This document shows positions 1 to 64,000 of a stretch of 64,000 nt of DNA, piece after piece. Numbering within the stretch: the stretch's first letter is position 1; each line of letters starts with the position of its first letter. The notes below the pieces were generated by a model that was not told the origin of the DNA, searched no databases, and saw only the letters and a list, made by a program, of their open reading frames with translations. The position numbers were made by a program, and so were the translations under genes. Origin of the DNA: Acidobacteriaceae bacterium (GTDB taxonomy: Bacteria; Acidobacteriota; Terriglobia; Terriglobales; Acidobacteriaceae). The stretch spans positions 1 to 64,000 of the forward strand of contig JANXZM010000098.1 of the NCBI GenBank assembly GCA_025355505.1, written 5' to 3'.

Positions 1-608
1 AAGAGCAAGAGCAACACCAAAAGCTGCCTAAGAAGCAAGAACAAAACCTGGGGGTCCAGCACTACCGCAAGGGTGCAGCCGCCTCGGACACTCTACGTGT
101 CTCTTGACAACGCCGCCAAGGTTATAGAGGGTGGCCCAGCCTACACTCCTAACTCTGGGGGTGCCCCGTCCAAGCTTCGCTTGGGCGGGGTCTTTGACCT
201 GTTCTCATCACCCTCCCCTGTGACCGCCATCATAGACATCCAACCCAACCGATGCGACAATCTTCACTGACCTGTGCCAGGCACGAGGTGTGCCCGTCGC
301 AAGACGCCCTCGAAGCCGCCGCAAGCCCATTTTGGGCGCTCTTTGACAATTGAAGTTAAGACGATAAGGGCGTCAATCCGCCGCCAAAATACGAGAAATG
401 AAAGGAAAAGTCAGCCAAGTCCTTATTCCGCAATACTTTACAAGTAAGTCCTTTGTATTCTATCAGTTGGCGGAAAAGTGGGGGGGGTACCAAAACACGC
501 GTTGATACTTAGGAATTAAAATCCAGAAATTACGCAGTTCGCTTTTTAGTTTCCCAGTTCTCAGCAACCGATCCGAGCACACTAGAACTGAGAACTGGCA
601 ACTGGCCA
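1..608. other. Gene-less left edge with repeats
   Basis: I find no convincing gene here. The short open frame at 73-270 has no recognisable protein character or ribosome binding site. The first 50 bases are a purine-rich GCAAGA/GCAAAA-type tract resembling the complement of the simple-sequence tract near 13.8 kb. Bases 164-190 form a hairpin with 12-bp arms (one G-T wobble) and a 3-base loop. Bases 286-490 are a copy of a dispersed repeat described separately. Bases 555-607 hold the AACTGAGAACTG-type repeat also seen near 42.6 kb. Confidence 0.6.
286..490 (+). repeat. Dispersed repeat R1, copy A
   Basis: It shares ordered blocks with copies at about 15064-15183 (+) and 39786-40010 (-). The blocks are CCCTCGAAGC, then GCGCTCTTTGACAA (336-349), then AAGTCCTTATTCC followed by AATACTTT, then AAGTCCTTT, then a run of about eight G before TA. 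Spacing between blocks varies. CTTTGACA resembles a -35 box. No coding potential is seen. Confidence 0.75.
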
Positions 609-1352
609 TCACCCCATCAGCAATCCGCCATTCACGTTCAGCACATGTCCTGTGATGTAGGCAGCATCGTCCGAAGCTAGAAAGCGCACCGCGCTGGCTA
701 CGTCCTCCGGAGAACCGACGCGACCGAGCGGAATATTTTCAACCGCACTCTCTTTGAATTCGTCGCTCAAAGCAGCGGTCATATTGGTCTCGATAAATCC
801 AGGAGCGACCGCATTACACGTAATATTTCGCGACGCCACTTCGCGGGCCATCGCCATCGTCAGGCCGATCAGTCCGGCTTTTGAGGCGGCATAATTCGCT
901 TGTCCAGCTTGTCCCATCTGGCCGAAGACGCTGGTGATGTTGATGATTCGTCCCCAGCGCTGTTTGAGCATGGAGCCGATGACCTGCTGGATGCAGAGAT
1001 AGGCGGAAGTCAGGTTGGTGTTGAGGACAAAGTCCCAGTCGGCGCGCTTCATGCGCATCAGCAGTTGGTCGCGCGTGATTCCGGCGTTGTTCACCAAAAT
1101 GTCGATCTTGCCGAATTGCGCGATGGCTGATTTGATTCCGGACTTCACCTGCTCTTCCTCAGTGACGTCCATGACGAACGCCTCCGCCTTGCCTCCCGCC
1201 GCCGCGATCTGCGCGACCAGTTCGTCGAGTTTCTGCCGATTGCGCGCCGCTAGCGCGACGCTCGCACCCTCCCGCGCCAGCGCCAGCGCGCAGGCATGAC
1301 CGATCCCCTGCGACGCTCCCGTAACCAGCGCGACTCGCCCTTCGAGTTTCAT
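609..1352 (-). CDS. fabG: 3-oxoacyl-ACP reductase FabG
   Basis: A 247-residue classical short-chain dehydrogenase/reductase. It has the TGxxxGIG cofactor loop at residues 11-18, NNAG at 88-91, catalytic Asn113, Ser141, Tyr154 and Lys158, and the C-terminal NVNGG typical of FabG. Known role: NADPH-dependent reduction of 3-oxoacyl-ACP in cytoplasmic fatty-acid elongation. The ATG start has an AAGGAG ribosome binding site about 9 bases upstream. No other fab gene is adjacent, so a stand-alone paralogue serving another pathway cannot be excluded, but similarity to FabG runs the full length. Confidence 0.9.
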   Translation of the reverse strand: MKLEGRVALVTGASQGIGHACALALAREGASVALAARNRQKLDELVAQIAAAGGKAEAFVMDVTEEEQVKSGIKSAIAQFGKIDILVNNAGITRDQLLMRMKRADWDFVLNTNLTSAYLCIQQVIGSMLKQRWGRIINITSVFGQMGQAGQANYAASKAGLIGLTMAMAREVASRNITCNAVAPGFIETNMTAALSDEFKESAVENIPLGRVGSPEDVASAVRFLASDDAAYITGHVLNVNGGLLMG

Positions 1353-1764
1353 GCGTGCTCCTTAGGAACCAAACTTCGGTATCGATCTTTCGAACGTTAG
1401 CAGCCTGTGGTGAAACTCCAGCGCCCAAAACCAGCGCCTAAAGGCGCCCTCATAACACGGCACTTACGGTATGCCTGAACACCTGAAGGCATCCCCTGAT
1501 ACAAAACGCATACTTGCACCACGGGCTGTTAGACCGAGAACGCTAGAACGAAGGATTATAAACGTCGCAGAACATCGGCGGCGGGCAAAAGCTGAAGCAG
1601 GGAAATACGCAAGAAAAAGATTCCGGAGTTGGCTCCGGCGCTGCATCTATGTTCGACCTGTTTCCCGACCTGGGTTCGATCTATGCCCAGTAAGAACGTC
1701 CAGCCGCTAAAGTCCACCACTCCGTTGCCGATGTTGGCAAAGAGCGCACCGTATTTTTCCCCTC
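1353..1764. other. Intergenic region fabG/cheB
   Basis: This is a divergent spacer of about 410 bases. On the minus strand a TATAAT-like hexamer lies near 1556-1561, which could serve fabG, but no good -35 accompanies it. Short open frames across it show no family resemblance. I see no RNA gene or repeat here. Confidence 0.4.
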
Positions 1765-2853
1765 ATGAGCTTCTCCACTCACCATCCGCCAGTAAAAGTC
1801 CTGATCGCGGACGACAGCGCCTTCATGCGTGCTGCCCTTTCCCGGATGGTCGAATCCGACGACTCCCTTTGCGTCGTCGGCACCGCGCAAACCGGACTCG
1901 AAGCCATCGCAAAAATTAGAACACTCCAACCCGACGTGGTTACCCTGGACCTCGATATGCCCGGCCTGAGCGGTCTGGAAACCCTCAAGCGCGTTATGTC
2001 CGAATCGCCGCTCCCAGTCATCATCGTGAGCTCGCTCGTCCGGGAAGGAGCCGAAGCCACGCTCGAAGCGCTCGAACTCGGCGCCTTCGACTGCATCGCC
2101 AAGCAGCTCAGCTACGATCCCGGCGACGTTATCAAAATTCAGAACGAACTCGTCGGCAAGATCAAGGCTGCCGCTGGCCCCCCGCTGCTCGTTCTTCGCC
2201 ACTCCATGCGCATCAATCGCCCGCTCCTCCATCCTGTTCCCGCCCACCGTGATCCAGCCGCGACCGTGCCTTCGATCATCGCCATCGCCACTTCCACCGG
2301 CGGTCCCAAAGCTTTGGAGGAAGTCCTTTCAACCCTTCCTGCCGATCTCCCTGCCGCAATCCTCATTGTGCAGCACATGCCGCCCGGATTTACCGGACCC
2401 TTTGCCAAGCGCCTCAACGATCTCTGCCGGCTGGAAGTACGCCAAGCGGAAGCAGGCGACCTCCTCAAAGCCGGCCATGTTTACATAGCTCCGCCCGGCA
2501 ACCACGTCACCGTTCGCCGCCGCTCCTCCACAAACGTTTTTCTGCAACTCTCCGCCTTGCCCAGCAACCTTCTCCACATCCCTTCGGCGGATGTCATGAT
2601 GGGTTCCGTCGCTGAAGTTTTTGGATCCTCGGCCATGGGCATCATCCTGACCGGCATGGGCGACGACGGTACTCTCGGAATGCAAGCCATCTTCCGCGGA
2701 GGCGGACTCACCCTCGGCCAGGATCAAGCCACCTGCGTCGTCTACGGAATGCCGCGCTCCTGTGCGGAAATGGGAGTGCTGAACCAGGTCGCCTCCCTGC
2801 CCGATATCCCGCTCCACATCCTCACCGCCCTCCGTTACCGCAAACCGCACTAG
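1765..2853 (+). CDS. cheB: Protein-glutamate methylesterase CheB
   Basis: A 362-residue two-domain protein. The N-terminal receiver domain has the acidic pair Asp16/Asp17 and phosphoacceptor Asp62 in LDLDMPG. The C-terminal methylesterase domain has the catalytic triad Ser177 (ATSTGGP), His204 (VQHMPPGFT) and Asp300 (GMGDDG). Known role: removal of methyl groups from chemoreceptors after phosphorylation by CheA. The usual Lys-Pro near the end of the receiver domain reads Lys113-Gln. No cheA, cheW, cheR or receptor gene lies nearby, so this is an orphan copy whose partner is unknown. Its stop codon overlaps that of the convergent downstream gene. Confidence 0.93.
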   Translation: MSFSTHHPPVKVLIADDSAFMRAALSRMVESDDSLCVVGTAQTGLEAIAKIRTLQPDVVTLDLDMPGLSGLETLKRVMSESPLPVIIVSSLVREGAEATLEALELGAFDCIAKQLSYDPGDVIKIQNELVGKIKAAAGPPLLVLRHSMRINRPLLHPVPAHRDPAATVPSIIAIATSTGGPKALEEVLSTLPADLPAAILIVQHMPPGFTGPFAKRLNDLCRLEVRQAEAGDLLKAGHVYIAPPGNHVTVRRRSSTNVFLQLSALPSNLLHIPSADVMMGSVAEVFGSSAMGIILTGMGDDGTLGMQAIFRGGGLTLGQDQATCVVYGMPRSCAEMGVLNQVASLPDIPLHILTALRYRKPH

Positions 2854-3287
2854 CCCGCTTGCGTTGCCGCCCGCCCCAGCGGCGCCGCCCCAAGAATCTT
2901 TTCAATCTTCTCGACCAGCGTCCGCTTCGAATACGGCTTCGCCAGAAAATAAGTGCGTGACTCGGGCGCTTCCGCCTCGTACTCCCGGTTCAAGTAACCC
3001 GACGTCACCAGAACCATAACCTCGGGGGAATGCTCCCGCAGATCTTGCCCCAGTTGCTGTCCCGTCCGTCCCGGAAGCCCCATGTCCGTCATCACCAGAT
3101 CGATTCCACGCGTGCACTCCGCGAAAACCTTCATCGCATCTCGCGCATCCCCGGTTGGCAGAACTTCAAAACCCGCGTTCTCCAGAATGCTGCAAGTCGC
3201 CTCCCGCACAAACGGCTCGTCCTCAACCAGAAGAATAGTGCGCCGCCGAGGCAGGTCGTTCGCGCGTGCGTAGGGCTGAAGAGTCAT
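2850..3287 (-). CDS. Single-domain response regulator
   Basis: A 145-residue CheY-like receiver protein. It has the VEDE acidic cluster near residues 21-24, a phosphoacceptor Asp in MTDMGLPG, a Thr/Ser in VTSGY and the conserved Lys in AKPYSK. There is no output domain, so it presumably works by protein-protein contact or phosphorelay. Its TAG stop and that of cheB on the other strand share the palindrome CTAG at 2850-2853. Neighbourhood suggests, but does not prove, work with CheB. No histidine kinase gene is adjacent. Confidence 0.88.
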   Translation of the reverse strand: MTLQPYARANDLPRRRTILLVEDEPFVREATCSILENAGFEVLPTGDARDAMKVFAECTRGIDLVMTDMGLPGRTGQQLGQDLREHSPEVMVLVTSGYLNREYEAEAPESRTYFLAKPYSKRTLVEKIEKILGAAPLGRAATQAG

Positions 3288-3394
3288 GTCATCCTCCGAT
3301 TAACTTCCTGACAACTCTTCTTCAGCAATCGCATGGCCCCGCCGCCTTCACAAATTCGGCGCGCTCCGCACCAACATCTCTAATTGTTCGGAAT

Positions 3395-5953
3395 CTACTT
3401 CAGCGTCGTAAGAATCGTCTGCTTCGGATCAAGCACAATCTTCCGCGCGTCGCTCGGCGCCGTCAGCCGAAACGCAGTCTCCCGGCCATCCGCCAGCACT
3501 TCGCCCAGAAAAACCAGCGTGTTACCCGCCGTCGCCGCATACACCGGAACCGCCGTCACCAAATCATCGGGTACGTCCTTTTGTACGATCACGCCCGTAA
3601 CCGTGGTCACCCCAGTTTTCTCCGTGATGCGAATCTCACGCGCCGCCAGCTCCGGAATCGCCGTCCCTTCGATCCAACCTTCCAAAAACCAGTCCAGCTT
3701 GGGACGTTTCTCGTACCAAAGTGGGTGCGGCAGTTCCTCTTCGAACCCTTGTATCAGTTCCTGCGTGCTCAAGCTCTTTCCCGCATACCGCTCTCTGATT
3801 TTCCGCAGAGCGCGGAAGAACGGCTCGTCAGGATTCGTCTGCGAATTTGCCCGCCCTTTCCGGGAACGAGATGCCGCTTCAGAATCGCGCAGCATCATTC
3901 GCAACATATGAAACAACCACGTCCCTCTTTCGTAGCTGATCGCCTCGTATCCCCCGGGAAAATGCGACGACTCCAGCCGCTGCCCCAAAGTCACCGGCCC
4001 AGCGTCGCGCAGCCGCTCTCCATCTTTATTCTTGCTCAGAAGATCTCGCCGGTACTTTTCGAGAACCTGCCGGAATTGCGCCGGATTCTGTTGCTCCAGC
4101 ATCAACAGCGACGCATAGTTTGCCAAACCTTCCGCGATCCACTGATCCCGATAACTCCTCCAGAACACCAGATCGCCCCACCATTGGTGCGCCGTCTCGT
4201 GCACCAGAACCTGGCTGTCGAGCTCGGAAGTCACCGCATCAAGACGCAGATCGGTCTGCTCCTGCGGGCTGAGAAACGCAAAGCTCGACAGGAAGACCAG
4301 CCCCGGCCATCCCTGGCTTAAATTTCCCGGCATCTGCGTCAGGGCCAGCGAGCCATACGGATACGGCCCAAACCACTGCGAGAAACTAGCAATGGCCTTC
4401 GCCGCCTTGTCCGCCACCGCCTGCACGTTGCGCGCTGGCGACGGAGGTGGCGGAGTCACAATGATTCGTCCCATCGTTTTCGATCCGGGCAGGGGAACAC
4501 CGGGGAAAACCGGCTGCTCAATCACCTCCGCCTGCGCCTTCGGAAACGATTTCTCAACTCCCTTCGTGCCGTACGCCTCGACCCGAATGTTGCCAGCCTT
4601 CGCCTCCGCTCGAACGTACTTGCCCAGGTTGAACCCCGCCACCGGAATCGGCCGCTCCGAGGTCCACCGCGAAACTTTCTTTCCCGCGGCGTCCTCGTTC
4701 GTTTCCGTTTCCTCGCCGCTCGAGCCTGACATCTGTTTCCCCGTCGCCACCAGCGTCCAGTTCGCCGGGTAGTGAAACTCCATTTCGAACTGCGCCGGGC
4801 TCAAACCGAAATTCGGATACCACGTACCGCGCTCGCCCACATACAGCAATCCGTTTCCCGCCTCCGACAGAACTTCACCCGAATAAACAAACCGCAGTTT
4901 CAATTCCTGCCCGGGCGCGAGCGGAGCGGGAAACACCACCGCCACCAGATCGTTCCCTTTGCGCCGCAGCTCGCTTCCTTCAATCGCCGGGTTCTGGATG
5001 AAGTCCAGCGGCCGCCCATCCACCTCGACCGCATCAATCTTCAGATAACGCGACAACTCAAACAGCAGCGTCCTTTTTCCTCCGCTGCGAATTCGAACAT
5101 TTACCTCCGTCGATGCCTGCAACCTCGTTGGTGGCTCGACCGACGCCCGAATCTGGAAGCCTGTGATCGAGGCATCAGCAGCCCGCGGAACCGTAGCTGG
5201 GCCGCCCGCCTCGCCAGGCGCAAACGAAGTCCAGATATCGAAGAACAGGATGTCGTTCTTCACCCGCGGCTGCCCCGCCCACAACGGCTCGGCTCCTGCC
5301 GCATCCCAGAACACTTCAAAGCCACCCAGTCTCTTGCCCAGTAAATGCGCGTGCAGCAGAGGCGGAAATTTTCCGTCCGGCTCGCGTAGGGGCGGACGCC
5401 CTTGTCCGTTCTCCGGAAGAAAATGACTGAAGTCCAGCAGCAAGCGCAGAGCATCGAACTCCGCCAGGGTGCGGCTCGCGTCGCTCCATTGTTTTATGAA
5501 TTCCGCGCCCTCTGGCGCCGGCGAAAGAAAGCGCTGCAAAACCGCCGCCGTGTCGTCGTTGAAGCGCAAGTATCCCGAGGTGAACTGCTCTTCGAGAATC
5601 GCCATTCCCGTGAACAGCGCCAGCGATCCGCGCTCGACCCGGTTCGGTGGCCGCAGCCGTATCTCGCCCTCTCCCTCGAAGAACGCTCCCGTAATCCGCC
5701 CGCAAATGTCTTCCGTAAACGCCAGCGTGCCGTCGTCAAAATCAAGATGGAGATTAGGCCGGTCAATGGAGGCATCCCGAACGTGGTACACGCGTTGCGG
5801 ATCGAGTCCGACCGAACGAATCCGCGAATAAAGACCGCCCGTAGTTTGCGGACACTGAGCGCCCGCTCCCGCCGGCTGCGCCCAAGCCGTCGCAGCCACC
5901 AGGCACCACGCCAACCCGATCATCTGCCGCGACCAACCCAGCCCCAGCTTCAT
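3395..5953 (-). CDS. M1-family metallopeptidase-like exported protein
   Basis: An 852-residue protein with an N-terminal signal peptide (cleavage likely after AWAQ, about residue 26). The gluzincin zinc motif HETAH is at residues 585-589, followed by WWGD and the third ligand Glu608 in WIAEGLANYASLL, as in M1 aminopeptidases. The canonical GAMEN exopeptidase motif is absent; MPGNLSQGWPG (541-551) occupies the equivalent region, so aminopeptidase specificity is uncertain. The first 260 residues look like a separate lineage-specific beta-rich domain. Likely periplasmic or surface peptide hydrolysis. No operon partner is evident. Confidence 0.85.
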   Translation of the reverse strand: MKLGLGWSRQMIGLAWCLVAATAWAQPAGAGAQCPQTTGGLYSRIRSVGLDPQRVYHVRDASIDRPNLHLDFDDGTLAFTEDICGRITGAFFEGEGEIRLRPPNRVERGSLALFTGMAILEEQFTSGYLRFNDDTAAVLQRFLSPAPEGAEFIKQWSDASRTLAEFDALRLLLDFSHFLPENGQGRPPLREPDGKFPPLLHAHLLGKRLGGFEVFWDAAGAEPLWAGQPRVKNDILFFDIWTSFAPGEAGGPATVPRAADASITGFQIRASVEPPTRLQASTEVNVRIRSGGKRTLLFELSRYLKIDAVEVDGRPLDFIQNPAIEGSELRRKGNDLVAVVFPAPLAPGQELKLRFVYSGEVLSEAGNGLLYVGERGTWYPNFGLSPAQFEMEFHYPANWTLVATGKQMSGSSGEETETNEDAAGKKVSRWTSERPIPVAGFNLGKYVRAEAKAGNIRVEAYGTKGVEKSFPKAQAEVIEQPVFPGVPLPGSKTMGRIIVTPPPPSPARNVQAVADKAAKAIASFSQWFGPYPYGSLALTQMPGNLSQGWPGLVFLSSFAFLSPQEQTDLRLDAVTSELDSQVLVHETAHQWWGDLVFWRSYRDQWIAEGLANYASLLMLEQQNPAQFRQVLEKYRRDLLSKNKDGERLRDAGPVTLGQRLESSHFPGGYEAISYERGTWLFHMLRMMLRDSEAASRSRKGRANSQTNPDEPFFRALRKIRERYAGKSLSTQELIQGFEEELPHPLWYEKRPKLDWFLEGWIEGTAIPELAAREIRITEKTGVTTVTGVIVQKDVPDDLVTAVPVYAATAGNTLVFLGEVLADGRETAFRLTAPSDARKIVLDPKQTILTTLK

Positions 5954-5980
5954 AAATCCAGCCCCGGAGTGGCGATCTAA

Positions 5981-6050
5981 CTCTGTGTGCCTCTGTGTGC
6001 CCTGTGGTTAAGAATCAAAAGCTTTAACCACAGGGTACATAGGGGAAAAG
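5981..6050. repeat. Dispersed palindrome R4 (CCACAGGG type)
   Basis: An inverted repeat of CTCTGTGTGCCCTGTGGTTAA and TTAACCACAGGG-like arms around a short AT-rich centre, located between divergent genes. Related sequences occur at about 11513, 41305 and 46095, and inside der at 49329. Confidence 0.75.
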
Positions 6051-6157
6051 CGTAGCCCAGCGCCTTAGGGGCTGGCGGAATCTTGTCTTTCCGCCGCCCC
6101 AGTTCCAGCACCATAGTCACCTTACCGCCCCTCCGCACCATTGTTAGAATCAGCCGA

Positions 6158-7573
6158 GTGCGAGTCCTGGTCCTCATTCTAGTGCTTCTAGCGGCGCTTC
6201 CCGCGCCCGCCGACGTCATCCATCTTAAGAATGGACGCACCATCTGGGCCGACCAAGTCCGCGAGAATAAAGACCGCATCGAATACGACCTTGGCGAAGA
6301 CGCCTACGCCATCCCGAAATCCTCCGTCGAGCGCATCGAGGCCGGCGGCCCCGCCCCGGTTCACAATGGAGCATCCGCCGGAGCATCTTCAAATATTCCC
6401 GACATCACTCCGCCCGCGCCCTCGTTCAACCACGAAGCGGACGTAGCCGGAAAGGTTATTCGCGACGGCAAGGTTGATGCCGACGCCCTCGCCAGCATCG
6501 CACAAACGGGCAATTCCGAACTCGCTGCCACCGCCTACTTCCTCGCCGGCAAACACGAATCCGACCACGGCAATTTCCCGCAGGCCAAACGCCATTACGA
6601 ATCCGCTCTTCGTTTCCAGCCGGATAACTCCACCTTGCTGATCTACTACGCCGCCACCCTGATGCGCACCGGCCATGCCACGGAAGCTCTGCCCTATGCC
6701 CAACACGCTGCCCGCATTGATCCCGACTCACCCGACGCCATTGCCATGCTGGGCTTTGTTCAATTCGCCGGCGATCATACGCCCGACGCCATTCGTTCAT
6801 GGAAAAAGTCGCTAACCCTGCGTCCCGATACCACTGTCAGCCAATATCTCGCTCGCGCCGAACGCGAATCGAGCGCCGAATCCGACTTTTCGCAACGCGA
6901 AAGCGGCCACTTCAACCTCCACTTCGAAGGCAACGCCACTTCCGAGACCTTCCGTCGCGACCTGCTAGCCACCCTCGACTCCGAGTATGACGACCTGGTG
7001 CGCGACCTCGGCTACTCGCCCCACAACAACATCGTCGTCACGCTCTACACCCAGCAGACATTCTTCGACGTGACCCGCGCGCCTTCCTGGAGCGGCGCCG
7101 TCAACGATGGCAAGCTGCGCATACCAATCAGCGGCGTGGCCGGCGTCACGCCCGAACTAGCCCGCGTGCTCAAACATGAACTGACTCACTCTTTCGTCTC
7201 CCAGATGTCAAGCAACCGTTGCCCCTCCTGGCTGAACGAAGGCGTCGCACAAATCGAAGAAGGGAAGTCGTCCGCTTCCTACGGGCATCAACTGGCACAA
7301 CTCTTCGCCGCCGGAAATGAAATTCCTTTCAACCTTCTCGAAGGCAGCTTCATGAGCTTCTCCGCCCCCGAAGCCACCGCCGCCTACGCCGAATCTCTCG
7401 CCGCCGCCGAATACATCCGCGACGCCTACGGCATGAGCGAAATCACCCGCATCCTCGAACGCCTCTCCGAAGGCAGCTCCACCGAAGCCGCTTTACGCGC
7501 CACCGTCCACTCCGATTACCGTCAACTCCGCGACGAAATGACCCGCGCGCTAAAAGATAAATACGGCGAATAG
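6158..7573 (+). CDS. Exported TPR protein with peptidase-MA-like domain
   Basis: I prefer the GTG at 6158 because it begins directly with a signal peptide (hydrophobic LVLILVLLAALPAPA); an in-frame ATG at 6083 would add 25 polar residues and overlap a repeat. The product is 471 residues. A short N-terminal segment has the VIHLKNGRTI motif common in secreted acidobacterial proteins, tetratricopeptide repeats follow at about 110-220, and the C-terminal zinc-peptidase-like domain has HELTH near residue 339 followed by WLNEGVAQIEEG. Probable periplasmic metallopeptidase or scaffold; substrate unknown. Confidence 0.75.
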   Translation: MRVLVLILVLLAALPAPADVIHLKNGRTIWADQVRENKDRIEYDLGEDAYAIPKSSVERIEAGGPAPVHNGASAGASSNIPDITPPAPSFNHEADVAGKVIRDGKVDADALASIAQTGNSELAATAYFLAGKHESDHGNFPQAKRHYESALRFQPDNSTLLIYYAATLMRTGHATEALPYAQHAARIDPDSPDAIAMLGFVQFAGDHTPDAIRSWKKSLTLRPDTTVSQYLARAERESSAESDFSQRESGHFNLHFEGNATSETFRRDLLATLDSEYDDLVRDLGYSPHNNIVVTLYTQQTFFDVTRAPSWSGAVNDGKLRIPISGVAGVTPELARVLKHELTHSFVSQMSSNRCPSWLNEGVAQIEEGKSSASYGHQLAQLFAAGNEIPFNLLEGSFMSFSAPEATAAYAESLAAAEYIRDAYGMSEITRILERLSEGSSTEAALRATVHSDYRQLRDEMTRALKDKYGE

Positions 7574-8050
7574 GGCCCTGTTTGGCAAATCCTGTGTGGC
7601 CTTGCGATCCGCCAGCCGCGAACCGGCGGCACCGGAATGCCCGGCACATCACTGCCGGGAAACGGAAGTGGGACAGTCGAGTCCGGTTCAAGGACAGCAC
7701 GTGCGGCGAGTTTTCCGCAGCCCGCTAGTCGTTTTGCGAATCCGTTTTGATTTACCGGGATAGGACCGTCGCAGAAATCCAAATCCTGGCGCTCGCTCAC
7801 ACCCGCCGCAAACCCGGCTACTGGAAAGGGCGGATCTAATTCCGGGAGGTGTCATAAAGCGATCTCCTGGGATCTTTTGGATTGTTGAAGATTGAATTCG
7901 AGAATGTCGCCACTCCGGTGGCGACATTTCGCATAACCGTAGCAGGCAATTGTTGGCGCGGAGTAAAGACAGGATTAAGCTTCGATGAATGACAACGGCA
8001 GAGGGAAACAAATACTGAGAATTCCTAGCGCACCGGAAGTCGGAGCTGCG
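7574..8050. other. Gene-less spacer
   Basis: It separates two converging genes. Apart from a perfect hairpin at 7903-7928, I see no conserved gene. Small open frames on both strands lack recognisable protein features. Confidence 0.45.
7903..7928. terminator. Perfect 11-bp inverted repeat, possible terminator
   Basis: AATGTCGCCAC (7903-7913), loop TCCG, then the exact complement (7918-7928). It lies between converging genes, which fits a bidirectional transcription end, but neither side has a strong U-tract. It could instead be a repeat remnant. Confidence 0.4.
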
Positions 8051-10399
8051 TCATTGCCCTTCGCGCTTGTCGATCTTGCTCGCCACTTTTACGCCGCTTA
8101 GGCCGCTGACGTACTTGGAGACGCCCCGATAGAGCGACTCGGCGATGCGCTGGCGGTGCTCTGAGGTTTCCAGTTTGCGCTCGTCGGTGGGATTCGACAC
8201 GAACGAAATCTCGGCCAGGATGGAAGGCATGTTCGCGCCGATCAGCACGATGAACGGCGCCTTCTTGATCCCGCGATTGCGGATGCCGGCGTTGTTCAGC
8301 GCCAGCCCTCCGTAGAGCGATTCCTGCACGTCGCCGGCAAACTCGCGCGATTCTTCGATTTTTTCCTTCAGCGCAATTTTCTTTACCAGATCCTGCAGTT
8401 CGTGGATGGATTTCTCCGAGACCGCGTTTTCGCGCGCGGCAACTTCCAGCGCTTCCGGCGAGGAAGTGAAATTCAAGTAGTAGGTTTCGACGCCGCGCGC
8501 ATCGGAATCCCGGCTCGAGTTGGCATGAACCGAGATGAACAAATCCGCCCGCTCGCGGTTCGCAATCGCGGTGCGGGTTTCGAGGGGAATGAAGGTGTCG
8601 TCCTGGCGCGTGTAAATCACTTCGGCGCCAAGCCGCGTTTCAAGCAAACGGCCGAGGCGCTTGGCCACGTCAAGAACCACGTCCTTCTCGAGCAGGCCGT
8701 TCGGACCGATCGTCCCCGTGTCATGACCGCCGTGCCCGGCGTCAATCACGATCTTTCCGATCTTCAGCCCCAGGGCGCGAATCAAAGACCGTTCGCCAGA
8801 GGCGGTGGGACGCGCTTCGCGGGTCGCTTCAAAAGATTCAAAACGGGTATCAGGATGAAGATCCGCGGTGTCGGAAGCGGCTGAGCGCGTTTTTTTCCGG
8901 CGCTTGGAAGATGATGACGAAGGCGGCTTCGACGGTTTCGCCTCGTCCCCATCCGCTTTGCCGGCGGCATCGCCCGGCGTCGCTTCGCGACGTATGTTTT
9001 CGTGCTCCAGCGTGGCCACCGTCACCGGAACTCTGTCGTCCGCCTCGACGATGGTCTTCGGAATCCTCCGGTTCGATCCTTTGACCGCAACCGTGGTCTT
9101 GATCACTCCAATCCCGTTCGCTGTCTTTGCCGAATCGGGCGGCTTGGAATCCGCGCTCGAATGTTCAGCGGGCAAGTCGGTTTCGACGGGCTCTGATTTC
9201 GCAAAGCGCACCGCATCTTTGCCAGGGTCTTTGCCAGAATTAGATTCCTGTTGCGTTCTCCGCACTTCGGCCTTGAAGTCTCCGCTCGCCGCTGCCGGCT
9301 CGGTGGAGTCATCGTCGGAGTCCGCGGAAGCCGGCGTAGATGTATCCGCAGCGGAACGAGGTTTGCCGTCGGTGTCCGCCTTGGCAACCAGGGTCGCCCG
9401 CTTCTGCTTGCCATGAATATCGATGATGAGCCGGTACGGGTCCGGCAGCAGAAAAGCGTCGTAGCTGGCAAGGTCGTCCACTTCCAGCACAATCCGCGTT
9501 CGTCCAGGTTGGAATTCAGCGACGCGAATCTTTTTCAGGAAGCCATCGTCCACGTCGAAGGTCTTTCCCACCAGGGTCGAAGCCAGTTTGGTATCGCGCA
9601 GGTCGAAGAAAATGCGGTCTGGATGCGAAATGCGCTGGGAGCCAAACTTCACTTCCTGCTCGACGTCAATGGCGACGCGAGTGTAGTCAGGCGTGGACCA
9701 GTGGCGAACGCCGGTCACGCGCGGCAAGGCGCTGCGACGGACGCTCGCGGCATTTGCGGATTCGCCTGCGTCGTCGGCATTGCCATTGCCATTGCCATTG
9801 GAAGACCGCTGCTGGCGCGCCGTCTTCTGCGCCGTATGTTCCATTTCGTCCGCGTCGGCATCGATTTCCTTCACCGCCGAGCGGGCATCATCGGCCAGCC
9901 GGTTGCGTGGATAGCGATGCAGAAAGTCTTCGAAGGTGGTGCGCGCCTCTTCGGGATCGTTGAGATCGTCCTTGTAGATCTCGCCAACCGTAAACAGCGC
10001 ATCGAAGCGGTATTTGCTGCCGGGATATTCCTTGCGCAGGAAGCGGTACTGCTCGACGGCCCCGCGCAGGATCTTGTTGTCGTCAAAGCGCCGCCCCATC
10101 TCGACCATCAGTTCGGCGGTCGCCACCACGCTCGGGTCCGCTTTCGATGAGGCGGGAGAGCCGAAGTAAACGCGGCGGTACGAGTCGATCACACGGTGGT
10201 ATTCGCGGCGGCTGCGCTCGCCAGCGGGGCGGCCGTTGAGAGCCTCCCGCATGCGCTCCGCCCTGGTGAATTGCTGGCGCGCCCAGGCATCGTTGTGATG
10301 AGCGCGCGCCGATGCGGAAACCAGCGACAGCAGCACAAGCAATAACGCTGCGCCAAGGCGAAAGGCGTGGCCGCCTCGAGTTAGGGTCGATGAAAGCAT
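8051..10399 (-). CDS. N-acetylmuramoyl-L-alanine amidase (TPR-AMIN-Amidase_3)
   Basis: A 782-residue exported protein. After a signal peptide, residues 40-190 form a TPR/YbgF-like helical module. An AMIN domain (about 225-335) contains paired FDLRDTK and LIIDIHG motifs. A low-complexity acidic linker runs to about 540. The C-terminal Amidase_3 domain has zinc ligands in DAGHGGHD, LLEKD and SVHANSS, and catalytic Glu in AEISFVSN. Known role: cleavage of peptidoglycan stem peptides at division, with AMIN targeting the septum or envelope. Placing a TPR module before AMIN is unusual against AmiC. It lies just upstream of a transglycosylase gene on the other side of a 47-base gap, in the same direction. 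Confidence 0.9.
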   Translation of the reverse strand: MLSSTLTRGGHAFRLGAALLLVLLSLVSASARAHHNDAWARQQFTRAERMREALNGRPAGERSRREYHRVIDSYRRVYFGSPASSKADPSVVATAELMVEMGRRFDDNKILRGAVEQYRFLRKEYPGSKYRFDALFTVGEIYKDDLNDPEEARTTFEDFLHRYPRNRLADDARSAVKEIDADADEMEHTAQKTARQQRSSNGNGNGNADDAGESANAASVRRSALPRVTGVRHWSTPDYTRVAIDVEQEVKFGSQRISHPDRIFFDLRDTKLASTLVGKTFDVDDGFLKKIRVAEFQPGRTRIVLEVDDLASYDAFLLPDPYRLIIDIHGKQKRATLVAKADTDGKPRSAADTSTPASADSDDDSTEPAAASGDFKAEVRRTQQESNSGKDPGKDAVRFAKSEPVETDLPAEHSSADSKPPDSAKTANGIGVIKTTVAVKGSNRRIPKTIVEADDRVPVTVATLEHENIRREATPGDAAGKADGDEAKPSKPPSSSSSKRRKKTRSAASDTADLHPDTRFESFEATREARPTASGERSLIRALGLKIGKIVIDAGHGGHDTGTIGPNGLLEKDVVLDVAKRLGRLLETRLGAEVIYTRQDDTFIPLETRTAIANRERADLFISVHANSSRDSDARGVETYYLNFTSSPEALEVAARENAVSEKSIHELQDLVKKIALKEKIEESREFAGDVQESLYGGLALNNAGIRNRGIKKAPFIVLIGANMPSILAEISFVSNPTDERKLETSEHRQRIAESLYRGVSKYVSGLSGVKVASKIDKREGQ

Positions 10400-10446
10400 T
10401 AAGTCAATGACTCGGCGCTCCCGCTACCACAACGAGATACCCCGTC

Positions 10447-11316
10447 TTACTCCGTGTTACTAATAACCAGCACGCCCCGAGCATCGCGCTGCACGTGGAC
10501 CGGATCATGCACCGGGGTGCCGATCGGGTTGCCGATAATGTGCGAGCCCGGCTCGCTGCCGCCGTTGTACAAGTTCGTGATCCGGCGAACGTAGTTCTGC
10601 GTTTCCCTGAAATGCGGAACGCCCGCACTGCGCGCCACCGCTCCCGAACCCGCGTTATAGGCTGCCAGGCTGAGCCGTACGTTGCCGCCGTAGCTGTCTA
10701 ACAATTTCCTTAGATGCCGCACCCCGGCATCCACGTTCTCCGCCGGGTCAAAAGGATTGGAAACATTGAGCGACCGCGCGGTCGAAGGCATCAACTGCAT
10801 CAGTCCCATCGCTCCTTTTCGTGACACCGCATTGGGATTGAAATTCGATTCCACCTTGACCACCGAGCGCACCAGGCTCGGATCCACGTTGTGCCGCGCC
10901 GCCGCCTGCTCAATCGCGCTGTCGATATCCTGCTGCGTAAATGCGCGGTTAAGAGTCTGATCAGTCTGCACTCTGCCGTCGAGGTACGTGTGGACCTCCG
11001 AAGCCGCCGAGCGCGCCGCCCGCATCACCGCTCCGCTGGTCGGAACCGGCTTGAAACGATGTTCGGTCGCACTCCAATAAACCAGCGGAGACCGTGCCGG
11101 CGTTGCAGCCCCCGCCCTCGAAGCAGGGGAAGACCCATCCCCGCCAGCCATATCCCCGTTAACATAGATCTTGCGGCCGGATTCGTCCGTAGTGGGAGTA
11201 ATCGCTCCCACCCGCACGCCCGACTGCGCGCGCGCCGGCACCGCGGCAAACAAAATGGAAAGAAAGGAGGTCGCGGTTAAGCTGGCCATCATCGCGATTT
11301 GCAGGCGTTTTCGCAT
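10447..11316 (-). CDS. Lytic transglycosylase (SLT domain)
   Basis: A 289-residue protein with an N-terminal signal sequence. The C-terminal SLT fold has the catalytic Glu in VVKVESNFNPNAVS, then GAMGLMQLMPSTA and LAAYNAGSGAV, all diagnostic of Slt70/MltC-like enzymes. It cuts the MurNAc-GlcNAc bond of peptidoglycan in the periplasm. It is followed after 47 bases by the amidase gene on the same strand, so glycan cleavage and stem-peptide removal are probably co-expressed. The central 100 residues are poorly conserved linker. Confidence 0.9.
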   Translation of the reverse strand: MRKRLQIAMMASLTATSFLSILFAAVPARAQSGVRVGAITPTTDESGRKIYVNGDMAGGDGSSPASRAGAATPARSPLVYWSATEHRFKPVPTSGAVMRAARSAASEVHTYLDGRVQTDQTLNRAFTQQDIDSAIEQAAARHNVDPSLVRSVVKVESNFNPNAVSRKGAMGLMQLMPSTARSLNVSNPFDPAENVDAGVRHLRKLLDSYGGNVRLSLAAYNAGSGAVARSAGVPHFRETQNYVRRITNLYNGGSEPGSHIIGNPIGTPVHDPVHVQRDARGVLVISNTE

Positions 11317-11617
11317 AAGGATTTCAGATCGGCCAAAAGGCGCACTTATTCCAGGGCCTAGCTACCCGATCATCTGCCAGAGAATCCAGAACCAGAGTAC
11401 CGCGATTATAGGGCGCGCCGGGGACAGGGGCAATCTATCCGAAGGGCGTTGAACCACTGGAGTAATCTACGTAAGTGACTGAAAAGACTTGCTTTTTGTT
11501 AGGAATTGACCGCTCTCCCCTGTGCTGCTCTGCGTCCCCTGTGGTTGACCTTGCAGTTGATCTCGCGCCCGTTCCCTCCGAGCAGCCCCCGGCAATCTAC
11601 AATTGAGGTCCAAGTCT
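11317..11617. other. Divergent spacer with R4-type repeat
   Basis: This 301-base region separates the transglycosylase from larB. It carries an R4-type CCCTGTGGTTGAC repeat at about 11513-11549. No other feature is clear. Confidence 0.5.
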
Positions 11618-12364
11618 ATGAATTCCCAATCCCTTCGCAAGCTGTTCCAACAGGTTCAAGAAAAGCGCCTCTCCCCCGACGACGCCGTCGAGCGCCTGCG
11701 TCACCTGCCCTTTGAGGACTTGGGTTTCGCCAAGATCGACCATCATCGCGCCCTGCGCCAGGGTATGCCCGAAGTAATCTTCGCCCAGGGGAAAACGCCG
11801 AACCAGGTAGCCGAAATTTTCCGTCGCCTGGCCGCCCACAGCGGCAACGTACTCGCCACCCGCGCCACCCAAGAACAATACGCCGCCGTCGCCGCCACTG
11901 TGGACCGCGCCGAATATCGTCCACTAGCGCGCGCCATCGTGCTCAAGCGCGACCGGAAAAAGCACGGCAAAGGCGTAATCGTGGTCGTGTCCGCGGGAAC
12001 CAGCGACATCCCAGTAGCCGAAGAGGCCGTAGTCACCGCCGAATTGATGGGCAACAGCGTTCAGCATATCTACGACGTCGGAGTCGCCGGCATCCACCGC
12101 CTGCTGGCTCATCGCGAAGCCCTAGCCAAAGCCCGCGTCATCGTAGTCTGCGCCGGAATGGAAGGCGCGCTCCCCAGCGTAGTCGGCGGCCTCGTCGGAG
12201 TTCCGGTGATTGCCGTTCCGACCAGCGTAGGTTATGGCGCAGCCTTCGAGGGCCTCGCCGCTCTATTGGGAATGATGAACTCCTGCGCCTCGAACGTCAG
12301 CGTAGTAAACATTGATAACGGATTCGGCGCAGGCTACGTCGCCTCGCTCATCAACCGCCGCTGA
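11618..12364 (+). CDS. larB: Nickel-pincer cofactor biosynthesis protein LarB
   Basis: A 248-residue protein. The ATG at 11618 is preferred over an in-frame TTG at 11603 because GAGGT lies 8 bases before it. The C-terminal PurE-like domain carries [13 protein letters not shown] and [15 protein letters not shown], characteristic of LarB, which carboxylates nicotinic acid adenine dinucleotide in the first step of nickel-pincer nucleotide synthesis. Neither larC, larE nor larA lies nearby; the next gene is an MFS transporter. The family assignment is firm, but pathway completeness cannot be judged here. Confidence 0.9.
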
Positions 12365-12415
12365 TTCTCGGTAAACGATTCTGTAACAAATGATTTTGTG
12401 GCAGAGTAATAAGGA

Positions 12416-13687
12416 ATGCTCACTTCCCAGGACCCCCGCCTAGCCGGGCGAGTCGCGTTCACCTATCCCAACTTCGTCTCCTATACGCTCGCGCGATTCT
12501 TCATCGTCGTCTCGCTTGAGATGCAGTCCGTCGCCGTGGGATGGCGCGTGTACGAGATCACCAAGCGCCCACTCGATCTGGGATACGTCGGCCTGGCCCA
12601 GTTCCTCCCCGGCTTCGTGCTGTTTCTGTTCGCCGGACACGCCGCCGACATCTTCGACCGCCGCAAGCTTCTCATGTGGTGCTACGCCGGCTTCGGCCTG
12701 TGCTCGGCGCTTCTGCTGGCGATCAGCTGGCGCGCCCCGCAATCGGTTCACTCCATCTACGTCGTCCTCGTCTTGCTCGGAATCTTCCGCAGTTTCAACT
12801 TTCCCGTAAGCCGCGCCCTGCTGCCACACCTGGTTCCCGAAGAACATTTCCCGAACGCCGTCGCCTGGAACGCCAGCACCTTCCAGATGGCAACCATTGC
12901 CGGTCCGGCCATCGGAGGAATTGCCTACGCCCTGTTTCGCGGCCCTGATGCCGTCTACGTCCTGGCCGTAGCCGTCTCCATCCTCTCCACCATCCTCACC
13001 CTGCGCATCCACCCGCTGCCTATATCGCCGGAAAAACAACTCGCCGAGAAAGAACCCATAAGCCTGCGCTCCGTGCTCGCAGGGTTCCGCTTTATCTGGG
13101 AGAAGAAGCTGATCTTAGGTTCGATCTCGCTCGACATGTTCGCCGTCCTGCTAGGCGGAGCCGTAGCGTTGCTGCCCGTCTATGCCAGAACCATCCTGCA
13201 CACCGGCCCCTGGGGACTAGGCCTGCTCCGCAGCGCTCCCGGCGTAGGCGCTGCCCTCATGGCGATCGTGGTCGCTCACTATCCAATCCGCCGCCGTGCC
13301 GGCTTGACCATGCTGTTGTGCGTAGCCGCATTCGGCGTGTTCACCATCGTGTTCGGAATCTCGCACAGCCTGATCCTGTCGCTAGCCGCCCTATTCCTGC
13401 TCGGCGCCAGCGACATGGTAAGCATCATCATCCGCGCCACCCTGATCCAGGTCGCCACTGCCGATGACATGCGTGGCCGCGTCAACGCCGTAGACATGCT
13501 CTTCATAGGTGTCTCCAACGAACTAGGCGAGTTCGAATCCGGACTAACCGCCCAATGGTTAGGCACCGTCCCCGCCGTAGTCCTTGGAGGAGTAGGAACT
13601 CTCCTAATCATCGCCACCTGGTCCTACCTCTTCCCCGAACTAAGAAAAGCCGACCAACTAACCGTATCCGAGCTGATGCCAAAATAA
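12416..13687 (+). CDS. MFS transporter (DHA3/EntS-like)
   Basis: A 423-residue protein with about 12 hydrophobic helices. The loop between TM2 and TM3 reads GHAADIFDRRKLL, the D-R-x-x-R/K signature of major facilitator transporters, and the protein aligns in pattern with the EntS/DHA3 drug or siderophore exporter group. It lies 51 bases downstream of larB on the same strand and may be co-transcribed; nothing ties it to nickel or to cofactor export. The substrate is unknown. Confidence 0.85.
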   Translation: MLTSQDPRLAGRVAFTYPNFVSYTLARFFIVVSLEMQSVAVGWRVYEITKRPLDLGYVGLAQFLPGFVLFLFAGHAADIFDRRKLLMWCYAGFGLCSALLLAISWRAPQSVHSIYVVLVLLGIFRSFNFPVSRALLPHLVPEEHFPNAVAWNASTFQMATIAGPAIGGIAYALFRGPDAVYVLAVAVSILSTILTLRIHPLPISPEKQLAEKEPISLRSVLAGFRFIWEKKLILGSISLDMFAVLLGGAVALLPVYARTILHTGPWGLGLLRSAPGVGAALMAIVVAHYPIRRRAGLTMLLCVAAFGVFTIVFGISHSLILSLAALFLLGASDMVSIIIRATLIQVATADDMRGRVNAVDMLFIGVSNELGEFESGLTAQWLGTVPAVVLGGVGTLLIIATWSYLFPELRKADQLTVSELMPK

Positions 13688-13693
13688 ACAGGT

Positions 13694-13730
13694 CGTGTAG
13701 AGCGGACACTCCTGTTCGCTGCCGTTGGTC
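13694..13730 (-). repeat. Palindromic repeat R2
   Basis: GCGGACACTCCTGTTCGC at 13702-13719 is a near-perfect 7-bp hairpin flanked by GTGTAGA and GCCGTTG. The same palindrome with the same flanks recurs at 40188-40205 and 56899-56916, in inverted form at 56781, and as a lone palindrome at 25771-25788. Confidence 0.8.
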
Positions 13731-13736
13731 TTGATT

Positions 13737-13884
13737 TTGTTGTTGTTGTTGTTTTTGCTTTTGCTTTTGCTTTTGTTTTTGCTTTTGCTTTTGCTTTTGT
13801 TTTTGCTCTTGCTTTTGCTTTTGTTCTTGCTTTTGCTTTTGCTTTTGCTCTTGCTCTTGCTTTTGCTTTTGCTTTTGCTCTTGC
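13737..13884. repeat. Hexanucleotide simple-sequence tract (TTTTGC)n
   Basis: About 148 bases of imperfect TTTTGC/TCTTGC units after a short TTG run. Any reading frame across it gives only low-complexity Lys-Gln or Leu strings, so I do not call a gene. It directly follows an R2 palindrome, as a GGCAGC-type tract does near 56.8 kb. Confidence 0.9.
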
Positions 13885-14091
13885 AGGTCGGCGGGGTGCC
13901 CCATCCTGGCGCGTTCTCTGCGCAAGGGTAAGATTCCGCGGCCTCGTCCCCCTTGGGATTCGTGTAGCACGTGATTTTGGGTGGCGCAGCGCTTCATTCA
14001 CCGCTGCGATAACCGCCCCGCTTTCAGTGTCGGCTTTAGCCGCTGCCATGGGATGCGGCGCGGAGATGCTTTTCCGCAACCTACTAGAAAT

Positions 14092-14124
14092 TTGTCATCC
14101 TAAGCGAAGCGAAGGACCTATGCA
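14092..14124 (+). repeat. Dispersed repeat R6 (GTCATCC..GCGAAGGACC)
   Basis: GTCATCCTAAGCGAAGCGAAGGACCTATGC-type sequence. A near-identical copy lies on the minus strand at about 50487-50519. It is intergenic, with no coding signal. Confidence 0.65.
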
Positions 14125-14334
14125 TTTGCCTGTGCGGCGCACAGCCCGTGTGGCGCGGGCGCCCTCGCCCGCGAATCCCCTAGAACACGGTTGATGGACA
14201 TCCGGTTCCTATCTCAACTCGCAAAATCGACAATCAGTACTACGCATCGGGTGTGCTGATTTTGAGGGTGGATTGCGGTGGGGCGTCCGCATGATATCCT
14301 TCGGCAGTTCACGGCGGCCCGACCGGGAGGCCCG

Positions 14335-14526
14335 ATGAATAAAATATTCGTTACTGTCTCTGGCGGGTGCGCCTATGTGATCGAGGGCACCGTGCCCCTG
14401 GGTTTTGTGGTAGAAATCGTCGACTTCGACAACATCGATGTAGGTGACAGCTTCCCATCAGACGACGCCCACGAGTATTACACGAAGAATAATTTGTACG
14501 CCCCTCCCCGGCCAACACAGCGATGA
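14335..14526 (+). CDS. Small unknown protein upstream of DpnI-like stub
   Basis: A 63-residue acidic protein. The ATG at 14335 is chosen because GGAGG lies 5 bases upstream; an earlier in-frame start at 14278 would add 19 residues without a binding site. It begins with MNKIFVTVSGG, is rich in Asp and Val, and has no transmembrane segment or known motif I can name. Its stop overlaps the start of the next gene as ATGA, implying translational coupling with the DpnI-like fragment. It may belong to the same mobile or defence island. Function unknown. Confidence 0.55.
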   Translation: MNKIFVTVSGGCAYVIEGTVPLGFVVEIVDFDNIDVGDSFPSDDAHEYYTKNNLYAPPRPTQR

Positions 14527-14807
14527 ATCTGCAGTGCAGGGTTGAGCTTGGCCGTGCCTACAAAGCTGGTTCCCAGATTGCCCGCGTGCTCAGCGAGGAT
14601 TGGTGCGGTCGAGAGCTTTACTGTGCAGCCTGCGACTCCGACCAATTGTCACCTTCAAAGGTCAATACTCCAGCCGTTGATTTTGTCTGTCCGAAATGTG
14701 ACCAGTGCTTCCAACTCAAGAGCCTCAGAGCTTGGAACCAAAAGAAGATCGTCGATGCTGGCTACGAATCGATGCTTCGCGCAATACGGGCGGGTCAAGG
14801 TAGATGA
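14523..14807 (+). pseudogene. Truncated DpnI-like (Dam-replacing family) endonuclease
   Basis: The 94 residues match the N-terminal part of DpnI, the enzyme that cuts methylated GATC. Shared patterns include YK..SQ.AR.L.EDW and, at identical numbering, zinc cysteines 34, 37, 56 and 59 and catalytic Asp53 and Lys66. The catalytic Glu64 of DpnI is Gln here. The frame ends after YESMLRAIRAGQGR, while DpnI continues to about 254 residues with the rest of the nuclease fold and a winged helix, so the gene is a stub. The break point meets an antiparallel methyltransferase remnant. Numbering of DpnI active residues is from memory of the family. Confidence 0.8.
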
Positions 14808-14883
14808 GGTCGACCGACTCGTCCTTGATGTGCTCGCGAAGCACGCCGAGATTGTCGCCGTAATAAAGTTTGTTCTTTTCCAC
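14785..14883 (-). pseudogene. DNA methyltransferase N-terminal stub
   Basis: Read on the minus strand from GTG at 14883, 33 residues give a typical beta-group (N4/N6) DNA methyltransferase start: LYYGDNLGVLREHIKDES, then VDLIYLDPP, the catalytic motif IV. The frame loses all resemblance immediately after DPP, where Phe-Asn or Phe-Asn-Ser would be expected. This is exactly where the antiparallel DpnI-like frame is also broken (about 14785-14800), so a deletion probably joined the two remnants. Confidence 0.7.
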
Positions 14884-15386
14884 TGCGGCACGATTCTAAC
14901 CCGGACAACGCGATTATGTAATTTGCGAGTTTGGTGTTCCGCAGCTCGTAACCCGCAGCCTGTCACAAACAGATGTAATCCCCGTCACAGACAACCTAGC
15001 CCAAAAAATGCAAACCTAAAGCCCTGATTGGGGTAGTTTCGAGGGCCTCCTCGCCACGCGAGACGGCCCTCGAAGCTGCCCCAAAACCATTTTCAGCGCT
15101 CTTTGACAACTTAAGTCCTTATTCCTGAATACTTTAGAGTTATGTCCTTTATTTTGAATACTTTGCGGGAAATTGGGGGGGGTAAAACCGGGGTCAATCA
15201 CCAAAGAGTACTCTGGAAAATTTTCTCGGCGCACCGTGACTGAGCTTGCTCGGTTGGGAAGAAAAACAAAGCACGCATGCAATCGCTGTCGCACCAACCG
15301 AGCGGTCGCGTCTCCTGCTGCTACAATTTCTGGTTCGCCATCCTGCTCCGACGCGGCCAGCCGCGTCTCCATAACGAGGTGTCTTC
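14884..15386. other. Gene-less spacer before acyl-CoA dehydrogenase
   Basis: It contains the R1 repeat copy B at 15064-15183 and no gene I can support. GAGGTG at about 15375-15380 is the ribosome binding site of the next gene. Confidence 0.5.
15064..15183 (+). repeat. Dispersed repeat R1, copy B
   Basis: The shortest copy. It carries GGCCCTCGAAGC, GCGCTCTTTGACAA, AAGTCCTTATTCC, AATACTTT, a second TGTCCTTT block and a run of eight G followed by TA, in the same order as at 286-490. It sits just outside the restriction-modification remnants. Confidence 0.78.
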
Positions 15387-16559
15387 ATGCCGGAAACCAT
15401 GCAGCTCGCGAATCCCGCGCCCATCACCACTTTGACTGAAGACGAGATCCTGTTCCGCGACAGCGTCCGCCAGTTCGCCGACGACAAGATTCGTCCGCTG
15501 GCGAAAGAGATGGACGAAAAAGCTGTCTTCGATCACGGCCTGATCGACCAGTTTTTCAAACTCGGCCTGATGGGCATCGAGATTCCCGAGCAGTACGGCG
15601 GCGCGGGCGGCAAGTTTTTCGAAGCGATTTTGGCCGTGGAAGAATTCTCACGGGCCGACGCTTCCGCCGGCGTAATCGTGGACGTGCAGAACACGCTGGT
15701 AGTGAACGCGATTCTGCGCTGGGCCAATGAAGACCAGAAGAAGCGTTACCTGCCGAAGATGGCGGCCGACACGGTTGGCGCCTACGCGCTGAGCGAAGCG
15801 GGATCGGGATCGGATGCGTTTGCGCTGCAAACCAAAGCCGAGCTCAAAGGGAACGAATTCGTTCTCAACGGCCGCAAGCTCTGGATCACGAATGGCAAAG
15901 AGGCTGGACTCTTCATTCTGTTTGCCACCGTGGATGCGTCGAAAGGATACAAGGGGATCACGGCTTTTCTGATCGAGAAGGATTTCCCGGGATTCACCGT
16001 CGGCAAGAAAGAAGACAAACTGGGGATTCGGGCTTCGTCAACCTGCGAACTGATCCTGGAAGATTGCCGCGTGCCGAAAGACAACGTGCTCGGCGAAATT
16101 GGCAAGGGATACAAGATCGCCATCGAAACATTAAACGAAGGCCGCATCGGAATCGGCGCACAAATGCTGGGCGTAGCGCGGGGCGCGTGGGAATGTGCGG
16201 CGAAGTATGCGCAAGAGCGCGTGCAATTCGGAAAACCGATTTCAGAATTTCAGGGAATTCAGTTTCAGATCGCGCAGATGGCAACCGAGATTGAGGCGGC
16301 GCGGCTCATGGTTTATAACGCCGCACGCATGAAAGATGCCGGCGTTAATTTTGTGAAGGAAGCCGCCATGACCAAGCTGTTCACGTCGCAAGTGGCGGAC
16401 CGCGTAACCTCCCTCGCCATCGAAATCTACGGCGGCTACGGTTTTACCAAAGATTATCCAGTCGAGAAATATTGGCGCGACGCGAAGATTGGAAAGATCT
16501 ACGAAGGCACCTCGAACATGCAATTGGCAACGATCGCGAAGCTGGTGATGGGAAAGTAA
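15387..16559 (+). CDS. Acyl-CoA dehydrogenase
   Basis: A 390-residue protein with the full acyl-CoA dehydrogenase pattern: YALSEAGSGSDA (FAD/substrate loop), R.QFGKPISEFQGIQF, and the catalytic Glu373 in IYEGTSNMQ. It fits the short/branched-chain group by length and motif spacing. It oxidises acyl-CoA to trans-2-enoyl-CoA with FAD, passing electrons to ETF. GAGGTG precedes the ATG by 8 bases. It converges on the LLM oxidoreductase gene with a 12-base gap. Its relation to the minus-strand pathway genes is only positional. Confidence 0.93.
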   Translation: MPETMQLANPAPITTLTEDEILFRDSVRQFADDKIRPLAKEMDEKAVFDHGLIDQFFKLGLMGIEIPEQYGGAGGKFFEAILAVEEFSRADASAGVIVDVQNTLVVNAILRWANEDQKKRYLPKMAADTVGAYALSEAGSGSDAFALQTKAELKGNEFVLNGRKLWITNGKEAGLFILFATVDASKGYKGITAFLIEKDFPGFTVGKKEDKLGIRASSTCELILEDCRVPKDNVLGEIGKGYKIAIETLNEGRIGIGAQMLGVARGAWECAAKYAQERVQFGKPISEFQGIQFQIAQMATEIEAARLMVYNAARMKDAGVNFVKEAAMTKLFTSQVADRVTSLAIEIYGGYGFTKDYPVEKYWRDAKIGKIYEGTSNMQLATIAKLVMGK

Positions 16560-16571
16560 GAAGTATGCTTC

Positions 16572-17639
16572 TCACTTTCTGAAGTGCGGCAGGACTTCAT
16601 CGCCAAACAGTTTCGCTTGCCCAGTGCGATCGTCGCCCCAGATTTCGAGCATGATGTGAGTGCAACCAGCAGTGCGGTATTCTTCGATCTTCTGAATGCA
16701 CTCGTCAGGCGTGCCCGCGATGGGACAAACTTTGCGCAGCAATTCGTCACTGACGGCAAGCGCTGCGGCTTTGCGTCCGCCCTTTTCCATCGCGTCGGCA
16801 ACCGGCTGCAGCTCTTCAAAAGTAATGCCGGCGGATTCGAGCAACACGTCCGCGGAACCTTTAATGTTCTGCACTTTGTTGGCAAGATACATGGCAGCTT
16901 GCTCGCGCGCGCCTTCTTTTCCCTTTTTCGAATCGCGTCCGATGCTCCCGACGATCACACAGCCAAGGATCAGCTTGGAAGCGTCTTTGCCCGCTTTCGC
17001 CGCGCCCTCTTCCATATTCTTTTTCGAATACCGCACGAACGCGGGAGTGGTGATCGACGCCGTGAGCAATCCATCGCCGAGCGAACCACCCAACTTCTGC
17101 ATCGCGGGTCCAGTTCCGGCAACATACACAGGAGGAACTTTGCGCGATGTGTCCGCGTCCGACTTCAGCGGCGGAACGCTGGCGGCGAACACCTTGCCCC
17201 GATATTCGAATGCGTCACCCTTGAGCACGCCGCGAATGATCTCGATGCTTTCCCGCATCACGGTCGCAGGTCCAACTTTCTCGCCTTCCCCCTCGCCGAT
17301 CTCTTTCATGAAGATCTTCGACGCGCCGAGGCCCAGCAGAAAGCGGTCCCCAGCAAGATCCTGCATGACGCGCGCCTCCATCGCAATCTCGACAGGATGT
17401 CGCGTGTAGGGAGAAATAATTCCCCAGCCAAGATGAATGCGCTTCGTCTGGCTGGCGATGACGGCAAGAATCGCGGTCGAGGAACGCGCCTCGAACGAAT
17501 GCTTGCGCCACCACGGATAGGCTTCCGCAATCCAGAAGGTGTCGAAACCCGCATCCTCGCAGGCCTTGGCCATGGTTGCGGTTTCGTGAACGGGCTCCAT
17601 GCTGAGCTGAAGGACTCCAATGTTGAATGGGATGGTCAT
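16572..17639 (-). CDS. LLM-class F420/flavin-dependent oxidoreductase
   Basis: A 355-residue luciferase-like monooxygenase-fold protein. The N-terminal strand (FNIGVLQLSMEP), AEDAGFDTFWIAEAYPWW-like helix, and LGWGIISPYTRHP and LAGDRFLLGLGAS segments match the F420-dependent methylene-tetrahydromethanopterin-reductase-like group. Members use F420H2 or FMNH2 for hydride transfer or oxygenation. It is the last gene of the long minus-strand array. A complete F420 operon 17 kb away and a flavin reductase in the same array make either cofactor possible; F420 is my preference. Substrate unknown. Confidence 0.85.
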   Translation of the reverse strand: MTIPFNIGVLQLSMEPVHETATMAKACEDAGFDTFWIAEAYPWWRKHSFEARSSTAILAVIASQTKRIHLGWGIISPYTRHPVEIAMEARVMQDLAGDRFLLGLGASKIFMKEIGEGEGEKVGPATVMRESIEIIRGVLKGDAFEYRGKVFAASVPPLKSDADTSRKVPPVYVAGTGPAMQKLGGSLGDGLLTASITTPAFVRYSKKNMEEGAAKAGKDASKLILGCVIVGSIGRDSKKGKEGAREQAAMYLANKVQNIKGSADVLLESAGITFEELQPVADAMEKGGRKAAALAVSDELLRKVCPIAGTPDECIQKIEEYRTAGCTHIMLEIWGDDRTGQAKLFGDEVLPHFRK

Positions 17640-17705
17640 GATGGCAGTGTCTCCGTAGTAGTTCTCAGGTTTTAGTCCTTAGGTCTTACGAAAAACAAAC
17701 TCCAC

Positions 17706-18638
17706 TCATTCCGGGTCGCTCCAGGCGTGCTCCAGGCCTTTCACCAGTCCCCAAACAGCTTTGTTCAACGGCGTGGCGACGCCGGTTTTCTCGCCCCACT
17801 TCACGATTGCGCCGTTCATGAAATCCACTTCGGTCTGGCGCTTGGCGAGTACGTCCTGCAACATCGAGGCGCGGTGCTTGCCCGGAGCATTCGCTCCTTT
17901 TTGCACGAGAGCGCGCGGATCGCCGTGCAGTTCGATGCCGAGCGCCTTGGCAACCGCCTCGCCTTCAGCGATCAGATCGCTGAATAGCTGACCGGTCGGC
18001 GCGAAGCGCGTGGCCGCCCCGTGATGCAGCAGCGTGAGAGCTCCGACAGGATTGGTGGCGGCGTTGAAGATCAGCTTGGTCCACTGCGCGCCGCGCGCGT
18101 CTTTCAGAGGAATGACATTCATGCCAGAACGCGTGATCAATCCCGCCAATTCTTCGACCTTGGACATGGGCGTGTTTGTCGCTTCAAAGGGACCAACCCA
18201 GGTGTCGCCCATGATGTCGAAACCGATGTGGCCGGGAGCAATGGGATGTCCCGCAGGGAACGTGGTGCCACGAATGACGTACTTCACATGCTCGGCGATG
18301 ATCTCTTCGTTGCCGACGCCGTTTTGCACGGAACAGACAGCGCTGTTCTCGTCGAAGGCGCGCGCAACCTGCGCGATGGCGCCGCGCGTGTGAATGGCCT
18401 TGGTGGCGACGATGCCATAGTCGCAGCGCGGAAGTTCCTTCGGATCGCTGGTGGCGTTGAGTTTCGCGGTGAAATCCGCGGCTCCGGAAATGCGCAGCCC
18501 GTTGTTGCGGATGGCTTCAACGTGATCTTTCCAGACGTCGTAGGCCCAGACTTCGGCCTCGCCTTTTTGGGCGAGGTGCGCGGCGAAGAGGCTGCCGACT
18601 GCGCCGCATCCGATGATGCAAATTTTCAACAAAGTCAC
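17706..18638 (-). CDS. 2-dehydropantoate 2-reductase-like oxidoreductase (first copy)
   Basis: A 310-residue ApbA/PanE-family protein: Rossmann loop GCGAVGSLFAAHLA, SVQNGVGNEE, and the C-terminal domain beginning WTKLIFNAATNP. It starts at GTG 18638 or at a TTG a few codons later; GGAG lies close. Members reduce 2-keto acids with NADPH. A second, diverged copy at 22318-23268 lies in the same array, so at least one is probably recruited to a catabolic keto-acid step rather than to pantothenate synthesis. No panB or panC is present. Confidence 0.85.
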   Translation of the reverse strand: MTLLKICIIGCGAVGSLFAAHLAQKGEAEVWAYDVWKDHVEAIRNNGLRISGAADFTAKLNATSDPKELPRCDYGIVATKAIHTRGAIAQVARAFDENSAVCSVQNGVGNEEIIAEHVKYVIRGTTFPAGHPIAPGHIGFDIMGDTWVGPFEATNTPMSKVEELAGLITRSGMNVIPLKDARGAQWTKLIFNAATNPVGALTLLHHGAATRFAPTGQLFSDLIAEGEAVAKALGIELHGDPRALVQKGANAPGKHRASMLQDVLAKRQTEVDFMNGAIVKWGEKTGVATPLNKAVWGLVKGLEHAWSDPE

Positions 18639-18658
18639 ACTCCGAGAGTCAGGCTAAG

Positions 18659-19846
18659 TCAGATTGCAGAAGTATTTCTCACGCTCTTCCGCGTCTCCCC
18701 GCCATTAAAGAATTTCCAAGGCACATCAGCCAGGCACTCGCCTTCGGTCCTGCCGATGCGATACGTATCCTGCGTATAAAGGCAGACTTTGCCGTCCTGA
18801 TCGACGACCTGCGGATGCAGGGAAAAGATCATGTTCTCTTCGAGCGGGACGTCGCTCTTCGCGCCGATCGCCGGATACTCGAGCATCGTCATCCCGATGC
18901 TATGGCCGGAGAGATGGCCGAGAGCAAAGCCATGCTTGGCAAATATTTCGGCAACGGTGCGATGCACAGTGGAGGCGAGTTCGCCGTGACGCATCAGTTT
19001 GCGGGCTGATTCCATGGCGTGCGGATAGGCGTCGGCCATCTTCTGCGTGGTCGGGCTGGGCTTGCCCTGAATCAGTGCGCGGGAAAACTCCACCCAGTAC
19101 CCGCCTGCTCCTGTAACTTCGAGCGAATAAAGAAGAAGATCGTCGCCGGCAACCTTGCGATGGCCGGGAACTTTGAAGTACGCGTTGGCCTCTCCGTGTT
19201 CGCCCGAAAGCAGAATGTTCATCATGCGCGGTCCCGCGCCGCGAGCGAAAAAACGTTCGACCGCAGGCGCCATGATTTCGGCTTCGGTCTTGCCCGGTTT
19301 GTAACCTGCAATCATCGCCCAGAAGCCATCGACGACAATGTCCATGGCGTCGCGGACTTCGACGAGTTCTTCTTCGCTCTTCACGGCGCGCGCCATGTCA
19401 AATTCCCGATCAAAGGGCACGAGTTCAAACGAACCTTGCGCGAGTTCGCGGTAGTCGCGAACGGCCATGACGAAGTTCATCCCAAAGGTGCCGATGCGCT
19501 TCCATTTGCGCTCGACGGCAAGGTCGCGCAGCCACTGGCCGGGAACGTCGGGCCAGACCTGATCTTTCACCCATGGCTTCTTTTTGTCGCCGATCCAGCG
19601 CGCTTCGCGCGGGAAGACGAGCGTGGGTTCGCCTTCGAGTGGAATGACGACGTAAACGTAACGATGAACGATTTCGAATCCGGAGGTGTAGAAAACCGCG
19701 CCCTCGAATCCAGCGTATTGATTGCCGCAGACGATCAGAGCGTCCAGTCCAGCAGCCTGCATGCGGGAGCGGATGTTTTTATAGCGGCGATCAATTTCTT
19801 TCTGGCTTGGCAAAATGACCTCAGTGGCTATTCGCTCACGCCGCAT
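18659..19846 (-). CDS. M24-fold (creatinase/prolidase-like) hydrolase, metal ligands altered
   Basis: 395 residues from ATG 19846, chosen because it only slightly overlaps the upstream M20 gene; an earlier in-frame start would add 50 basic residues. The pita-bread fold is recognisable, with GHSIGM carrying the conserved His. The expected metal ligands are not: the first two Asp positions are Glu (SLEVTGAGGYWVEFSRA), and the Glu of the EPG motif is His (FSLHPQ). Such loss is known for creatinase, which hydrolyses a C-N bond without metal. Likely a C-N hydrolase rather than a peptidase; substrate unknown. Confidence 0.75.
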   Translation of the reverse strand: MRRERIATEVILPSQKEIDRRYKNIRSRMQAAGLDALIVCGNQYAGFEGAVFYTSGFEIVHRYVYVVIPLEGEPTLVFPREARWIGDKKKPWVKDQVWPDVPGQWLRDLAVERKWKRIGTFGMNFVMAVRDYRELAQGSFELVPFDREFDMARAVKSEEELVEVRDAMDIVVDGFWAMIAGYKPGKTEAEIMAPAVERFFARGAGPRMMNILLSGEHGEANAYFKVPGHRKVAGDDLLLYSLEVTGAGGYWVEFSRALIQGKPSPTTQKMADAYPHAMESARKLMRHGELASTVHRTVAEIFAKHGFALGHLSGHSIGMTMLEYPAIGAKSDVPLEENMIFSLHPQVVDQDGKVCLYTQDTYRIGRTEGECLADVPWKFFNGGETRKSVRNTSAI

Positions 19847-21102
19847 AACTCGGCGGCGGTTAGCGCATAAATTTTCGTGATATCCACGAGCGTTTGAATG
19901 CGAACTTTTTCTCCCTCTTTGTCGCGGGGACCGCTGGAGGGACCATAGTTCACGGTCTCGACTCCGTAACGGCTGAGGACGCTGGCGTCGGAACACCAGG
20001 TGACCACTTCCCTCTCCGGCGTTTTGCCGGTGATGCGATTGTGATTGCGATCGATGGCGCGGATCATCTCGTGCTCTTCGCTGATGCGCGCGCCCGGAAC
20101 CGAGACGTAGGTTTCGAATTCCAGACCCCAGTCGGCATGCGCTTTTTCAAGTTCGAAAAAGAGGCTCTGGATGTCGCGCCGCGCGTCGGCCATGGGGATA
20201 ATGGGCGGGACGCGTACGTCGAGAAACAAGTCCGTCTTTTCGGGCGTTCGGCTGGCGCGCCAGGCGTGTCCGCCGCGGATGCCGCCGAGATTTACGATGG
20301 CCTTCTTGCCGCCGTAGCTTGCCTTCTTCTCCCACCCTTCTATCCACTTCAGAATGGGCGGCATGAGTTCGATCATGCGGCGGATGGAATTCATTTCTTC
20401 GCGGCCCTCGCAGAAGGCGGTGTGCACGTAAATTCCCGTACACGAGATGCGCACCCACATGGAGCCGAAATGTTCGAGAACAACATGCATGTCGGTGGGC
20501 TCGCCGAGAATGCACATGTCGGGCAGCACTCCGTGGTTTACAAGGTAGTGCGTACCGTATCCATAGCCGCGGTATTCTTTGCCCTTGAATTCGCCCCACT
20601 GCGTTTTTTCGATTTCGCCGGCGACGGCCGCAATGATGACGTCCCCTTTCAGGCGCACGCCAGCGCGCTGCAGCGCTTTCACGGCGTTCGTATAGCAGAC
20701 CAGCGCGCCCTTCATGTTGTAAATACCGAGGCCGTAGATGAATCCGTCTTTGACAACGGCGTGCGGCTTGTAGCCAAGGCCGGTGAGGAAATCCTCATGG
20801 CCAGTGTTGGAGGTGTCCATGTGGCCGTTGAACATCAGGTTTTTGCCACCGCCCGAACCTTTCCAGCGGCCGACCACGTTGGCACGCGCTTCTTCGACTT
20901 CCTGCCAGGTGACGTCGAGGCCGATCTTCTGCAGCGCGGATTGCATGTACTGCGCCATCTGCAGTTCTTCGCCCGTCGGGCTGGGGATGTTGATCACGTC
21001 GCTAGACATGGAAACGATTTCATCTTCGCGAACTTCGGCGAGGATGCGGTCGACGAGTTTCGGGTCGAGGGCTGGCTTCGAGGATGCGGATGGGTTGGAC
21101 AC
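19828..21102 (-). CDS. M20-family amidohydrolase (ArgE/DapE-like)
   Basis: A 424-residue metal-dependent deacylase/peptidase with GTG start. It has FNGHMDTSNTG (first zinc His and Asp), AVAGEIE (general base Glu region) and ILGEPTD. M20 enzymes hydrolyse amide bonds such as N-acyl amino acids or carbamoyl groups. It overlaps the next M24 gene by 19 bases and follows the other M24 gene by 17 bases, an arrangement that points to successive hydrolytic steps. Substrate not determinable from sequence. Confidence 0.87.
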   Translation of the reverse strand: MSNPSASSKPALDPKLVDRILAEVREDEIVSMSSDVINIPSPTGEELQMAQYMQSALQKIGLDVTWQEVEEARANVVGRWKGSGGGKNLMFNGHMDTSNTGHEDFLTGLGYKPHAVVKDGFIYGLGIYNMKGALVCYTNAVKALQRAGVRLKGDVIIAAVAGEIEKTQWGEFKGKEYRGYGYGTHYLVNHGVLPDMCILGEPTDMHVVLEHFGSMWVRISCTGIYVHTAFCEGREEMNSIRRMIELMPPILKWIEGWEKKASYGGKKAIVNLGGIRGGHAWRASRTPEKTDLFLDVRVPPIIPMADARRDIQSLFFELEKAHADWGLEFETYVSVPGARISEEHEMIRAIDRNHNRITGKTPEREVVTWCSDASVLSRYGVETVNYGPSSGPRDKEGEKVRIQTLVDITKIYALTAAELCGVSE

Positions 21103-21119
21103 TTATAAGTTCTCGGTTC

Positions 21120-22310
21120 TCAGTGATGTTGTTTTGCCAGACGAAAATCGTCAGGGTCGGTGCACATTTTTTCGTTGCCGGTTTCGGTGATTAAAAAATT
21201 GTCTTCTAAGCGCAAACCTCCGCCGCCGGGCCAGTAAATACCGGGCTCAATCGCCAGCACCATTCCCTTTTTTATTGTGCCGGTGCCCGCCTGGTGCGCG
21301 TAGGGCCATTCGTGGGCGCGGGCGCCGACACCGTGGCAGATGGGATGGGAAGGCTGTCCGGGATATCCACCTTCGGCGATGCGGGCGCGAACGAGTTTGT
21401 CGAGTTCGGGAAAGCTGGCGCCTTGGCGCGCGAAAGAAACTGCGCCGTTGAAAACTTCGAGAAGAAGATCGAGCAACTTGTGATACTCAGACTTCAATTC
21501 ACCAGGGCAGGCATTCTTGGTGAGATCGGTCCAATATCCGTCGGCGCAGACCCAGATTTCGAAAAGCGTTGGCTCGTCTTTCTGGATCGGGCGATCGCCG
21601 GTGGCCGTGAACGTGGCAATTCCCTTGCCGGACCACACCAGCGTGAAGGCGCGGGCCATCTCGACTTTGCCCTTGTAGCCAACACCGATTCCATGCACGA
21701 AGCCTTCATACATGGCGCCGACTTCGCTTTCTTTCATGCCGGGACGCATGTGCTCGCGAGTGTAATCCATGGCGAGGGCTGCGAGTTCGTTGGCTAGACG
21801 CATGCGCTCGACTTCCTGATCGGTCTTGATGGAGCGGGCTTCGTTGAGGAGCGGCGTCGTGTCCACAACCTCGCCGCAAAATTTCTTGAACGATTCGAAA
21901 TAGGACATCATGAAGGTGGTCGGTTCACCCACCATGCGGTCGGCAGACTGCGTGCCCATGTTGAGTTCGACGGCAACTTTGTCAGTCAGGCCGCGCTGCT
22001 TCAAAACTTCGTAGGCGCGATCCCAGGCGCGGAACTGCGGCGGGCGCGGGTCGCGCTCATCGTAGCCTTTGAAGTAGAGAATGTCCTTTGTCCACGAGTT
22101 GCGCTCGGCGTCGGCCTGCTGCGGCTCGATGGCAATCAACGTGGGCTCGCCATCGCACGGAAAGATGACGGCGTCATATCCCTTCATGCACCAGTAGTTG
22201 GTGAGATAGAGAACGTTGTCAGGCGCGCGACAGACCAGGGCAGAGAGGCCCTGACCTTTCATTAGCATGCGGACGCGATCGAGTTTTGTTTTGTCAACTG
22301 GCCAAGCCAT
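21120..22310 (-). CDS. M24-family metallohydrolase (Xaa-Pro peptidase-like)
   Basis: A 396-residue protein with creatinase-N-like and M24 catalytic domains. The expected metal-binding order is mostly kept: FEIWVCADGYWTDLTKN (first Asp replaced by Glu, second Asp present), CHGVGARAHE, LAIEPGIY and LRLEDN. It is therefore more likely metal-dependent than its neighbour at 18659-19846. Relatives include prolidase, ectoine hydrolase and creatinase. It follows the KPR-like gene by 7 bases. Probable role: hydrolysis of a C-N or imide-like bond in the pathway. Confidence 0.85.
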   Translation of the reverse strand: MAWPVDKTKLDRVRMLMKGQGLSALVCRAPDNVLYLTNYWCMKGYDAVIFPCDGEPTLIAIEPQQADAERNSWTKDILYFKGYDERDPRPPQFRAWDRAYEVLKQRGLTDKVAVELNMGTQSADRMVGEPTTFMMSYFESFKKFCGEVVDTTPLLNEARSIKTDQEVERMRLANELAALAMDYTREHMRPGMKESEVGAMYEGFVHGIGVGYKGKVEMARAFTLVWSGKGIATFTATGDRPIQKDEPTLFEIWVCADGYWTDLTKNACPGELKSEYHKLLDLLLEVFNGAVSFARQGASFPELDKLVRARIAEGGYPGQPSHPICHGVGARAHEWPYAHQAGTGTIKKGMVLAIEPGIYWPGGGGLRLEDNFLITETGNEKMCTDPDDFRLAKQHH

Positions 22311-22317
22311 AGCAATC

Positions 22318-23268
22318 TCAATGCACGCTTACAGGCTTATTTTCGCCCTGAAAATTCCAGGCTGCCTCTTTGCCCTTGATGAGCCGATAGACGGCGGTGT
22401 GCAGCGGCGCGGGCACTCCTGCGCGCTCGGCTTCACGAGCGATGGCGCCGGAGAGAAAATCGATTTCCGTCGTCAACCTTTGGCGAACATCGTGCAGCAT
22501 GGAGGTCGGGTGATTGGTCATGGCGCCGACCCGGTTCATCTCCCAGGGATCTTCGTGCAGGCGAACGCCGGCGGCCTCCGCCACTCTCTTGCCTTCGTCG
22601 ATCAAGGCGTGCAGCAGATGGCCGAGGTCGGAGAATTTTCCTTCGTCGGAAAAATGCGGCGAGTGCGGCAAGCCGGTCAGCGCAGACACGCTATTCACCG
22701 ACGAATTAAAAATCAGCTTGGACCACTGCGCGGGGCGGGCGTCTTCGAGCGCTTCGGCTTTAAGTCCAGCGGCGACGATAAGCTCAGCGGCTTCTTTGAC
22801 TAGGGAGAAGGGAGTGGCTGTGGGCTCGAAGGGACCCATCCAGGTTGGAGTATCGAGTTCATATTGCACGTGCGTGTCGCTGTGGCGCGTGCCACTCATG
22901 AAAGTGGTGGCGCGGATGACGTAGCCGCGCGTGAGCGTGGCGATGATTTCCTCGCTGCCGACTCCGTTCTGGGCAGAGAGGACGGCTCCTTTATCGAAGC
23001 GGCGGCCCACCAGGCGAAATGATTCTTTGACCTGCGTAGCTTTGGTGGCAACGATGCCGAGATCGCAATCCGGCAAGTCTTTTGCGTTGGTGGTGGCTTT
23101 TATCGGGACAATAAACTTGTGGGTTCCAGAGACGCGCAGGCCGTTGCGGTTGAGTTCGGCAGCATGATCTTCGCGGCGCACAAAGGCCCAGACTTCGGCG
23201 ACACGCGCCAGGTGCGCGGCGTAGAGACTGCCGATCGCACCGCAACCGATGATGCACACTTTCTTCAT
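22318..23268 (-). CDS. 2-dehydropantoate 2-reductase-like oxidoreductase (second copy)
   Basis: A 316-residue ApbA/PanE-family protein: GCGAIGSLYAAHLA Rossmann loop, SAQNGVGSEE, and WSKLIFNSSVNSVSALTG in the C-terminal helical domain. It is clearly homologous to the protein at 17706-18638 but diverged, so the pair is an old duplication. It starts 6 bases after the molybdenum hydroxylase gene. Probably an NAD(P)H-dependent keto/hydroxy-acid oxidoreductase. Confidence 0.85.
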   Translation of the reverse strand: MKKVCIIGCGAIGSLYAAHLARVAEVWAFVRREDHAAELNRNGLRVSGTHKFIVPIKATTNAKDLPDCDLGIVATKATQVKESFRLVGRRFDKGAVLSAQNGVGSEEIIATLTRGYVIRATTFMSGTRHSDTHVQYELDTPTWMGPFEPTATPFSLVKEAAELIVAAGLKAEALEDARPAQWSKLIFNSSVNSVSALTGLPHSPHFSDEGKFSDLGHLLHALIDEGKRVAEAAGVRLHEDPWEMNRVGAMTNHPTSMLHDVRQRLTTEIDFLSGAIAREAERAGVPAPLHTAVYRLIKGKEAAWNFQGENKPVSVH

Positions 23269-23274
23269 TTCGTC

Positions 23275-25767
23275 CTAAGAGCGCTTCTCCAACTTTACTA
23301 ACTGAGCGAGTTGTCCGCCTTCGCGATGCTTGAGCGAGCGGAAAATGCTGTCGGCGTTGTTAAAGGAGTCGTCGATAAAGATACCTTGCGAAAACAACGC
23401 GTCCTGCAGGGCCGCTGAAATCGTGTGCACTGGAGCCGCACCTCCTTCGCCCATGCCTTTCGCACCGCTGTAGCTGTGGGGAGAGGGCGTTGTGGTGTGG
23501 CCGTATTTGATCTTCGGAATATTCATGGAGGTGATGGGGGTGTAATCGCTGAAGGTGCTGGTCAGCATATTGCCGACGGCGTCATAGACACAGGTTTCCA
23601 TCAATGCCGCGCCGATGCCGTGCGCGGTTGCGCCATAGACCTGCCCTTCCACAATTGGCGGATTGATGACCGTGCCGCAATCGTCCACGGCCACGTAGTC
23701 GAGAATCTTCGGGACAAAAGTTTCGCGGTCCACTTCGACGATCGCGATGTGCAATTGCGACGCATAGGTCAGGGTGAGACTTCCGTATTTTGTTTTCGTG
23801 TCGGGAACCTTGAACGGCGCGCGCCATACGTAGCGGCAGTTGAGCGTGACATCGTACAGTTCGGGCGGGAGCACGGCGCTATTCACGTTGACGATGTTTG
23901 CGAGGCCCCAGTAGTTGATGGATTTTCCGCTGCTCTTTGCCTTGATCTCGGGGCCTTGCTGGCCGACTCCGAATTCGAGATCGTCTTCTTTCGTTCCGAG
24001 AATAAAGGCGGCCAGGCGCTTCATTTCGGTTTTGAGTTTCTGCGCGGCGCCGTGAACCGCCGACAAACCAGAAACCGCAAATTGGCTGGCGTACGTTCCC
24101 GACATTCCGGTGTGCACGTTGCGCTCAGTATCGAAGCCCGTACGCACGGTGATCAGATCGGGATGGATGTTGAGTACGTCGGCGACGACTTGTGCCGCGG
24201 TGGTTTCATGTCCCTGACCTTGCGGACACGAACCGACGGCCACGACCACTTCGCCGTAAATATCGAGTTTGCAGTTTGCGCCCTGCGAGTTGCCGGAGAA
24301 AGGCGCGTAAGGGTTAATGATCTGCGACTGGCCGAAGTTATTCGTTCCGGAATCAAGCGTGGTGCCGATGCCAATCCCGAGCATGCGGCCTTCTTTGCGT
24401 GCCTCGGCCTGCTTCTTTTTCCAGTCGTCCCAACCGATCAGATATTTCGCGACTTCGAGCATTTTCGGATAGTTGCCGGAATCGTAGACGCAGCCATTGG
24501 GCGTGGTGTAGGGGAACTCTTCCGGGCGAATATAGTTGCGCAGGCGCATTGTGTCGGGTGCAATGCCGATTTCGTGGGCGCAGATGTCGACGACGCGCTC
24601 CAGGAACCAGAGGTGCTGCATGCGGGAGTATCCGCGATTGGGGCCGACCGGACACTTATTGGTGACCGCCTGCCAGAAATCGATGCGAGCATTCTTGAAA
24701 CGATACACGCCACAGAAAACTTGCGACCAGATCACGCAGCCCAAAGGCTCATAGCGCGGGTAGGCGCCGCAGTCGTCGATGTGGCGCGAGTCGATGGCGG
24801 TGATGACGCCGTTTTTATCGAGGGCTACGCGCGTGTTGCGGAAGGTGCGCTCGTTGCCGTGGGCACTTGAAACCATGTGCTCGGAGCGGGTTTCGACCCA
24901 CTTAATGGGCCGCCCGCCCGCCTTTTTCGAGGCCAGAGCACAGACGGCCATCTGCGGGTAACTTGTGATCTTGATGCCGAAGCTGCCTCCGATATCGAAA
25001 GTCTGAACCCGAATCTTGTCGATATGAATGCCCAGGTGAGCCGCCAGGAATTGAATCGCGAATGCCGGGAACGAGTTATTGCACCAATAGTAGATGCGGT
25101 CGTCTTTGGGATTCCATTCGGCGATCACGACATTGTTTTCGAGCGGCGTCGACGAAAAGCGATGGAAGTGCAAGCGGTCGATGTCGACCACATACGCCGC
25201 TTCCTTGAAGGCGCGTTCAACATCGCCGTATTCCCACACGCCGTTCCAGACTCGGTTCGTGCCGGCTTCTTCGTGGAGGATGCTGCGATCGGTGAGGGCC
25301 TGTTCAACTTCGACGACAGGTTCGAGCGGTTCGTACTCGACCTGAACGAGTTCGGCGGCATCGTCGGCGAGGCTCGAGGATTCGGCGACTACGGCGGCAA
25401 CCGGCTCACCCTGGTAAAGGACTTTGCCCACGGCCATGGGGAAGTCGCGAATCTTCTGCGCTTGGTCCGGACCGATTTGGATGAAAGGCTGCGTTTGCGC
25501 GACAATTTCTTTGCCGGTAATCGCACACACTACGCCGGGCAGCGCCTCGGCAGCGGAGGTGTCGACGCTGACAATACGCGCGTGCGCATAGGGAGAGCGC
25601 ACAAAGCGGAGATAGAGCATCTCGCGAAGCTTGATGTCGTCGGCGAACTTGCCCCGGCCGCGCAATAGACGGTCTTCTTCTTTGCGAGGGAGCGCGGCGC
25701 CGACCCAGGGTCCGCTACCGTGTTTTTTTTCGTCTTCAGCCACGATACTTTGAGCCTCCGCAAACAT
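23275..25767 (-). CDS. Molybdenum hydroxylase large subunit (xanthine dehydrogenase family)
   Basis: An 830-residue molybdopterin-binding subunit with the a/b hammerhead domain (PWVGAALPRKEEDRLLRGRG start) and catalytic Glu774 in KGMGEGGAAP. The active-site loop reads VGPNRGYSRMQHLWFLE, not the AYxCSFR of form-I CO dehydrogenase, so CO oxidation is unlikely despite Cox-like partners. With the FeS, FAD and CoxG-like genes upstream, it forms a complete hydroxylase that inserts water-derived oxygen at an electron-poor carbon of a heterocycle or aldehyde. Electrons leave through FeS and FAD. Probably cytoplasmic: no signal peptide seen. Confidence 0.9.
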   Translation of the reverse strand: MFAEAQSIVAEDEKKHGSGPWVGAALPRKEEDRLLRGRGKFADDIKLREMLYLRFVRSPYAHARIVSVDTSAAEALPGVVCAITGKEIVAQTQPFIQIGPDQAQKIRDFPMAVGKVLYQGEPVAAVVAESSSLADDAAELVQVEYEPLEPVVEVEQALTDRSILHEEAGTNRVWNGVWEYGDVERAFKEAAYVVDIDRLHFHRFSSTPLENNVVIAEWNPKDDRIYYWCNNSFPAFAIQFLAAHLGIHIDKIRVQTFDIGGSFGIKITSYPQMAVCALASKKAGGRPIKWVETRSEHMVSSAHGNERTFRNTRVALDKNGVITAIDSRHIDDCGAYPRYEPLGCVIWSQVFCGVYRFKNARIDFWQAVTNKCPVGPNRGYSRMQHLWFLERVVDICAHEIGIAPDTMRLRNYIRPEEFPYTTPNGCVYDSGNYPKMLEVAKYLIGWDDWKKKQAEARKEGRMLGIGIGTTLDSGTNNFGQSQIINPYAPFSGNSQGANCKLDIYGEVVVAVGSCPQGQGHETTAAQVVADVLNIHPDLITVRTGFDTERNVHTGMSGTYASQFAVSGLSAVHGAAQKLKTEMKRLAAFILGTKEDDLEFGVGQQGPEIKAKSSGKSINYWGLANIVNVNSAVLPPELYDVTLNCRYVWRAPFKVPDTKTKYGSLTLTYASQLHIAIVEVDRETFVPKILDYVAVDDCGTVINPPIVEGQVYGATAHGIGAALMETCVYDAVGNMLTSTFSDYTPITSMNIPKIKYGHTTTPSPHSYSGAKGMGEGGAAPVHTISAALQDALFSQGIFIDDSFNNADSIFRSLKHREGGQLAQLVKLEKRS

Positions 25768-25769
25768 TT

Positions 25770-25789
25770 CGCGGACAAGAGTGTCCGCG
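25770..25789. repeat. R2 palindrome in coxG-xdh spacer
   Basis: CGCGGACAAGAGTGTCCGCG is a perfect hairpin with 8-bp arms, filling most of the 31-base gap between two co-directional genes. It would fold in the mRNA directly before the large-subunit start codon on one side and after the CoxG-like gene... in transcription order it lies downstream of xdh-upstream CoxG coding sequence, so it could tune mRNA stability or relative expression. Confidence 0.8.
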
Positions 25790-25798
25790 CCACACGAG

Positions 25799-26251
25799 CT
25801 ATGCCAGAGCCGCTTGCAACCCGTCTATCAATTTCTGAATCTGTTTCTGGCCTAGAGGTTCGAGCAGGCCACCGGCTACGGATGCCAGGCGGCCGAAGAT
25901 CTGCGCTTCACCCTGCCAGTTCACTTTGGTTCCGAGTGCGGTTCCGTCGGCGATCGGTGCCAGGTCAAACCCAGCGACCATAGTGACATTTCCGCCGACG
26001 ACGGCTCCCTGTCCTTTGTATTGAGCGCGGCGCGGCCGATCGGCCTCGGCCAGTTCCATCTTCACGTCCGCGCTGCCTTTGATGTAGGAAATGCCCACGT
26101 TCAACTTGACGGCAAAATGCGTCGGATCCTGCACTGACAGGCTTTGAAACTCCGGGAGCAGCGGCGCAAACCGATTGGGATCGGTGAGGAAGTCGTAAAC
26201 CTCCTCGGGTTTTTTCTTGACTTCGAATTCGCCGGAAAATTTGATCGCCAT
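25799..26251 (-). CDS. CoxG-like SRPBCC protein
   Basis: A 150-residue START/Bet v1-fold protein of the carbon-monoxide-dehydrogenase subunit G family: FSGEFEVKKKPEEVYDFLTDPNRFAPLLPEF at the start (read as two shorter blocks around residues 4-34) and a C-terminal amphipathic helix. CoxG-type proteins recruit or anchor molybdenum hydroxylases at the membrane. It lies 2 bases before the FeS-subunit gene end and directly upstream of the large subunit, so it most likely serves this hydroxylase. Confidence 0.85.
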   Translation of the reverse strand: MAIKFSGEFEVKKKPEEVYDFLTDPNRFAPLLPEFQSLSVQDPTHFAVKLNVGISYIKGSADVKMELAEADRPRRAQYKGQGAVVGGNVTMVAGFDLAPIADGTALGTKVNWQGEAQIFGRLASVAGGLLEPLGQKQIQKLIDGLQAALA

Positions 26252-26252
26252 C

Positions 26253-26753
26253 TCAGGCTCCCTTCATGTTCCGGCCAGCGAGCTCAATGGCCTTGAAGAT
26301 GTTCATGTAACCGGTGCAGCGGCAGGTGTTGCCGGCGATCGCTTTTCGAATCTCTTTTTCGCTTGGCTCAGGATTCCCGGAAAGCAATTGATGAGTGGAG
26401 AGCATCAGACCGGGCGTGCAGTAGCCGCACTGCAGGCCGTACGAATCGCCAAAGGCTTTTTGAATGGGATGAAGCTTGCCGTCTTTTTCCAGGCCCTCGA
26501 CGGTGGTGATCTCCGATCCGTCAGCTTGCACCGCAAACATGGTGCAGGACTTTACCGCCAGTCCGTTCATCAGCACGGTGCACGCGCCGCAGTACGTGGT
26601 GTCGCAACCGACGTGCGTGCCGGTGAGGTCGCATGCCTCGCGCAGGAATTCAACCAGCAACATACGCGGCTCGACCTGCCGCGCGTAGAGCTTGCCGTTT
26701 ACGTTGATATTGATTTTGACGGCGATTTTTTCCACGGTTGCGGTTTCAGGCAT
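26253..26753 (-). CDS. Molybdenum hydroxylase [2Fe-2S] subunit
   Basis: 166 residues from ATG 26753, which overlaps the FAD-subunit stop by a few bases; an earlier in-frame start would add 16 residues inside that gene. The N-terminal plant-type ferredoxin motif is GCDTTYCGACTV..C, and the C-terminal helical cluster motif is CGYCTPG...CRCTGY. It carries electrons from the molybdenum centre to FAD. The length matches CoxS/small-subunit proteins. Confidence 0.92.
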   Translation of the reverse strand: MPETATVEKIAVKININVNGKLYARQVEPRMLLVEFLREACDLTGTHVGCDTTYCGACTVLMNGLAVKSCTMFAVQADGSEITTVEGLEKDGKLHPIQKAFGDSYGLQCGYCTPGLMLSTHQLLSGNPEPSEKEIRKAIAGNTCRCTGYMNIFKAIELAGRNMKGA

Positions 26754-27639
26754 AGAGATGGGCCCCTTCGACTTGTTCACCGCGAGCACGGCGCACGGCA
26801 ATCTGAATGGCGCGCTTCACCAGTGCGACGACGAGTTGGCGCTTATATTCGGCGGATCCGCGCATGTCAGTCTGGGGATCGGCGGCAGCGCGAGCGGCTT
26901 CGGCGGCGGTGGCGATTGTCTTGTCGCTCAGACTGTTTCCGCGGAGTGCCGTCTCGGCCTCGGTCGCTCGGATCGCCGTCAGTCCAACGCAGCCCAGAGC
27001 AATGGCGGCATCCTGGCAGACGTCGCCCGCCAATGTAAGTTGTACAGCCGCACTAGCACTGGGATACACGGGCGCACTCCGCTTGAATGCGAGATAGGCG
27101 CCGCCGCTGCCCTGGGGCGGAATTTTCACTTCAACTTCGGTTACAAGTTCGTCGTGAGCTAGCGCGGTTGTGTAGGCGTCTTTGATGAAGTCTCTCAATT
27201 GGATGGTGCGCGCGCCGCTCGGCCCTAGACAGTGAACTATGGTGTCGAGCGTGATCAAGGCATTGGTCCAATCGCCGCTTGGATCGGCTTCAGCGAGCGA
27301 TCCGCCGATGGTGCCCCGGTTGCGCACTTGCACGTCGGCGATTCCGGCGGCGCAGTCATGCAGGACTGGAATCTTTCTGGCGAGCGCGGAGTGCTCGATT
27401 TCGGCGTGGCGGGTCATTGCTCCGAAATGAAGCGCGCCCGAATCCTCCTTAATAAAGGAGGTGCCCGGGATGAAGTTCAAGTCCACCAGGTGCTCAGGAT
27501 TGGCGAAGCGAAGCTTTAGCAACGGAATCAGACTCTGCCCGCCGGCGAGGAATTTTGCACCTTCTCCGAGTTGGCCGAGCATGGAGACCGCTTCTTCCAG
27601 CGATCCCGCCCGGTGATAGTGAAATGATCGGGGATACAT
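26746..27639 (-). CDS. Molybdenum hydroxylase FAD subunit
   Basis: A 297-residue CoxM-like medium subunit. FAD-binding motifs AGGQSLIPLLKLR and TIGGSLAEADPSGDW are intact, and a CO-dehydrogenase flavoprotein C-terminal domain follows. It passes electrons from FAD to an external acceptor, usually a quinone or cytochrome chain. The gene precedes the FeS subunit with overlapping ends. The membrane proteins encoded just upstream are candidates for the acceptor. Confidence 0.92.
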   Translation of the reverse strand: MYPRSFHYHRAGSLEEAVSMLGQLGEGAKFLAGGQSLIPLLKLRFANPEHLVDLNFIPGTSFIKEDSGALHFGAMTRHAEIEHSALARKIPVLHDCAAGIADVQVRNRGTIGGSLAEADPSGDWTNALITLDTIVHCLGPSGARTIQLRDFIKDAYTTALAHDELVTEVEVKIPPQGSGGAYLAFKRSAPVYPSASAAVQLTLAGDVCQDAAIALGCVGLTAIRATEAETALRGNSLSDKTIATAAEAARAAADPQTDMRGSAEYKRQLVVALVKRAIQIAVRRARGEQVEGAHLYA

Positions 27640-27675
27640 TGTGGTTCGTCTTTCCTTTGTTTAAATCGTTTTTGT

Positions 27676-28170
27676 CTAAGCCGCAGTGCGCGGCCGGGCA
27701 AATCCCCAAGCCGTTGCCGTCAAACCGGCGATGACCAGCCCAGAGCTAACCACGGCCAGAGCTTTCAAACCCATGGCACCATGATGATACGTCTGAAGAA
27801 TGATCGCCAGCGGAAATAGCGCACTGCCCGCGAGCAGCGAAAATGCCACCAGTTGCCGAATTCCTTCGCTGAAGTTCACCCGTTGGAAAATTACACCCAG
27901 CACGATCATGAGCATGGCGAGCCCAATCCAGTGGGAGTGAGCATCCACCTGGCGAACATAATCGTATTTGGTATCGCCATACTGTTCGAGCGCCGCCTGC
28001 GACTGTGCAAGATTACGGCTTGCCGCTGCGGCGAAAGACTGGGCTAGCGAACCACCCATGTGATCGAGCGTCTGGTGCTCAACGAAGAGGGCATATTGCA
28101 AGCCATAGAGCATGCCGAAGGCGGCAAGAGCAATCCCGCCAAAGATTAGAAGTTTGCGCGATCCGGTCAC
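27676..28170 (-). CDS. Unknown four-helix membrane protein with HxH motif
   Basis: A 164-residue protein with four predicted transmembrane segments (about 8-28, 79-97, 105-125, 134-156). After the first helix comes His32; the second helix opens with DAHSHWIG (His78, His80). The whole protein is one copy of a unit that occurs twice in the 390-residue protein encoded immediately upstream, with which it overlaps by 4 bases. I do not recognise the family. The paired His at helix ends could bind heme or a metal. Placed between flavin reductase and molybdenum hydroxylase genes, it may act in electron transfer; this is inference. Confidence 0.75.
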   Translation of the reverse strand: MTGSRKLLIFGGIALAAFGMLYGLQYALFVEHQTLDHMGGSLAQSFAAAASRNLAQSQAALEQYGDTKYDYVRQVDAHSHWIGLAMLMIVLGVIFQRVNFSEGIRQLVAFSLLAGSALFPLAIILQTYHHGAMGLKALAVVSSGLVIAGLTATAWGFARPRTAA

Positions 28171-29339
28171 AGTGCACCCTCCGCGGCGTCGCTCTCAACA
28201 TAGTTCTCAACATCGAGGCCCCCGGAATAGCGCAAGATGCCGACCAGCATTCCAACCAGGCCAACGAGGACCATCAGGCCGCCGACGTCGGCGATGCCTC
28301 CGGCCAGCAATCCGAGTTTCAGCTCCAAGAGCACGAACACGGGCAGAATCACCGAGCCTCCAAGCAGCAACTTCACCCACCGACGCTTCCATTTTTCAGA
28401 GAGGAACACGAAGGGCTGGACGAACGATAGCAGCATCGCCAGCAGACCGAACTCGATGATGTGCGAGTGCGCAGCGATGTTCACGGCGCGTGCGGCGGCC
28501 AACCCGCCAAAGTTATTGACCTCGGTTGTGACAACGTCGAGATTTCCCGAGGTGGCAGCGTTGATCAAACGTTGTAGAATCTCCGTCTCCATCCGCTCGT
28601 GCTCGTACAACAGAGTGCCGGCATAATACGCGCCGTGCAGGAAGCCGAGTAAGACGAGAATCGTGCCACCGGTCAAGAGTGCGCGACGCGGCATGCTGTC
28701 GCCCGAGCGTTCGAGAGCGGGGAGTTCAGGCTCGCTGAGTTGGCGGCTGCGAAGGTATTGCCGGAAACCCCACGCTTGGACGATGAGAACGAGGATCAGC
28801 AAGGCTCCGGCGGAATCGGCCAGCACGCTCGCCCAGCCGATGGCGGTAAACGGGCTGCCGGTGAGGCCGACGTAATGAATCAGAAAAATGCCGACTGGCA
28901 AAAAAACTCCGCCGGCAATAAACAGAGTCGCCAGAGATTTTTTCGTCTGCCGCGAGAGCGCGATGTACGGCTGCACCAGCGCCAGCAGGAGCGCCAGATA
29001 CCCGGCGCCAATCATGTGGACGTGCGCATCCACCTTGGTGCCACGATCTTCGAGGACGTTGCCAAGATGACTGAACACATCATTTACCGCCGCGGCATTT
29101 CCGGCAGCGACGGCGCGAGATGCTGCGATGAGCGCTTCGCCTTGCAGCGCGGCATTTTGGTGAAGGATGAAAACGGCAAAGATGTCGCCGAAGAGAAGGC
29201 CGGCGGCGATTAGAGCAATGCCGCCGAATATGTAGAGGCGGCGTGCGCTCATGGGCGCGAAATGGGGCGCCAAAGCAAGCGCAGGCTTCGCGGGCGCGGA
29301 ACTGGCACGGTCCGGGAATGACTTGGGAGTCGCTGGCAT
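28167..29339 (-). CDS. Unknown membrane protein, internal duplication with HxH motifs
   Basis: A 390-residue protein (or 361 if started at ATG 29252). It starts at ATG 29339, which overlaps the flavin-reductase stop as TAATG. Two homologous halves, about 31-195 and 216-370, each hold four hydrophobic helices, a His after helix 1 (His60, His247) and an HxH at helix 2 (106/108 in DAHVHMIG, 291/293 in AAHSHIIE) followed by a LLxxVQP segment. The 164-residue neighbour is a third unit. I know no named family for it. Function unknown; a heme- or quinone-linked membrane partner is one possibility. Confidence 0.75.
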   Translation of the reverse strand: MPATPKSFPDRASSAPAKPALALAPHFAPMSARRLYIFGGIALIAAGLLFGDIFAVFILHQNAALQGEALIAASRAVAAGNAAAVNDVFSHLGNVLEDRGTKVDAHVHMIGAGYLALLLALVQPYIALSRQTKKSLATLFIAGGVFLPVGIFLIHYVGLTGSPFTAIGWASVLADSAGALLILVLIVQAWGFRQYLRSRQLSEPELPALERSGDSMPRRALLTGGTILVLLGFLHGAYYAGTLLYEHERMETEILQRLINAATSGNLDVVTTEVNNFGGLAAARAVNIAAHSHIIEFGLLAMLLSFVQPFVFLSEKWKRRWVKLLLGGSVILPVFVLLELKLGLLAGGIADVGGLMVLVGLVGMLVGILRYSGGLDVENYVESDAAEGAL

Positions 29340-29833
29340 TAGTGGCCCACGGGTTCTATGTCGCGGTACTGGCTGCGGAAATACAGCAGTGGCTCCCCAT
29401 CTCGCACCAGGACCTCTTCCACTTCCGCGATGAAGATGGTGTGGTCACCCGCGGTCTCGGTCGAGTGCAGCCGGCATTCGAGGTACGCGAGAGCACCTTG
29501 CAGCACGGGCGTGCCTTGCGCGGTGCGATCGAAGCGGGCGCCCGCGGCCTCGGGATGCTGATGGGTCTCCGCGGAGCGCGCGTAATATTCCGAGATGGTC
29601 TGCTGATCATTGCGCAGCACGTTCACTCCAAATCTTTTTCGGGCATGCAGATGAGCATGTGTCCGCGCCCGGTGATCCACACAAACCAGCACCAGCACCG
29701 GGTCGAGTGAGACTGCGGTGAAAGCATTCGCCGTCATGCCGTGGACCTTGCCTTCCTGGTCGACGGTGATGACCGTGACCCCGGTTGCGAAACATCCCAT
29801 GGCCTGGCGGAAATCGCTCGCGGTAAGGCTCAT
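29339..29833 (-). CDS. Flavin reductase (HpaC/FMN-binding split barrel)
   Basis: 164 residues from ATG 29833; the longer frame from 29917 adds 28 residues that run into the repeat-like end of the receptor gene. MGCFATGVTVITV, GMTANAFTAVSLDP and KRFGVNVL are typical of NAD(P)H:flavin oxidoreductases that feed reduced FMN/FAD to two-component monooxygenases. Its partner may be the LLM oxidoreductase at the end of the array. The gene is translationally coupled to the membrane-protein gene downstream. Confidence 0.88.
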   Translation of the reverse strand: MSLTASDFRQAMGCFATGVTVITVDQEGKVHGMTANAFTAVSLDPVLVLVCVDHRARTHAHLHARKRFGVNVLRNDQQTISEYYARSAETHQHPEAAGARFDRTAQGTPVLQGALAYLECRLHSTETAGDHTIFIAEVEEVLVRDGEPLLYFRSQYRDIEPVGH

Positions 29834-29918
29834 GCGGAAACCTGCGGGCCATTGCTTTGAAAGGCGTTTTGAATGGCCGGACGGGCCACGAGAGCAGCCC
29901 GTCCGGTAAGTGACCACG

Positions 29919-32900
29919 CTACCACGTCAAACGCAGCGCCAGCTGAATCTGACGCGGGTTGAATACTGCGCTGGGCGTTCCGTAGCTCGGGTTGGGCGAA
30001 CCCTCCCGAAAAAATGCCGGCGCTCCAAAGCAACCAGGAGCACCCGGATCCTTGGGGCAGAAGTCCGCTGCTCCATAGCTTGTGTTGGAGTAGCGCACGT
30101 TGACGGTGTTCAGCAAGTTGAAGGCTTCCGCCAGGAATTGGACATGCAACTTTTCATAAAGTGGAAAGGTGCGTTCCAGTCGAACATCGACGGTGTGCAG
30201 TGAATCTCCCTTGTATGTGTTGCGTGGTTCGTTGCCGACCCGGTCATTGTTTCCGAAGACGTCGCCATTGGCGTCAAAGCCGGCATATTTGGTGAAGAAC
30301 TGCGGAGATTGCAGGGTAAGGATCGTGCTGAAACTGAAATCGCGCGCGATCACGTTCCAGCTCTTGGGGCTGGAGAAGATAGCGTTACCGACGAAACGAT
30401 GCCGGGCATCGTCGGCGGAACTGGCGCGCTCCTGACGGAAGTTGAGGCTGTCCTGCGGAATCAGCACGAAGCTGGGATTGGGGCCGTTGTCGATGGAATG
30501 CGAATAGGTGTAGCTGATGTTAAACGAAAAATTGTTAGCCATTCGCTTGCTCATGTTGATGAGCAGGCCATCGTAAACAGAGTCCCAACTGGAACGGGCC
30601 TCGAAGAAGACGCTGTATTGGGGGTCGCGGAAACCGGGAACCCCGTTGATGTGGGGCACGCCCGGAATAATCATTACCGCGGGATACTGGTCGCCGTTGG
30701 CGCAATTAGGGGGAGGGATCGGCACCCCACCCGGATTCAGGTTCGAAGCGAAGTCGAAGTAAACGTTCTTGCAGCTTGCCTGGCCTTTGGAGTTGAAGAC
30801 CTGTACCGTACCGCTGTGGTCGGGCTGATTCACATTGTAGAAGCTGCCGAGGTGTACTCCTCGCAAATGGATTCCGGTGATGCTCAACAGCGAGTCTTTG
30901 AAGGGCTGGAATTCCAACGAGGCGCTGGTCTGAATGCCGTAGGGGTTCTGGCTGTTCTGATCGAACCGCACGATAGTCGCGTCCTGCAGGAAGCCGCAAC
31001 CATCCAGGAATCCGCCCGGGCAGAAACCTGCGGGCGTTCCGTTGGGGTAAGTGGCGCCCGGCCCCAACAAAGCGTTAAGCGCGAAATTGGTGATGAATGG
31101 GGAACTGGCAAAACTAAAAAGGCCAGTCGTCGCATTCAAGCCGTTTTCAAATGGACGATTCGGGTAGGTGGATTGTCCGCCGCAGGACGGCGCCTGGCAC
31201 ATGAGCAGGGGCGATGGAATAATGCCGTGGAACAGCCCCATGCCGGCGCGGAATACGACGTTGCGGGAAGTTCCCAGGCTGTAAGCCAGCCCCACCCGCG
31301 GATCAACGTTCTTCCACTGCGTATTCAGAACGCGGGAAGGCCACTTTTCGAATTCCCAGCGCGCCCCGAAATTCACGGTCAGATTCTGGGAGGCGCGCCA
31401 CTTATCCTGAAGGTAGAAGCCGGTGTAGGTGTGGTCGAGCGTCGCCGAGGCTTGATTACGGATCGCCTGCGGGATCGCGCCGCCTTGGTACACTGCCGGT
31501 CCTCCCGCCAGAGATGTCTCGTTGAAAAGCGGAGTCGTAGCTGTGCTAAAGCGTTCGAAAAAAATCACGAATGGATCAGGACAGATCGCATCCGGGCCGC
31601 ACGCAGCGCCATCTGTGCCGAGAAAAGCGGGGAGGTTTGCGAAGTCCGCCTCGAACGGATAGAACAGGGGGAAGGATTCGTAGGTGCTGACCCGATCAAA
31701 ATTACCGCCAAAACTGACGGTGTGGCTCGACAGGTTATGGGTCATGTTGTCGACTAACTCGAAGCGCGACTCGTGGTAAATGTCCGGGTTCCCGCGATTG
31801 ACGCCGACTGCGAAGGTATTGGAGACCTCCAGATGTGGCTGGGTGGAAACCACCGGGAAATCGAAGTTGCGGTGGGCATACTGCATACGCAGTTCGTTCA
31901 CCCACGATGGGGAAATCACCGTCGTCAAGCCACCGGCGAGCGACTGGTCGCGAATGTTGTTGTTCTTGAATGCAGAGGGCAGGTCGAAACCATTGTTGAG
32001 AGGCGACTGGTTGGTCAAGCGACCGTTGTTGATGAAATAGCGGACGTACAGGTTATTGCGGCTGAAGTTCTGATCCAGCCTGATCAGAGCGTTGTCCGTG
32101 TTCCCGTTGCGCAGCACAAATAGGTTTTCGGCAGGCAGACCGTAGACCGTCGTCTTGACGTTATTAATCGCCGCAATGTTGCTCAGCACGGTCGAATTGT
32201 AAGTTGGCGATTCGGTACGTCTTTGAGCTTCGTAATTGGCAAAGATGAATGTCTTGTCTTTCTTGATCGGTCCGCCGATAGCGCCGCCAAACTGATTTTG
32301 GCGCAGCACATTGAAGCCCGGCGCGGAAAGAATACTTCTCGCGTCCAGTTTGTTATTGCGCAGATAGTCGTAAAGCGAACCGTGCACGTTGTTGGTGCCA
32401 CCTTTGGTGATGATGTTCACGATGCCGGCGGTGGCTCGTCCAAATTCCGTGGTGTAGTCGGTGTTGATGACGCGAAACTCCTGGACCGATTCCTGTGGCG
32501 GCGTGCCCCGCTGGATGCCCGAGGCGGTTGAAATGTCGTCGGCGCCGTCTACCGCAATGAAATTGTAGTGAATGTTCTGGCCGGCGAAGGAAAGCTTTGT
32601 AACCGGTTCGACGATAACGTCGGTGCTGCCCGAGGTCGTGTTTCCGATGGTGATACCGGGCGCGAGCAACGCAAAATCGATAAACTCCCGCCCGTTGACC
32701 GGAAGGTTTTCAATTTTTTGCTGATCAATCACCGAACTCACCATGGTTCGAGTGGGCTCGGCAACTTCGCCCACGTCCTGCACTTCGACCTGGGTTTGAA
32801 CCTGGCCGAGAGTCAGCGCGAAATCCACATTGCCCGACGCACCAATATCCAGGTGAATCTTCTTGGCGGACTTTTGGAAACCCTGCTTTTCGACATTGAC

Positions 32901-33209
32901 GGTGTAATCGCCCGCTGGAAGTCCGCCGATCTGATATTCACCAACCGCGCTGGCCGTGACGGAGCGCTTCAAACCGGTGGCCGTATTGAGCACCGTCACC
33001 GAGGCATCCGGAATCACGGCGCCGGTGGTGTCGGAGATGCGACCCTGGAGAGTGCTGTTAACGGTCTGGGCTGCCAACCAACTTGGCACGGCCAAGGACA
33101 GTGCCAGGAACAGAAGACAAATGACCGCTCCCAGGCAGCGATGGAACAACGAGGACTGAACGGAGCCGGGCGTCCCGGCATAGGATTTCACAACATATTG
33201 AACGGCCAT
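29919..33209 (-). CDS. TonB-dependent receptor, Oar-like
   Basis: A 1096-residue outer-membrane protein. After a signal-anchor region (hydrophobic about 28-48), a carboxypeptidase-regulatory-like domain follows (TLQGRISDTTGAVIPDASV, ca. 51-140), then the plug with NLPVNGREFIDFALLAPG and a long beta-barrel ending in LALRLTW, with C-terminal aromatic Trp. This architecture is abundant in Acidobacteriota and is linked to uptake of large or scarce substrates. Located second in the GntR-headed array, it probably imports the pathway substrate or a precursor. GAGGGG precedes the ATG. Confidence 0.9.
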   Translation of the reverse strand: MAVQYVVKSYAGTPGSVQSSLFHRCLGAVICLLFLALSLAVPSWLAAQTVNSTLQGRISDTTGAVIPDASVTVLNTATGLKRSVTASAVGEYQIGGLPAGDYTVNVEKQGFQKSAKKIHLDIGASGNVDFALTLGQVQTQVEVQDVGEVAEPTRTMVSSVIDQQKIENLPVNGREFIDFALLAPGITIGNTTSGSTDVIVEPVTKLSFAGQNIHYNFIAVDGADDISTASGIQRGTPPQESVQEFRVINTDYTTEFGRATAGIVNIITKGGTNNVHGSLYDYLRNNKLDARSILSAPGFNVLRQNQFGGAIGGPIKKDKTFIFANYEAQRRTESPTYNSTVLSNIAAINNVKTTVYGLPAENLFVLRNGNTDNALIRLDQNFSRNNLYVRYFINNGRLTNQSPLNNGFDLPSAFKNNNIRDQSLAGGLTTVISPSWVNELRMQYAHRNFDFPVVSTQPHLEVSNTFAVGVNRGNPDIYHESRFELVDNMTHNLSSHTVSFGGNFDRVSTYESFPLFYPFEADFANLPAFLGTDGAACGPDAICPDPFVIFFERFSTATTPLFNETSLAGGPAVYQGGAIPQAIRNQASATLDHTYTGFYLQDKWRASQNLTVNFGARWEFEKWPSRVLNTQWKNVDPRVGLAYSLGTSRNVVFRAGMGLFHGIIPSPLLMCQAPSCGGQSTYPNRPFENGLNATTGLFSFASSPFITNFALNALLGPGATYPNGTPAGFCPGGFLDGCGFLQDATIVRFDQNSQNPYGIQTSASLEFQPFKDSLLSITGIHLRGVHLGSFYNVNQPDHSGTVQVFNSKGQASCKNVYFDFASNLNPGGVPIPPPNCANGDQYPAVMIIPGVPHINGVPGFRDPQYSVFFEARSSWDSVYDGLLINMSKRMANNFSFNISYTYSHSIDNGPNPSFVLIPQDSLNFRQERASSADDARHRFVGNAIFSSPKSWNVIARDFSFSTILTLQSPQFFTKYAGFDANGDVFGNNDRVGNEPRNTYKGDSLHTVDVRLERTFPLYEKLHVQFLAEAFNLLNTVNVRYSNTSYGAADFCPKDPGAPGCFGAPAFFREGSPNPSYGTPSAVFNPRQIQLALRLTW

Positions 33210-33249
33210 CGAATTCCCCCTCGTAAATCTGGTGTTGTTGCCCAGGCAG

Positions 33250-33933
33250 CTACTGAGCTGTCCGCACCACTCGTGCCGCGCGCGCGTGCATGATCTTGGT
33301 CAGCCTGGATTCGGAATCATCGAGATGCTGCTCCAGTACAGTGGCACACTGCTTAAGCTTTCCGGTACTGAGCAATCGGCACATTTTCCGGTGGACAGGA
33401 ATCAGTGCACCGGGATTGTCATGACTGCGGTCCACCAGCACCATGCCGATACGCAGTTCACCGATCATGTTTTTATAGAATGAATCCAGGCGCTTGTTGC
33501 CGTGAAAGCGGATCAGCAGGCTGTGAAAATGAAGGTCGTGACTGACGGCGTGGGACCAGTTCCGGTCGCCGACGGCTAGTTCGTATTGCTCGACCGCGCT
33601 GCGGAGCTCTTGCAACAAATCCGGGTTCGGAGAGCGCGCCGCAAGCACGGCGGGCAACTCCAGCATCCGGCGCAACTGGTAGATCTCCTGCACATCGCGC
33701 AAAGAGAGTTGAGAGACCGCCGCACCCCGATGGAGGCTGCGTCGCAGGAGACCCTCGAGTGACAGGATCCGGATTGCTTCGCGCATGGTGTTGCGGGAAA
33801 CGCCCAGAGAAGAAGCCAGGGGCAATTCCTGAACCTGGGTGCCGGGGCGGAACTCGCCTTCAAGAATGCGCTGGCGGAGAAGAGCGGCCACCTGATCCGC
33901 CACACTTACGCGGTTAATCTGCGTTCGATCCAT
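33250..33933 (-). CDS. GntR-family regulator (FadR/FCD subfamily)
   Basis: A 227-residue regulator. The N-terminal winged helix has the signature LASSLGVSRNTMREAIRILSLEGL (residues about 41-64), and the C-terminal FCD helical domain has candidate metal/ligand residues in SHDLHFH, PVHRKM and EQHLDD. FCD regulators usually repress catabolic operons until a carboxylate effector binds. It is the first gene of the minus-strand array, 40 bases before the receptor, and diverges from cofG. A palindrome beside its own promoter is a likely operator. Confidence 0.92.
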   Translation of the reverse strand: MDRTQINRVSVADQVAALLRQRILEGEFRPGTQVQELPLASSLGVSRNTMREAIRILSLEGLLRRSLHRGAAVSQLSLRDVQEIYQLRRMLELPAVLAARSPNPDLLQELRSAVEQYELAVGDRNWSHAVSHDLHFHSLLIRFHGNKRLDSFYKNMIGELRIGMVLVDRSHDNPGALIPVHRKMCRLLSTGKLKQCATVLEQHLDDSESRLTKIMHARAARVVRTAQ

Positions 33934-33965
33934 GCTCAGAAATTGTCGTCCAGCTAAACGGTGGA

Positions 33966-33994
33966 ATTTTGTTCCTAACTGTTCACGTTGTCAA
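33966..33994 (-). promoter_or_regulatory. Candidate promoter of gntR-headed array
   Basis: On the minus strand, a perfect -35 TTGACA (33989-33994), 17 bases, then -10 CAAAAT (33966-33971, four of six consensus). It would start transcription near 33959, about 25 bases before the gntR ATG. Confidence 0.5.
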
Positions 33995-34013
33995 GTGTTG
34001 AAATATTCACCAC
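33995..34013. promoter_or_regulatory. Candidate GntR operator
   Basis: GTGTTGAAATATTCACCAC is an imperfect 19-base palindrome of the form GTG-n-TGAA-nnn-TTCA-n-CAC. It abuts the gntR -35 box and overlaps the -35 of the divergent cofG promoter candidate. FCD-type GntR proteins bind palindromes of about this size; binding here is inference. Confidence 0.4.
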
Positions 34014-34027
34014 TTTGGGCGTATGTT
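33998..34027 (+). promoter_or_regulatory. Candidate promoter of cof operon
   Basis: On the plus strand, TTGAAA (33998-34003), 18 bases, then TATGTT (34022-34027, four of six consensus). It precedes cofG by about 140 bases and shares its -35 with the palindrome. Confidence 0.35.
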
Positions 34028-34173
34028 GCAGGATCGGATGTGGGCCCTTACGATCTGGCCCGCAGGGACAGGGATTCGCTGGGTCCGCTATGATCGTTTA
34101 TCGTTGCCAGCGTAGCGTTGCCAGCGCCGGACAGAACGTGGTTCGGATGAAACGAGTTCTGAAGTAAAGACCT

Positions 34174-35355
34174 ATGGCCACCTTTTCCCCAGATGCGCTG
34201 TTTGCGGCGGAGTTGGCGAGCGACGGCGCGAAGCCGATCTCTCGTGAAGCGGCTTGCCGGCTGCTGCAAGCGGACGACGAGATGCTGCCTTCCCTGCTTG
34301 CGGCGGCGCAAGTTGCGCGCGCGACGTTCAAAACGGGAGTCATCACGTATTCACGCAAGGTGTTTCTTCCCCTTACAAATCTTTGTCGCGACTACTGCGG
34401 CTACTGCACCTTCCGGCGCGATCCGGGCCAACCCGGTGCGCACACCATGACGCCGGACGAAGTGATGGAAGTTGTGCGCGCGGGAGAGCGCATGGGATGT
34501 ACCGAGGCGTTGTTCAGTTTGGGCGACAAGCCGGAACTGCTTTTCCCGCAGATGCGCGATACGCTGCGGCGCTTCGGATACAAATCCACGCTGCATTATC
34601 TGGAAGCAATGTGCGAGAAGGTGCTTCGAGAATCGAGCTTGCTGCCGCATCCGAATCCCGGGCTGATGAGCGCGGAATGGCTGGAACGGCTATCCCGCGT
34701 GGCTCCCAGCATGGGGCTCATGCTGGAGACGACCAGCACGCGCCTGCTCGCGAAAAACGCCGCTCATGACAATGCTCCCGACAAAGACCCAGCAAAGCGC
34801 CTGCGCGTAATTGAAGATGCGGGGCGGCAGAAAATTCCTTTTACCACGGGAATTCTGATCGGCATAGGGGAGACGCCGGAAGAGCGCGTGGACGCGCTGC
34901 TTGCGATCCGCGACTTACATGCGAGGTATGGGCACATTCAGGAAGTGATTGTGCAAAACTTCCGCGCCAAGAGTGGAACTCCGATGGCACATTGCCCCGA
35001 ACCGGGTCGCGGAGAAATGCTGCGCACGCTGGCCGTGGCGCGCCTCCTGATGCCGAAGATGAACATTCAAGCGCCGCCGAATCTTTCCGATCCGCACTAT
35101 GCCGATCTGCTCGACGGCGGCATCAATGATTGGGGCGGAGTTTCGCCGCTGACGCCGGATTTTATCAATCCGGAAATGCCGTGGCCGCATCTGGACCAAC
35201 TGCGACAGCGGACCGAAGCCAAAAGATTCGAGTTGCGCCAGAGATTGCCGGTTTATCCTGAGTTCGCGGAACAAGCGGCGGCCCACAGCGATTTGCTGGC
35301 GCAGCGACTGAGCGCCGCTGCAGACGCTGAAGGCTACGCGCGGAGGGCGGCATGA
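34174..35355 (+). CDS. cofG: FO synthase subunit CofG
   Basis: A 393-residue radical-SAM enzyme (7,8-didemethyl-8-hydroxy-5-deazariboflavin synthase subunit 1). The cluster motif is CRDYCGYC near residues 70-77, with downstream SLGDKPEL and GILIGIGET motifs. With CofH it makes FO, the deazaflavin chromophore of coenzyme F420. It is first in a six-gene operon; its TGA stop overlaps the cofD start as ATGA. CofG and CofH are separate here, unlike the fused FbiC of mycobacteria. Confidence 0.95.
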   Translation: MATFSPDALFAAELASDGAKPISREAACRLLQADDEMLPSLLAAAQVARATFKTGVITYSRKVFLPLTNLCRDYCGYCTFRRDPGQPGAHTMTPDEVMEVVRAGERMGCTEALFSLGDKPELLFPQMRDTLRRFGYKSTLHYLEAMCEKVLRESSLLPHPNPGLMSAEWLERLSRVAPSMGLMLETTSTRLLAKNAAHDNAPDKDPAKRLRVIEDAGRQKIPFTTGILIGIGETPEERVDALLAIRDLHARYGHIQEVIVQNFRAKSGTPMAHCPEPGRGEMLRTLAVARLLMPKMNIQAPPNLSDPHYADLLDGGINDWGGVSPLTPDFINPEMPWPHLDQLRQRTEAKRFELRQRLPVYPEFAEQAAAHSDLLAQRLSAAADAEGYARRAA

Positions 35356-36311
35356 TCACGGTTCTCACCGGCGGCACGGGCGGCGCCAAGTTCGTGGATG
35401 GACTGCGGCAGATCGTTCGTCCGGAAGAGCTGACGATCATCGTGAATACCGGCGACGACCTGCTGTGGTGGGGATTGTACGTTTCGCCCGATTTGGATTC
35501 CATCACGTACATGCTGGCTGGAAAGCTGAGCCAGGAGCGCGGCTGGGGCGTAAAGGGTGACACGTTTTTTTGCCTGCATGCCATGCGGCAGATGGGACAG
35601 CCGACGTGGTTTCACGCCGGCGATCGCGATCTGGCCACGCATATCTTTCGCTCGAAGCTGCTTGCCGACGGCAAGACGCTTAGTGAAGCCACATCGGAAA
35701 TCGCGGCCAGTCTTGGAATCCAGGCTCGAGTCTTGCCGATGAGCAATTCGCGCGTGGAGACACGGGTGTTGACTCCGTCGGGAGACTTGAGCTTCGAAGA
35801 ATATTTCGTCCAGCGCTGGTACCAGGATCCAGTGGAATCGGTTCGGTTCGCCGGCGCCTCGGATGCGGAACCGGCGCCGGGAGTGATCGAGGCGATCCGC
35901 TCGGCGGATCTTGTGCTGTTGGCGCCGAGTAATCCGGTGACCAGCATTGGGCCGATTCTCGCCGTTCCGGGAATTCGCGAAGCGCTGCGCGCAAGTTGCG
36001 CCCGCATTGCGGCCGTGAGCCCGATTGTGGGAGGGGCCGCCGTCACCGGGCCTGCGGGAGCGCTCATGGCGGCGCAGGGCTTCGCCGTTTCGATTGCCGG
36101 CGTTGCCGACTGCTATCACGACTTCCTTGATCTGCTGGTAGTCGATTCCGAGGACGCGCCGGCTGCCGAAGAGTTGCGCAAAACCGGCATGCGTGTGCAT
36201 TGCACCGCGACCATCATGCACAAATACGAAGACAGAATCGCGCTGGCAAAGAGCACCCTGGACGCGGCGACGCAACCCCCGTCCGCCCAGGCCGCGGTGG
36301 AGCAGGCATGA
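35352..36311 (+). CDS. cofD: 2-phospho-L-lactate (or PEP) transferase CofD
   Basis: 319 residues. The N-terminal LTGGTGGAKFVDGL nucleotide/FO-binding loop and VNTGDDLLWWGLYVSPDLDS are diagnostic of CofD/FbiA. It transfers a phospholactyl or phosphoenolpyruvyl group from the GDP adduct made by CofC to FO, giving F420-0 or its dehydro form. Start and stop overlap with both neighbours (ATGA), so translation is coupled. Whether lactate, pyruvate or glycerate donor is used cannot be told by eye. Confidence 0.95.
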   Translation: MITVLTGGTGGAKFVDGLRQIVRPEELTIIVNTGDDLLWWGLYVSPDLDSITYMLAGKLSQERGWGVKGDTFFCLHAMRQMGQPTWFHAGDRDLATHIFRSKLLADGKTLSEATSEIAASLGIQARVLPMSNSRVETRVLTPSGDLSFEEYFVQRWYQDPVESVRFAGASDAEPAPGVIEAIRSADLVLLAPSNPVTSIGPILAVPGIREALRASCARIAAVSPIVGGAAVTGPAGALMAAQGFAVSIAGVADCYHDFLDLLVVDSEDAPAAEELRKTGMRVHCTATIMHKYEDRIALAKSTLDAATQPPSAQAAVEQA

Positions 36312-36949
36312 TTCTGGTTCCCGTTAAAAACTTCATCGACGCCAAGCAGCGGCTGTCTTCTGTTTTGAGTCCGGAAGAGCGTTTCGCGCTGGCGCAGGCA
36401 ATGTGCGAGGACGTGCTGCAAGCGCTGGCACACTGGCAAAGCCGGCCTGCCGTTGCGGTGGTGACGAGTGATTCGTTTGCGCGCGACTTGGCCGAGCGTT
36501 TCAATTTCGATGTGGTTGCCGACGACAACTCCGGAGAGACCAGCGCCATCGAAATGGCAACGGCACTGTGCCGAGGGCGCGGAGCGTCCAGCACCTTGGT
36601 GGTACCGGCCGATATTCCTTTGATCGACAGTGCGGAACTGCAGAAGATCGTGGATTGCGCTCCTCCAGGTGGCACAGTGCTGGTGCCGGACGCGGCGGGG
36701 CGCGGCACGAATGCAGCCTGGCGATCTCCGAGTGATTTGTTTCCGCTTCGCTTCGGTAACGACAGCTTTCTGCCGCACCTGGCTGCTGCGAAAGCAACAG
36801 GACTGCCTTGCGTTGTGCTCGAACTGCCGGGGATTGCGCGGGATGTCGATCGTCCCGAAGATCTCCGCTTACTGGCGGCTGCCAGTGGAGAGCGGCGATC
36901 GCAGAAGCTGGTGCGAAGCTGGAACCTCAGCCGGCGGAATCAGGCCTAA
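36308..36949 (+). CDS. cofC: Phospholactate/PEP guanylyltransferase CofC
   Basis: A 213-residue protein starting at ATG 36308, which overlaps the cofD stop as ATGA. Longer in-frame starts lie inside cofD and are rejected. MILVPVKNFIDAKQRLS, VVTSDSFARDLAE and VVPADIPLID match the MobA-like nucleotidyltransferase fold of CofC/FbiD. It activates 2-phospholactate or phosphoenolpyruvate with GTP for CofD. Confidence 0.92.
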   Translation: MILVPVKNFIDAKQRLSSVLSPEERFALAQAMCEDVLQALAHWQSRPAVAVVTSDSFARDLAERFNFDVVADDNSGETSAIEMATALCRGRGASSTLVVPADIPLIDSAELQKIVDCAPPGGTVLVPDAAGRGTNAAWRSPSDLFPLRFGNDSFLPHLAAAKATGLPCVVLELPGIARDVDRPEDLRLLAAASGERRSQKLVRSWNLSRRNQA

Positions 36950-36950
36950 C

Positions 36951-37757
36951 ATGGGCAGGTCTAGCGCGGGATCCGGCATCGGCAAGCGCGCGGCTGGGGA
37001 AGTTCGGATTCTTCCGGTCGCCGTCAGTGGAGAAATCCGCGCCGGCGAATCGCTATGCGCGAGAGTGTTGGCGGCAACGCGAAGCTTGGGGCTGCGCTTT
37101 CAGGATGGCGACATTCTGGTGGTGAAGCACAAAATTGTTTCGAAGTCGGAAGGTGCGCTGGTGGCGCTTGATGAGATTCGGCCCTCGGCGGCTTCACGAG
37201 TGTGGGCTCGACGCTACGGGCTCGACGCACGCGTCAGTGAGTTGGCGGTGCGTGAGAGTCGGCGAATCGTGCGGCGCAAGCGCGGTGTGCTGATCACCGA
37301 GACCAGGCATGGGTTCGTTTGCGCCAACAGTGGCGTGGATGTGTCGAACGTAGATGGCGGGCGGCACGCGGTGTTGTTGCCGGCGAATCCGGATCGTTCC
37401 GCGGCGAAGTTGCGGCGGGAGTTGAAGAAGCAGCTTGGGATCGAGATCGCGGTCATCGTCAGCGACAGTTTCGGGCGCCCGTGGCGCGAAGGCTTGACGG
37501 AGGTGGCGATCGGCGTCGCCGGGATGCGGCCTCTGGTCGACTACCGCGGACGCCGCGATCCGCACGGCTACTCGCTGCACGCGACGGTGGACGCGGTCGC
37601 CGACGAACTGGCTTGTGCGGCGGGACTGGTCTGCGGCAAGCTGGCAGGTACTCCGGCGTGCATCATTCGAGGCTACTCTTACTGCCGCGAAAACCGCCGA
37701 GGAAGCGGTGGGGCGCGGGAAATGATTCGGTCCGCGAAGAACGATCTTTTTCGGTAA
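36951..37757 (+). CDS. cofE: F420-0:gamma-L-glutamate ligase CofE
   Basis: A 268-residue ligase from ATG 36951, one base after the cofC stop. It has the family blocks GDILVVKHKIVSKSEG, ANSGVDVSNV, VIVSDSFGRPWREG and GVAGM, which form the GTP- and metal-binding centre. It adds glutamates to the F420 side chain. The extra nitroreductase-like C-terminal domain of mycobacterial FbiB is absent, so this is a stand-alone CofE. Its N-terminal 15 residues are variable and the exact start could be slightly later. Confidence 0.93.
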   Translation: MGRSSAGSGIGKRAAGEVRILPVAVSGEIRAGESLCARVLAATRSLGLRFQDGDILVVKHKIVSKSEGALVALDEIRPSAASRVWARRYGLDARVSELAVRESRRIVRRKRGVLITETRHGFVCANSGVDVSNVDGGRHAVLLPANPDRSAAKLRRELKKQLGIEIAVIVSDSFGRPWREGLTEVAIGVAGMRPLVDYRGRRDPHGYSLHATVDAVADELACAAGLVCGKLAGTPACIIRGYSYCRENRRGSGGAREMIRSAKNDLFR

Positions 37758-37777
37758 AAGTTCGATAGGAGAATGTT

Positions 37778-39016
37778 ATGACCTGGCAAGCTTCAGAACT
37801 CGAGCAATTCCCCGCGTTGACCTGGGACCAGATCGCACCACAAGCTTCGGTGGCGATTCGTAGCGCATTGGAACGCGTGCTGCAAACGCAAGACGGAGCA
37901 TGTCTGCAAGACGAGGAACGCTACGCCTTGGCGAACTGCGACGGTGCGGACTTATTCGCCCTGCTGGTGGCCGCGGATACACTTCGGCGCGACCTGGTCG
38001 GCAACATCGTCAGTTACGTGGTGAACCGCAATATCAATTTCACGAACATCTGTTTCGTGGGGTGCAAATTTTGCGCGTTCAGCCGCGGGCCGCGCGAGGC
38101 CGACTCCTATTTTCATTCGCTCGAAGACATGGGCCGCAAAGCGAAAGAAGCGTGGGAGCTGGGAGCGACCGAAGTCTGCATTCAGGGCGGACTGCCGCAC
38201 GGTCTGCCGCCATTTTATTATCGCGACATCTTGCGCGCCGTGAAGAATGCGGTGCCGGGTATGCACATCCACGCGTTTTCTCCCATGGAAATTGTGTATG
38301 GCGTGGAACTGACCGGCATGACTTTGCGCGACTATCTAATGATGTTGCGCGATAACGGACTGGACACGCTGCCAGGCACCGCGGCCGAGATTCTGGACGA
38401 CGAAGTGCGTCATGTACTGTCGCGCAATAAACTTTCGTCGGCGCAATGGCAAGAGGTGATCCGCACGGCGCACTCGTGTGGAATCCCCAGCACTTCGACG
38501 CTGATGTACGGACACATGGAAACGCCTGGCCACTGGGTGCGGCAGCTGTCTCTGTTCCGGCAAATTCAGACGGAGACCGGCGGCTTCACCGAGTTCGTGC
38601 CGCTTGGCTTTGTGCACCAGAACACGCTTTTGTTCCAGCAGGGGCTGGCGCGCACGGGACCGACGCTCGCCGAACACCTCAAGATTCATGCGCTGGCCAG
38701 AATACTGCTCGCGGGCTCGATTCATAACATCCAGGTCTCGTGGGTGAAACTGAACCGCAAACTTTCGCAGCTTTGCCTGCACGCGGGCGCCAACGACTAC
38801 GGCGGGACGCTGATGGAAGAAAACATATCGCGCGAGGCCGGAGCCACCGCGGGCCAGTACACCAGTCCAGAAGATTTTCAGGCGCTAATTCTGGAGATGG
38901 GCCGCATTCCGGCAGAGCGCAACACAAAATACTCGCGAATGAAGATCAAGCTGTCCCCCGAATCGTTTTCTGCCGAGGTTTTTTCTGAACGTGCGCTGGT
39001 TCCGGAGTTCGCATGA
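37778..39016 (+). CDS. cofH: FO synthase subunit CofH
   Basis: 412 residues; radical-SAM motif CFVGCKFC after NRNINFTNI, then the GATEVCIQGGLPHGL and HAFSPMEI segments characteristic of CofH. It joins tyrosine to 5-amino-6-ribitylaminouracil, the substrate then processed by CofG. A clear AGGAG lies 8 bases before the ATG. Stop overlaps the npdG start as ATGA. Confidence 0.95.
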   Translation: MTWQASELEQFPALTWDQIAPQASVAIRSALERVLQTQDGACLQDEERYALANCDGADLFALLVAADTLRRDLVGNIVSYVVNRNINFTNICFVGCKFCAFSRGPREADSYFHSLEDMGRKAKEAWELGATEVCIQGGLPHGLPPFYYRDILRAVKNAVPGMHIHAFSPMEIVYGVELTGMTLRDYLMMLRDNGLDTLPGTAAEILDDEVRHVLSRNKLSSAQWQEVIRTAHSCGIPSTSTLMYGHMETPGHWVRQLSLFRQIQTETGGFTEFVPLGFVHQNTLLFQQGLARTGPTLAEHLKIHALARILLAGSIHNIQVSWVKLNRKLSQLCLHAGANDYGGTLMEENISREAGATAGQYTSPEDFQALILEMGRIPAERNTKYSRMKIKLSPESFSAEVFSERALVPEFA

Positions 39017-39732
39017 AAGACCGCATGAGCCGCGCCATCGCAGTCATCGGGGGCACTGGCCCGGCGGGTACGGGCCTCGCGCTGCGCTGGGCACGCGCGG
39101 GAGAGACCGTCATCATCGGCTCGCGCGATGCCGCTCGGGCAGAGCAAACGGCAGAGGCGATCCGTAAGCGCGTCGGCCCAGATGCTCAAGTTTCCGGGAT
39201 GGAGAATTCGGCGGCTTGCGCGGCTTGCGATCTGCTGGTGCTCACCGTGCCGTTCGAGGGGCAGGCCGCGCTGCTGAAACAGTTGAAGCCTGCGATCCGT
39301 CCGGGCAGCATTGTGATTGATGCCACCGTTCCATTGGCGGCGAGCGTGGGGGGACGCGCCAGCCGCACCATTGGCGTGTGGCAAGGCTCGGCTGCGCAAC
39401 AGACGGCTGAGCTGGTTCCGAAGGGCGTTTCCGTTGCGGCGGCATTCCAGAACGTTTCGGCGGACGTGCTCAACGGCGACAGTAACGAAGAAGTGGATTG
39501 CGATGTGATCGTATGCAGTGACGATCCGAATGCCACGCAGGTTGCAATGGAACTCGCGGCGAAGATCGCGGGCGTGCGAGCGATTGATGGCGGGAAGCTG
39601 GAGAACGCGCGAATTGTCGAGCAGATCACCGCACTGCTGATCGGTCTCAACATCCGGCACAAAGGCCACGGCGGAATTCGTGTCACCGGGTTGCCGGAGG
39701 GCGCGTACAAGACGGGATCGGTCACGCGGTAG
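39013..39732 (+). CDS. npdG: NADPH:F420 oxidoreductase NpdG/Fno
   Basis: A 239-residue Rossmann enzyme: AVIGGTGPAGTGLALRWA with IIGSRD (NADP binding), then VLTVPFEGQ and DATVPLA. It moves hydride between NADPH and F420, supplying F420H2 to dependent reductases. As the last gene of the F420 operon, it shows that the cofactor is both made and reduced here. Confidence 0.93.
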   Translation: MKDRMSRAIAVIGGTGPAGTGLALRWARAGETVIIGSRDAARAEQTAEAIRKRVGPDAQVSGMENSAACAACDLLVLTVPFEGQAALLKQLKPAIRPGSIVIDATVPLAASVGGRASRTIGVWQGSAAQQTAELVPKGVSVAAAFQNVSADVLNGDSNEEVDCDVIVCSDDPNATQVAMELAAKIAGVRAIDGGKLENARIVEQITALLIGLNIRHKGHGGIRVTGLPEGAYKTGSVTR

Positions 39733-39785
39733 TCTCGGCCGGTTCCCAGTTGTCAGTAAAGGCGGAGGATATTACTACTTAGTAC

Positions 39786-40010
39786 CCCCCCCTCCCCCCC
39801 TGCCTATAGGAGTCATAAGGATAGGAGGAATTTTTGGGTTCGGTCTTTGAATCGAAAGGACTTATATCAAAGTATTCTGGAATAAGGACTTAGCTGATAA
39901 ATGCTGCGCTTTGGTCCCGAATTGGAAGCGGGGGACGACTGCTCAGGTGTTAGTTAGGTTGTCAAAGAGCGCTGGCAATGGCCTCGGTGCGGCATCGAGG
40001 TCCGTCTCTG
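39786..40010 (-). repeat. Dispersed repeat R1, copy C
   Basis: Read on the minus strand it has GCGCTCTTTGACAA (about 39961-39974), AAGTCCTTATTCC then AATACTTT, AAGTCCTTT and long G runs before TAC, in the same order as copies A and B. It lies just after the F420 operon. Confidence 0.75.
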
Positions 40011-40164
40011 GAGACGGATACACTTTTGCCTGGGCCGATCCATCTTCATTTTCGCGCATGACGAGTGGGATGTCAGTGATGGCGGTCACTGGTTGGGTGT
40101 GATGAAAAAACTGGGTCGATGGAAATGGAATTTCGCTGAACTTGTTCTGCCGCCGATTCCAGAT

Positions 40165-40212
40165 CAAACAAATCAACGTCAACGGCAGCGGACAGGAGTG
40201 TCCGCTCTACAC
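40165..40212 (+). repeat. Palindromic repeat R2
   Basis: GCGGACAGGAGTGTCCGC at 40188-40205 is a perfect 7-bp hairpin. It is preceded by AATCAACGTCAACGGCA and followed by TCTACAC, the same flanks as at 13.7 and 56.9 kb. Confidence 0.82.
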
Positions 40213-40544
40213 TGGGGCTTTCTAAAAATTGTTTATGAAATACGCTAGCGGGCTTCGATGCGGAGTTCGGGGAGGGCGCGGCCGAACCAGATCGCGCGGA
40301 TGGCCCAGGCTTTTGATCTCGCTGGCACAACTAGCGCGGGGGGTGCCCGTCCTTCGCGCACTTTGCGAAGGGTGGGAGTTGGAGTGTTCACACAATGGGA
40401 CGAACGGCATGTCTTGTCGGCGGCATCGCGTCCCGCCCTTGCAAAGAACGCAAGGACGGGGCACCCACAGTCGTGTTATCGGAGAGGAAACCAAAACCGA
40501 AGGTCGGGCCCCGCGACCCGCGACCCTGTAAACTGGAAGGCAGA

Positions 40545-41279
40545 ATGAAGCGCGTTCTGTTCATCGTTTTCGTGCTGATCGGTTTGGCGCTGATTGGCAG
40601 CAGGTTCGCCGGCGCCGAGTCTCTGTGGCAATATGGGCGGATCGAATCGGTCAAGAAGTCGGTTACGACTAGCACAAAAGCTTGGGTCGTGAACACTCCG
40701 CTGGATGAAGAACGGACGCTGTACACGATCTCGGTGCATGTGCAGGACAGAATGATTGCCGGCAACTACGAAGTTTCCGCTACGCAATCGAAGCCGCCGC
40801 TCGAATGGACCTCCGGCTCGGCGGTGAAGGTTGAGGTCAGCGGCGATTCTATGTATTTGCGGTCGGCAACCGGCAGCCTGCGGTTGCATATCACGCAGCG
40901 GAAGACTGCAGGCCCGATGCAGCCAATCACTGCGGAAGAGAAAAAGCAGCTCTTAGAACTGGATGCCGCGCCGCGGTCCCCGCAGTCAATGGTCGGCTTT
41001 TCGAAGGCCGGAGAAGACAAGGCCACCGCGCCAGAACCAGCTCCACCGCCGCCGCCGCCCGCGCCTTCGACGGGCACGGTCAGTGTGCGCTCGACTCCGT
41101 TTCTTTCGGAAGTGTTTGTGGACGGCGATTCCATGGGATACACCCCGGCGAAGATCGCGCTCGGCCCCGGGAAACACAGCTTCCGCGTGGAGAAGCCGGG
41201 CTACAAGGCCTGGACGAAAGAGATGACGATTACGGTGGGATCGGAGCTGACGCTGGACGCCACGCTGCTAAAGAAGTAA
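40545..41279 (+). CDS. Exported PEGA-domain protein
   Basis: 244 residues from ATG 40545 (GGAAGG four bases upstream); a longer in-frame start runs through repeat sequence and is rejected. A signal peptide is followed by a lineage-specific domain to about 150, a Pro-rich linker (PAPPPPPPAP) and a C-terminal PEGA domain (GTVSVRSTPFLSEVFVDGDSMGYTP). PEGA domains often decorate surface or periplasmic proteins. Specific role unknown. Confidence 0.8.
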   Translation: MKRVLFIVFVLIGLALIGSRFAGAESLWQYGRIESVKKSVTTSTKAWVVNTPLDEERTLYTISVHVQDRMIAGNYEVSATQSKPPLEWTSGSAVKVEVSGDSMYLRSATGSLRLHITQRKTAGPMQPITAEEKKQLLELDAAPRSPQSMVGFSKAGEDKATAPEPAPPPPPPAPSTGTVSVRSTPFLSEVFVDGDSMGYTPAKIALGPGKHSFRVEKPGYKAWTKEMTITVGSELTLDATLLKK

Positions 41280-41304
41280 CTTCAGTCCCGAACAAGATCC
41301 AGGG

Positions 41305-41380
41305 TTCCCTCTGTGAACGTCTGTGCTGCCTGTGATAGAAAAAGCTTAACCACAGGGGAGACAGAGGATCACAGGGTAGA
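41305..41380. repeat. Dispersed palindrome R4
   Basis: CTCTGTGAACGTCTGTG and, after a short A-rich centre, TTAACCACAGGGGAGACAGAGG in inverse orientation. It lies in the spacer between the PEGA gene and ispE. Confidence 0.7.
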
Positions 41381-41409
41381 ACCATGCAAACGGTGTCATC
41401 CTCAAATTC

Positions 41410-42471
41410 ATGACGGTTACGGTTCGTTCTTTTGGGAAGATCAATCTCGGGCTCTACATTGGTGCCGCGCGCGCGGACGGGTATCACGATCTGCGCACGG
41501 TGTACCAGACGATGGCGCTGCATGACGTGATCCGGGTGGGCGTGGGGCGTGGCAGCGGAATTGAAATTCTGTGCAAAGACCCGCGAGTTCCGCTGGATTC
41601 GTCGAACACCTGCTATCGCATGGCCGAGCGAGTGCTGGGTGAGCTTGGCGCGAAGGGTCGCGTCACTGTCGAAATCGAAAAGCGGCTGCCGGTGCAGGGG
41701 GGGCTGGGCGCGGCGTCGTCGAATGCGGTGGCGAGTATGATCGCGCTGGAGTTTGCGCTGAAGAAAAAATTATCGAACCGCGCGCGTCTAAGAATTGCGG
41801 CCGAAGTTGGATCGGATCTGCCGCTGTTTCTCGTGGGGGGCACGGTGTTAGGAGTGGGACGCGGCGAGGAAGTTTATCCGCTGCGGGATTTGCCTGCGGT
41901 GGCGATGGTTGTGGTGACGCCGGAAGTTGGCGTATCGACTCCTAAGGCGTTCGCTGATTGGGATGCGCTGATGCAGGGGGATAGAGGGGCCGAGCTTCGC
42001 TCGGCTTGGACGGGCGAGGGCGCCCGTCCCCACACAAGCAGGTCCCACACAAGCAGGTCCCACACAAGCAGGGAGCAATTGACGTGGCCGGAAGCGTCCG
42101 ATAGACTGATTGAGGTTGGCTGCGTGCTGTCGGCGTGGCTGAGTGGTTCACCCAACACCGGTGCTCCTGCAAAAGGTGGGAGCCGGGCCGGGAACTTGCT
42201 TTCCGACCTTGTCCGTACCGGGATTGAAAACGACTTCGAGAAAGTCGTCTTTCCTCAATATCCCGAATTGCGAGACATAAAAGGTGCGCTGGAGAGCGCG
42301 GGGTCGAGATACGCTTCGCTCTCCGGATCAGGGTCAACCCTGTACGGGCTGTTCCGGTCGGCAGCCGAGGCCGCGCAGGGGGCAAGCCGTCTGCGAAAGC
42401 AGGGGCTGAAAGCGGTGGCGACCAGGACGTTGACGCGCCAGAAATATTGGGAAAGAATTCTTGATTGTTGA
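41410..42471 (+). CDS. ispE: 4-diphosphocytidyl-2-C-methyl-D-erythritol kinase IspE
   Basis: 353 residues, about 50-60 longer than usual. GHMP kinase features: KINLGLYIGAARADGYHDL at 9-28, ATP loop PVQGGLGAASSNA at 94-106 (Asn where Asp is usual) and SLSGSGSTLYGLF at 303-315. It phosphorylates CDP-methylerythritol in the MEP isoprenoid pathway. Residues about 193-221 are encoded by a dispersed-repeat insertion with three tandem RSHTS-type units, in a loop of the C-terminal domain. The gene remains open, so the product is probably active. Confidence 0.92.
   Translation: MTVTVRSFGKINLGLYIGAARADGYHDLRTVYQTMALHDVIRVGVGRGSGIEILCKDPRVPLDSSNTCYRMAERVLGELGAKGRVTVEIEKRLPVQGGLGAASSNAVASMIALEFALKKKLSNRARLRIAAEVGSDLPLFLVGGTVLGVGRGEEVYPLRDLPAVAMVVVTPEVGVSTPKAFADWDALMQGDRGAELRSAWTGEGARPHTSRSHTSRSHTSREQLTWPEASDRLIEVGCVLSAWLSGSPNTGAPAKGGSRAGNLLSDLVRTGIENDFEKVVFPQYPELRDIKGALESAGSRYASLSGSGSTLYGLFRSAAEAAQGASRLRKQGLKAVATRTLTRQKYWERILDC
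41988..42072 (+). repeat. R3-type repeat inserted in frame in ispE
   Basis: It starts with GCCGAGCTTCGCTCGGC, a perfect hairpin, then GGACGGGCGAGGGCGCCCGTCC, then CCCACACAAGCAGGT repeated three times. The same GACGGGCG..CGCCCGTC hairpins occur between genes at 54.8 and 61.0 kb. The insertion is a whole number of codons. Confidence 0.8.
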
Positions 42472-42534
42472 TTTTCGATTGTTGCAAAACAATTGTTGAA
42501 CGACAATTGAAGTGCAATCGGCAGATCGTTTCAC

Positions 42535-42608
42535 TGGGCCGTCGACTAATGGTAGGTCAAGTGCCTTTGGAGCACTTTGTCTAGGTTCGAATCCTAGCGG
42601 CCCAGCCA
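42535..42608 (+). tRNA. tRNA-Gln (anticodon TTG)
   Basis: It folds as a cloverleaf. Acceptor TGGGCCG pairs with CGGCCCA, anticodon stem AGTGC/GCACT encloses loop CTTTGGA with TTG at positions 34-36, and T stem CTAGG/CCTAG encloses TTCGAAT. Discriminator G and the CCA end (42606-42608) are encoded. Confidence 0.95.
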
Positions 42609-42610
42609 GA

Positions 42611-42690
42611 TCACCAGTTCTCAGTTGCCAGTTCACAGTCATAACTGGAGCCCGAACCTGAGAGCTGAAAACCATTAAAGACTGAGAACT
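42611..42690 (+). repeat. R5-type repeats (CAGTTCTCAGTTGCCAGTT)
   Basis: Alternating CAGTTCTCAG and CTGAGAACTGAAA blocks between the tRNA and prs. Similar short blocks lie at 555-607, near 21110, 44511-44546 and 61068-61094. Confidence 0.55.
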
Positions 42691-42696
42691 GAAACT

Positions 42697-43719
42697 ATGT
42701 CCACCGTAGCGACGACGACCGCGGAAAAAAAGCCGATCACGGACGAGAAGGCGGAACGCAAGCAGCAACGCGCCCGGGTGGACGACAGATTCAAGGTTTT
42801 CTGTGGAACTGCCAACGAGCCGCTCTGCGATGAGGTCTGTCACTTTCTGGGATTGACCCGCGGCCAGGCGCAGGTGACGCGGTTTGCCGACGGCGAGGCG
42901 TACGTGCAGATTCAGGAGAACGTGCGCGGGGCCGACGTGTTCGTGATGCAGCCCACCTGCCACCCGGTGGACATGCATCTGATGGAACTGCTGTTGATGA
43001 TGGACGCGCTGAAGCGAGCTTCCGCGCGACGGATCACGGCGGTGATTCCGTACTACGGCTACGCGCGCCAGGATCGCAAAGACAAGCCGCGGGTGCCGAT
43101 TTCGTCGAAGCTGGTCGCCGACCTGCTGACCACGGCAGGGGCGGATCGCGCGCTGGTGGTGGACTTGCACGCGCCGCAGTTGCAGGGATTTTTTAATATT
43201 CCGGTGGACCACCTGTTCGCTTCGCCGGTGCTGGTGGATTATTTCAAGAAACTGAACCTGCCGAAACTGACGGTAGTATCGCCGGACGCTGGTGGCGTGG
43301 AGCGCGCGCGTTTTTTCGCGAAGAAGGTAGATGCCGCACTGGCCATCGTGGATAAGCGGCGCGTCGAGATAAACGTGGCGGAAGTGATGCACGTGATTGG
43401 CGACGTCAATGGCCGCACCTGTCTCATCATTGACGATCTCATCGACACCGCGGGCACGCTGGTGAAGGTGGCACAGGCGCTGGTTGAAAATGGCGCCAGC
43501 ACGGTGTATGCCTGCTGTTCGCACCCGGTACTTTCAGGGCCGGCGGTGGAAAATCTAGTGAACTCTCCGATCGCCGAGGTAGTGGTGACCAACACGATCC
43601 CGCTGACCGAAGCGGCAAAGCAAGCCACCAAGATCAAGGTGCTTTCGATCGCGGGGCTGATTGGACGGGCAATTCAGTCCATTCACGAAGAAACTTCGGT
43701 GAGCAGACTTTTTATCTGA
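42697..43719 (+). CDS. prs: Ribose-phosphate pyrophosphokinase
   Basis: 340 residues: FADGEAYVQIQENVRGADVFV in the N-terminal half, DLHAPQLQGFFNIPVDHL, and PRPP-binding loop DDLIDTAGTL. It makes PRPP from ribose 5-phosphate and ATP for purine, pyrimidine, His and NAD synthesis. The first 30 residues are a polar extension beyond typical Prs; since no strong ribosome binding site precedes ATG 42697, a later start is possible. It heads a translation-gene cluster. Confidence 0.93.
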   Translation: MSTVATTTAEKKPITDEKAERKQQRARVDDRFKVFCGTANEPLCDEVCHFLGLTRGQAQVTRFADGEAYVQIQENVRGADVFVMQPTCHPVDMHLMELLLMMDALKRASARRITAVIPYYGYARQDRKDKPRVPISSKLVADLLTTAGADRALVVDLHAPQLQGFFNIPVDHLFASPVLVDYFKKLNLPKLTVVSPDAGGVERARFFAKKVDAALAIVDKRRVEINVAEVMHVIGDVNGRTCLIIDDLIDTAGTLVKVAQALVENGASTVYACCSHPVLSGPAVENLVNSPIAEVVVTNTIPLTEAAKQATKIKVLSIAGLIGRAIQSIHEETSVSRLFI

Positions 43720-43751
43720 CTTTAGGATAAACGAAGGACGGAAACGGAAAT

Positions 43752-44486
43752 ATGGCGACTGCAACGGATATCAGCATTCTGGAAGCGCAGAAGCGCGAAC
43801 CAGGCACCAAAAACGCCGCCCGGCGCGTGCGCGTCGGCGGAAAAATTCCAGCGGTTGTATACGGCGCGGGCAAGGAAGCGGCTTCGGTGGCGGTCGATCC
43901 CCGGCAGGTCCTGCGCATCCTGCGCTCGGAGAGCGGGCACAATACGATTTTCGATCTGGTGATCGAGAACGATCGGGTGAAGACCATGATCGTGGACTGG
44001 CAGTTTGAGCCCATCAAGGGAACCCTGCTGCACATCGACCTACAGCGCATCGCGATGGACAAGAAGCTGACAGTTACGGTTCCGGTTGTGCTCAAGGGCG
44101 AGGCAGCGGGGGTGAAGACGGAGGGCGGCATTCTCGAGCAGTTGCTGCGTGAGATCGAGATTGAGTGTCTCCCGGCGGATATTCCGAAAAACATCGAGGT
44201 GGACATCAGCCATCTCGTATTCGGCGTCGAAGTGCGAGTGAAAGACATCCCGCACAACGAGAAGCTGAAGTTCCTGACCGAAGAGAACCAGATGATCGCG
44301 CACATCACCACGGTGAAGGAAGAAGTGGTTGCGGCACCGGAAGTGGTGGCGGATGCGACGGCAACTCCGGCTGAACCCGAAGTCATTAAGAAGGGTAAGC
44401 AGGAGACCGAGGGTGAAGGCGAGTCTGAGGGCGATGCCAAGGGTAAGGGCAAGTCCGAAAAAGCTGAGAAGAAAGACAAGAAATAG
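43752..44486 (+). CDS. rplY: 50S ribosomal protein L25 (Ctc type)
   Basis: 244 residues of the two-domain Ctc form. The 5S-rRNA-binding L25 domain is at about 8-95 (GKIPAVVYGAGKE), the beta TL5/Ctc C-terminal domain at about 100-190, and a highly charged Lys/Glu/Gly tail is unique to the lineage. It is followed by pth, the usual partner. Confidence 0.93.
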   Translation: MATATDISILEAQKREPGTKNAARRVRVGGKIPAVVYGAGKEAASVAVDPRQVLRILRSESGHNTIFDLVIENDRVKTMIVDWQFEPIKGTLLHIDLQRIAMDKKLTVTVPVVLKGEAAGVKTEGGILEQLLREIEIECLPADIPKNIEVDISHLVFGVEVRVKDIPHNEKLKFLTEENQMIAHITTVKEEVVAAPEVVADATATPAEPEVIKKGKQETEGEGESEGDAKGKGKSEKAEKKDKK

Positions 44487-44552
44487 CGAAATAGCTACGG
44501 GCCTTTCGCTGCGAGCTAGAGGCCAAGAGCTAAGAGCTAAGAGCTAACTTGC

Positions 44553-45149
44553 GTGAAACTGATCGTCGGTTTAGGCAACCCCGGAATCGAGCACCAGTTC
44601 ACGCCGCATAATCTCGGGTTTTTGACGATTGATCGGATCGCCAACGGCCTCGGGATCGAAGTCAGGAATCGCCAGTGCCGGGCGCTGACCGGGCGGGCAA
44701 CGATTGCCGGTGAGCCAGCGGTCCTGGCTAAACCGGAAACCTACATGAACCTGAGTGGGCTTTCGGTGCGGGAGCTGGTGGCGGAACATCAGGTCGATGT
44801 GACACGGGACCTGATTGTGATTTACGACGAGCTCGACCTGCCGCTGGGCACGATTCGAATAAGGCAGCGGGGCAGTTCGGCGGGGCACAACGGGATGGAA
44901 TCCATCCTCGGCGCTTTGGGTACAGACGAGTTCTTGCGGATACGGCTGGGAATTGCGCCCGATCGCAAAGTGGCGGACAGCGTGAAGTATGTGCTGACGC
45001 CCTTCCGCAAGGTGCAGGAAAAAGTAGTGGATGAAGTCCTCGACACGGCAGTACAGGCGGTCGAGATGATATTGAAAGAAGGCCCGGCGGCGGCGATGAA
45101 TCGGTTCAATCGCAAGAACGAACCGGGTGAAGAGCCGCAGGCGACGTAA
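44553..45149 (+). CDS. pth: Peptidyl-tRNA hydrolase
   Basis: 198 residues from GTG 44553. VGLGNPGIEHQFTPHNLGF (with the catalytic His in HN), KPETYMNLSG and YDELDLPLGTIRIRQRGSSAGHNG are diagnostic of bacterial Pth. It recycles peptidyl-tRNAs released by stalled ribosomes. The short spacer before it carries AGAGCTAAGAGCTAA repeats. Confidence 0.95.
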   Translation: MKLIVGLGNPGIEHQFTPHNLGFLTIDRIANGLGIEVRNRQCRALTGRATIAGEPAVLAKPETYMNLSGLSVRELVAEHQVDVTRDLIVIYDELDLPLGTIRIRQRGSSAGHNGMESILGALGTDEFLRIRLGIAPDRKVADSVKYVLTPFRKVQEKVVDEVLDTAVQAVEMILKEGPAAAMNRFNRKNEPGEEPQAT

Positions 45150-45205
45150 ACATATCCGCATTTTGCGGGACAAAGTTTTTGCAGCAGAGAGTTTGGAGAT
45201 AACGA

Positions 45206-45637
45206 ATGAATCGTAACTATGAATTGATGTTCATCGTCCGGCCCGACATGGTGGACGAGGATCTGAACAAGCTGATTTCCACGCTGGAGTCTTCAGTGGC
45301 CTCGGCGGGCGGAACCACCAAGAGCGAAGTTTGGGGCAAGCGCCGTCTCGCGTACAGGGTAGGCAAGTTCAACGACGGCATCTTTGTGCTGATGTTGATT
45401 GAAGCCACCGGCGCCGTCGTGCACGAAGTGGAACGCCGCCTGCGCGTGACCGAGCCGGTGATTAAATTCCTCACTGTGCGCACGGACGAAGAACTGAAGC
45501 GTCTCGACAAGATCAAGAAGCTCCGCGACGCGAAAAAGAAAGTCAGCGCACAACCCGCGGCCGCCGCTCCAGTAACACCGGCAGCACCAGCAACGCCAGT
45601 AACGCCGACGGAAGCACCAGCCTCGGCGCCGGTGTAG
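45206..45637 (+). CDS. rpsF: 30S ribosomal protein S6
   Basis: 143 residues: NRNYELMFIVRPDM start, RRLAYRV and ERRLRVTEPVIKFLTVR. After the S6 domain (about residue 100) comes an Ala/Pro/Thr tail. GGAG lies 8 bases before the ATG. No ssb gene lies between it and rpsR, unlike many bacteria. Confidence 0.95.
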   Translation: MNRNYELMFIVRPDMVDEDLNKLISTLESSVASAGGTTKSEVWGKRRLAYRVGKFNDGIFVLMLIEATGAVVHEVERRLRVTEPVIKFLTVRTDEELKRLDKIKKLRDAKKKVSAQPAAAAPVTPAAPATPVTPTEAPASAPV

Positions 45638-45666
45638 CTGCCGTTGGGTTGGTCGCGTGAGGATCA

Positions 45667-45694
45667 ATGGAGAGACGGGCGTCTGGCCCGTCGG
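45667..45694 (+). repeat. Short R3-type hairpin between rpsF and rpsR
   Basis: TGGAGAGACGGGCGTCTGGCCCGTCGG forms a GACGGGC/GCCCGTC hairpin, a half copy of the elements at 46666 and 51441. Confidence 0.65.
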
Positions 45695-45723
45695 TTAACG
45701 AATTCTTAGAAAGCAGGAGCACT

Positions 45724-46074
45724 ATGGCAGAAGAAACGAAAGCACCAGCGGGGTCGGCGGGATCAAGCCACGGCGAAAGTCGTCCGGAGCGCAGTGGGCC
45801 ACGCGGTCCGCGTCCCGGCGGAGGCCCCGGTGGTCCCCGCGAAGGTGGCCGCAAGTTCTTCCGACGCAAGAAGGTTTGTAAGTTCTGCGTCGAAAAGATC
45901 GAAGCGGTCAATTACAAGGACGTGCGTCTGCTGGCGCAGTTCGTCGCCGAAAGCGGCAAGATCACTCCGCGACGCCTAACCGGCGTGTGCACGCCGCACC
46001 AGCGGCGTCTGTCGCGAGCCATCAAGCAGGCGCGCAACATCGCCCTGTTGCCGTTCTCCGGACGGGCGCAGTAA
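45724..46074 (+). CDS. rpsR: 30S ribosomal protein S18
   Basis: 116 residues from ATG 45724 (GCAGGAG upstream). The S18 core ([35 protein letters not shown]) is normal. It is preceded by an unusually long Gly/Pro/Arg-rich N-terminal extension of about 45 residues. Cys in KVCKFC and GVC could bind zinc, as in C+ ribosomal proteins. Confidence 0.95.
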
Positions 46075-46094
46075 CGACGCAAGAGATACAGGAC

Positions 46095-46183
46095 TTTCCT
46101 TGGTGTACCTTTTGGTGTGCTTGGTGGTTAAAGGTTTTGTTGACCACAGAGGACACAAAGAGGGCACAGGGGGAGACCAAAGA
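46095..46183. repeat. Dispersed palindrome R4
   Basis: TTGGTGTACC..GGTGTGCTTGGTGGTTAA facing TTGACCACAGAGGACACAAAGAGG in the rpsR-rplI spacer. The right half closely matches the insert in der. Confidence 0.7.
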
Positions 46184-46197
46184 AAACGGAGTCATTC

Positions 46198-46653
46198 ATG
46201 GAAGTCATCCTGAAAGAAGACGTGCCCAAGCTGGGCAACCGCGGCGAGGTGGTGAAAGTCGCCGAGGGATACGGGCGGAATTTTCTGCTGCCCAAGAAAC
46301 TGGCGATTCAGGCCACCGCCGCCAACAAAACTGTTATCGAGCAGATGCAGGCAGCCTCGGTGCGCCGCTCCGCCAAGGAAAAGACGGAAGCTGAAGCTCT
46401 GGGCAAGCAGTTTGACGGGCTCGAGGTAAAGTTCCTGCGCAAGTCCGGCGAAGGCGATCACTTGTTCGGATCGGTCACGGCCGGCGATATTGCCGACGCG
46501 CTGGAGAAGAAGAGCTTCCACATCGATCGCCGCAAGATCCAGTTGCACGAACCGCTCAAGACCGTAGGCGAGTTCATCATCCCCATCAAGCTGCACAAGG
46601 ATGTGACCACGCACTTGAAGGTAGTTGTCGATAAAGAAGCAGCGGCAGAATAG
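46198..46653 (+). CDS. rplI: 50S ribosomal protein L9
   Basis: 151 residues: MEVILKEDVPKLGNRGEVVKVAEGYGRNFLLPKKLA spans the N-domain (given here as the region 1-36), with the C-terminal domain FGSVTAGDIADAL. Binds 23S rRNA domain V. End of the S6-S18-L9 cluster. Confidence 0.95.
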   Translation: MEVILKEDVPKLGNRGEVVKVAEGYGRNFLLPKKLAIQATAANKTVIEQMQAASVRRSAKEKTEAEALGKQFDGLEVKFLRKSGEGDHLFGSVTAGDIADALEKKSFHIDRRKIQLHEPLKTVGEFIIPIKLHKDVTTHLKVVVDKEAAAE

Positions 46654-46665
46654 TTTTGGTTTGCG

Positions 46666-46720
46666 ATGGAGGGACGGGCGTCTCGCCCGTCTTGCCGGGC
46701 GGGGACGCCCGGCGCTCCAT
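46666..46720. repeat. R3 element with terminal inverted ends
   Basis: It begins ATGGAG and ends CTCCAT, and contains two adjacent hairpins: GACGGGCG/CGCCCGTC-like, and a perfect GCCGGGCG/CGCCCGGC. Equivalent elements lie at 51441-51514 and 54780-54852. It sits between converging genes and could also stop transcription. Confidence 0.75.
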
Positions 46721-46726
46721 CAAACA

Positions 46727-48733
46727 TCATCCAATGTCCGCCCCGAAAAACTCCTGTACTTTTTTCAAGTCGGTTGTTCTGGTGTATGGGGGCAAACTCT
46801 CCACAAACACGCGCCCATACTGCTTCTTCAAAATCCGGTTGTCGAGCAGAGCCAGCAACCCACGATCGTGCAACGATCGAATCAATCTCCCAAAGCCCTG
46901 CTTCAGTGTAATGACCGCGCTCGGCACCTGGTATTCAAAGAAGGCGTTGCCGCCGCCAGCGTCGATGGCCTTCACCCGAGCCGCAACCACCGGATCGCTC
47001 GGCACGGCAAACGGCAAGCGATCAATAATGACGCAACTCAACTGTTCGCCCTGCACATCCACGCCCTGCCAGAACGAAGATGTCCCGAACAACACAGCAT
47101 TGGGAGTCAGCCGGAACTCTTCAAGCAGAGCATTCTTCGGCGCTTCGCCCTGCAGGAACAGGCGATACGGAAGCTGGGAACATAGACGCTCATAAACGTC
47201 TTTCATCTGCGCATAACTGGTGAAGAGCACGAACGCCCGGCCTCGCGTGATTTCCAGCAGTTGACGAATGCGCTCCGCCGCACGCGCCGCAAATTCCGGC
47301 GTGCGCGGATCGGGGAGATCGGGAGGCACATACAGGAGGGCCTGGCTTTCGTAATCAAAGTGCGATGGCAGCAGCAACTCTCGCGTGTGTTCAAGTCCCA
47401 ACCGCTGCCGCATGTAATCGAAGCCTCCACCAACAGCCAGCGTGGCGGAAGTCAGCACAGCGCAATCGAGTTTGTCGAATAGCGACATTTTCAAAATCGG
47501 CGCGACGTCAATGGGAGTGGCTTGCAGGAACACAGTATGCCGATCGCGGCCTCCGGCGCCACGCGTGCCACGCCGCTCAATCCAAAAGACAGTGTTCGGA
47601 TTTTCCTCTTCCATCACGAAGTGAAGTTGAAAGCTCAACTCTCCGGCGCGCCGGGAGAAAGCAAATACTTCCTCGGGCTTTTCCTGCATCTGCTGCAATT
47701 CGGCGTCGAGGCGCTGCAGCGAATTCCTCAACGCGATGTATTCTTCGCCGTTTTCCTCCAGAAAATCGCGCCGATTTTCAAAGGCAAACCGCCCGTTCCC
47801 CGTGGGCAGCAGCGAAAAGAAAAGGGCGGTATGATCGCGCAGGCTGCCAATCGCTCCGGAGAGTCCGGCCGAAAACATGCGATTGCGCGTGAGCGCGTGT
47901 TCGACGTCGCGCGCCAGTTCATCAACACGCGCGTTGCTGATGGTGACGCCAAAGTAGCTGCTCGCCACGTCCTCCAACTCGTGCGCCTCGTCAAAAATGA
48001 CCGCTCCGGCTTCCGGTAAAATTCCCGCATCGGGCGCGTGCTCAGACTGTTGCTTGATCGTCAAATCCGCAAAAAATAGATGGTGATTGACGATCACGAT
48101 ATCGCTCTCCGCGGCCCGGCGCCGCATCAGGGTGATGAAACAGCGGTCAAACTCGCTGCACTTCTGCCCAGTGCAGGCCTCGGAACGGGCGTCCAGCTTG
48201 TGCCACAGCACGCTGCTCTCCGGCACGCCCGCCAACTCGGCGCGGTCGCCAATCTGCGTCAGTTTTTCCCAACGCGAGATTTCAGAGAAGTGATTGATCT
48301 CCTCCAATCCGCTCAGTACAGGATTTGTCGTGAGGTCGTAGAGCTTCTTACGACACAAATAATTGCCGCGCCCTTTCATGTAGCAAACGTTAAGCTTGCT
48401 CTTGCCATCCGGGAAAAGCGCTTGCTCGAGAAAAGGAATGTCTTTGTGGAAAAGTTGTTCCTGCAAATTCTTTGTCCCGGTTGAAATGATGACGCGCTTG
48501 CCCGAGCGGATCACCGGCAGCAGATAAGCCAGCGTTTTGCCAGTGCCGGTGCCGGCCTCGACAATCAAGTGGCGCTTCTCTTCGAGCGCCTCTTCCACCG
48601 CCTGCGCCATCTGCAATTGGCTGCGGCGAAACTCGTAGGCGGGATGCGTTTTCGAGAGGATGCCGCCCGGCGCGAAGAACTGGTACAGCGAGAATCCCGC
48701 TGCCGGAGTCACGGGATGGGATGAAGAAGGCAC
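46727..48733 (-). CDS. DinG/YoaA-type ATP-dependent helicase
   Basis: 668 residues. Walker A EAGTGTGKT at 59-67, iron-sulfur cluster Cys in VCYMKGRGNYLCRKK and CTGQKCSEFDRC, DEAH box FDEAHELED and C-terminal motif QGFGRLIRS. XPD-like family 2 helicase (DinG/YoaA), acting on replication or repair intermediates. No exonuclease domain. It converges with rplI and diverges from der. Confidence 0.92.
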   Translation of the reverse strand: MPSSSHPVTPAAGFSLYQFFAPGGILSKTHPAYEFRRSQLQMAQAVEEALEEKRHLIVEAGTGTGKTLAYLLPVIRSGKRVIISTGTKNLQEQLFHKDIPFLEQALFPDGKSKLNVCYMKGRGNYLCRKKLYDLTTNPVLSGLEEINHFSEISRWEKLTQIGDRAELAGVPESSVLWHKLDARSEACTGQKCSEFDRCFITLMRRRAAESDIVIVNHHLFFADLTIKQQSEHAPDAGILPEAGAVIFDEAHELEDVASSYFGVTISNARVDELARDVEHALTRNRMFSAGLSGAIGSLRDHTALFFSLLPTGNGRFAFENRRDFLEENGEEYIALRNSLQRLDAELQQMQEKPEEVFAFSRRAGELSFQLHFVMEEENPNTVFWIERRGTRGAGGRDRHTVFLQATPIDVAPILKMSLFDKLDCAVLTSATLAVGGGFDYMRQRLGLEHTRELLLPSHFDYESQALLYVPPDLPDPRTPEFAARAAERIRQLLEITRGRAFVLFTSYAQMKDVYERLCSQLPYRLFLQGEAPKNALLEEFRLTPNAVLFGTSSFWQGVDVQGEQLSCVIIDRLPFAVPSDPVVAARVKAIDAGGGNAFFEYQVPSAVITLKQGFGRLIRSLHDRGLLALLDNRILKKQYGRVFVESLPPYTRTTDLKKVQEFFGADIG

Positions 48734-48795
48734 GAAGTCTCTATAATAACGGTAAGGGCACGTAACCCATCCATGACACTAAACAAGAAGATATC

Positions 48796-50238
48796 TTGAG
48801 CAAAAAAAAGCCATCTCCACTCGTCGCCATCGTCGGGCGCCCGAACGTCGGAAAATCGACGCTCTTTAACCATCTGACCGGATCGCGGCGCGCCATCGTC
48901 GGTGACGAGCCCGGCATCACCCGCGACCGCCTCTATGGCGAGGTCGAATGGCTCGGGCACGAGTTTCGAGTGGTGGATACGGGCGGCATAGTTCCCGAAG
49001 ATAAAGACTTCATCCCGTCGGAGATTTTCCGTCAAGCTAAAGTCGCGTTCGACGAAGCGGCGGCGATCGTCATGGTCGTCGATGCGCGGACCGAGATCGC
49101 GGGGCCCGACCGTGAGTTGGCTCGACTGCTGGCGCGTACTGGCAAGCCGCTTTTTCTTGCTGTGAACAAGATGGACTCGGACAAGCAGGATGGATTGCTT
49201 GACGACTTTCATGTGCTTGGAATGCGGAATATTTTCCCGATTTCGGCCGAGCATGGGCGCGGCGTTGACGACCTGCTTGACGGAATACTTAAGGTGATTC
49301 CGACTTACAAAACAGCAACAGCAACGGCAACCACAGAGGACACGGAGGGCACAGAGGAAGGCACGGGGGAAACCTCTCCAACTCCCGAGGAGCCGCATGA
49401 AATCAAGGTGGCGATCATCGGGCATCCGAACGTTGGCAAGTCCACGCTGCTGAATCAACTCACAGGAGTCGACCGCGCCATCGTCTCGCCGATTGCGGGC
49501 ACGACGCGGGATTCCATCGACGAAGTGATTCGCTACCACGGTCGCGCCATTCGCTTTGTGGATACGGCCGGCATTCGGCGCAAGGGCAAGACGCATTTGA
49601 TGGCAGAGAAGCTGTCGGTGGTCATGGCACGCAAAAATATCGAAGACGCCGACATCGTGCTCTTTATGGTCGACGCCACTGAAGGCGCCAGCGGACTCGA
49701 CGCGAACATCGCAGGCTATGCGCACGAGAGCGGACGGTCGGTGATTATCCTGGTCAATAAATGGGATCTGGTGGCGAGCGGCGAGAAGCGCGCCATCAGC
49801 CAGTCGAAGACGGCGCGCATTCAGGACGCCAAGCGGCCGCAGGATCGCGCGCTTTATGAAGAGCGCCTGCGCTACGGACTTAAATTTCTGGCCTACGCTC
49901 CGGTGCTCTTTCTCTCCGCGCACACCGGCAAAGGAACGGAAAAAATTCTTCCGCTGATCGAGAAAGTGGCCGCCGAGCGCCGCAAGCGCGTCACCACCGG
50001 AGAGATGAACCGTTTCCTGAAGACGGTTGACTTCGACCGCGCCTCCGTTCCTGTAAGCAAGCGCGTAAGAATCTACTACATGACGCAGGCGGGAGTGGCG
50101 CCGCCCATGTTCGTGCTCTTCACCGACCGCGCCGTGAAGCTGCACTTTTCCTATCAGCGGTTTCTGGAGAACCAGATTCGTGCTGCGTTCGGGTTCATGG
50201 GCTCGCCCATTTGGATCAAGAACCGGGCGCGGGACTAG
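48796..50238 (+). CDS. der: Ribosome-assembly GTPase Der (EngA)
   Basis: 480 residues from TTG 48796. Two tandem G domains (GRPNVGKS at 14-21 and GHPNVGKS at 209-216; DTGG and DTAG; NKMD and NKWD) and the C-terminal KH-like domain. It acts in 50S subunit maturation. The inter-domain linker, residues about 171-201, contains low-complexity TATATATTEDTEGTEEGTGE, which is encoded by dispersed-repeat DNA. Confidence 0.95.
   Translation: MSKKKPSPLVAIVGRPNVGKSTLFNHLTGSRRAIVGDEPGITRDRLYGEVEWLGHEFRVVDTGGIVPEDKDFIPSEIFRQAKVAFDEAAAIVMVVDARTEIAGPDRELARLLARTGKPLFLAVNKMDSDKQDGLLDDFHVLGMRNIFPISAEHGRGVDDLLDGILKVIPTYKTATATATTEDTEGTEEGTGETSPTPEEPHEIKVAIIGHPNVGKSTLLNQLTGVDRAIVSPIAGTTRDSIDEVIRYHGRAIRFVDTAGIRRKGKTHLMAEKLSVVMARKNIEDADIVLFMVDATEGASGLDANIAGYAHESGRSVIILVNKWDLVASGEKRAISQSKTARIQDAKRPQDRALYEERLRYGLKFLAYAPVLFLSAHTGKGTEKILPLIEKVAAERRKRVTTGEMNRFLKTVDFDRASVPVSKRVRIYYMTQAGVAPPMFVLFTDRAVKLHFSYQRFLENQIRAAFGFMGSPIWIKNRARD
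49312..49370 (+). repeat. R4-type repeat inserted in frame in der
   Basis: AACAGCAACAGCAACGGCAA then CCACAGAGGACACGGAGGGC and ACAGAGGAAGGCAC. The central part matches the intergenic R4 copy at 46142-46175. It encodes the Thr/Glu/Gly linker between the two G domains. Confidence 0.75.
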
Positions 50239-50251
50239 AACTTGTTTTATC

Positions 50252-50346
50252 AGGATGATCAGCACCAGCAGAACGTCCATCAAGGGAGTGACGTTCATCT
50301 TTGAACCTGTCGAAGACGGATCACCGCCTGCCGTGGAGAACGCCAT
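50252..50346 (-). pseudogene. ExbD/TolR N-terminal stub
   Basis: From ATG 50346, preceded by AAAGGAAA at good spacing, the frame reads MAFSTAGGDPSSTGSK, then MNVTPLMDVLLVLIIL. This is the start of an ExbD/TolR protein with its essential membrane Asp. After about 32 residues it runs into the antisense of the der 3' end and resemblance stops. Start signals are intact but the body is lost. Confidence 0.7.
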
Positions 50347-50486
50347 GCGAATTTCCTTTCTTTTTCTAGGGACTCGGCACGCGCGTGTCTTGAGTAATTG
50401 GACACCCGGAGGAGGCGGAGAGTTCCAGTGGGCAGCGTTCTTGCGCACTGGTGTCGCGTCCCATAGTTTCGCGGCAAGGGTGAGGA

Positions 50487-50519
50487 ATGCAGAGGTCCTT
50501 CGCTGCGCTCAGGATGGCA
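50487..50519 (-). repeat. Dispersed repeat R6
   Basis: Inverse copy of the 14092-14124 repeat: on the minus strand it reads GCCATCCTGAGCGCAGCGAA then GGACCTCTGC. Confidence 0.65.
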
Positions 50520-50636
50520 AAGGTGGGGAGTGGGTTAGTTTGAACTGTACCAATACCCCAGCGATTGTCGCGAATCTCCTGCTCAAGCCGCGACCCGGTA
50601 GAATCGAAGAAAGTTCATGGACTCTAAGGGATCACG

Positions 50637-51440
50637 TTGAAGACTAGCTCACCGGCAATCCTCGCAACTTTGCTGTTTACGTTCGCGCTATCGGCCGTCG
50701 CGCAGGACAACTACGAAATCCAGGTCTATGGCTCGGAAGCGACGCCGAAGAATGTCACGATGGTGGAGATTCACTCCAACTTCACCGTGGACGGCCAGAA
50801 GCGGGTAATCAACGGCGTGGCCCCATCGAATCACGCCATGCACGAAACGCTGGAGATTACACAGGGCTGGACCGATTGGTTTGAAACCGGCTTCTATGTG
50901 TTTTCGAGCATTCAGCCCGGCGGGGGCTGGAACTGGGTAGGCGATCACATTCGCCCGCGCATCACAGCTCCGGCGTCGTGGCACCTGCCAGTTGGCCTGA
51001 GCCTCGCGCAGGAAATTGGCTATCAGCGGCGGAAGATTGCGGAGGACAGTTGGAACTACGAGCTTCGTCCCATCATCGACAAGAAACTGGGACGCTGGTA
51101 CTTTGCCTTTAATCCGGCGTTTGACCGGGCGCTGCATGGTCTGAATACGGGCAAGGGCTGGAGTTTTTCTCCAAACGTGAAAATCAGTTTCGATTTCACC
51201 AAGAAGATCACCGGAGGCTTGGAATACTACGGAGCTCTCGGGCCGGTCTCAAACTTCGATCCTATTTCCCAACAGTCGCAACAAATCTTTCCGACGATTG
51301 ACCTGAATCTTTCGCCGAACTGGGAATTTAATTTCGGCGCGGGAGTGGATGTAACCAACTCCGCCGATCATTTGATTTTAAAGTGCATCATCGGGCGGCG
51401 CTTCAGTTGGGGGCGCAAAGCGAGCGGGGCGCAGAGGTAG
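50637..51440 (+). CDS. Exported outer-membrane-like protein, unknown
   Basis: 267 residues from TTG 50637 (AAGGGA upstream). Signal peptide with cleavage near ALSAVAQ. Alternating aromatic beta strands and a C-terminal ending IGRRFSWG suggest a small beta-barrel. I recognise no named family or catalytic motif. It stands alone between repeats. Confidence 0.7.
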   Translation: MKTSSPAILATLLFTFALSAVAQDNYEIQVYGSEATPKNVTMVEIHSNFTVDGQKRVINGVAPSNHAMHETLEITQGWTDWFETGFYVFSSIQPGGGWNWVGDHIRPRITAPASWHLPVGLSLAQEIGYQRRKIAEDSWNYELRPIIDKKLGRWYFAFNPAFDRALHGLNTGKGWSFSPNVKISFDFTKKITGGLEYYGALGPVSNFDPISQQSQQIFPTIDLNLSPNWEFNFGAGVDVTNSADHLILKCIIGRRFSWGRKASGAQR

Positions 51441-51514
51441 TGGAGTGGCGGGCGTCTCGCCCGTCACTCGCAGGCCAGCACTATCGTGGCCGGGCGGGGA
51501 CGCCCGGCGCTCCA
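51441..51514. repeat. R3 element
   Basis: TGGAG...CTCCA ends enclosing a GGCGGGCG hairpin and CCGGGCGGGGACGCCCGG, like the element at 46666. It lies between converging genes. Confidence 0.72.
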
Positions 51515-51523
51515 TTGGCAAGA

Positions 51524-52624
51524 CTAGCCGATCGGCTCCGGTAGCGGTGGCAATTCTGGCGCGGGCGGTGGAGTTGGCGGCGGGGGATTCAGCAGCGCAT
51601 CGAGATTCGGATAGCGAGACGTCAGGAAATACATGGCGTAGGCCGGGAAGAAAACTGTGGCTGGCACGCAAACCAGAGCGACCAGGTAAATCAGCAGGAA
51701 TAAGAGCACGCTTCCGAGGATGATTGCGAGACTGATCGTCGTCACGCTCCATCCCATTCCCGCAGCTTTGCCCGCCAACACCGCAACTACTCCGGGCACC
51801 ACAACAAACAGAAGCGGGATGATTGCGATGATGCTGAACAAGATTCCCGCCGCAATGGAAAGCACGAACTTAAGCAAGAGGTAAACGGCGAATCGTCCTT
51901 TCTCCCGTCGCATCATTGCGAGTAAGCGGTGCCAGCCGTCGGCAAAGTCAAGGCCTTCCAGAGCCATGATCGGCACCAGGAAGTCCTTTGCCAGCGCGTG
52001 AACCACTACGGTTGTCAGCGCGAACACGATAAGGAAGCCAACCAGCAGAAAGACTCCGAGAATCAATCGCCCCACGTGCTGCTTGATATCTGTCATCCAC
52101 CCCGAAGCGAAAGCCAGCGCCAGCGGCACGCCAACCAGGACCAGAACAAATATCCCGACTGAATACTGAAACACAATTTGCCATAGAAAAAATCGGCCGC
52201 TGGCACGACGCCATTTTTGCCATCCCTCACTAATCGAACACTCCCGCCGCACCACTGAGTCGAACAAGATGAACCGGAACACGCTGTTGAAATACAGGAA
52301 CACAACTGACAGCACCATGACGGCGAGGATTCCGGCCACGATCAACCCGAGGAACTGCCCGATGTGCCCGGAAATGTGCGCGGGATCAAAGGGAGGAAAA
52401 CCAAACGGCAGGCGGGAGGACGGCAAAAACTCCATATCAGGGTTTCTTGTCCGTTGAGCGAATTGTCCAAAATTTCCGAAACTGCATCCGCCGACATGGA
52501 GTTCCGCCGCCAGAATGCCAACCAGCGCCAGGCGGGACCATTGCCCGAAACGGAAACGAGTGAAGAGTTGTGCCCGCGTGTGTTGCAGGGCGGGCTGTAT
52601 GCAATCAACGGCGGAGACGGGCAA
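51524..52624 (-). CDS. Polytopic membrane protein, unknown
   Basis: 366 residues from TTG 52624 (GAGGTG 6-7 bases upstream). About six hydrophobic segments between residues 90 and 340, with a Pro-rich C-tail (NPPPPTPPPAPELPPLP). The motif ISEGWQKWRR and ALEGLDFADGWHRLLAMM recall DUF-type integral membrane proteins of unknown role. No enzyme motif seen. Confidence 0.75.
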   Translation of the reverse strand: MPVSAVDCIQPALQHTRAQLFTRFRFGQWSRLALVGILAAELHVGGCSFGNFGQFAQRTRNPDMEFLPSSRLPFGFPPFDPAHISGHIGQFLGLIVAGILAVMVLSVVFLYFNSVFRFILFDSVVRRECSISEGWQKWRRASGRFFLWQIVFQYSVGIFVLVLVGVPLALAFASGWMTDIKQHVGRLILGVFLLVGFLIVFALTTVVVHALAKDFLVPIMALEGLDFADGWHRLLAMMRREKGRFAVYLLLKFVLSIAAGILFSIIAIIPLLFVVVPGVVAVLAGKAAGMGWSVTTISLAIILGSVLLFLLIYLVALVCVPATVFFPAYAMYFLTSRYPNLDALLNPPPPTPPPAPELPPLPEPIG

Positions 52625-52761
52625 AAATCACCTCGTACTAACGCCGCCAAGGTATCGTGCCAGAGTTCTGCCGTCAATGCGGAAGATAAACATGGAAGAT
52701 AAACTGCGGGCTTGCCGGTGGAGAGCCGAGCGTCCCATCTGTCCACGAAAATCCGGCCAAC

Positions 52762-54165
52762 TTACCGATCAGCACAAGTGGCTTGCGGGAGGTTACGCCC
52801 GATCCAGTCCGCAAACTCCCGCAGGGCAAATTCACATTGCAGGCGACGGCGTTCTTGGCGGTCGCGCACTTTGCGGTCAAGTGAGGGCAAAAGATCAAAA
52901 GTGATATTCGCCGGCTGAAAGTTCTTGCTCTCCGCCTGCGTAACGTAGTGCACGAGCGAGCCCAAAGCCGTCGCTCGCGGAGGAGGTGCCGGTTCGCCGC
53001 CGATCGCAAGCACGGCCGCGTTTACTCCCGCCATCAGCCCGGTGGCAATCGATTCGACATAGCCTTCGACTCCGCAGATTTGTCCCGCGAACAACACATC
53101 GGGATGCGACTTCATCTGTAACGTCGGGCTGAGCAGCGTTGGCGAGTTGATATAGGTGTTGCGGTGAATCTGTCCGTAGCGCAGAAACCGCGCGCTTTCC
53201 AGTCCGGGAATCAAACTCAACACTCGCGCCTGCTCGCCAAATTTCAGGTGATTCTGGAATCCGACAAGGTTGTAAGAATCGGCGCGCAGATTTTCCTGCC
53301 GCAATTGCACCGCCGCATACGGAATTCTGCCCGTGCGAGGGTCCTTGAGTCCGACCGGTTTCATCGGCCCAAAACGCAGCGTGTCGCGCCCGCGCCTGGC
53401 GATCTCTTCGATCGGCAGACAGCTTTCAAAGTAGTTCAGCTTCTCCCAGTCTTTTTGCTCCACCGATTGAGCCGCGAGAAGTGCATCGTAGAACCGGTCG
53501 TACTCGTCCTTCGACATTGGACAATTGATGTAGTCGGCCGTGCCTTTGTCGTAGCGGGCCGCCAAATACACCTTGCTCATATCGATGGAATCGGCCTCGA
53601 CAATGGGGCTGATCGAATCGTAAAAATAAAGATTGAGTGGCGGGGGCATTCCTGCCCGCGAAGGATCGGCGCCGGATTCTCCCGACGTGGTGGAAGCGGA
53701 ACTCAACCGCACAATTTCCCGCGAGAGCGCGTCCGACGTCAGCGGACCGGTCGCGATAATCGTGAGCTGGCCTGCTTTGACTTGCGTGACCTCTTCGCGG
53801 CAAATCGCGATCAGCGGTTCGCGGGAAATCGCCTCCGTCACCTTTCGCGAAAACTCCGCTCGGTCCACCGCCAGAGCGTGCCCAGCGGGCACCGCAGTTT
53901 CTCGCGCGATCTCCAGCAGGCGAGAGCCCGCTCGCCGCATCTCTTCCTTCAGCAGCCAGGGCGCGGTGTTCTCGCTCTCGGACTTCAGAGAATTGGAGCA
54001 GACCAGTTCCGCGAAGTCGTCCGTCTGGTGGGCAGGAGTCGCGCGCACCGGTCGCATTTCGAAAAGCTCGACGGCGACGCCACGGCGCGCACACTGCCAC
54101 GCCGCTTCGCACCCCGCCAGGCCAGCACCGATGACGCGAACTTGTTTGTGGAACTCCAGTTTCAT
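52762..54165 (-). CDS. trmFO: tRNA m5U54 methyltransferase TrmFO
   Basis: 467 residues: FAD loop VIGAGLAGCEAAW at 11-23, LVCSNSLKSES, YYDSISPIVEADSI-like block and AGQICGVEGYVESIATGL. It uses methylene-tetrahydrofolate and FADH2 to methylate U54 in the T loop of tRNAs. ATG start follows an AAATG context. Divergent from the AhpD-like gene. Confidence 0.95.
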   Translation of the reverse strand: MKLEFHKQVRVIGAGLAGCEAAWQCARRGVAVELFEMRPVRATPAHQTDDFAELVCSNSLKSESENTAPWLLKEEMRRAGSRLLEIARETAVPAGHALAVDRAEFSRKVTEAISREPLIAICREEVTQVKAGQLTIIATGPLTSDALSREIVRLSSASTTSGESGADPSRAGMPPPLNLYFYDSISPIVEADSIDMSKVYLAARYDKGTADYINCPMSKDEYDRFYDALLAAQSVEQKDWEKLNYFESCLPIEEIARRGRDTLRFGPMKPVGLKDPRTGRIPYAAVQLRQENLRADSYNLVGFQNHLKFGEQARVLSLIPGLESARFLRYGQIHRNTYINSPTLLSPTLQMKSHPDVLFAGQICGVEGYVESIATGLMAGVNAAVLAIGGEPAPPPRATALGSLVHYVTQAESKNFQPANITFDLLPSLDRKVRDRQERRRLQCEFALREFADWIGRNLPQATCADR

Positions 54166-54244
54166 TTGACTCCGTTTTTACGCAACTCCAGCGCGCTTCG
54201 CCGAATCTGTTTATTATAGGGCGTACCACTCAGGAGAAAATTCC

Positions 54245-54772
54245 ATGACCCGAATTAGTCTAATTGAACCCGTGCAAGCCAGCCCGGAAGTTAAGGAAAT
54301 CTACGATGGCAAGCTGAAGGGCAAGCCTGGCAGCATCCAGAAAGCGCTGGCGCATCGTCCCGCCATGCTCGGCAACTTTCTGGGATTCTATGCCAGCGTG
54401 GGACGTTCGCTTGACCGCAAGCTCTACGAGGCCGTGTATCTGCGAGTCTCATTGATCAACGGATGCCATTACTGCACACAGCATCACATCCAGGGCGCCA
54501 AACGCGCTGGACTCACAGCGGAACAGCTGAAAGCTCTAAAGGAGGGGAACTACTCGGGATTTGGCGTGCCCGAGCAAGACGCGCTCCGCTATGCCGAAAA
54601 GCTGACGCGCACCCCCGACGGCGCCAGCGATGCCGACTTCGCGGAACTCAAGAAACATTTCTCCGACGAGCAGATTCTAGATCTACACATGCTGATTGGT
54701 TTGGTGAACCTGACCAACCGTGTCACCGGACCGCTGGCGTTGGAAGTCGAATTCCCAGAAGAAAAGATATAG
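54245..54772 (+). CDS. AhpD-like / carboxymuconolactone decarboxylase-family protein
   Basis: 175 residues with the alkylhydroperoxidase motif E62-x11-C74-HY-C77-x3-H81, the CxxC redox pair and proton-relay residues of AhpD. AGGAG lies 7 bases before the ATG. Likely a small peroxidase or disulfide oxidoreductase; no ahpC is adjacent. CMD-type decarboxylation is unlikely given the redox motif. Confidence 0.85.
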   Translation: MTRISLIEPVQASPEVKEIYDGKLKGKPGSIQKALAHRPAMLGNFLGFYASVGRSLDRKLYEAVYLRVSLINGCHYCTQHHIQGAKRAGLTAEQLKALKEGNYSGFGVPEQDALRYAEKLTRTPDGASDADFAELKKHFSDEQILDLHMLIGLVNLTNRVTGPLALEVEFPEEKI

Positions 54773-54779
54773 GACTTCG

Positions 54780-54852
54780 TGGAGGGACGGGCGTCCTCGC
54801 CCGTCCGACGAACTGCGCTCGCCTTGGACGGGCGAGGACGCCCGTCTCTCCA
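54780..54852. repeat. R3 element
   Basis: TGGAGGGACGGGCG..CGCCCGTC, a central spacer, then GGACGGGCGAGGACGCCCGTC and CTCTCCA. The second hairpin closely matches the ispE insertion. Confidence 0.75.
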
Positions 54853-54860
54853 CCAGCAAT

Positions 54861-56753
54861 TCAGAGAATCACCCGCTCATCCCCAACGCGCCGCGTGACG
54901 CGCTCGCGATCCAGATATTCGAGTAGCGGGATCGCATATTTGCGGCTGACTCCCGTCATATCCTTGAAGCGGGCGACATCAATTTTCGGCGCGCTATTTT
55001 TGAGAGCGGCGATCTTGTGGCGAAGATCCAAAAGGGCACTCTGGTGGAAGATCAGCTCCTCTGAGATTTTGATCAGAACTTTGTCGCGCAAAAGCAGAGT
55101 GACAATTTTCTGAGCTCGAATTTTATCCACCTTCAGACCCGCCAGCACTTCTTTCAGCGACGGAACTTTCAACCCCGCGGAAGCAAATGCCTGCTCGATG
55201 ATTTTCTTGGATTCGGCTTCTTCGTCTTTCATAACCACGCTACGGCCGGGCAAGTGGACGAGTTCGCCTGCGACTTCCAGTTTCTTTTCTTCCGCCAACT
55301 TTCCCAGCACGCTGTAGAACACTTCGGGGCCCAGGCTGACCCGATCGCGCAGCTCTTCTTTGCTCATCCCGGCTACCAGAGGATTCGCATCATGAAATTT
55401 TCCGACGGCCTGAAGCACATCGGCCTTTGCTTTTGTGAAGGGTTCCGGCGCAACCAGCACCTGATTGCACCACACTAGTCCGGTCCTTGCAGCCAGTTCC
55501 GTCGCTTCTTCGCGTCGGATATTCATTTCTCCGGGTATGTAGTCCAGACGAAGGCCCGTGGCCCCTCGTCGTGTGACGCGCGCGGCCAGCACTTGTTCCG
55601 GAGAACCATCCCGCATGGTATTGAGAAACGCGGTCGTATCTTCTCGACGTTGCTTCCGAATCGCAGGCGAAGCATCCAGCACAACGCCTCCGCCAATGGT
55701 CACTACCGGTGAAAACTGGCGCACGATAAAGCGATCCCCGGGCAGAAGGAGCATGGGTTCAGCGAATCTTAGCTGCGCGTACGCTTCGTCCCCTGGATTC
55801 AGTTGCTTCGTTCCGTAGAGCCGCGCTTCCGCGATCGTTTCCGTCGTGTACGCATGAAAATGCAAGCGCGCGCCGTTCTTGAGCGGCTTCGCTGATGGAA
55901 GAAGTGAAAGGAGCGCATCGACTCGCAAGGTGGAGCGAAAGGTATCCGCCGTGGCGAGCGTCATCCCGCGTGCCAGGTCTTGGGTAGAAAGTCCCGCAAG
56001 GTTCAGTGCGGTGCGCTGCCCTGCGACTGCAGCTTCCGCCGATGAGCCATGAACCTGCACGCCGCGAACGCGAACGCGCTCGCCGGCGGGAAACACTTCG
56101 AGTTCTTCTTCTTTGCGGATCGTCCCGGCAACGAGCGTGCCGGTCACAACCGTGCCGAAGCCTTTCATGGTGAAAACACGATCGATCGGCAAACGAGCCA
56201 TCGCCGCCGAGTTTTTCGCCGCAACTTCGGACGCGACCTGAGCGAGCGCGGATTTCAACTCCTCCAGACCTGCGCCCGTCAACGAGCTCACCGCGACCAT
56301 CGGCGATTGCGTTAAATCGAGAAACGACCCGCGCACATAATCTTCTACTTCCAGTCGCACCACTTCGAGCGTCTCCGCATCCACCGCATCGGATTTTGTG
56401 AGCACGGTGATGCCGCGGCGGATCGCAAGCAGGCGGCAGATATCGAAGTGTTCACGGGTCTGCGGCTTGATCCCTTCATTGGCGGCAATTACGAGCAGCA
56501 CCAGGTCGATGCCGCCCACGCCAGCCAGCATGTTGCGCACAAAGCGCTCGTGGCCGGGGACATCGACGAATCCCACCCGAATCCCGCTGCCATCGGGCGC
56601 GTTGAGTGCAAAGTGGGCAAACCCGATGTCAATGGTGATGCCGCGCCGTTTTTCTTCTTCCAGGCGGTCGGCATCAATGCCGGTCAGGGCCTTCACCAGC
56701 GAAGTCTTCCCGTGGTCGATATGTCCGGCGGTGCCGACGATGACGGACTTCAT
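54861..56753 (-). CDS. selB: Selenocysteine-specific elongation factor SelB
   Basis: 630 residues from ATG 56753. The same frame stays open upstream through an Ala/Val-rich repeat-coded stretch, which I reject because MKSVIVGTAGHIDHGKTSL is the canonical SelB start. G motifs: GHIDHGKT, DVPGHE, TKSD. EF-Tu-like domains follow to about 340, and C-terminal winged-helix domains for mRNA SECIS binding to the end. It delivers Sec-tRNA to UGA codons. No selA, selC or selenoprotein is seen in the window. Confidence 0.93.
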   Translation of the reverse strand: MKSVIVGTAGHIDHGKTSLVKALTGIDADRLEEEKRRGITIDIGFAHFALNAPDGSGIRVGFVDVPGHERFVRNMLAGVGGIDLVLLVIAANEGIKPQTREHFDICRLLAIRRGITVLTKSDAVDAETLEVVRLEVEDYVRGSFLDLTQSPMVAVSSLTGAGLEELKSALAQVASEVAAKNSAAMARLPIDRVFTMKGFGTVVTGTLVAGTIRKEEELEVFPAGERVRVRGVQVHGSSAEAAVAGQRTALNLAGLSTQDLARGMTLATADTFRSTLRVDALLSLLPSAKPLKNGARLHFHAYTTETIAEARLYGTKQLNPGDEAYAQLRFAEPMLLLPGDRFIVRQFSPVVTIGGGVVLDASPAIRKQRREDTTAFLNTMRDGSPEQVLAARVTRRGATGLRLDYIPGEMNIRREEATELAARTGLVWCNQVLVAPEPFTKAKADVLQAVGKFHDANPLVAGMSKEELRDRVSLGPEVFYSVLGKLAEEKKLEVAGELVHLPGRSVVMKDEEAESKKIIEQAFASAGLKVPSLKEVLAGLKVDKIRAQKIVTLLLRDKVLIKISEELIFHQSALLDLRHKIAALKNSAPKIDVARFKDMTGVSRKYAIPLLEYLDRERVTRRVGDERVIL

Positions 56754-56774
56754 CGGAGTCAGTATAGACGGGTA

Positions 56775-56925
56775 TGTGGGGCGGACACTCTTGTCCGCCG
56801 CTTTTGATTTTAAAATTGGTCCTGATCCTTCGGAAACAACATCAACGGCAACGGCAGCGGCAGCGGCAGCGGCAACGGCAGCGGCAGCGGCAACGGCAGC
56901 GGACAAGAGTGTCCGCTCTACACAA
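56775..56925. repeat. R2 doublet (REPIN-like) with simple-sequence core
   Basis: Two R2 palindromes in inverted orientation, GCGGACACTCTTGTCCGC (56781-56798) and GCGGACAAGAGTGTCCGC (56899-56916), bound about 100 bases that end in a GGCAAC/GGCAGC hexanucleotide tract. The outer flanks are TGTGG and CTCTACACA. It lies just upstream of selB. Confidence 0.85.
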
Positions 56926-56927
56926 GC

Positions 56928-58508
56928 CTAGCGCCATTTCTTCAGGCTGGGCCAAGCCTGCGCCAGAGTGCCGAACTTTGCCCCGCGGCAGATGAATACG
57001 GGGATTTGGCGCTCCAATGCATAGGGGTTGTCGCGCGAAGCGCCAACGAAATCTACATGCTCGAAGAGCTTTTCCAGGGATTCACGGCTGTCGTCGAGAA
57101 CGATCAAGCAATTGCCGGAATATCCTCTCGGCCCCCACAACCACCACGACTGATGCCCGCTGAGCGCGGGTGGCAGCCCATATTTCGGCCCGAGGAAGTC
57201 GATGGCTCCGGCCTGCCCGTAGTCTTGCGCGAAGATTCCGCAGTCTTTGTTTCTGCGTTCTTCGAGGGGAATCTGGTTCCAGGCGAAAACCACCTCGGCC
57301 ACAATTTCATCCCACCCAAACTGGTCGGCGTAGTGCTGCGGAAGGACAGCCCGCATGTGGCTATGCTCGGCCCGCGGCGTGTTGATGGGCAGCCGCTGCA
57401 TGTAAGGGATGAATTGCTCGATCGGCAGAATCGGAACCACCAAAGGCGCGAAGACGGCGCCTCCCGCCACCGAAAGCACGACCAGCAGTGGTTTCAGCCA
57501 CCCCTGCCGGATGCGATCGATGGCGTCGTCGATCACCACACAGCCGGCAGCGAGATACAGAGGGTAAATCGGAGCCAAATAATAACTCTTCCCTTTGAGG
57601 ATGACGAAGACGGCGAAGCTGACCAAATATGCCCATCCGAGAAAGCGGTAGGGCTTGAAGCGCCGCGCCGCGAGCAATGCAATCACGCCCGTGATCCAGA
57701 ACAAAGCGGACCCGGGATAAATGAGAAGGATTTGCTGTGAGAAGTACTGTCCGGGGGAGAGTGCGACGTCGCGGCCCGCGGCCTTGATGTTGCGCATGAG
57801 CTCGACGAACGGCCAGTGGTAAGCGACATTCCACAGCAAATTGGGGAGGAAAATCAGAAAGGCCGCCGCGCCGCCCAGCCACATCCATTTATTCAGCAGA
57901 AATCGCCGCTGCCCGGTCAGCAGCAACCCGACGACAATTCCGAAACCGAGCACAGCGATCGAATATTTCTCCTGCATGCCGATTCCAGCGACCACGCCAA
58001 ACCACAGCCAGTAGCGCGGCTGGTTACGTTTCGCGGCGAGGATCGCGAAATACACGCAACCCATCCACAGCAGCGGCTCCAGGCAGTTGCTTGTCAGCAG
58101 GCTTCCGTTTGACAGATAAATTGGGGCGATGAACACCGCCAGCGCCGTGAGCAGCACCGCGAACCGTTTCCCACCCAGCTCGCGCGCGATCATGCCGCTT
58201 AGGACTATGGTGGACGACATGGCCAGCACCGGCATTAACCGCACGGCGCGTAACGACTCCCCGAATACGGCCAGGAACATTCGGCTCAGGAGTGGCACCA
58301 GTGGCGGCTGGTCCACGTAGCCCCACGCCAGGTGCCGCCCGCAGATGATGTAGTCGAATTCATCGCGGAAGTATCCGTAGCGGTTGTTGAAGATCATGTG
58401 GAACACGAAGCTGGCCAGAGCGATTCCCATCACGGGGAGCATGCCGTTCTGCCAGAAAACCGGTCTTTCGGGGCGCGCGACAGGCGACGGTGTAGCAACG
58501 TTGTTCAT
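56928..58508 (-). CDS. GT39/ArnT-like membrane glycosyltransferase
   Basis: 526 residues from ATG 58508 (an earlier in-frame start would add 13). About 10-12 hydrophobic helices. The first periplasmic loop has YFRDEFDYIICGRHLAWGYVDQPPL, with the Asp-Glu pair typical of PMT/ArnT-type (GT39/GT83) enzymes using polyprenyl-phosphate sugars. Probably modifies an envelope glycan or protein; acceptor unknown. Isolated from other glycan genes. Confidence 0.82.
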   Translation of the reverse strand: MNNVATPSPVARPERPVFWQNGMLPVMGIALASFVFHMIFNNRYGYFRDEFDYIICGRHLAWGYVDQPPLVPLLSRMFLAVFGESLRAVRLMPVLAMSSTIVLSGMIARELGGKRFAVLLTALAVFIAPIYLSNGSLLTSNCLEPLLWMGCVYFAILAAKRNQPRYWLWFGVVAGIGMQEKYSIAVLGFGIVVGLLLTGQRRFLLNKWMWLGGAAAFLIFLPNLLWNVAYHWPFVELMRNIKAAGRDVALSPGQYFSQQILLIYPGSALFWITGVIALLAARRFKPYRFLGWAYLVSFAVFVILKGKSYYLAPIYPLYLAAGCVVIDDAIDRIRQGWLKPLLVVLSVAGGAVFAPLVVPILPIEQFIPYMQRLPINTPRAEHSHMRAVLPQHYADQFGWDEIVAEVVFAWNQIPLEERRNKDCGIFAQDYGQAGAIDFLGPKYGLPPALSGHQSWWLWGPRGYSGNCLIVLDDSRESLEKLFEHVDFVGASRDNPYALERQIPVFICRGAKFGTLAQAWPSLKKWR

Positions 58509-58672
58509 GGTGTGCGATAGCATAACGGAGAACTTCAAAGCTGTCATGCGCTGGGTACAATGGCCTTCGTCTCGAAAGGAGAGCGTGGCGACAGCCGATT
58601 CGGCCGCGCAAGATCTTGTTCAAATCAGCATGTAAAAACTCGTTCAAAATGCGACAATAGAACTTCCCATCC

Positions 58673-61006
58673 ATGACCACCTCTGCGATCGCTGCCATTA
58701 CGCCGGAGATGATCCGGGAGCACGGCCTCACTCCGGAAGAATTCGACAAGATCAAGCAACTGCTCGGCGGACGAGAGCCCACGCGGACCGAACTCGGCAT
58801 CTTCAGCGTGATGTGGAGCGAGCACTGCTCTTATAAATCATCGCGGGTTCACCTGAAGCGTTTGCCCACGCGCAGCAAGCTGGTCTTGCAGGGGCCGGGA
58901 GAAAATGCCGGCATCGTGGACATAGGCGACGGATGGGCCTGCGCCTTCAAGATCGAGTCGCACAATCACCCGTCGTTTATCGAGCCATTTCAGGGAGCTG
59001 CCACTGGCGTCGGCGGAATTCTGCGCGACATTTTCACCATGGGGGCACGGCCGGTCGCGGTGATGGACTCGCTGCGTTTCGGGCCGATTAGTGTGGGGAC
59101 GGGGCGGAGCCCCGCTCCCACACAAGCGGAGATTCACAAGAATCACTCCGTCATGGAAGGTGTGGTCTCCGGCGTCGCTTCTTACGGCAACTGTTTCGGC
59201 GTGCCCAACTTGGGCGGCGAGGTGAAGTTCGAGCCCTGCTACTCCGGCAACCCGCTGGTGAACGCGTTTGCTCTCGGCCTGGTGCGTCGCGACCAGATTT
59301 TCTACGGCCGCGCATCGGGCGAAGGCAATCCTGTAATTTATGTAGGCTCCAAGACGGGACGCGACGGTATCCACGGCGCCACCATGGCGAGCGAAGAGTT
59401 CAGCGAAGGCTCGGAAGCGAAGCGGCCAAATGTTCAAGTCGGAGATCCATTTCTCGAGAAGTTGCTGCTCGAGGCCTGCCTGGAAGCCATGCGAACCGGC
59501 GCGATTGTCGGCATTCAAGATATGGGCGCTGCCGGGCTGACCTGCTCGACTTGCGAAATGGGTGCGCGTGGCGGCACGGGAATCGAAATCGAACTCGACC
59601 GCGTCCCGCAACGCGAAACCGGCATGACCCCATACGAGATCATGCTAAGCGAGTCTCAAGAGCGCATGCTACTGGTCGCGCAGAAAGGCCGCGAAGAAGA
59701 AGTCTTCCGCGTCTTCCAGAAATGGGGACTGGATGCGGTGGAAATCGGCCAGGTTACCTCCGATGCGAAGATGCGCGTGCTCGAACACGGCATAGTCGTC
59801 GCTGAAATTCCGAATGCCGCCCTCACCGATGACGCGCCGGTGTACAAACGTCCGCTCGCGCGCTGGGAACCGCCGGTCGATCGGGAAATGCCGGAGCATA
59901 TCCATCTCGCCGAAAGCGCAGACCTTTCGGCTCAGCTCAAGCGTTTACTCGCGAGCCCCAATATCTGCTCGAAGCGTTGGGTCTGGCAGCAGTATGACCA
60001 CATGGTGCAGACCAATACTGTCGAAGCGCCCGGAGCGGGCGATGCCGGCGTCATCCGCATCAAGGGCTCCAATCGGGGACTGGCCATGGCGCTCGACGGC
60101 AACAGTCGCTGGTGCTATCTCGATCCGCGTCTCGGCGCGATGCACGCAGTCGCCGAAGCTTGCCGCAAAGTGGCATGCGCGGGAGCGACTCCGATCGGCG
60201 CCACCAACTGCCTGAACTTCGGCAATCCCGAAAAACCGCACATCATGTGGCAGTTTTCCCAGGTGATTGACGGCATCACCAAAGCCTGCGAGAAACTGGA
60301 TACGCCGATTACCGGCGGCAATGTCAGCTTCTACAACGAAACCCTCGGCGAGGGAATTTACCCGACTCCCGTGATCGGAGTGGTGGGAATTCTCGAAGAC
60401 ATCCACAAAACCGCGAAAATGCACTTCGCGAAAGCTGGAAGCGAGGGCGGGAGAAAGATCGTCTTGCTGCGTGGGAATGAAGCCGGTGACGCCCTCGACG
60501 CTGAGTTGGAGTTTGGGTCGTCCGAGTACGCGAAGGAAATTCTTGGAGCCGTGTGGGGCTATCCGCCGGAGCTGGATCTGGAGAAAGAAGCCACTCTGCA
60601 ACGTGCTCTGGTGGCCATAATCCGGACGGGGTTGGTCGAGTCTGCTCACGATTGCTCCGATGGCGGGTTAGCCGTGGCGCTGGTGGAGTCGGCACTCCCA
60701 GCCGGAGTGGGCCTTAACGTCAGATTGCCGAAGCGGCAAGTAGCGCGTGAGTTTGTGCTGTTCGGAGAAGACGCCAGCCGGGTCGTAATAAGCTGTGACC
60801 CAATCCACCTGCCGCGAATCCAACAAGTAGCGGAAGAGTACGGCGTCTTCGCGGATGTGTTGGGCGAAACGGGCTCAGACAGGGTTGAAATCACGGTGGA
60901 CGGCCAGTCAGTGATTTCCGCGAGTATCGGCGAACTGCGCGAAGCGTACGAAGGCGCGCTGGAGAGGGCGTTGCGAACCGAACCGAACGTTGTCGCTGCG
61001 GACTGA
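58673..61006 (+). CDS. purL: Phosphoribosylformylglycinamidine synthase PurL
   Basis: 777 residues of the small (PurS/PurQ-dependent) Pur[15 protein letters not shown] (catalytic His region), [32 protein letters not shown] and two AIRS-like halves. It makes FGAM in purine synthesis. The segment near residues 140-155 ([11 protein letters not shown]) is encoded by a palindromic repeat insertion not expected in the family. purF follows after 89 bases; purQ and purS are not in the window. Confidence 0.93.
59091..59123 (+). repeat. Palindromic repeat in frame in purL
   Basis: GTGTGGGGACGGGGC..GCCCCGCTCCCACAC, followed by AAGC. Outer arms GTGTGGG/CCCACAC and inner GGGGC/GCCCC pair. The CCCACACAAGC end is shared with the ispE insertion. 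Confidence 0.7.
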
Positions 61007-61024
61007 TGTTGCCGGGCTTTTGCG

Positions 61025-61052
61025 TTGGACGGGCGAGACGCCCGTCGCTCCA
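61025..61052. repeat. R3-type hairpin between purL and purF
   Basis: TGGACGGGCGAGACGCCCGTC then GCTCCA: GACGGGCG/CGCCCGTC stem with a short GA loop. A half copy of the larger R3 elements. Confidence 0.7.
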
Positions 61053-61095
61053 CGAGCAAGGTTGAATTGGCTAAAAGCTAAGTGCTAACTGCAAA

Positions 61096-62520
61096 ATGCT
61101 GACTTCCGACAAATTTCGCGATGAATGCGGCGTCGTCGCCATCCACGCTCACCCGGAGGCGGAGAAGCTCGCTTACCTCGGACTGCATGCTCTGCAGCAT
61201 CGCGGACAGGAATCGGCGGGTATCGTCACCTCCGACGGCGAGCGCCTGCGCCAGCACAAGGCCATGGGGTTGGTTGCCGATATCTTCAGCCATGAAGTAC
61301 TGGCTTCTCTGCGTGGCGTTCTCGCCATCGGCCACACACGATATTCGACGGCTGGCGATTCGGCCTTGCTGAACGCCCAGCCCATCATGGTGCAATCCAA
61401 CAAGGGCACGATCGCGATTGCTCACAATGGCAACCTGGTCAACGCTCGCGCGATTCGCTCCAAGCTGGAAGGCCTGGGCTCGATCTTCCAAACCAACAGC
61501 GACACAGAAGTGCTGGTGCACTTGATTGCGCTCTCCCGCGAGCAGACCCTGCCCGATGCCATTGCCGACGCACTGCGTCGCGTCGAAGGCGCGTTTTCGC
61601 TGGTCATGATCAGCCGTGACCGCATCTTTGCCGCCCGCGATCCGCGCGGCTTCCGGCCACTGGCCATGGGCCGGATCCCGGCTCTGACCAGCGAGAAAAA
61701 AGACACGATCGTCTTTGCGTCTGAAACCTGCGCTTTTGATTTGCTCGGCGCCACTTACGAACGCGACGTGAAACCCGGCGAACTGGTCATCGTTGGCCCC
61801 GAAGGCATCAGCTCGCGTTTTTACTCTCCGTCTCCGTCTCAGTCGAGCTGCATCTTCGAACACGTTTATTTTTCGCGTCCCGACAGTCTGGTTTTTGGCC
61901 GCTCGGTCGATCAAAGCCGCGACGCCATGGGACGGCAGCTCGCGCGCGAAGCTCCGGTGGACGCCGATATCGTTGTTCCCGTCCCTGATTCCGGCAATAC
62001 CGCGGCCATCGGATACGCTGCCGAAAGTGGCATTCCTTTCCGCCTCGCCCTCATTCGCAACCATTACATCGGACGTACTTTCATCGAGCCGAAACAGTCG
62101 GTCCGCGACTTCGGCGTGAAGCTGAAGCTGAACGCCGTTCGCAGCCTGCTCGAAGGCAAACGAGTGATTCTGGTCGACGACTCCATTGTGCGTGGCACCA
62201 CCAGCAAGAAGATTGTCCGCATGATTCGCAGCGCAGGCGCCAAGGAAGTCCACATGCGGATTTCCTGCCCGCCGACCATCTCGCCCTGCTTCTACGGAGT
62301 GGATACGCCTTCAAAAAAAGAACTCATTGGCGCCAACAAGACAATCGAGGAGATTCGCGAGTACATTGTTGCCGACTCCCTCGCTTATCTCTCGCTGGAA
62401 GGTCTCAAGAAAGCGTGTGCGGACGGAGAAAAAACCACCTACTGTTCCGCCTGCTATACGGGAAACTACCCCACCAAGATAGATGTGGAAGAAATTCAGC
62501 CGGCGGCAGCCGCACCATAA
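61096..62520 (+). CDS. purF: Amidophosphoribosyltransferase PurF
   Basis: 474 residues. The nucleophile Cys11 (DECGVVAI) is preceded by a 10-residue propeptide as in Bacillus-type PurF. PRPP loop VILVDDSIVRGTTS is present. Extra Cys in SSCIFEHVYF, RISCPP and CSACYTGNY fit the 4Fe-4S cluster form. First committed step of purine synthesis. Confidence 0.95.
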   Translation: MLTSDKFRDECGVVAIHAHPEAEKLAYLGLHALQHRGQESAGIVTSDGERLRQHKAMGLVADIFSHEVLASLRGVLAIGHTRYSTAGDSALLNAQPIMVQSNKGTIAIAHNGNLVNARAIRSKLEGLGSIFQTNSDTEVLVHLIALSREQTLPDAIADALRRVEGAFSLVMISRDRIFAARDPRGFRPLAMGRIPALTSEKKDTIVFASETCAFDLLGATYERDVKPGELVIVGPEGISSRFYSPSPSQSSCIFEHVYFSRPDSLVFGRSVDQSRDAMGRQLAREAPVDADIVVPVPDSGNTAAIGYAAESGIPFRLALIRNHYIGRTFIEPKQSVRDFGVKLKLNAVRSLLEGKRVILVDDSIVRGTTSKKIVRMIRSAGAKEVHMRISCPPTISPCFYGVDTPSKKELIGANKTIEEIREYIVADSLAYLSLEGLKKACADGEKTTYCSACYTGNYPTKIDVEEIQPAAAAP

Positions 62521-62715
62521 GCATCAGCACGATCCCTTGCCCGGGGGCCAAGGGGCGAAGCTCGCCTGCATATGTTGTGCAAGCTTTGTGCTTTTTCAGG
62601 GGATTACTTCTTCATTCCTCCATTTTGTAGGGCGCAAGGCCCGCGATCCGATGGTATTCTTTTCCGGCAAGCAACCTTGCATTGGGCGCAGTTGGCGCTT
62701 GCATTTTGATTTGAA

Positions 62716-63174
62716 ATGACGAAAGCATTTACAATTTTCGGCTCCAGTTCCAGGCCTCAACTGGGTCCTTTCGAGCAGCAGTTGCTGCAAGAGCTTTGGT
62801 CGCATGGCAGCGCCACGGTTCGCGAGCTGCTTGCGGATGGCACGATCAGTCAGGCCTATACCACGGTGATGACGACCGTGGACCGTCTCTACAAAAAAGG
62901 CCTGCTCGACCGCGTCGCCGAAGGCAGGGCGTTCCGCTACACGCCGCGCCACACCCCGGAAGAATTGCAGCGGGTCACAGCGCTTGAGAATATCCGGCAA
63001 CTGCTAGGATCTGGTGTTGCTTCCGCGCTGCCCCTTTCGTATCTGGTGGAAGCTCTCAGCACCCATGACGCGCAACTGCTCGACGAGTTGCAACTGCTGG
63101 TCGAACGCAAACGCCGCGAACTCCAGAGCCGGGAACTCAAGCCCCTGGCAAACAACGACCGGGAGCGACGCTGA
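62716..63174 (+). CDS. BlaI/MecI/CopY-family repressor
   Basis: 152 residues: winged helix LGPFEQQLLQELWSHGSATVRELLADG, then TISQAYTTVMTTVDRLYKKGLL (wing/recognition) typical of BlaI, and a C-terminal dimer region. Its stop overlaps the start of the M56 gene (TGATG), the standard regulator-sensor pair that controls antibiotic-resistance or envelope genes. No clear BlaI box upstream was found. Confidence 0.9.
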   Translation: MTKAFTIFGSSSRPQLGPFEQQLLQELWSHGSATVRELLADGTISQAYTTVMTTVDRLYKKGLLDRVAEGRAFRYTPRHTPEELQRVTALENIRQLLGSGVASALPLSYLVEALSTHDAQLLDELQLLVERKRRELQSRELKPLANNDRERR

Positions 63175-64000
63175 TGTTTGTTCTGCGCGGAATCGCCGTC
63201 TCGCTCACTTTCTTCGTCCTGCTCTACTGCCTGCTGTCGGCGCTGGTGGCAGTCGGGTGGCGCTCGCTGCGGTTGCTTCATGCAAGGGAAAAGAGCCTGG
63301 CTGGTTTGCTCTTCGCATTGCGCGTCCTTCCGTTAGCGGCTTCCGTTGTCATTACATTTGCTTTTGTCGTGCCGTCGTTTCAGTTGCTCGAGCCCCGTTC
63401 GATTGATGAAGGCATGGGAGCAATGCCGCTGGCGCTCGGCGTTTGCGCGCTCTTGCTGATTGCCTGCGGCTGCTTCCGCGTGATCACCGCCCAGACCAAA
63501 ACTTTTCGTGTGGTGGCGCGCTGGCTGGAAGGCGCGCATCCTCTGGACGTGGATGCCGGTACGCCGACCGTGACGTTTCGGTCCCAACGCGAGGCTCCAC
63601 CGCTCATGCTGGTGGGTGTGCGCAAACCGCGAGTGCTGGTTTCGGAATCTACGGTGGCGCTTCTGAGTCATGACGAACTGCACATCGCGCTCAAGCATGA
63701 ACTCGCGCACATGCAGTCTCGCGACAACTTGAAGAAACTCGTCTTCCGTTTTTGTCCCTTCCCCGGCATGGCCAAGCTCGAAAGTGCCTGGTCCCAAACC
63801 GCCGAACTGGCCGCTGACGATGCGGCGGTTTCGAATCTGGAAGACGCAGTTGACCTGGCCGCAGCCCTGGTCAAGCTCTCCCGTCTGCTTCCTGTCGAAG
63901 CCGCTCCGGTCTGCACTGTGGGCTTTGTGACCGGATCCATCAGCGCCCGCGTGGCGCGCCTGCTGGCCTGGGATGAAGCCGGCAAAGCCCAGCCGATTCG
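63174..64000 (+). CDS. M56-family membrane peptidase (BlaR1-like), partial
   Basis: At least 275 residues, open to the right edge. Three or more N-terminal hydrophobic segments, then HELAH (about 63696-63710) with the third ligand region TAELAADDA, the M56 zinc site. BlaR1-like proteins cleave the cognate BlaI after a signal. The C-terminal sensor domain is outside the window, so the trigger is unknown. Confidence 0.85.
   Translation, partial: MFVLRGIAVSLTFFVLLYCLLSALVAVGWRSLRLLHAREKSLAGLLFALRVLPLAASVVITFAFVVPSFQLLEPRSIDEGMGAMPLALGVCALLLIACGCFRVITAQTKTFRVVARWLEGAHPLDVDAGTPTVTFRSQREAPPLMLVGVRKPRVLVSESTVALLSHDELHIALKHELAHMQSRDNLKKLVFRFCPFPGMAKLESAWSQTAELAADDAAVSNLEDAVDLAAALVKLSRLLPVEAAPVCTVGFVTGSISARVARLLAWDEAGKAQPI

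Follow-up and report, generated by a model that had tools for sequence, protein, structure and literature searches.

Paired membrane protein genes of Acidobacteriota encode three HxH four-helix units distantly related to styrene oxide isomerase and predicted to fold like heme-copper oxidase subunit I

Styrene oxide isomerase (SOI, StyC; PDB 8PNU, 8PNV) is a homotrimer of four-helix subunits with heme at the subunit interfaces. Experiments have shown that its His58, or His57 in R. opacus, binds heme b at the trimer interface, and both termini are cytosolic (PMC11374702, PMC12502698). The heme acts as a non-redox Lewis acid, and a DALI search with SOI ended without substantial structural similarities (PMC11374702). 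Heme A synthase (CtaA/Cox15) consists of two pseudosymmetric bundles of four helices each, eight in all, and has a His-ligated heme (PMC7327177). Subunit I of the heme-copper oxidases (HCOs) and NO reductases is built from three bundles that total 12 helices, and [AG]HxH sits on the second helix of a bundle.

Here we describe two neighbouring genes, A and B, in a 64,000-nucleotide stretch of DNA from an Acidobacteriaceae bacterium (GenBank assembly GCA_025355505.1, contig JANXZM010000098.1, positions 1 to 64,000), the whole of which we call the window. Table 1 gives their positions and those of their neighbours. Gene B has a GTG start and shares 4 nt with the end of gene A; the start of gene A in turn shares 1 nt with the flavin reductase gene.

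Table 1. Genes A and B and the genes around them (positions are those of the window)
Feature	Position	Strand	Remarks
Luciferase-like monooxygenase	16572..17639	(-)	far end of the cluster; possibly F420- or FMN-dependent
CoxL-like molybdopterin subunit	23275..25767	(-)	carries GPNRGYSR
CoxG family protein	25799..26251	(-)	PF06240
CoxS-like [2Fe-2S] subunit	26253..26801	(-)	Pfam/NCBIfam scan
CoxM-like FAD subunit, molybdenum hydroxylase	26746..27639	(-)	Pfam/NCBIfam scan
Gene B, 164 aa	27676..28170	(-)	unit 3; HxH H78/H80; helix-1 His H32
Gene A, 390 aa	28167..29339	(-)	unit 1 (~aa 30-205) and unit 2 (~aa 212-385), four helices each; HxH H106/H108 and H291/H293; helix-1 His H60 and H247
Flavin reductase	29339..29917	(-)	PF01613; best NCBIfam score StyB-like, under cut-off
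TonB-dependent-receptor-like protein	29919..33209	(-)	name from sequence reading
GntR/FCD regulator	33250..33933	(-)	Pfam scan

The original prediction, made by reading the DNA, held that the gene A protein is an internal duplication, that the gene B protein is a third copy of the same unit, and that they may represent a new family. Smith-Waterman comparison gave z values of 27.6 for units 1 and 2, 26.3 for units 1 and 3, and 16.5 for units 2 and 3, with none of 500 shuffles attaining the score, and unit-against-unit profile-profile alignment (hhalign) gave E values of 4e-34, 8e-29 and 1e-23. In a family tree of 36 units and 14 outside relatives, units 1, 2 and 3 each formed a single clade with 95-97% bootstrap support. 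The three approaches thus agree that gene A contains the same unit twice over by duplication and that gene B is homologous to both copies; because each unit forms its own clade, the triplication is older than the diversification of the family. No Pfam or NCBIfam model names either product when single sequences are searched, the top rows being chance matches; single sequences of A and B found no match in the PDB, and the gene B profile found chance rows only. No model among Pfam, NCBIfam and the PDB sequences therefore covers A or B, as the claim of novelty had supposed. They are a previously unnamed family, kin to SOI in sequence and to the HCOs in predicted fold, and belong to neither by the tests made.

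Genes A and/or B were present in 14 of the 61 relatives examined; named genomes account for 47 loci, and these are almost all metagenome assemblies of Acidobacteriota, one being labelled Gammaproteobacteria. In a single relative, an Acidobacteriaceae metagenome assembly (G022, locus L026, 9956-11695), A and B form one uninterrupted frame with a short linker and encode a single 12-helix protein, which shows that the three units can make up one chain. At another locus (L014, genome G012), gene B is intact and gene A is reduced to a short C-terminal remnant.

Each unit had been thought to keep one histidine after helix 1 and an HxH at helix 2. The HxH proved invariant among aligned homologues in all three units (H106 and H108, 38/38; H291 and H293, 38/38; H78 and H80, 40/40). 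The helix-1 histidine is equally constant in units 1 and 3 (H60, 38/38; H32, 40/40) and is kept in 31 of 38 homologues in unit 2 (H247), so this part of the motif did not hold throughout. Its placement also needs correction: in the AlphaFold2 model of A, helices 1 and 2 of each unit are continuous and about 45 residues long, which would put this histidine inside helix 1, near its exit from the membrane. H155 of gene A is conserved in 36 of 38 homologues, and H129/H130 of gene B are variable. The N-terminus and the helix 2-3 loops carry 26 K/R against 12 D/E, and the hairpins 10 K/R against 18 D/E; these charges indicate an N-in topology, in which the HxH would lie near the periplasmic side.

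Profile searches pointed to SOI as the closest characterised relative in sequence. It was the top match of the gene A profile against all PDB sequences, at an E value of 0.57. A combined profile of 130 sequences, comprising the three units and a single-unit family described below, matched a SOI profile of just five sequences with 88% probability (E 2.8e-6); the score was 44 against 16 for the reversed control, which had a probability of 0.5%. The probability falls to 63% without the single-unit family, and the individual unit profiles of the first alignment reached 0.1-4%. AHxH aligns on the AH58S of SOI without gaps, the first histidine of HxH taking the position of His58. Counting ungapped from that residue, the site of Asn64, which positions the substrate in SOI, holds Ala112, Phe297 and Leu84 in units 1-3; the alignment of helix 3, with the catalytic Tyr103/Asn99 region, is gapped. 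We reject identity with an ordinary styrene oxide isomerase because Asn64 is not conserved.

Like SOI, the A/B pair is built of four-helix units with cytosolic termini by prediction and lies next to a StyB-type flavin reductase gene, and its three units are comparable with the three subunits of the homotrimer. In contrast, SOI has one gene, one histidine and an open sixth heme site, whereas the two genes of A/B encode three units that have diverged, all of them with HxH and none with the conserved Asn64. The expectation that the histidine spacing suits a heme or metal gains from the coincidence of HxH with the SOI heme ligand and from the oxidase-like predicted fold; the redox role attached to it does not, because homology to a protein whose heme is a Lewis acid implies no redox function.

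Structure prediction matched A to HCO subunit I. The AlphaFold2 model of A (pLDDT 86.8, pTM 0.82), with four helices in each unit, superposes in VIA-align on cbb3 subunit I with Z 20.1 and 4.4 Å over 271 residues, the chance best Z for helical models being about 14 according to the tool's note. All of the best 50 matches listed were oxidases or NO reductases; with cbb3 CcoN (3MK7) and cNOR (4XYD), eight helices superpose at Z 19-20. Foldseek with the same model gave no match at E < 0.001. SOI was not among the structure-search matches listed, which are dominated by oxidases. Heme A synthase, which also consists of four-helix bundles but has two where A/B has three, was not among the best 50 listed for A.

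The L026 fusion was folded on an in-register subset of the alignment picked by trial (a mixed A+B alignment had misplaced A rows) and gave pLDDT 86.7 and pTM 0.84. Of its best 25 Foldseek matches, 23 were oxidases or NO reductases, but with an rmsd of about 24 Å. In VIA-align, the superposition on most HCOs covers mainly units 1 and 2, across the chain range of the whole of subunit I. The residue ranges suggest that unit 1 corresponds to the first oxidase bundle and unit 2 to the third, so that the units probably follow one another around the ring in a different order than in the HCOs. Overall, a subunit-I-like fold of A is well supported by the models, and A/B would share with these enzymes the 12 helices, the three bundles and the [AG]HxH on the second helix of a bundle.

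A/B is nevertheless not an oxidase. The COX1 model PF00115 matched neither A nor B at E up to 1, whereas three canonical oxidase genes of the same genome matched it, and no unit has the conserved His-His of the CuB/FeB ligand set (a TM6 His and a TM7 His-His beside the TM10 HxH); lacking both the CuB ligands and the COX1 match, this identity was rejected. A further difference is that A/B repeats HxH in all three units. Canonical oxidases of the same genera contain the look-alike VVAHFHYVMVGG or VVGHSHLGLLGF, and their TM10 HxH is presumably a heme-ligand motif. Against HCO unit III the combined profile scored 24.6 (probability 7%), with HxH on HxH; units I and II and the reversed controls scored 11-15, giving no signal for I and II. 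The profile-level likeness to unit III is suggestive only, and the resemblance to the HCOs is a structural one.

A wider search of the phylum revealed, in 14 of 297 genomes, an unnamed single-unit family of 130-180 aa with the motif LAHAHG (L080-L093 and L124-L137; Acidobacteriota). Its profile matches each of units 1-3 at 94-96% probability, and it shares the conserved HxH at helix 2. Unlike A/B, it has one unit per gene, lacks a long hairpin over the aligned region and has an octaheme partner: in 11 of the 14 loci it directly adjoins a gene of about 600 aa with eight CxxCH, which lies elsewhere within the locus in two more. Pfam recognised multiheme cytochrome c domains in both octaheme proteins tested and had no model for the one single-unit member scanned. 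With one unit per gene, the protein would be a homo-oligomer. Coming from a separate family, the octaheme partnership speaks for reading the HxH unit as redox-active.

The gene order in the window is GntR, TonB-receptor-like gene, flavin reductase, A, B, CoxM, CoxS, CoxG and CoxL, followed by PanE, M24, M20, M24, PanE and the luciferase-like monooxygenase; A and B do lie between flavin reductase and molybdenum hydroxylase genes, as first described. Despite its CoxMSGL likeness, the hydroxylase is probably not a CO dehydrogenase. We rejected that identity because CoxL has GPNRGYSR and lacks AYRCSFR, which we take to be the active-site motif of true CO dehydrogenases.

Of the relatives with enough flank, 35 of 38 loci have a TonB-receptor-like gene upstream of A/B, and in 30 of 36 the molybdenum hydroxylase, with CoxM downstream, adjoins A/B. 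In 22 of 40 relatives, a member of the luciferase-like monooxygenase Pfam family is encoded just upstream of A. Whole-ORF clustering placed a flavin reductase upstream in 12 of the 40 loci; the true number is higher, since tblastn detected copies that this clustering overlooked. Six loci lack the hydroxylase and have other enzymes instead. In L044 and L045, a molybdopterin oxidoreductase with ferredoxin-like and NrfD subunits stands beside A/B; L060 has a salicylyl-CoA 5-hydroxylase family enzyme, a benzoate-CoA ligase family protein and tryptophan 2,3-dioxygenase, and L043 has genes homologous to that cluster together with an aldehyde dehydrogenase. An FAD monooxygenase adjoins A/B in L047 and L051, and L047 also encodes an old-yellow-enzyme-type protein and a class-V aminotransferase that is weakly kynureninase-like. 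The neighbours in L043, L047, L051 and L060 suggest a link to aromatic amino acid catabolism.

These exceptional loci carry different enzymes, implying that A/B is not tied to a single partner but goes with several kinds of oxidative catabolic cluster. The position of A/B had been taken to suggest an electron acceptor; that role is tentative, with six loci lacking the hydroxylase and a non-redox heme in SOI, the nearest characterised relative. Moreover, CoxG-like proteins elsewhere tether quinone-reducing enzymes to the membrane (PMC11962113), so the molybdenum hydroxylase may need no further acceptor.

The reading that we favour, with a probability of about 0.5, is that A and B together form a 12-helix, pseudo-threefold heme b membrane protein, with bis-His hemes between its units, that transfers electrons between the quinone pool and oxidoreductases. 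The three homologous four-helix units would surround a pseudo-threefold axis in one membrane protein, the architecture of the SOI homotrimer and of HCO subunit I. Its N-terminus would be cytosolic, helices 1 and 2 of each unit would extend as a periplasmic hairpin, and the HxH on helix 2 would lie near the periplasmic face. The first HxH histidine, the counterpart of SOI His58, would bind heme b; the second, two residues on and on the opposite side of the helix, would face the adjacent interface. Because residues i and i+2 point in roughly opposite directions and there are three HxH helices, each interface could receive one histidine from either neighbouring unit, making room for up to three bis-His, six-coordinate hemes; in SOI, by contrast, the sixth site is left free for the substrate. 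Heme binding is likely. Such a ring of six-coordinate hemes would be suited to electron transfer, most likely linking the quinone pool with the oxidoreductases that the catabolic cluster encodes, and A/B would be an electron carrier with variable partners.

The SOI profile match could instead mean that A/B is a heme enzyme, a three-unit SOI relative acting on an aromatic intermediate, whose ferric heme would carry out an epoxide isomerisation, a rearrangement or an oxygenation on the product of the cluster's flavin-dependent monooxygenase before the molybdenum hydroxylase oxidises it. The surroundings fit: the StyB-like flavin reductase gene stands in front of A, an order also seen for StyB and StyC in R. 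oxybenzonivorans, a luciferase-like monooxygenase often lies directly upstream of A, and other loci fall in probable aromatic clusters that include UbiD, FAD monooxygenase and tryptophan 2,3-dioxygenase. We nonetheless consider this unlikely. Asn64, which is important to SOI activity, is replaced in all three units, the second invariant histidine would shut the open heme site, and the single-unit relatives pair with octaheme cytochromes.

Multi-His four-helix membrane units can also hold metals, and the invariant helix-1 histidine of units 1 and 3 could join such a site. The histidines might then bind non-heme iron, copper or zinc, or serve a heme or metal carrier, the oxidase-like fold being mere similarity. 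That is quite improbable in view of the HxH sitting on the SOI heme ligand and of its likeness to the TM10 HxH of canonical oxidases in the same genera. Less probable again, and in our judgement very improbable, is that A and B have no cofactor and serve in structure or assembly, for example as a membrane platform for the cluster enzymes. The long periplasmic hairpins might dock partners and the neighbouring enzymes are diverse, but a ligand-free account is hard to square with an HxH that is invariant in every unit despite about 50% sequence divergence.

If the bis-His heme reading is true, A/B is a new kind of membrane heme protein in the catabolic clusters of soil Acidobacteriota. Beyond this, A/B, its single-unit kin and SOI offer testable sequences for the question of how the three-bundle core of respiratory oxidases and NO reductases originated. 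The A/B units are still recognisably related, retain HxH, and are mostly split over two genes and fused once. One might speculate, though we find it rather doubtful, that A/B is an extant, triplicated representative of a superfamily of [AG]HxH four-helix proteins, that it carries a ring of three bis-His hemes, and that the oxidase fold was born by fusion of a homotrimeric heme b protein. That superfamily would comprise the single-unit proteins with octaheme partners, the SOI homotrimers, the 2+1 arrangement of A/B and HCO subunit I, with a different order of units in A/B. A literature search found no paper joining 'styrene oxide isomerase' with 'heme-copper', and nothing connecting both families. 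Given the outcome of the DALI search, SOI would gain a place in a wider superfamily if the link is true.

Finally, a run of F420 biosynthesis genes (34174-39732, plus strand) diverges from the A/B cluster in the window and is kept alongside it in many relatives. Its members are radical-SAM CofG-like, CofD, CofC, CofE and CofH genes and an F420-dependent NADP oxidoreductase.
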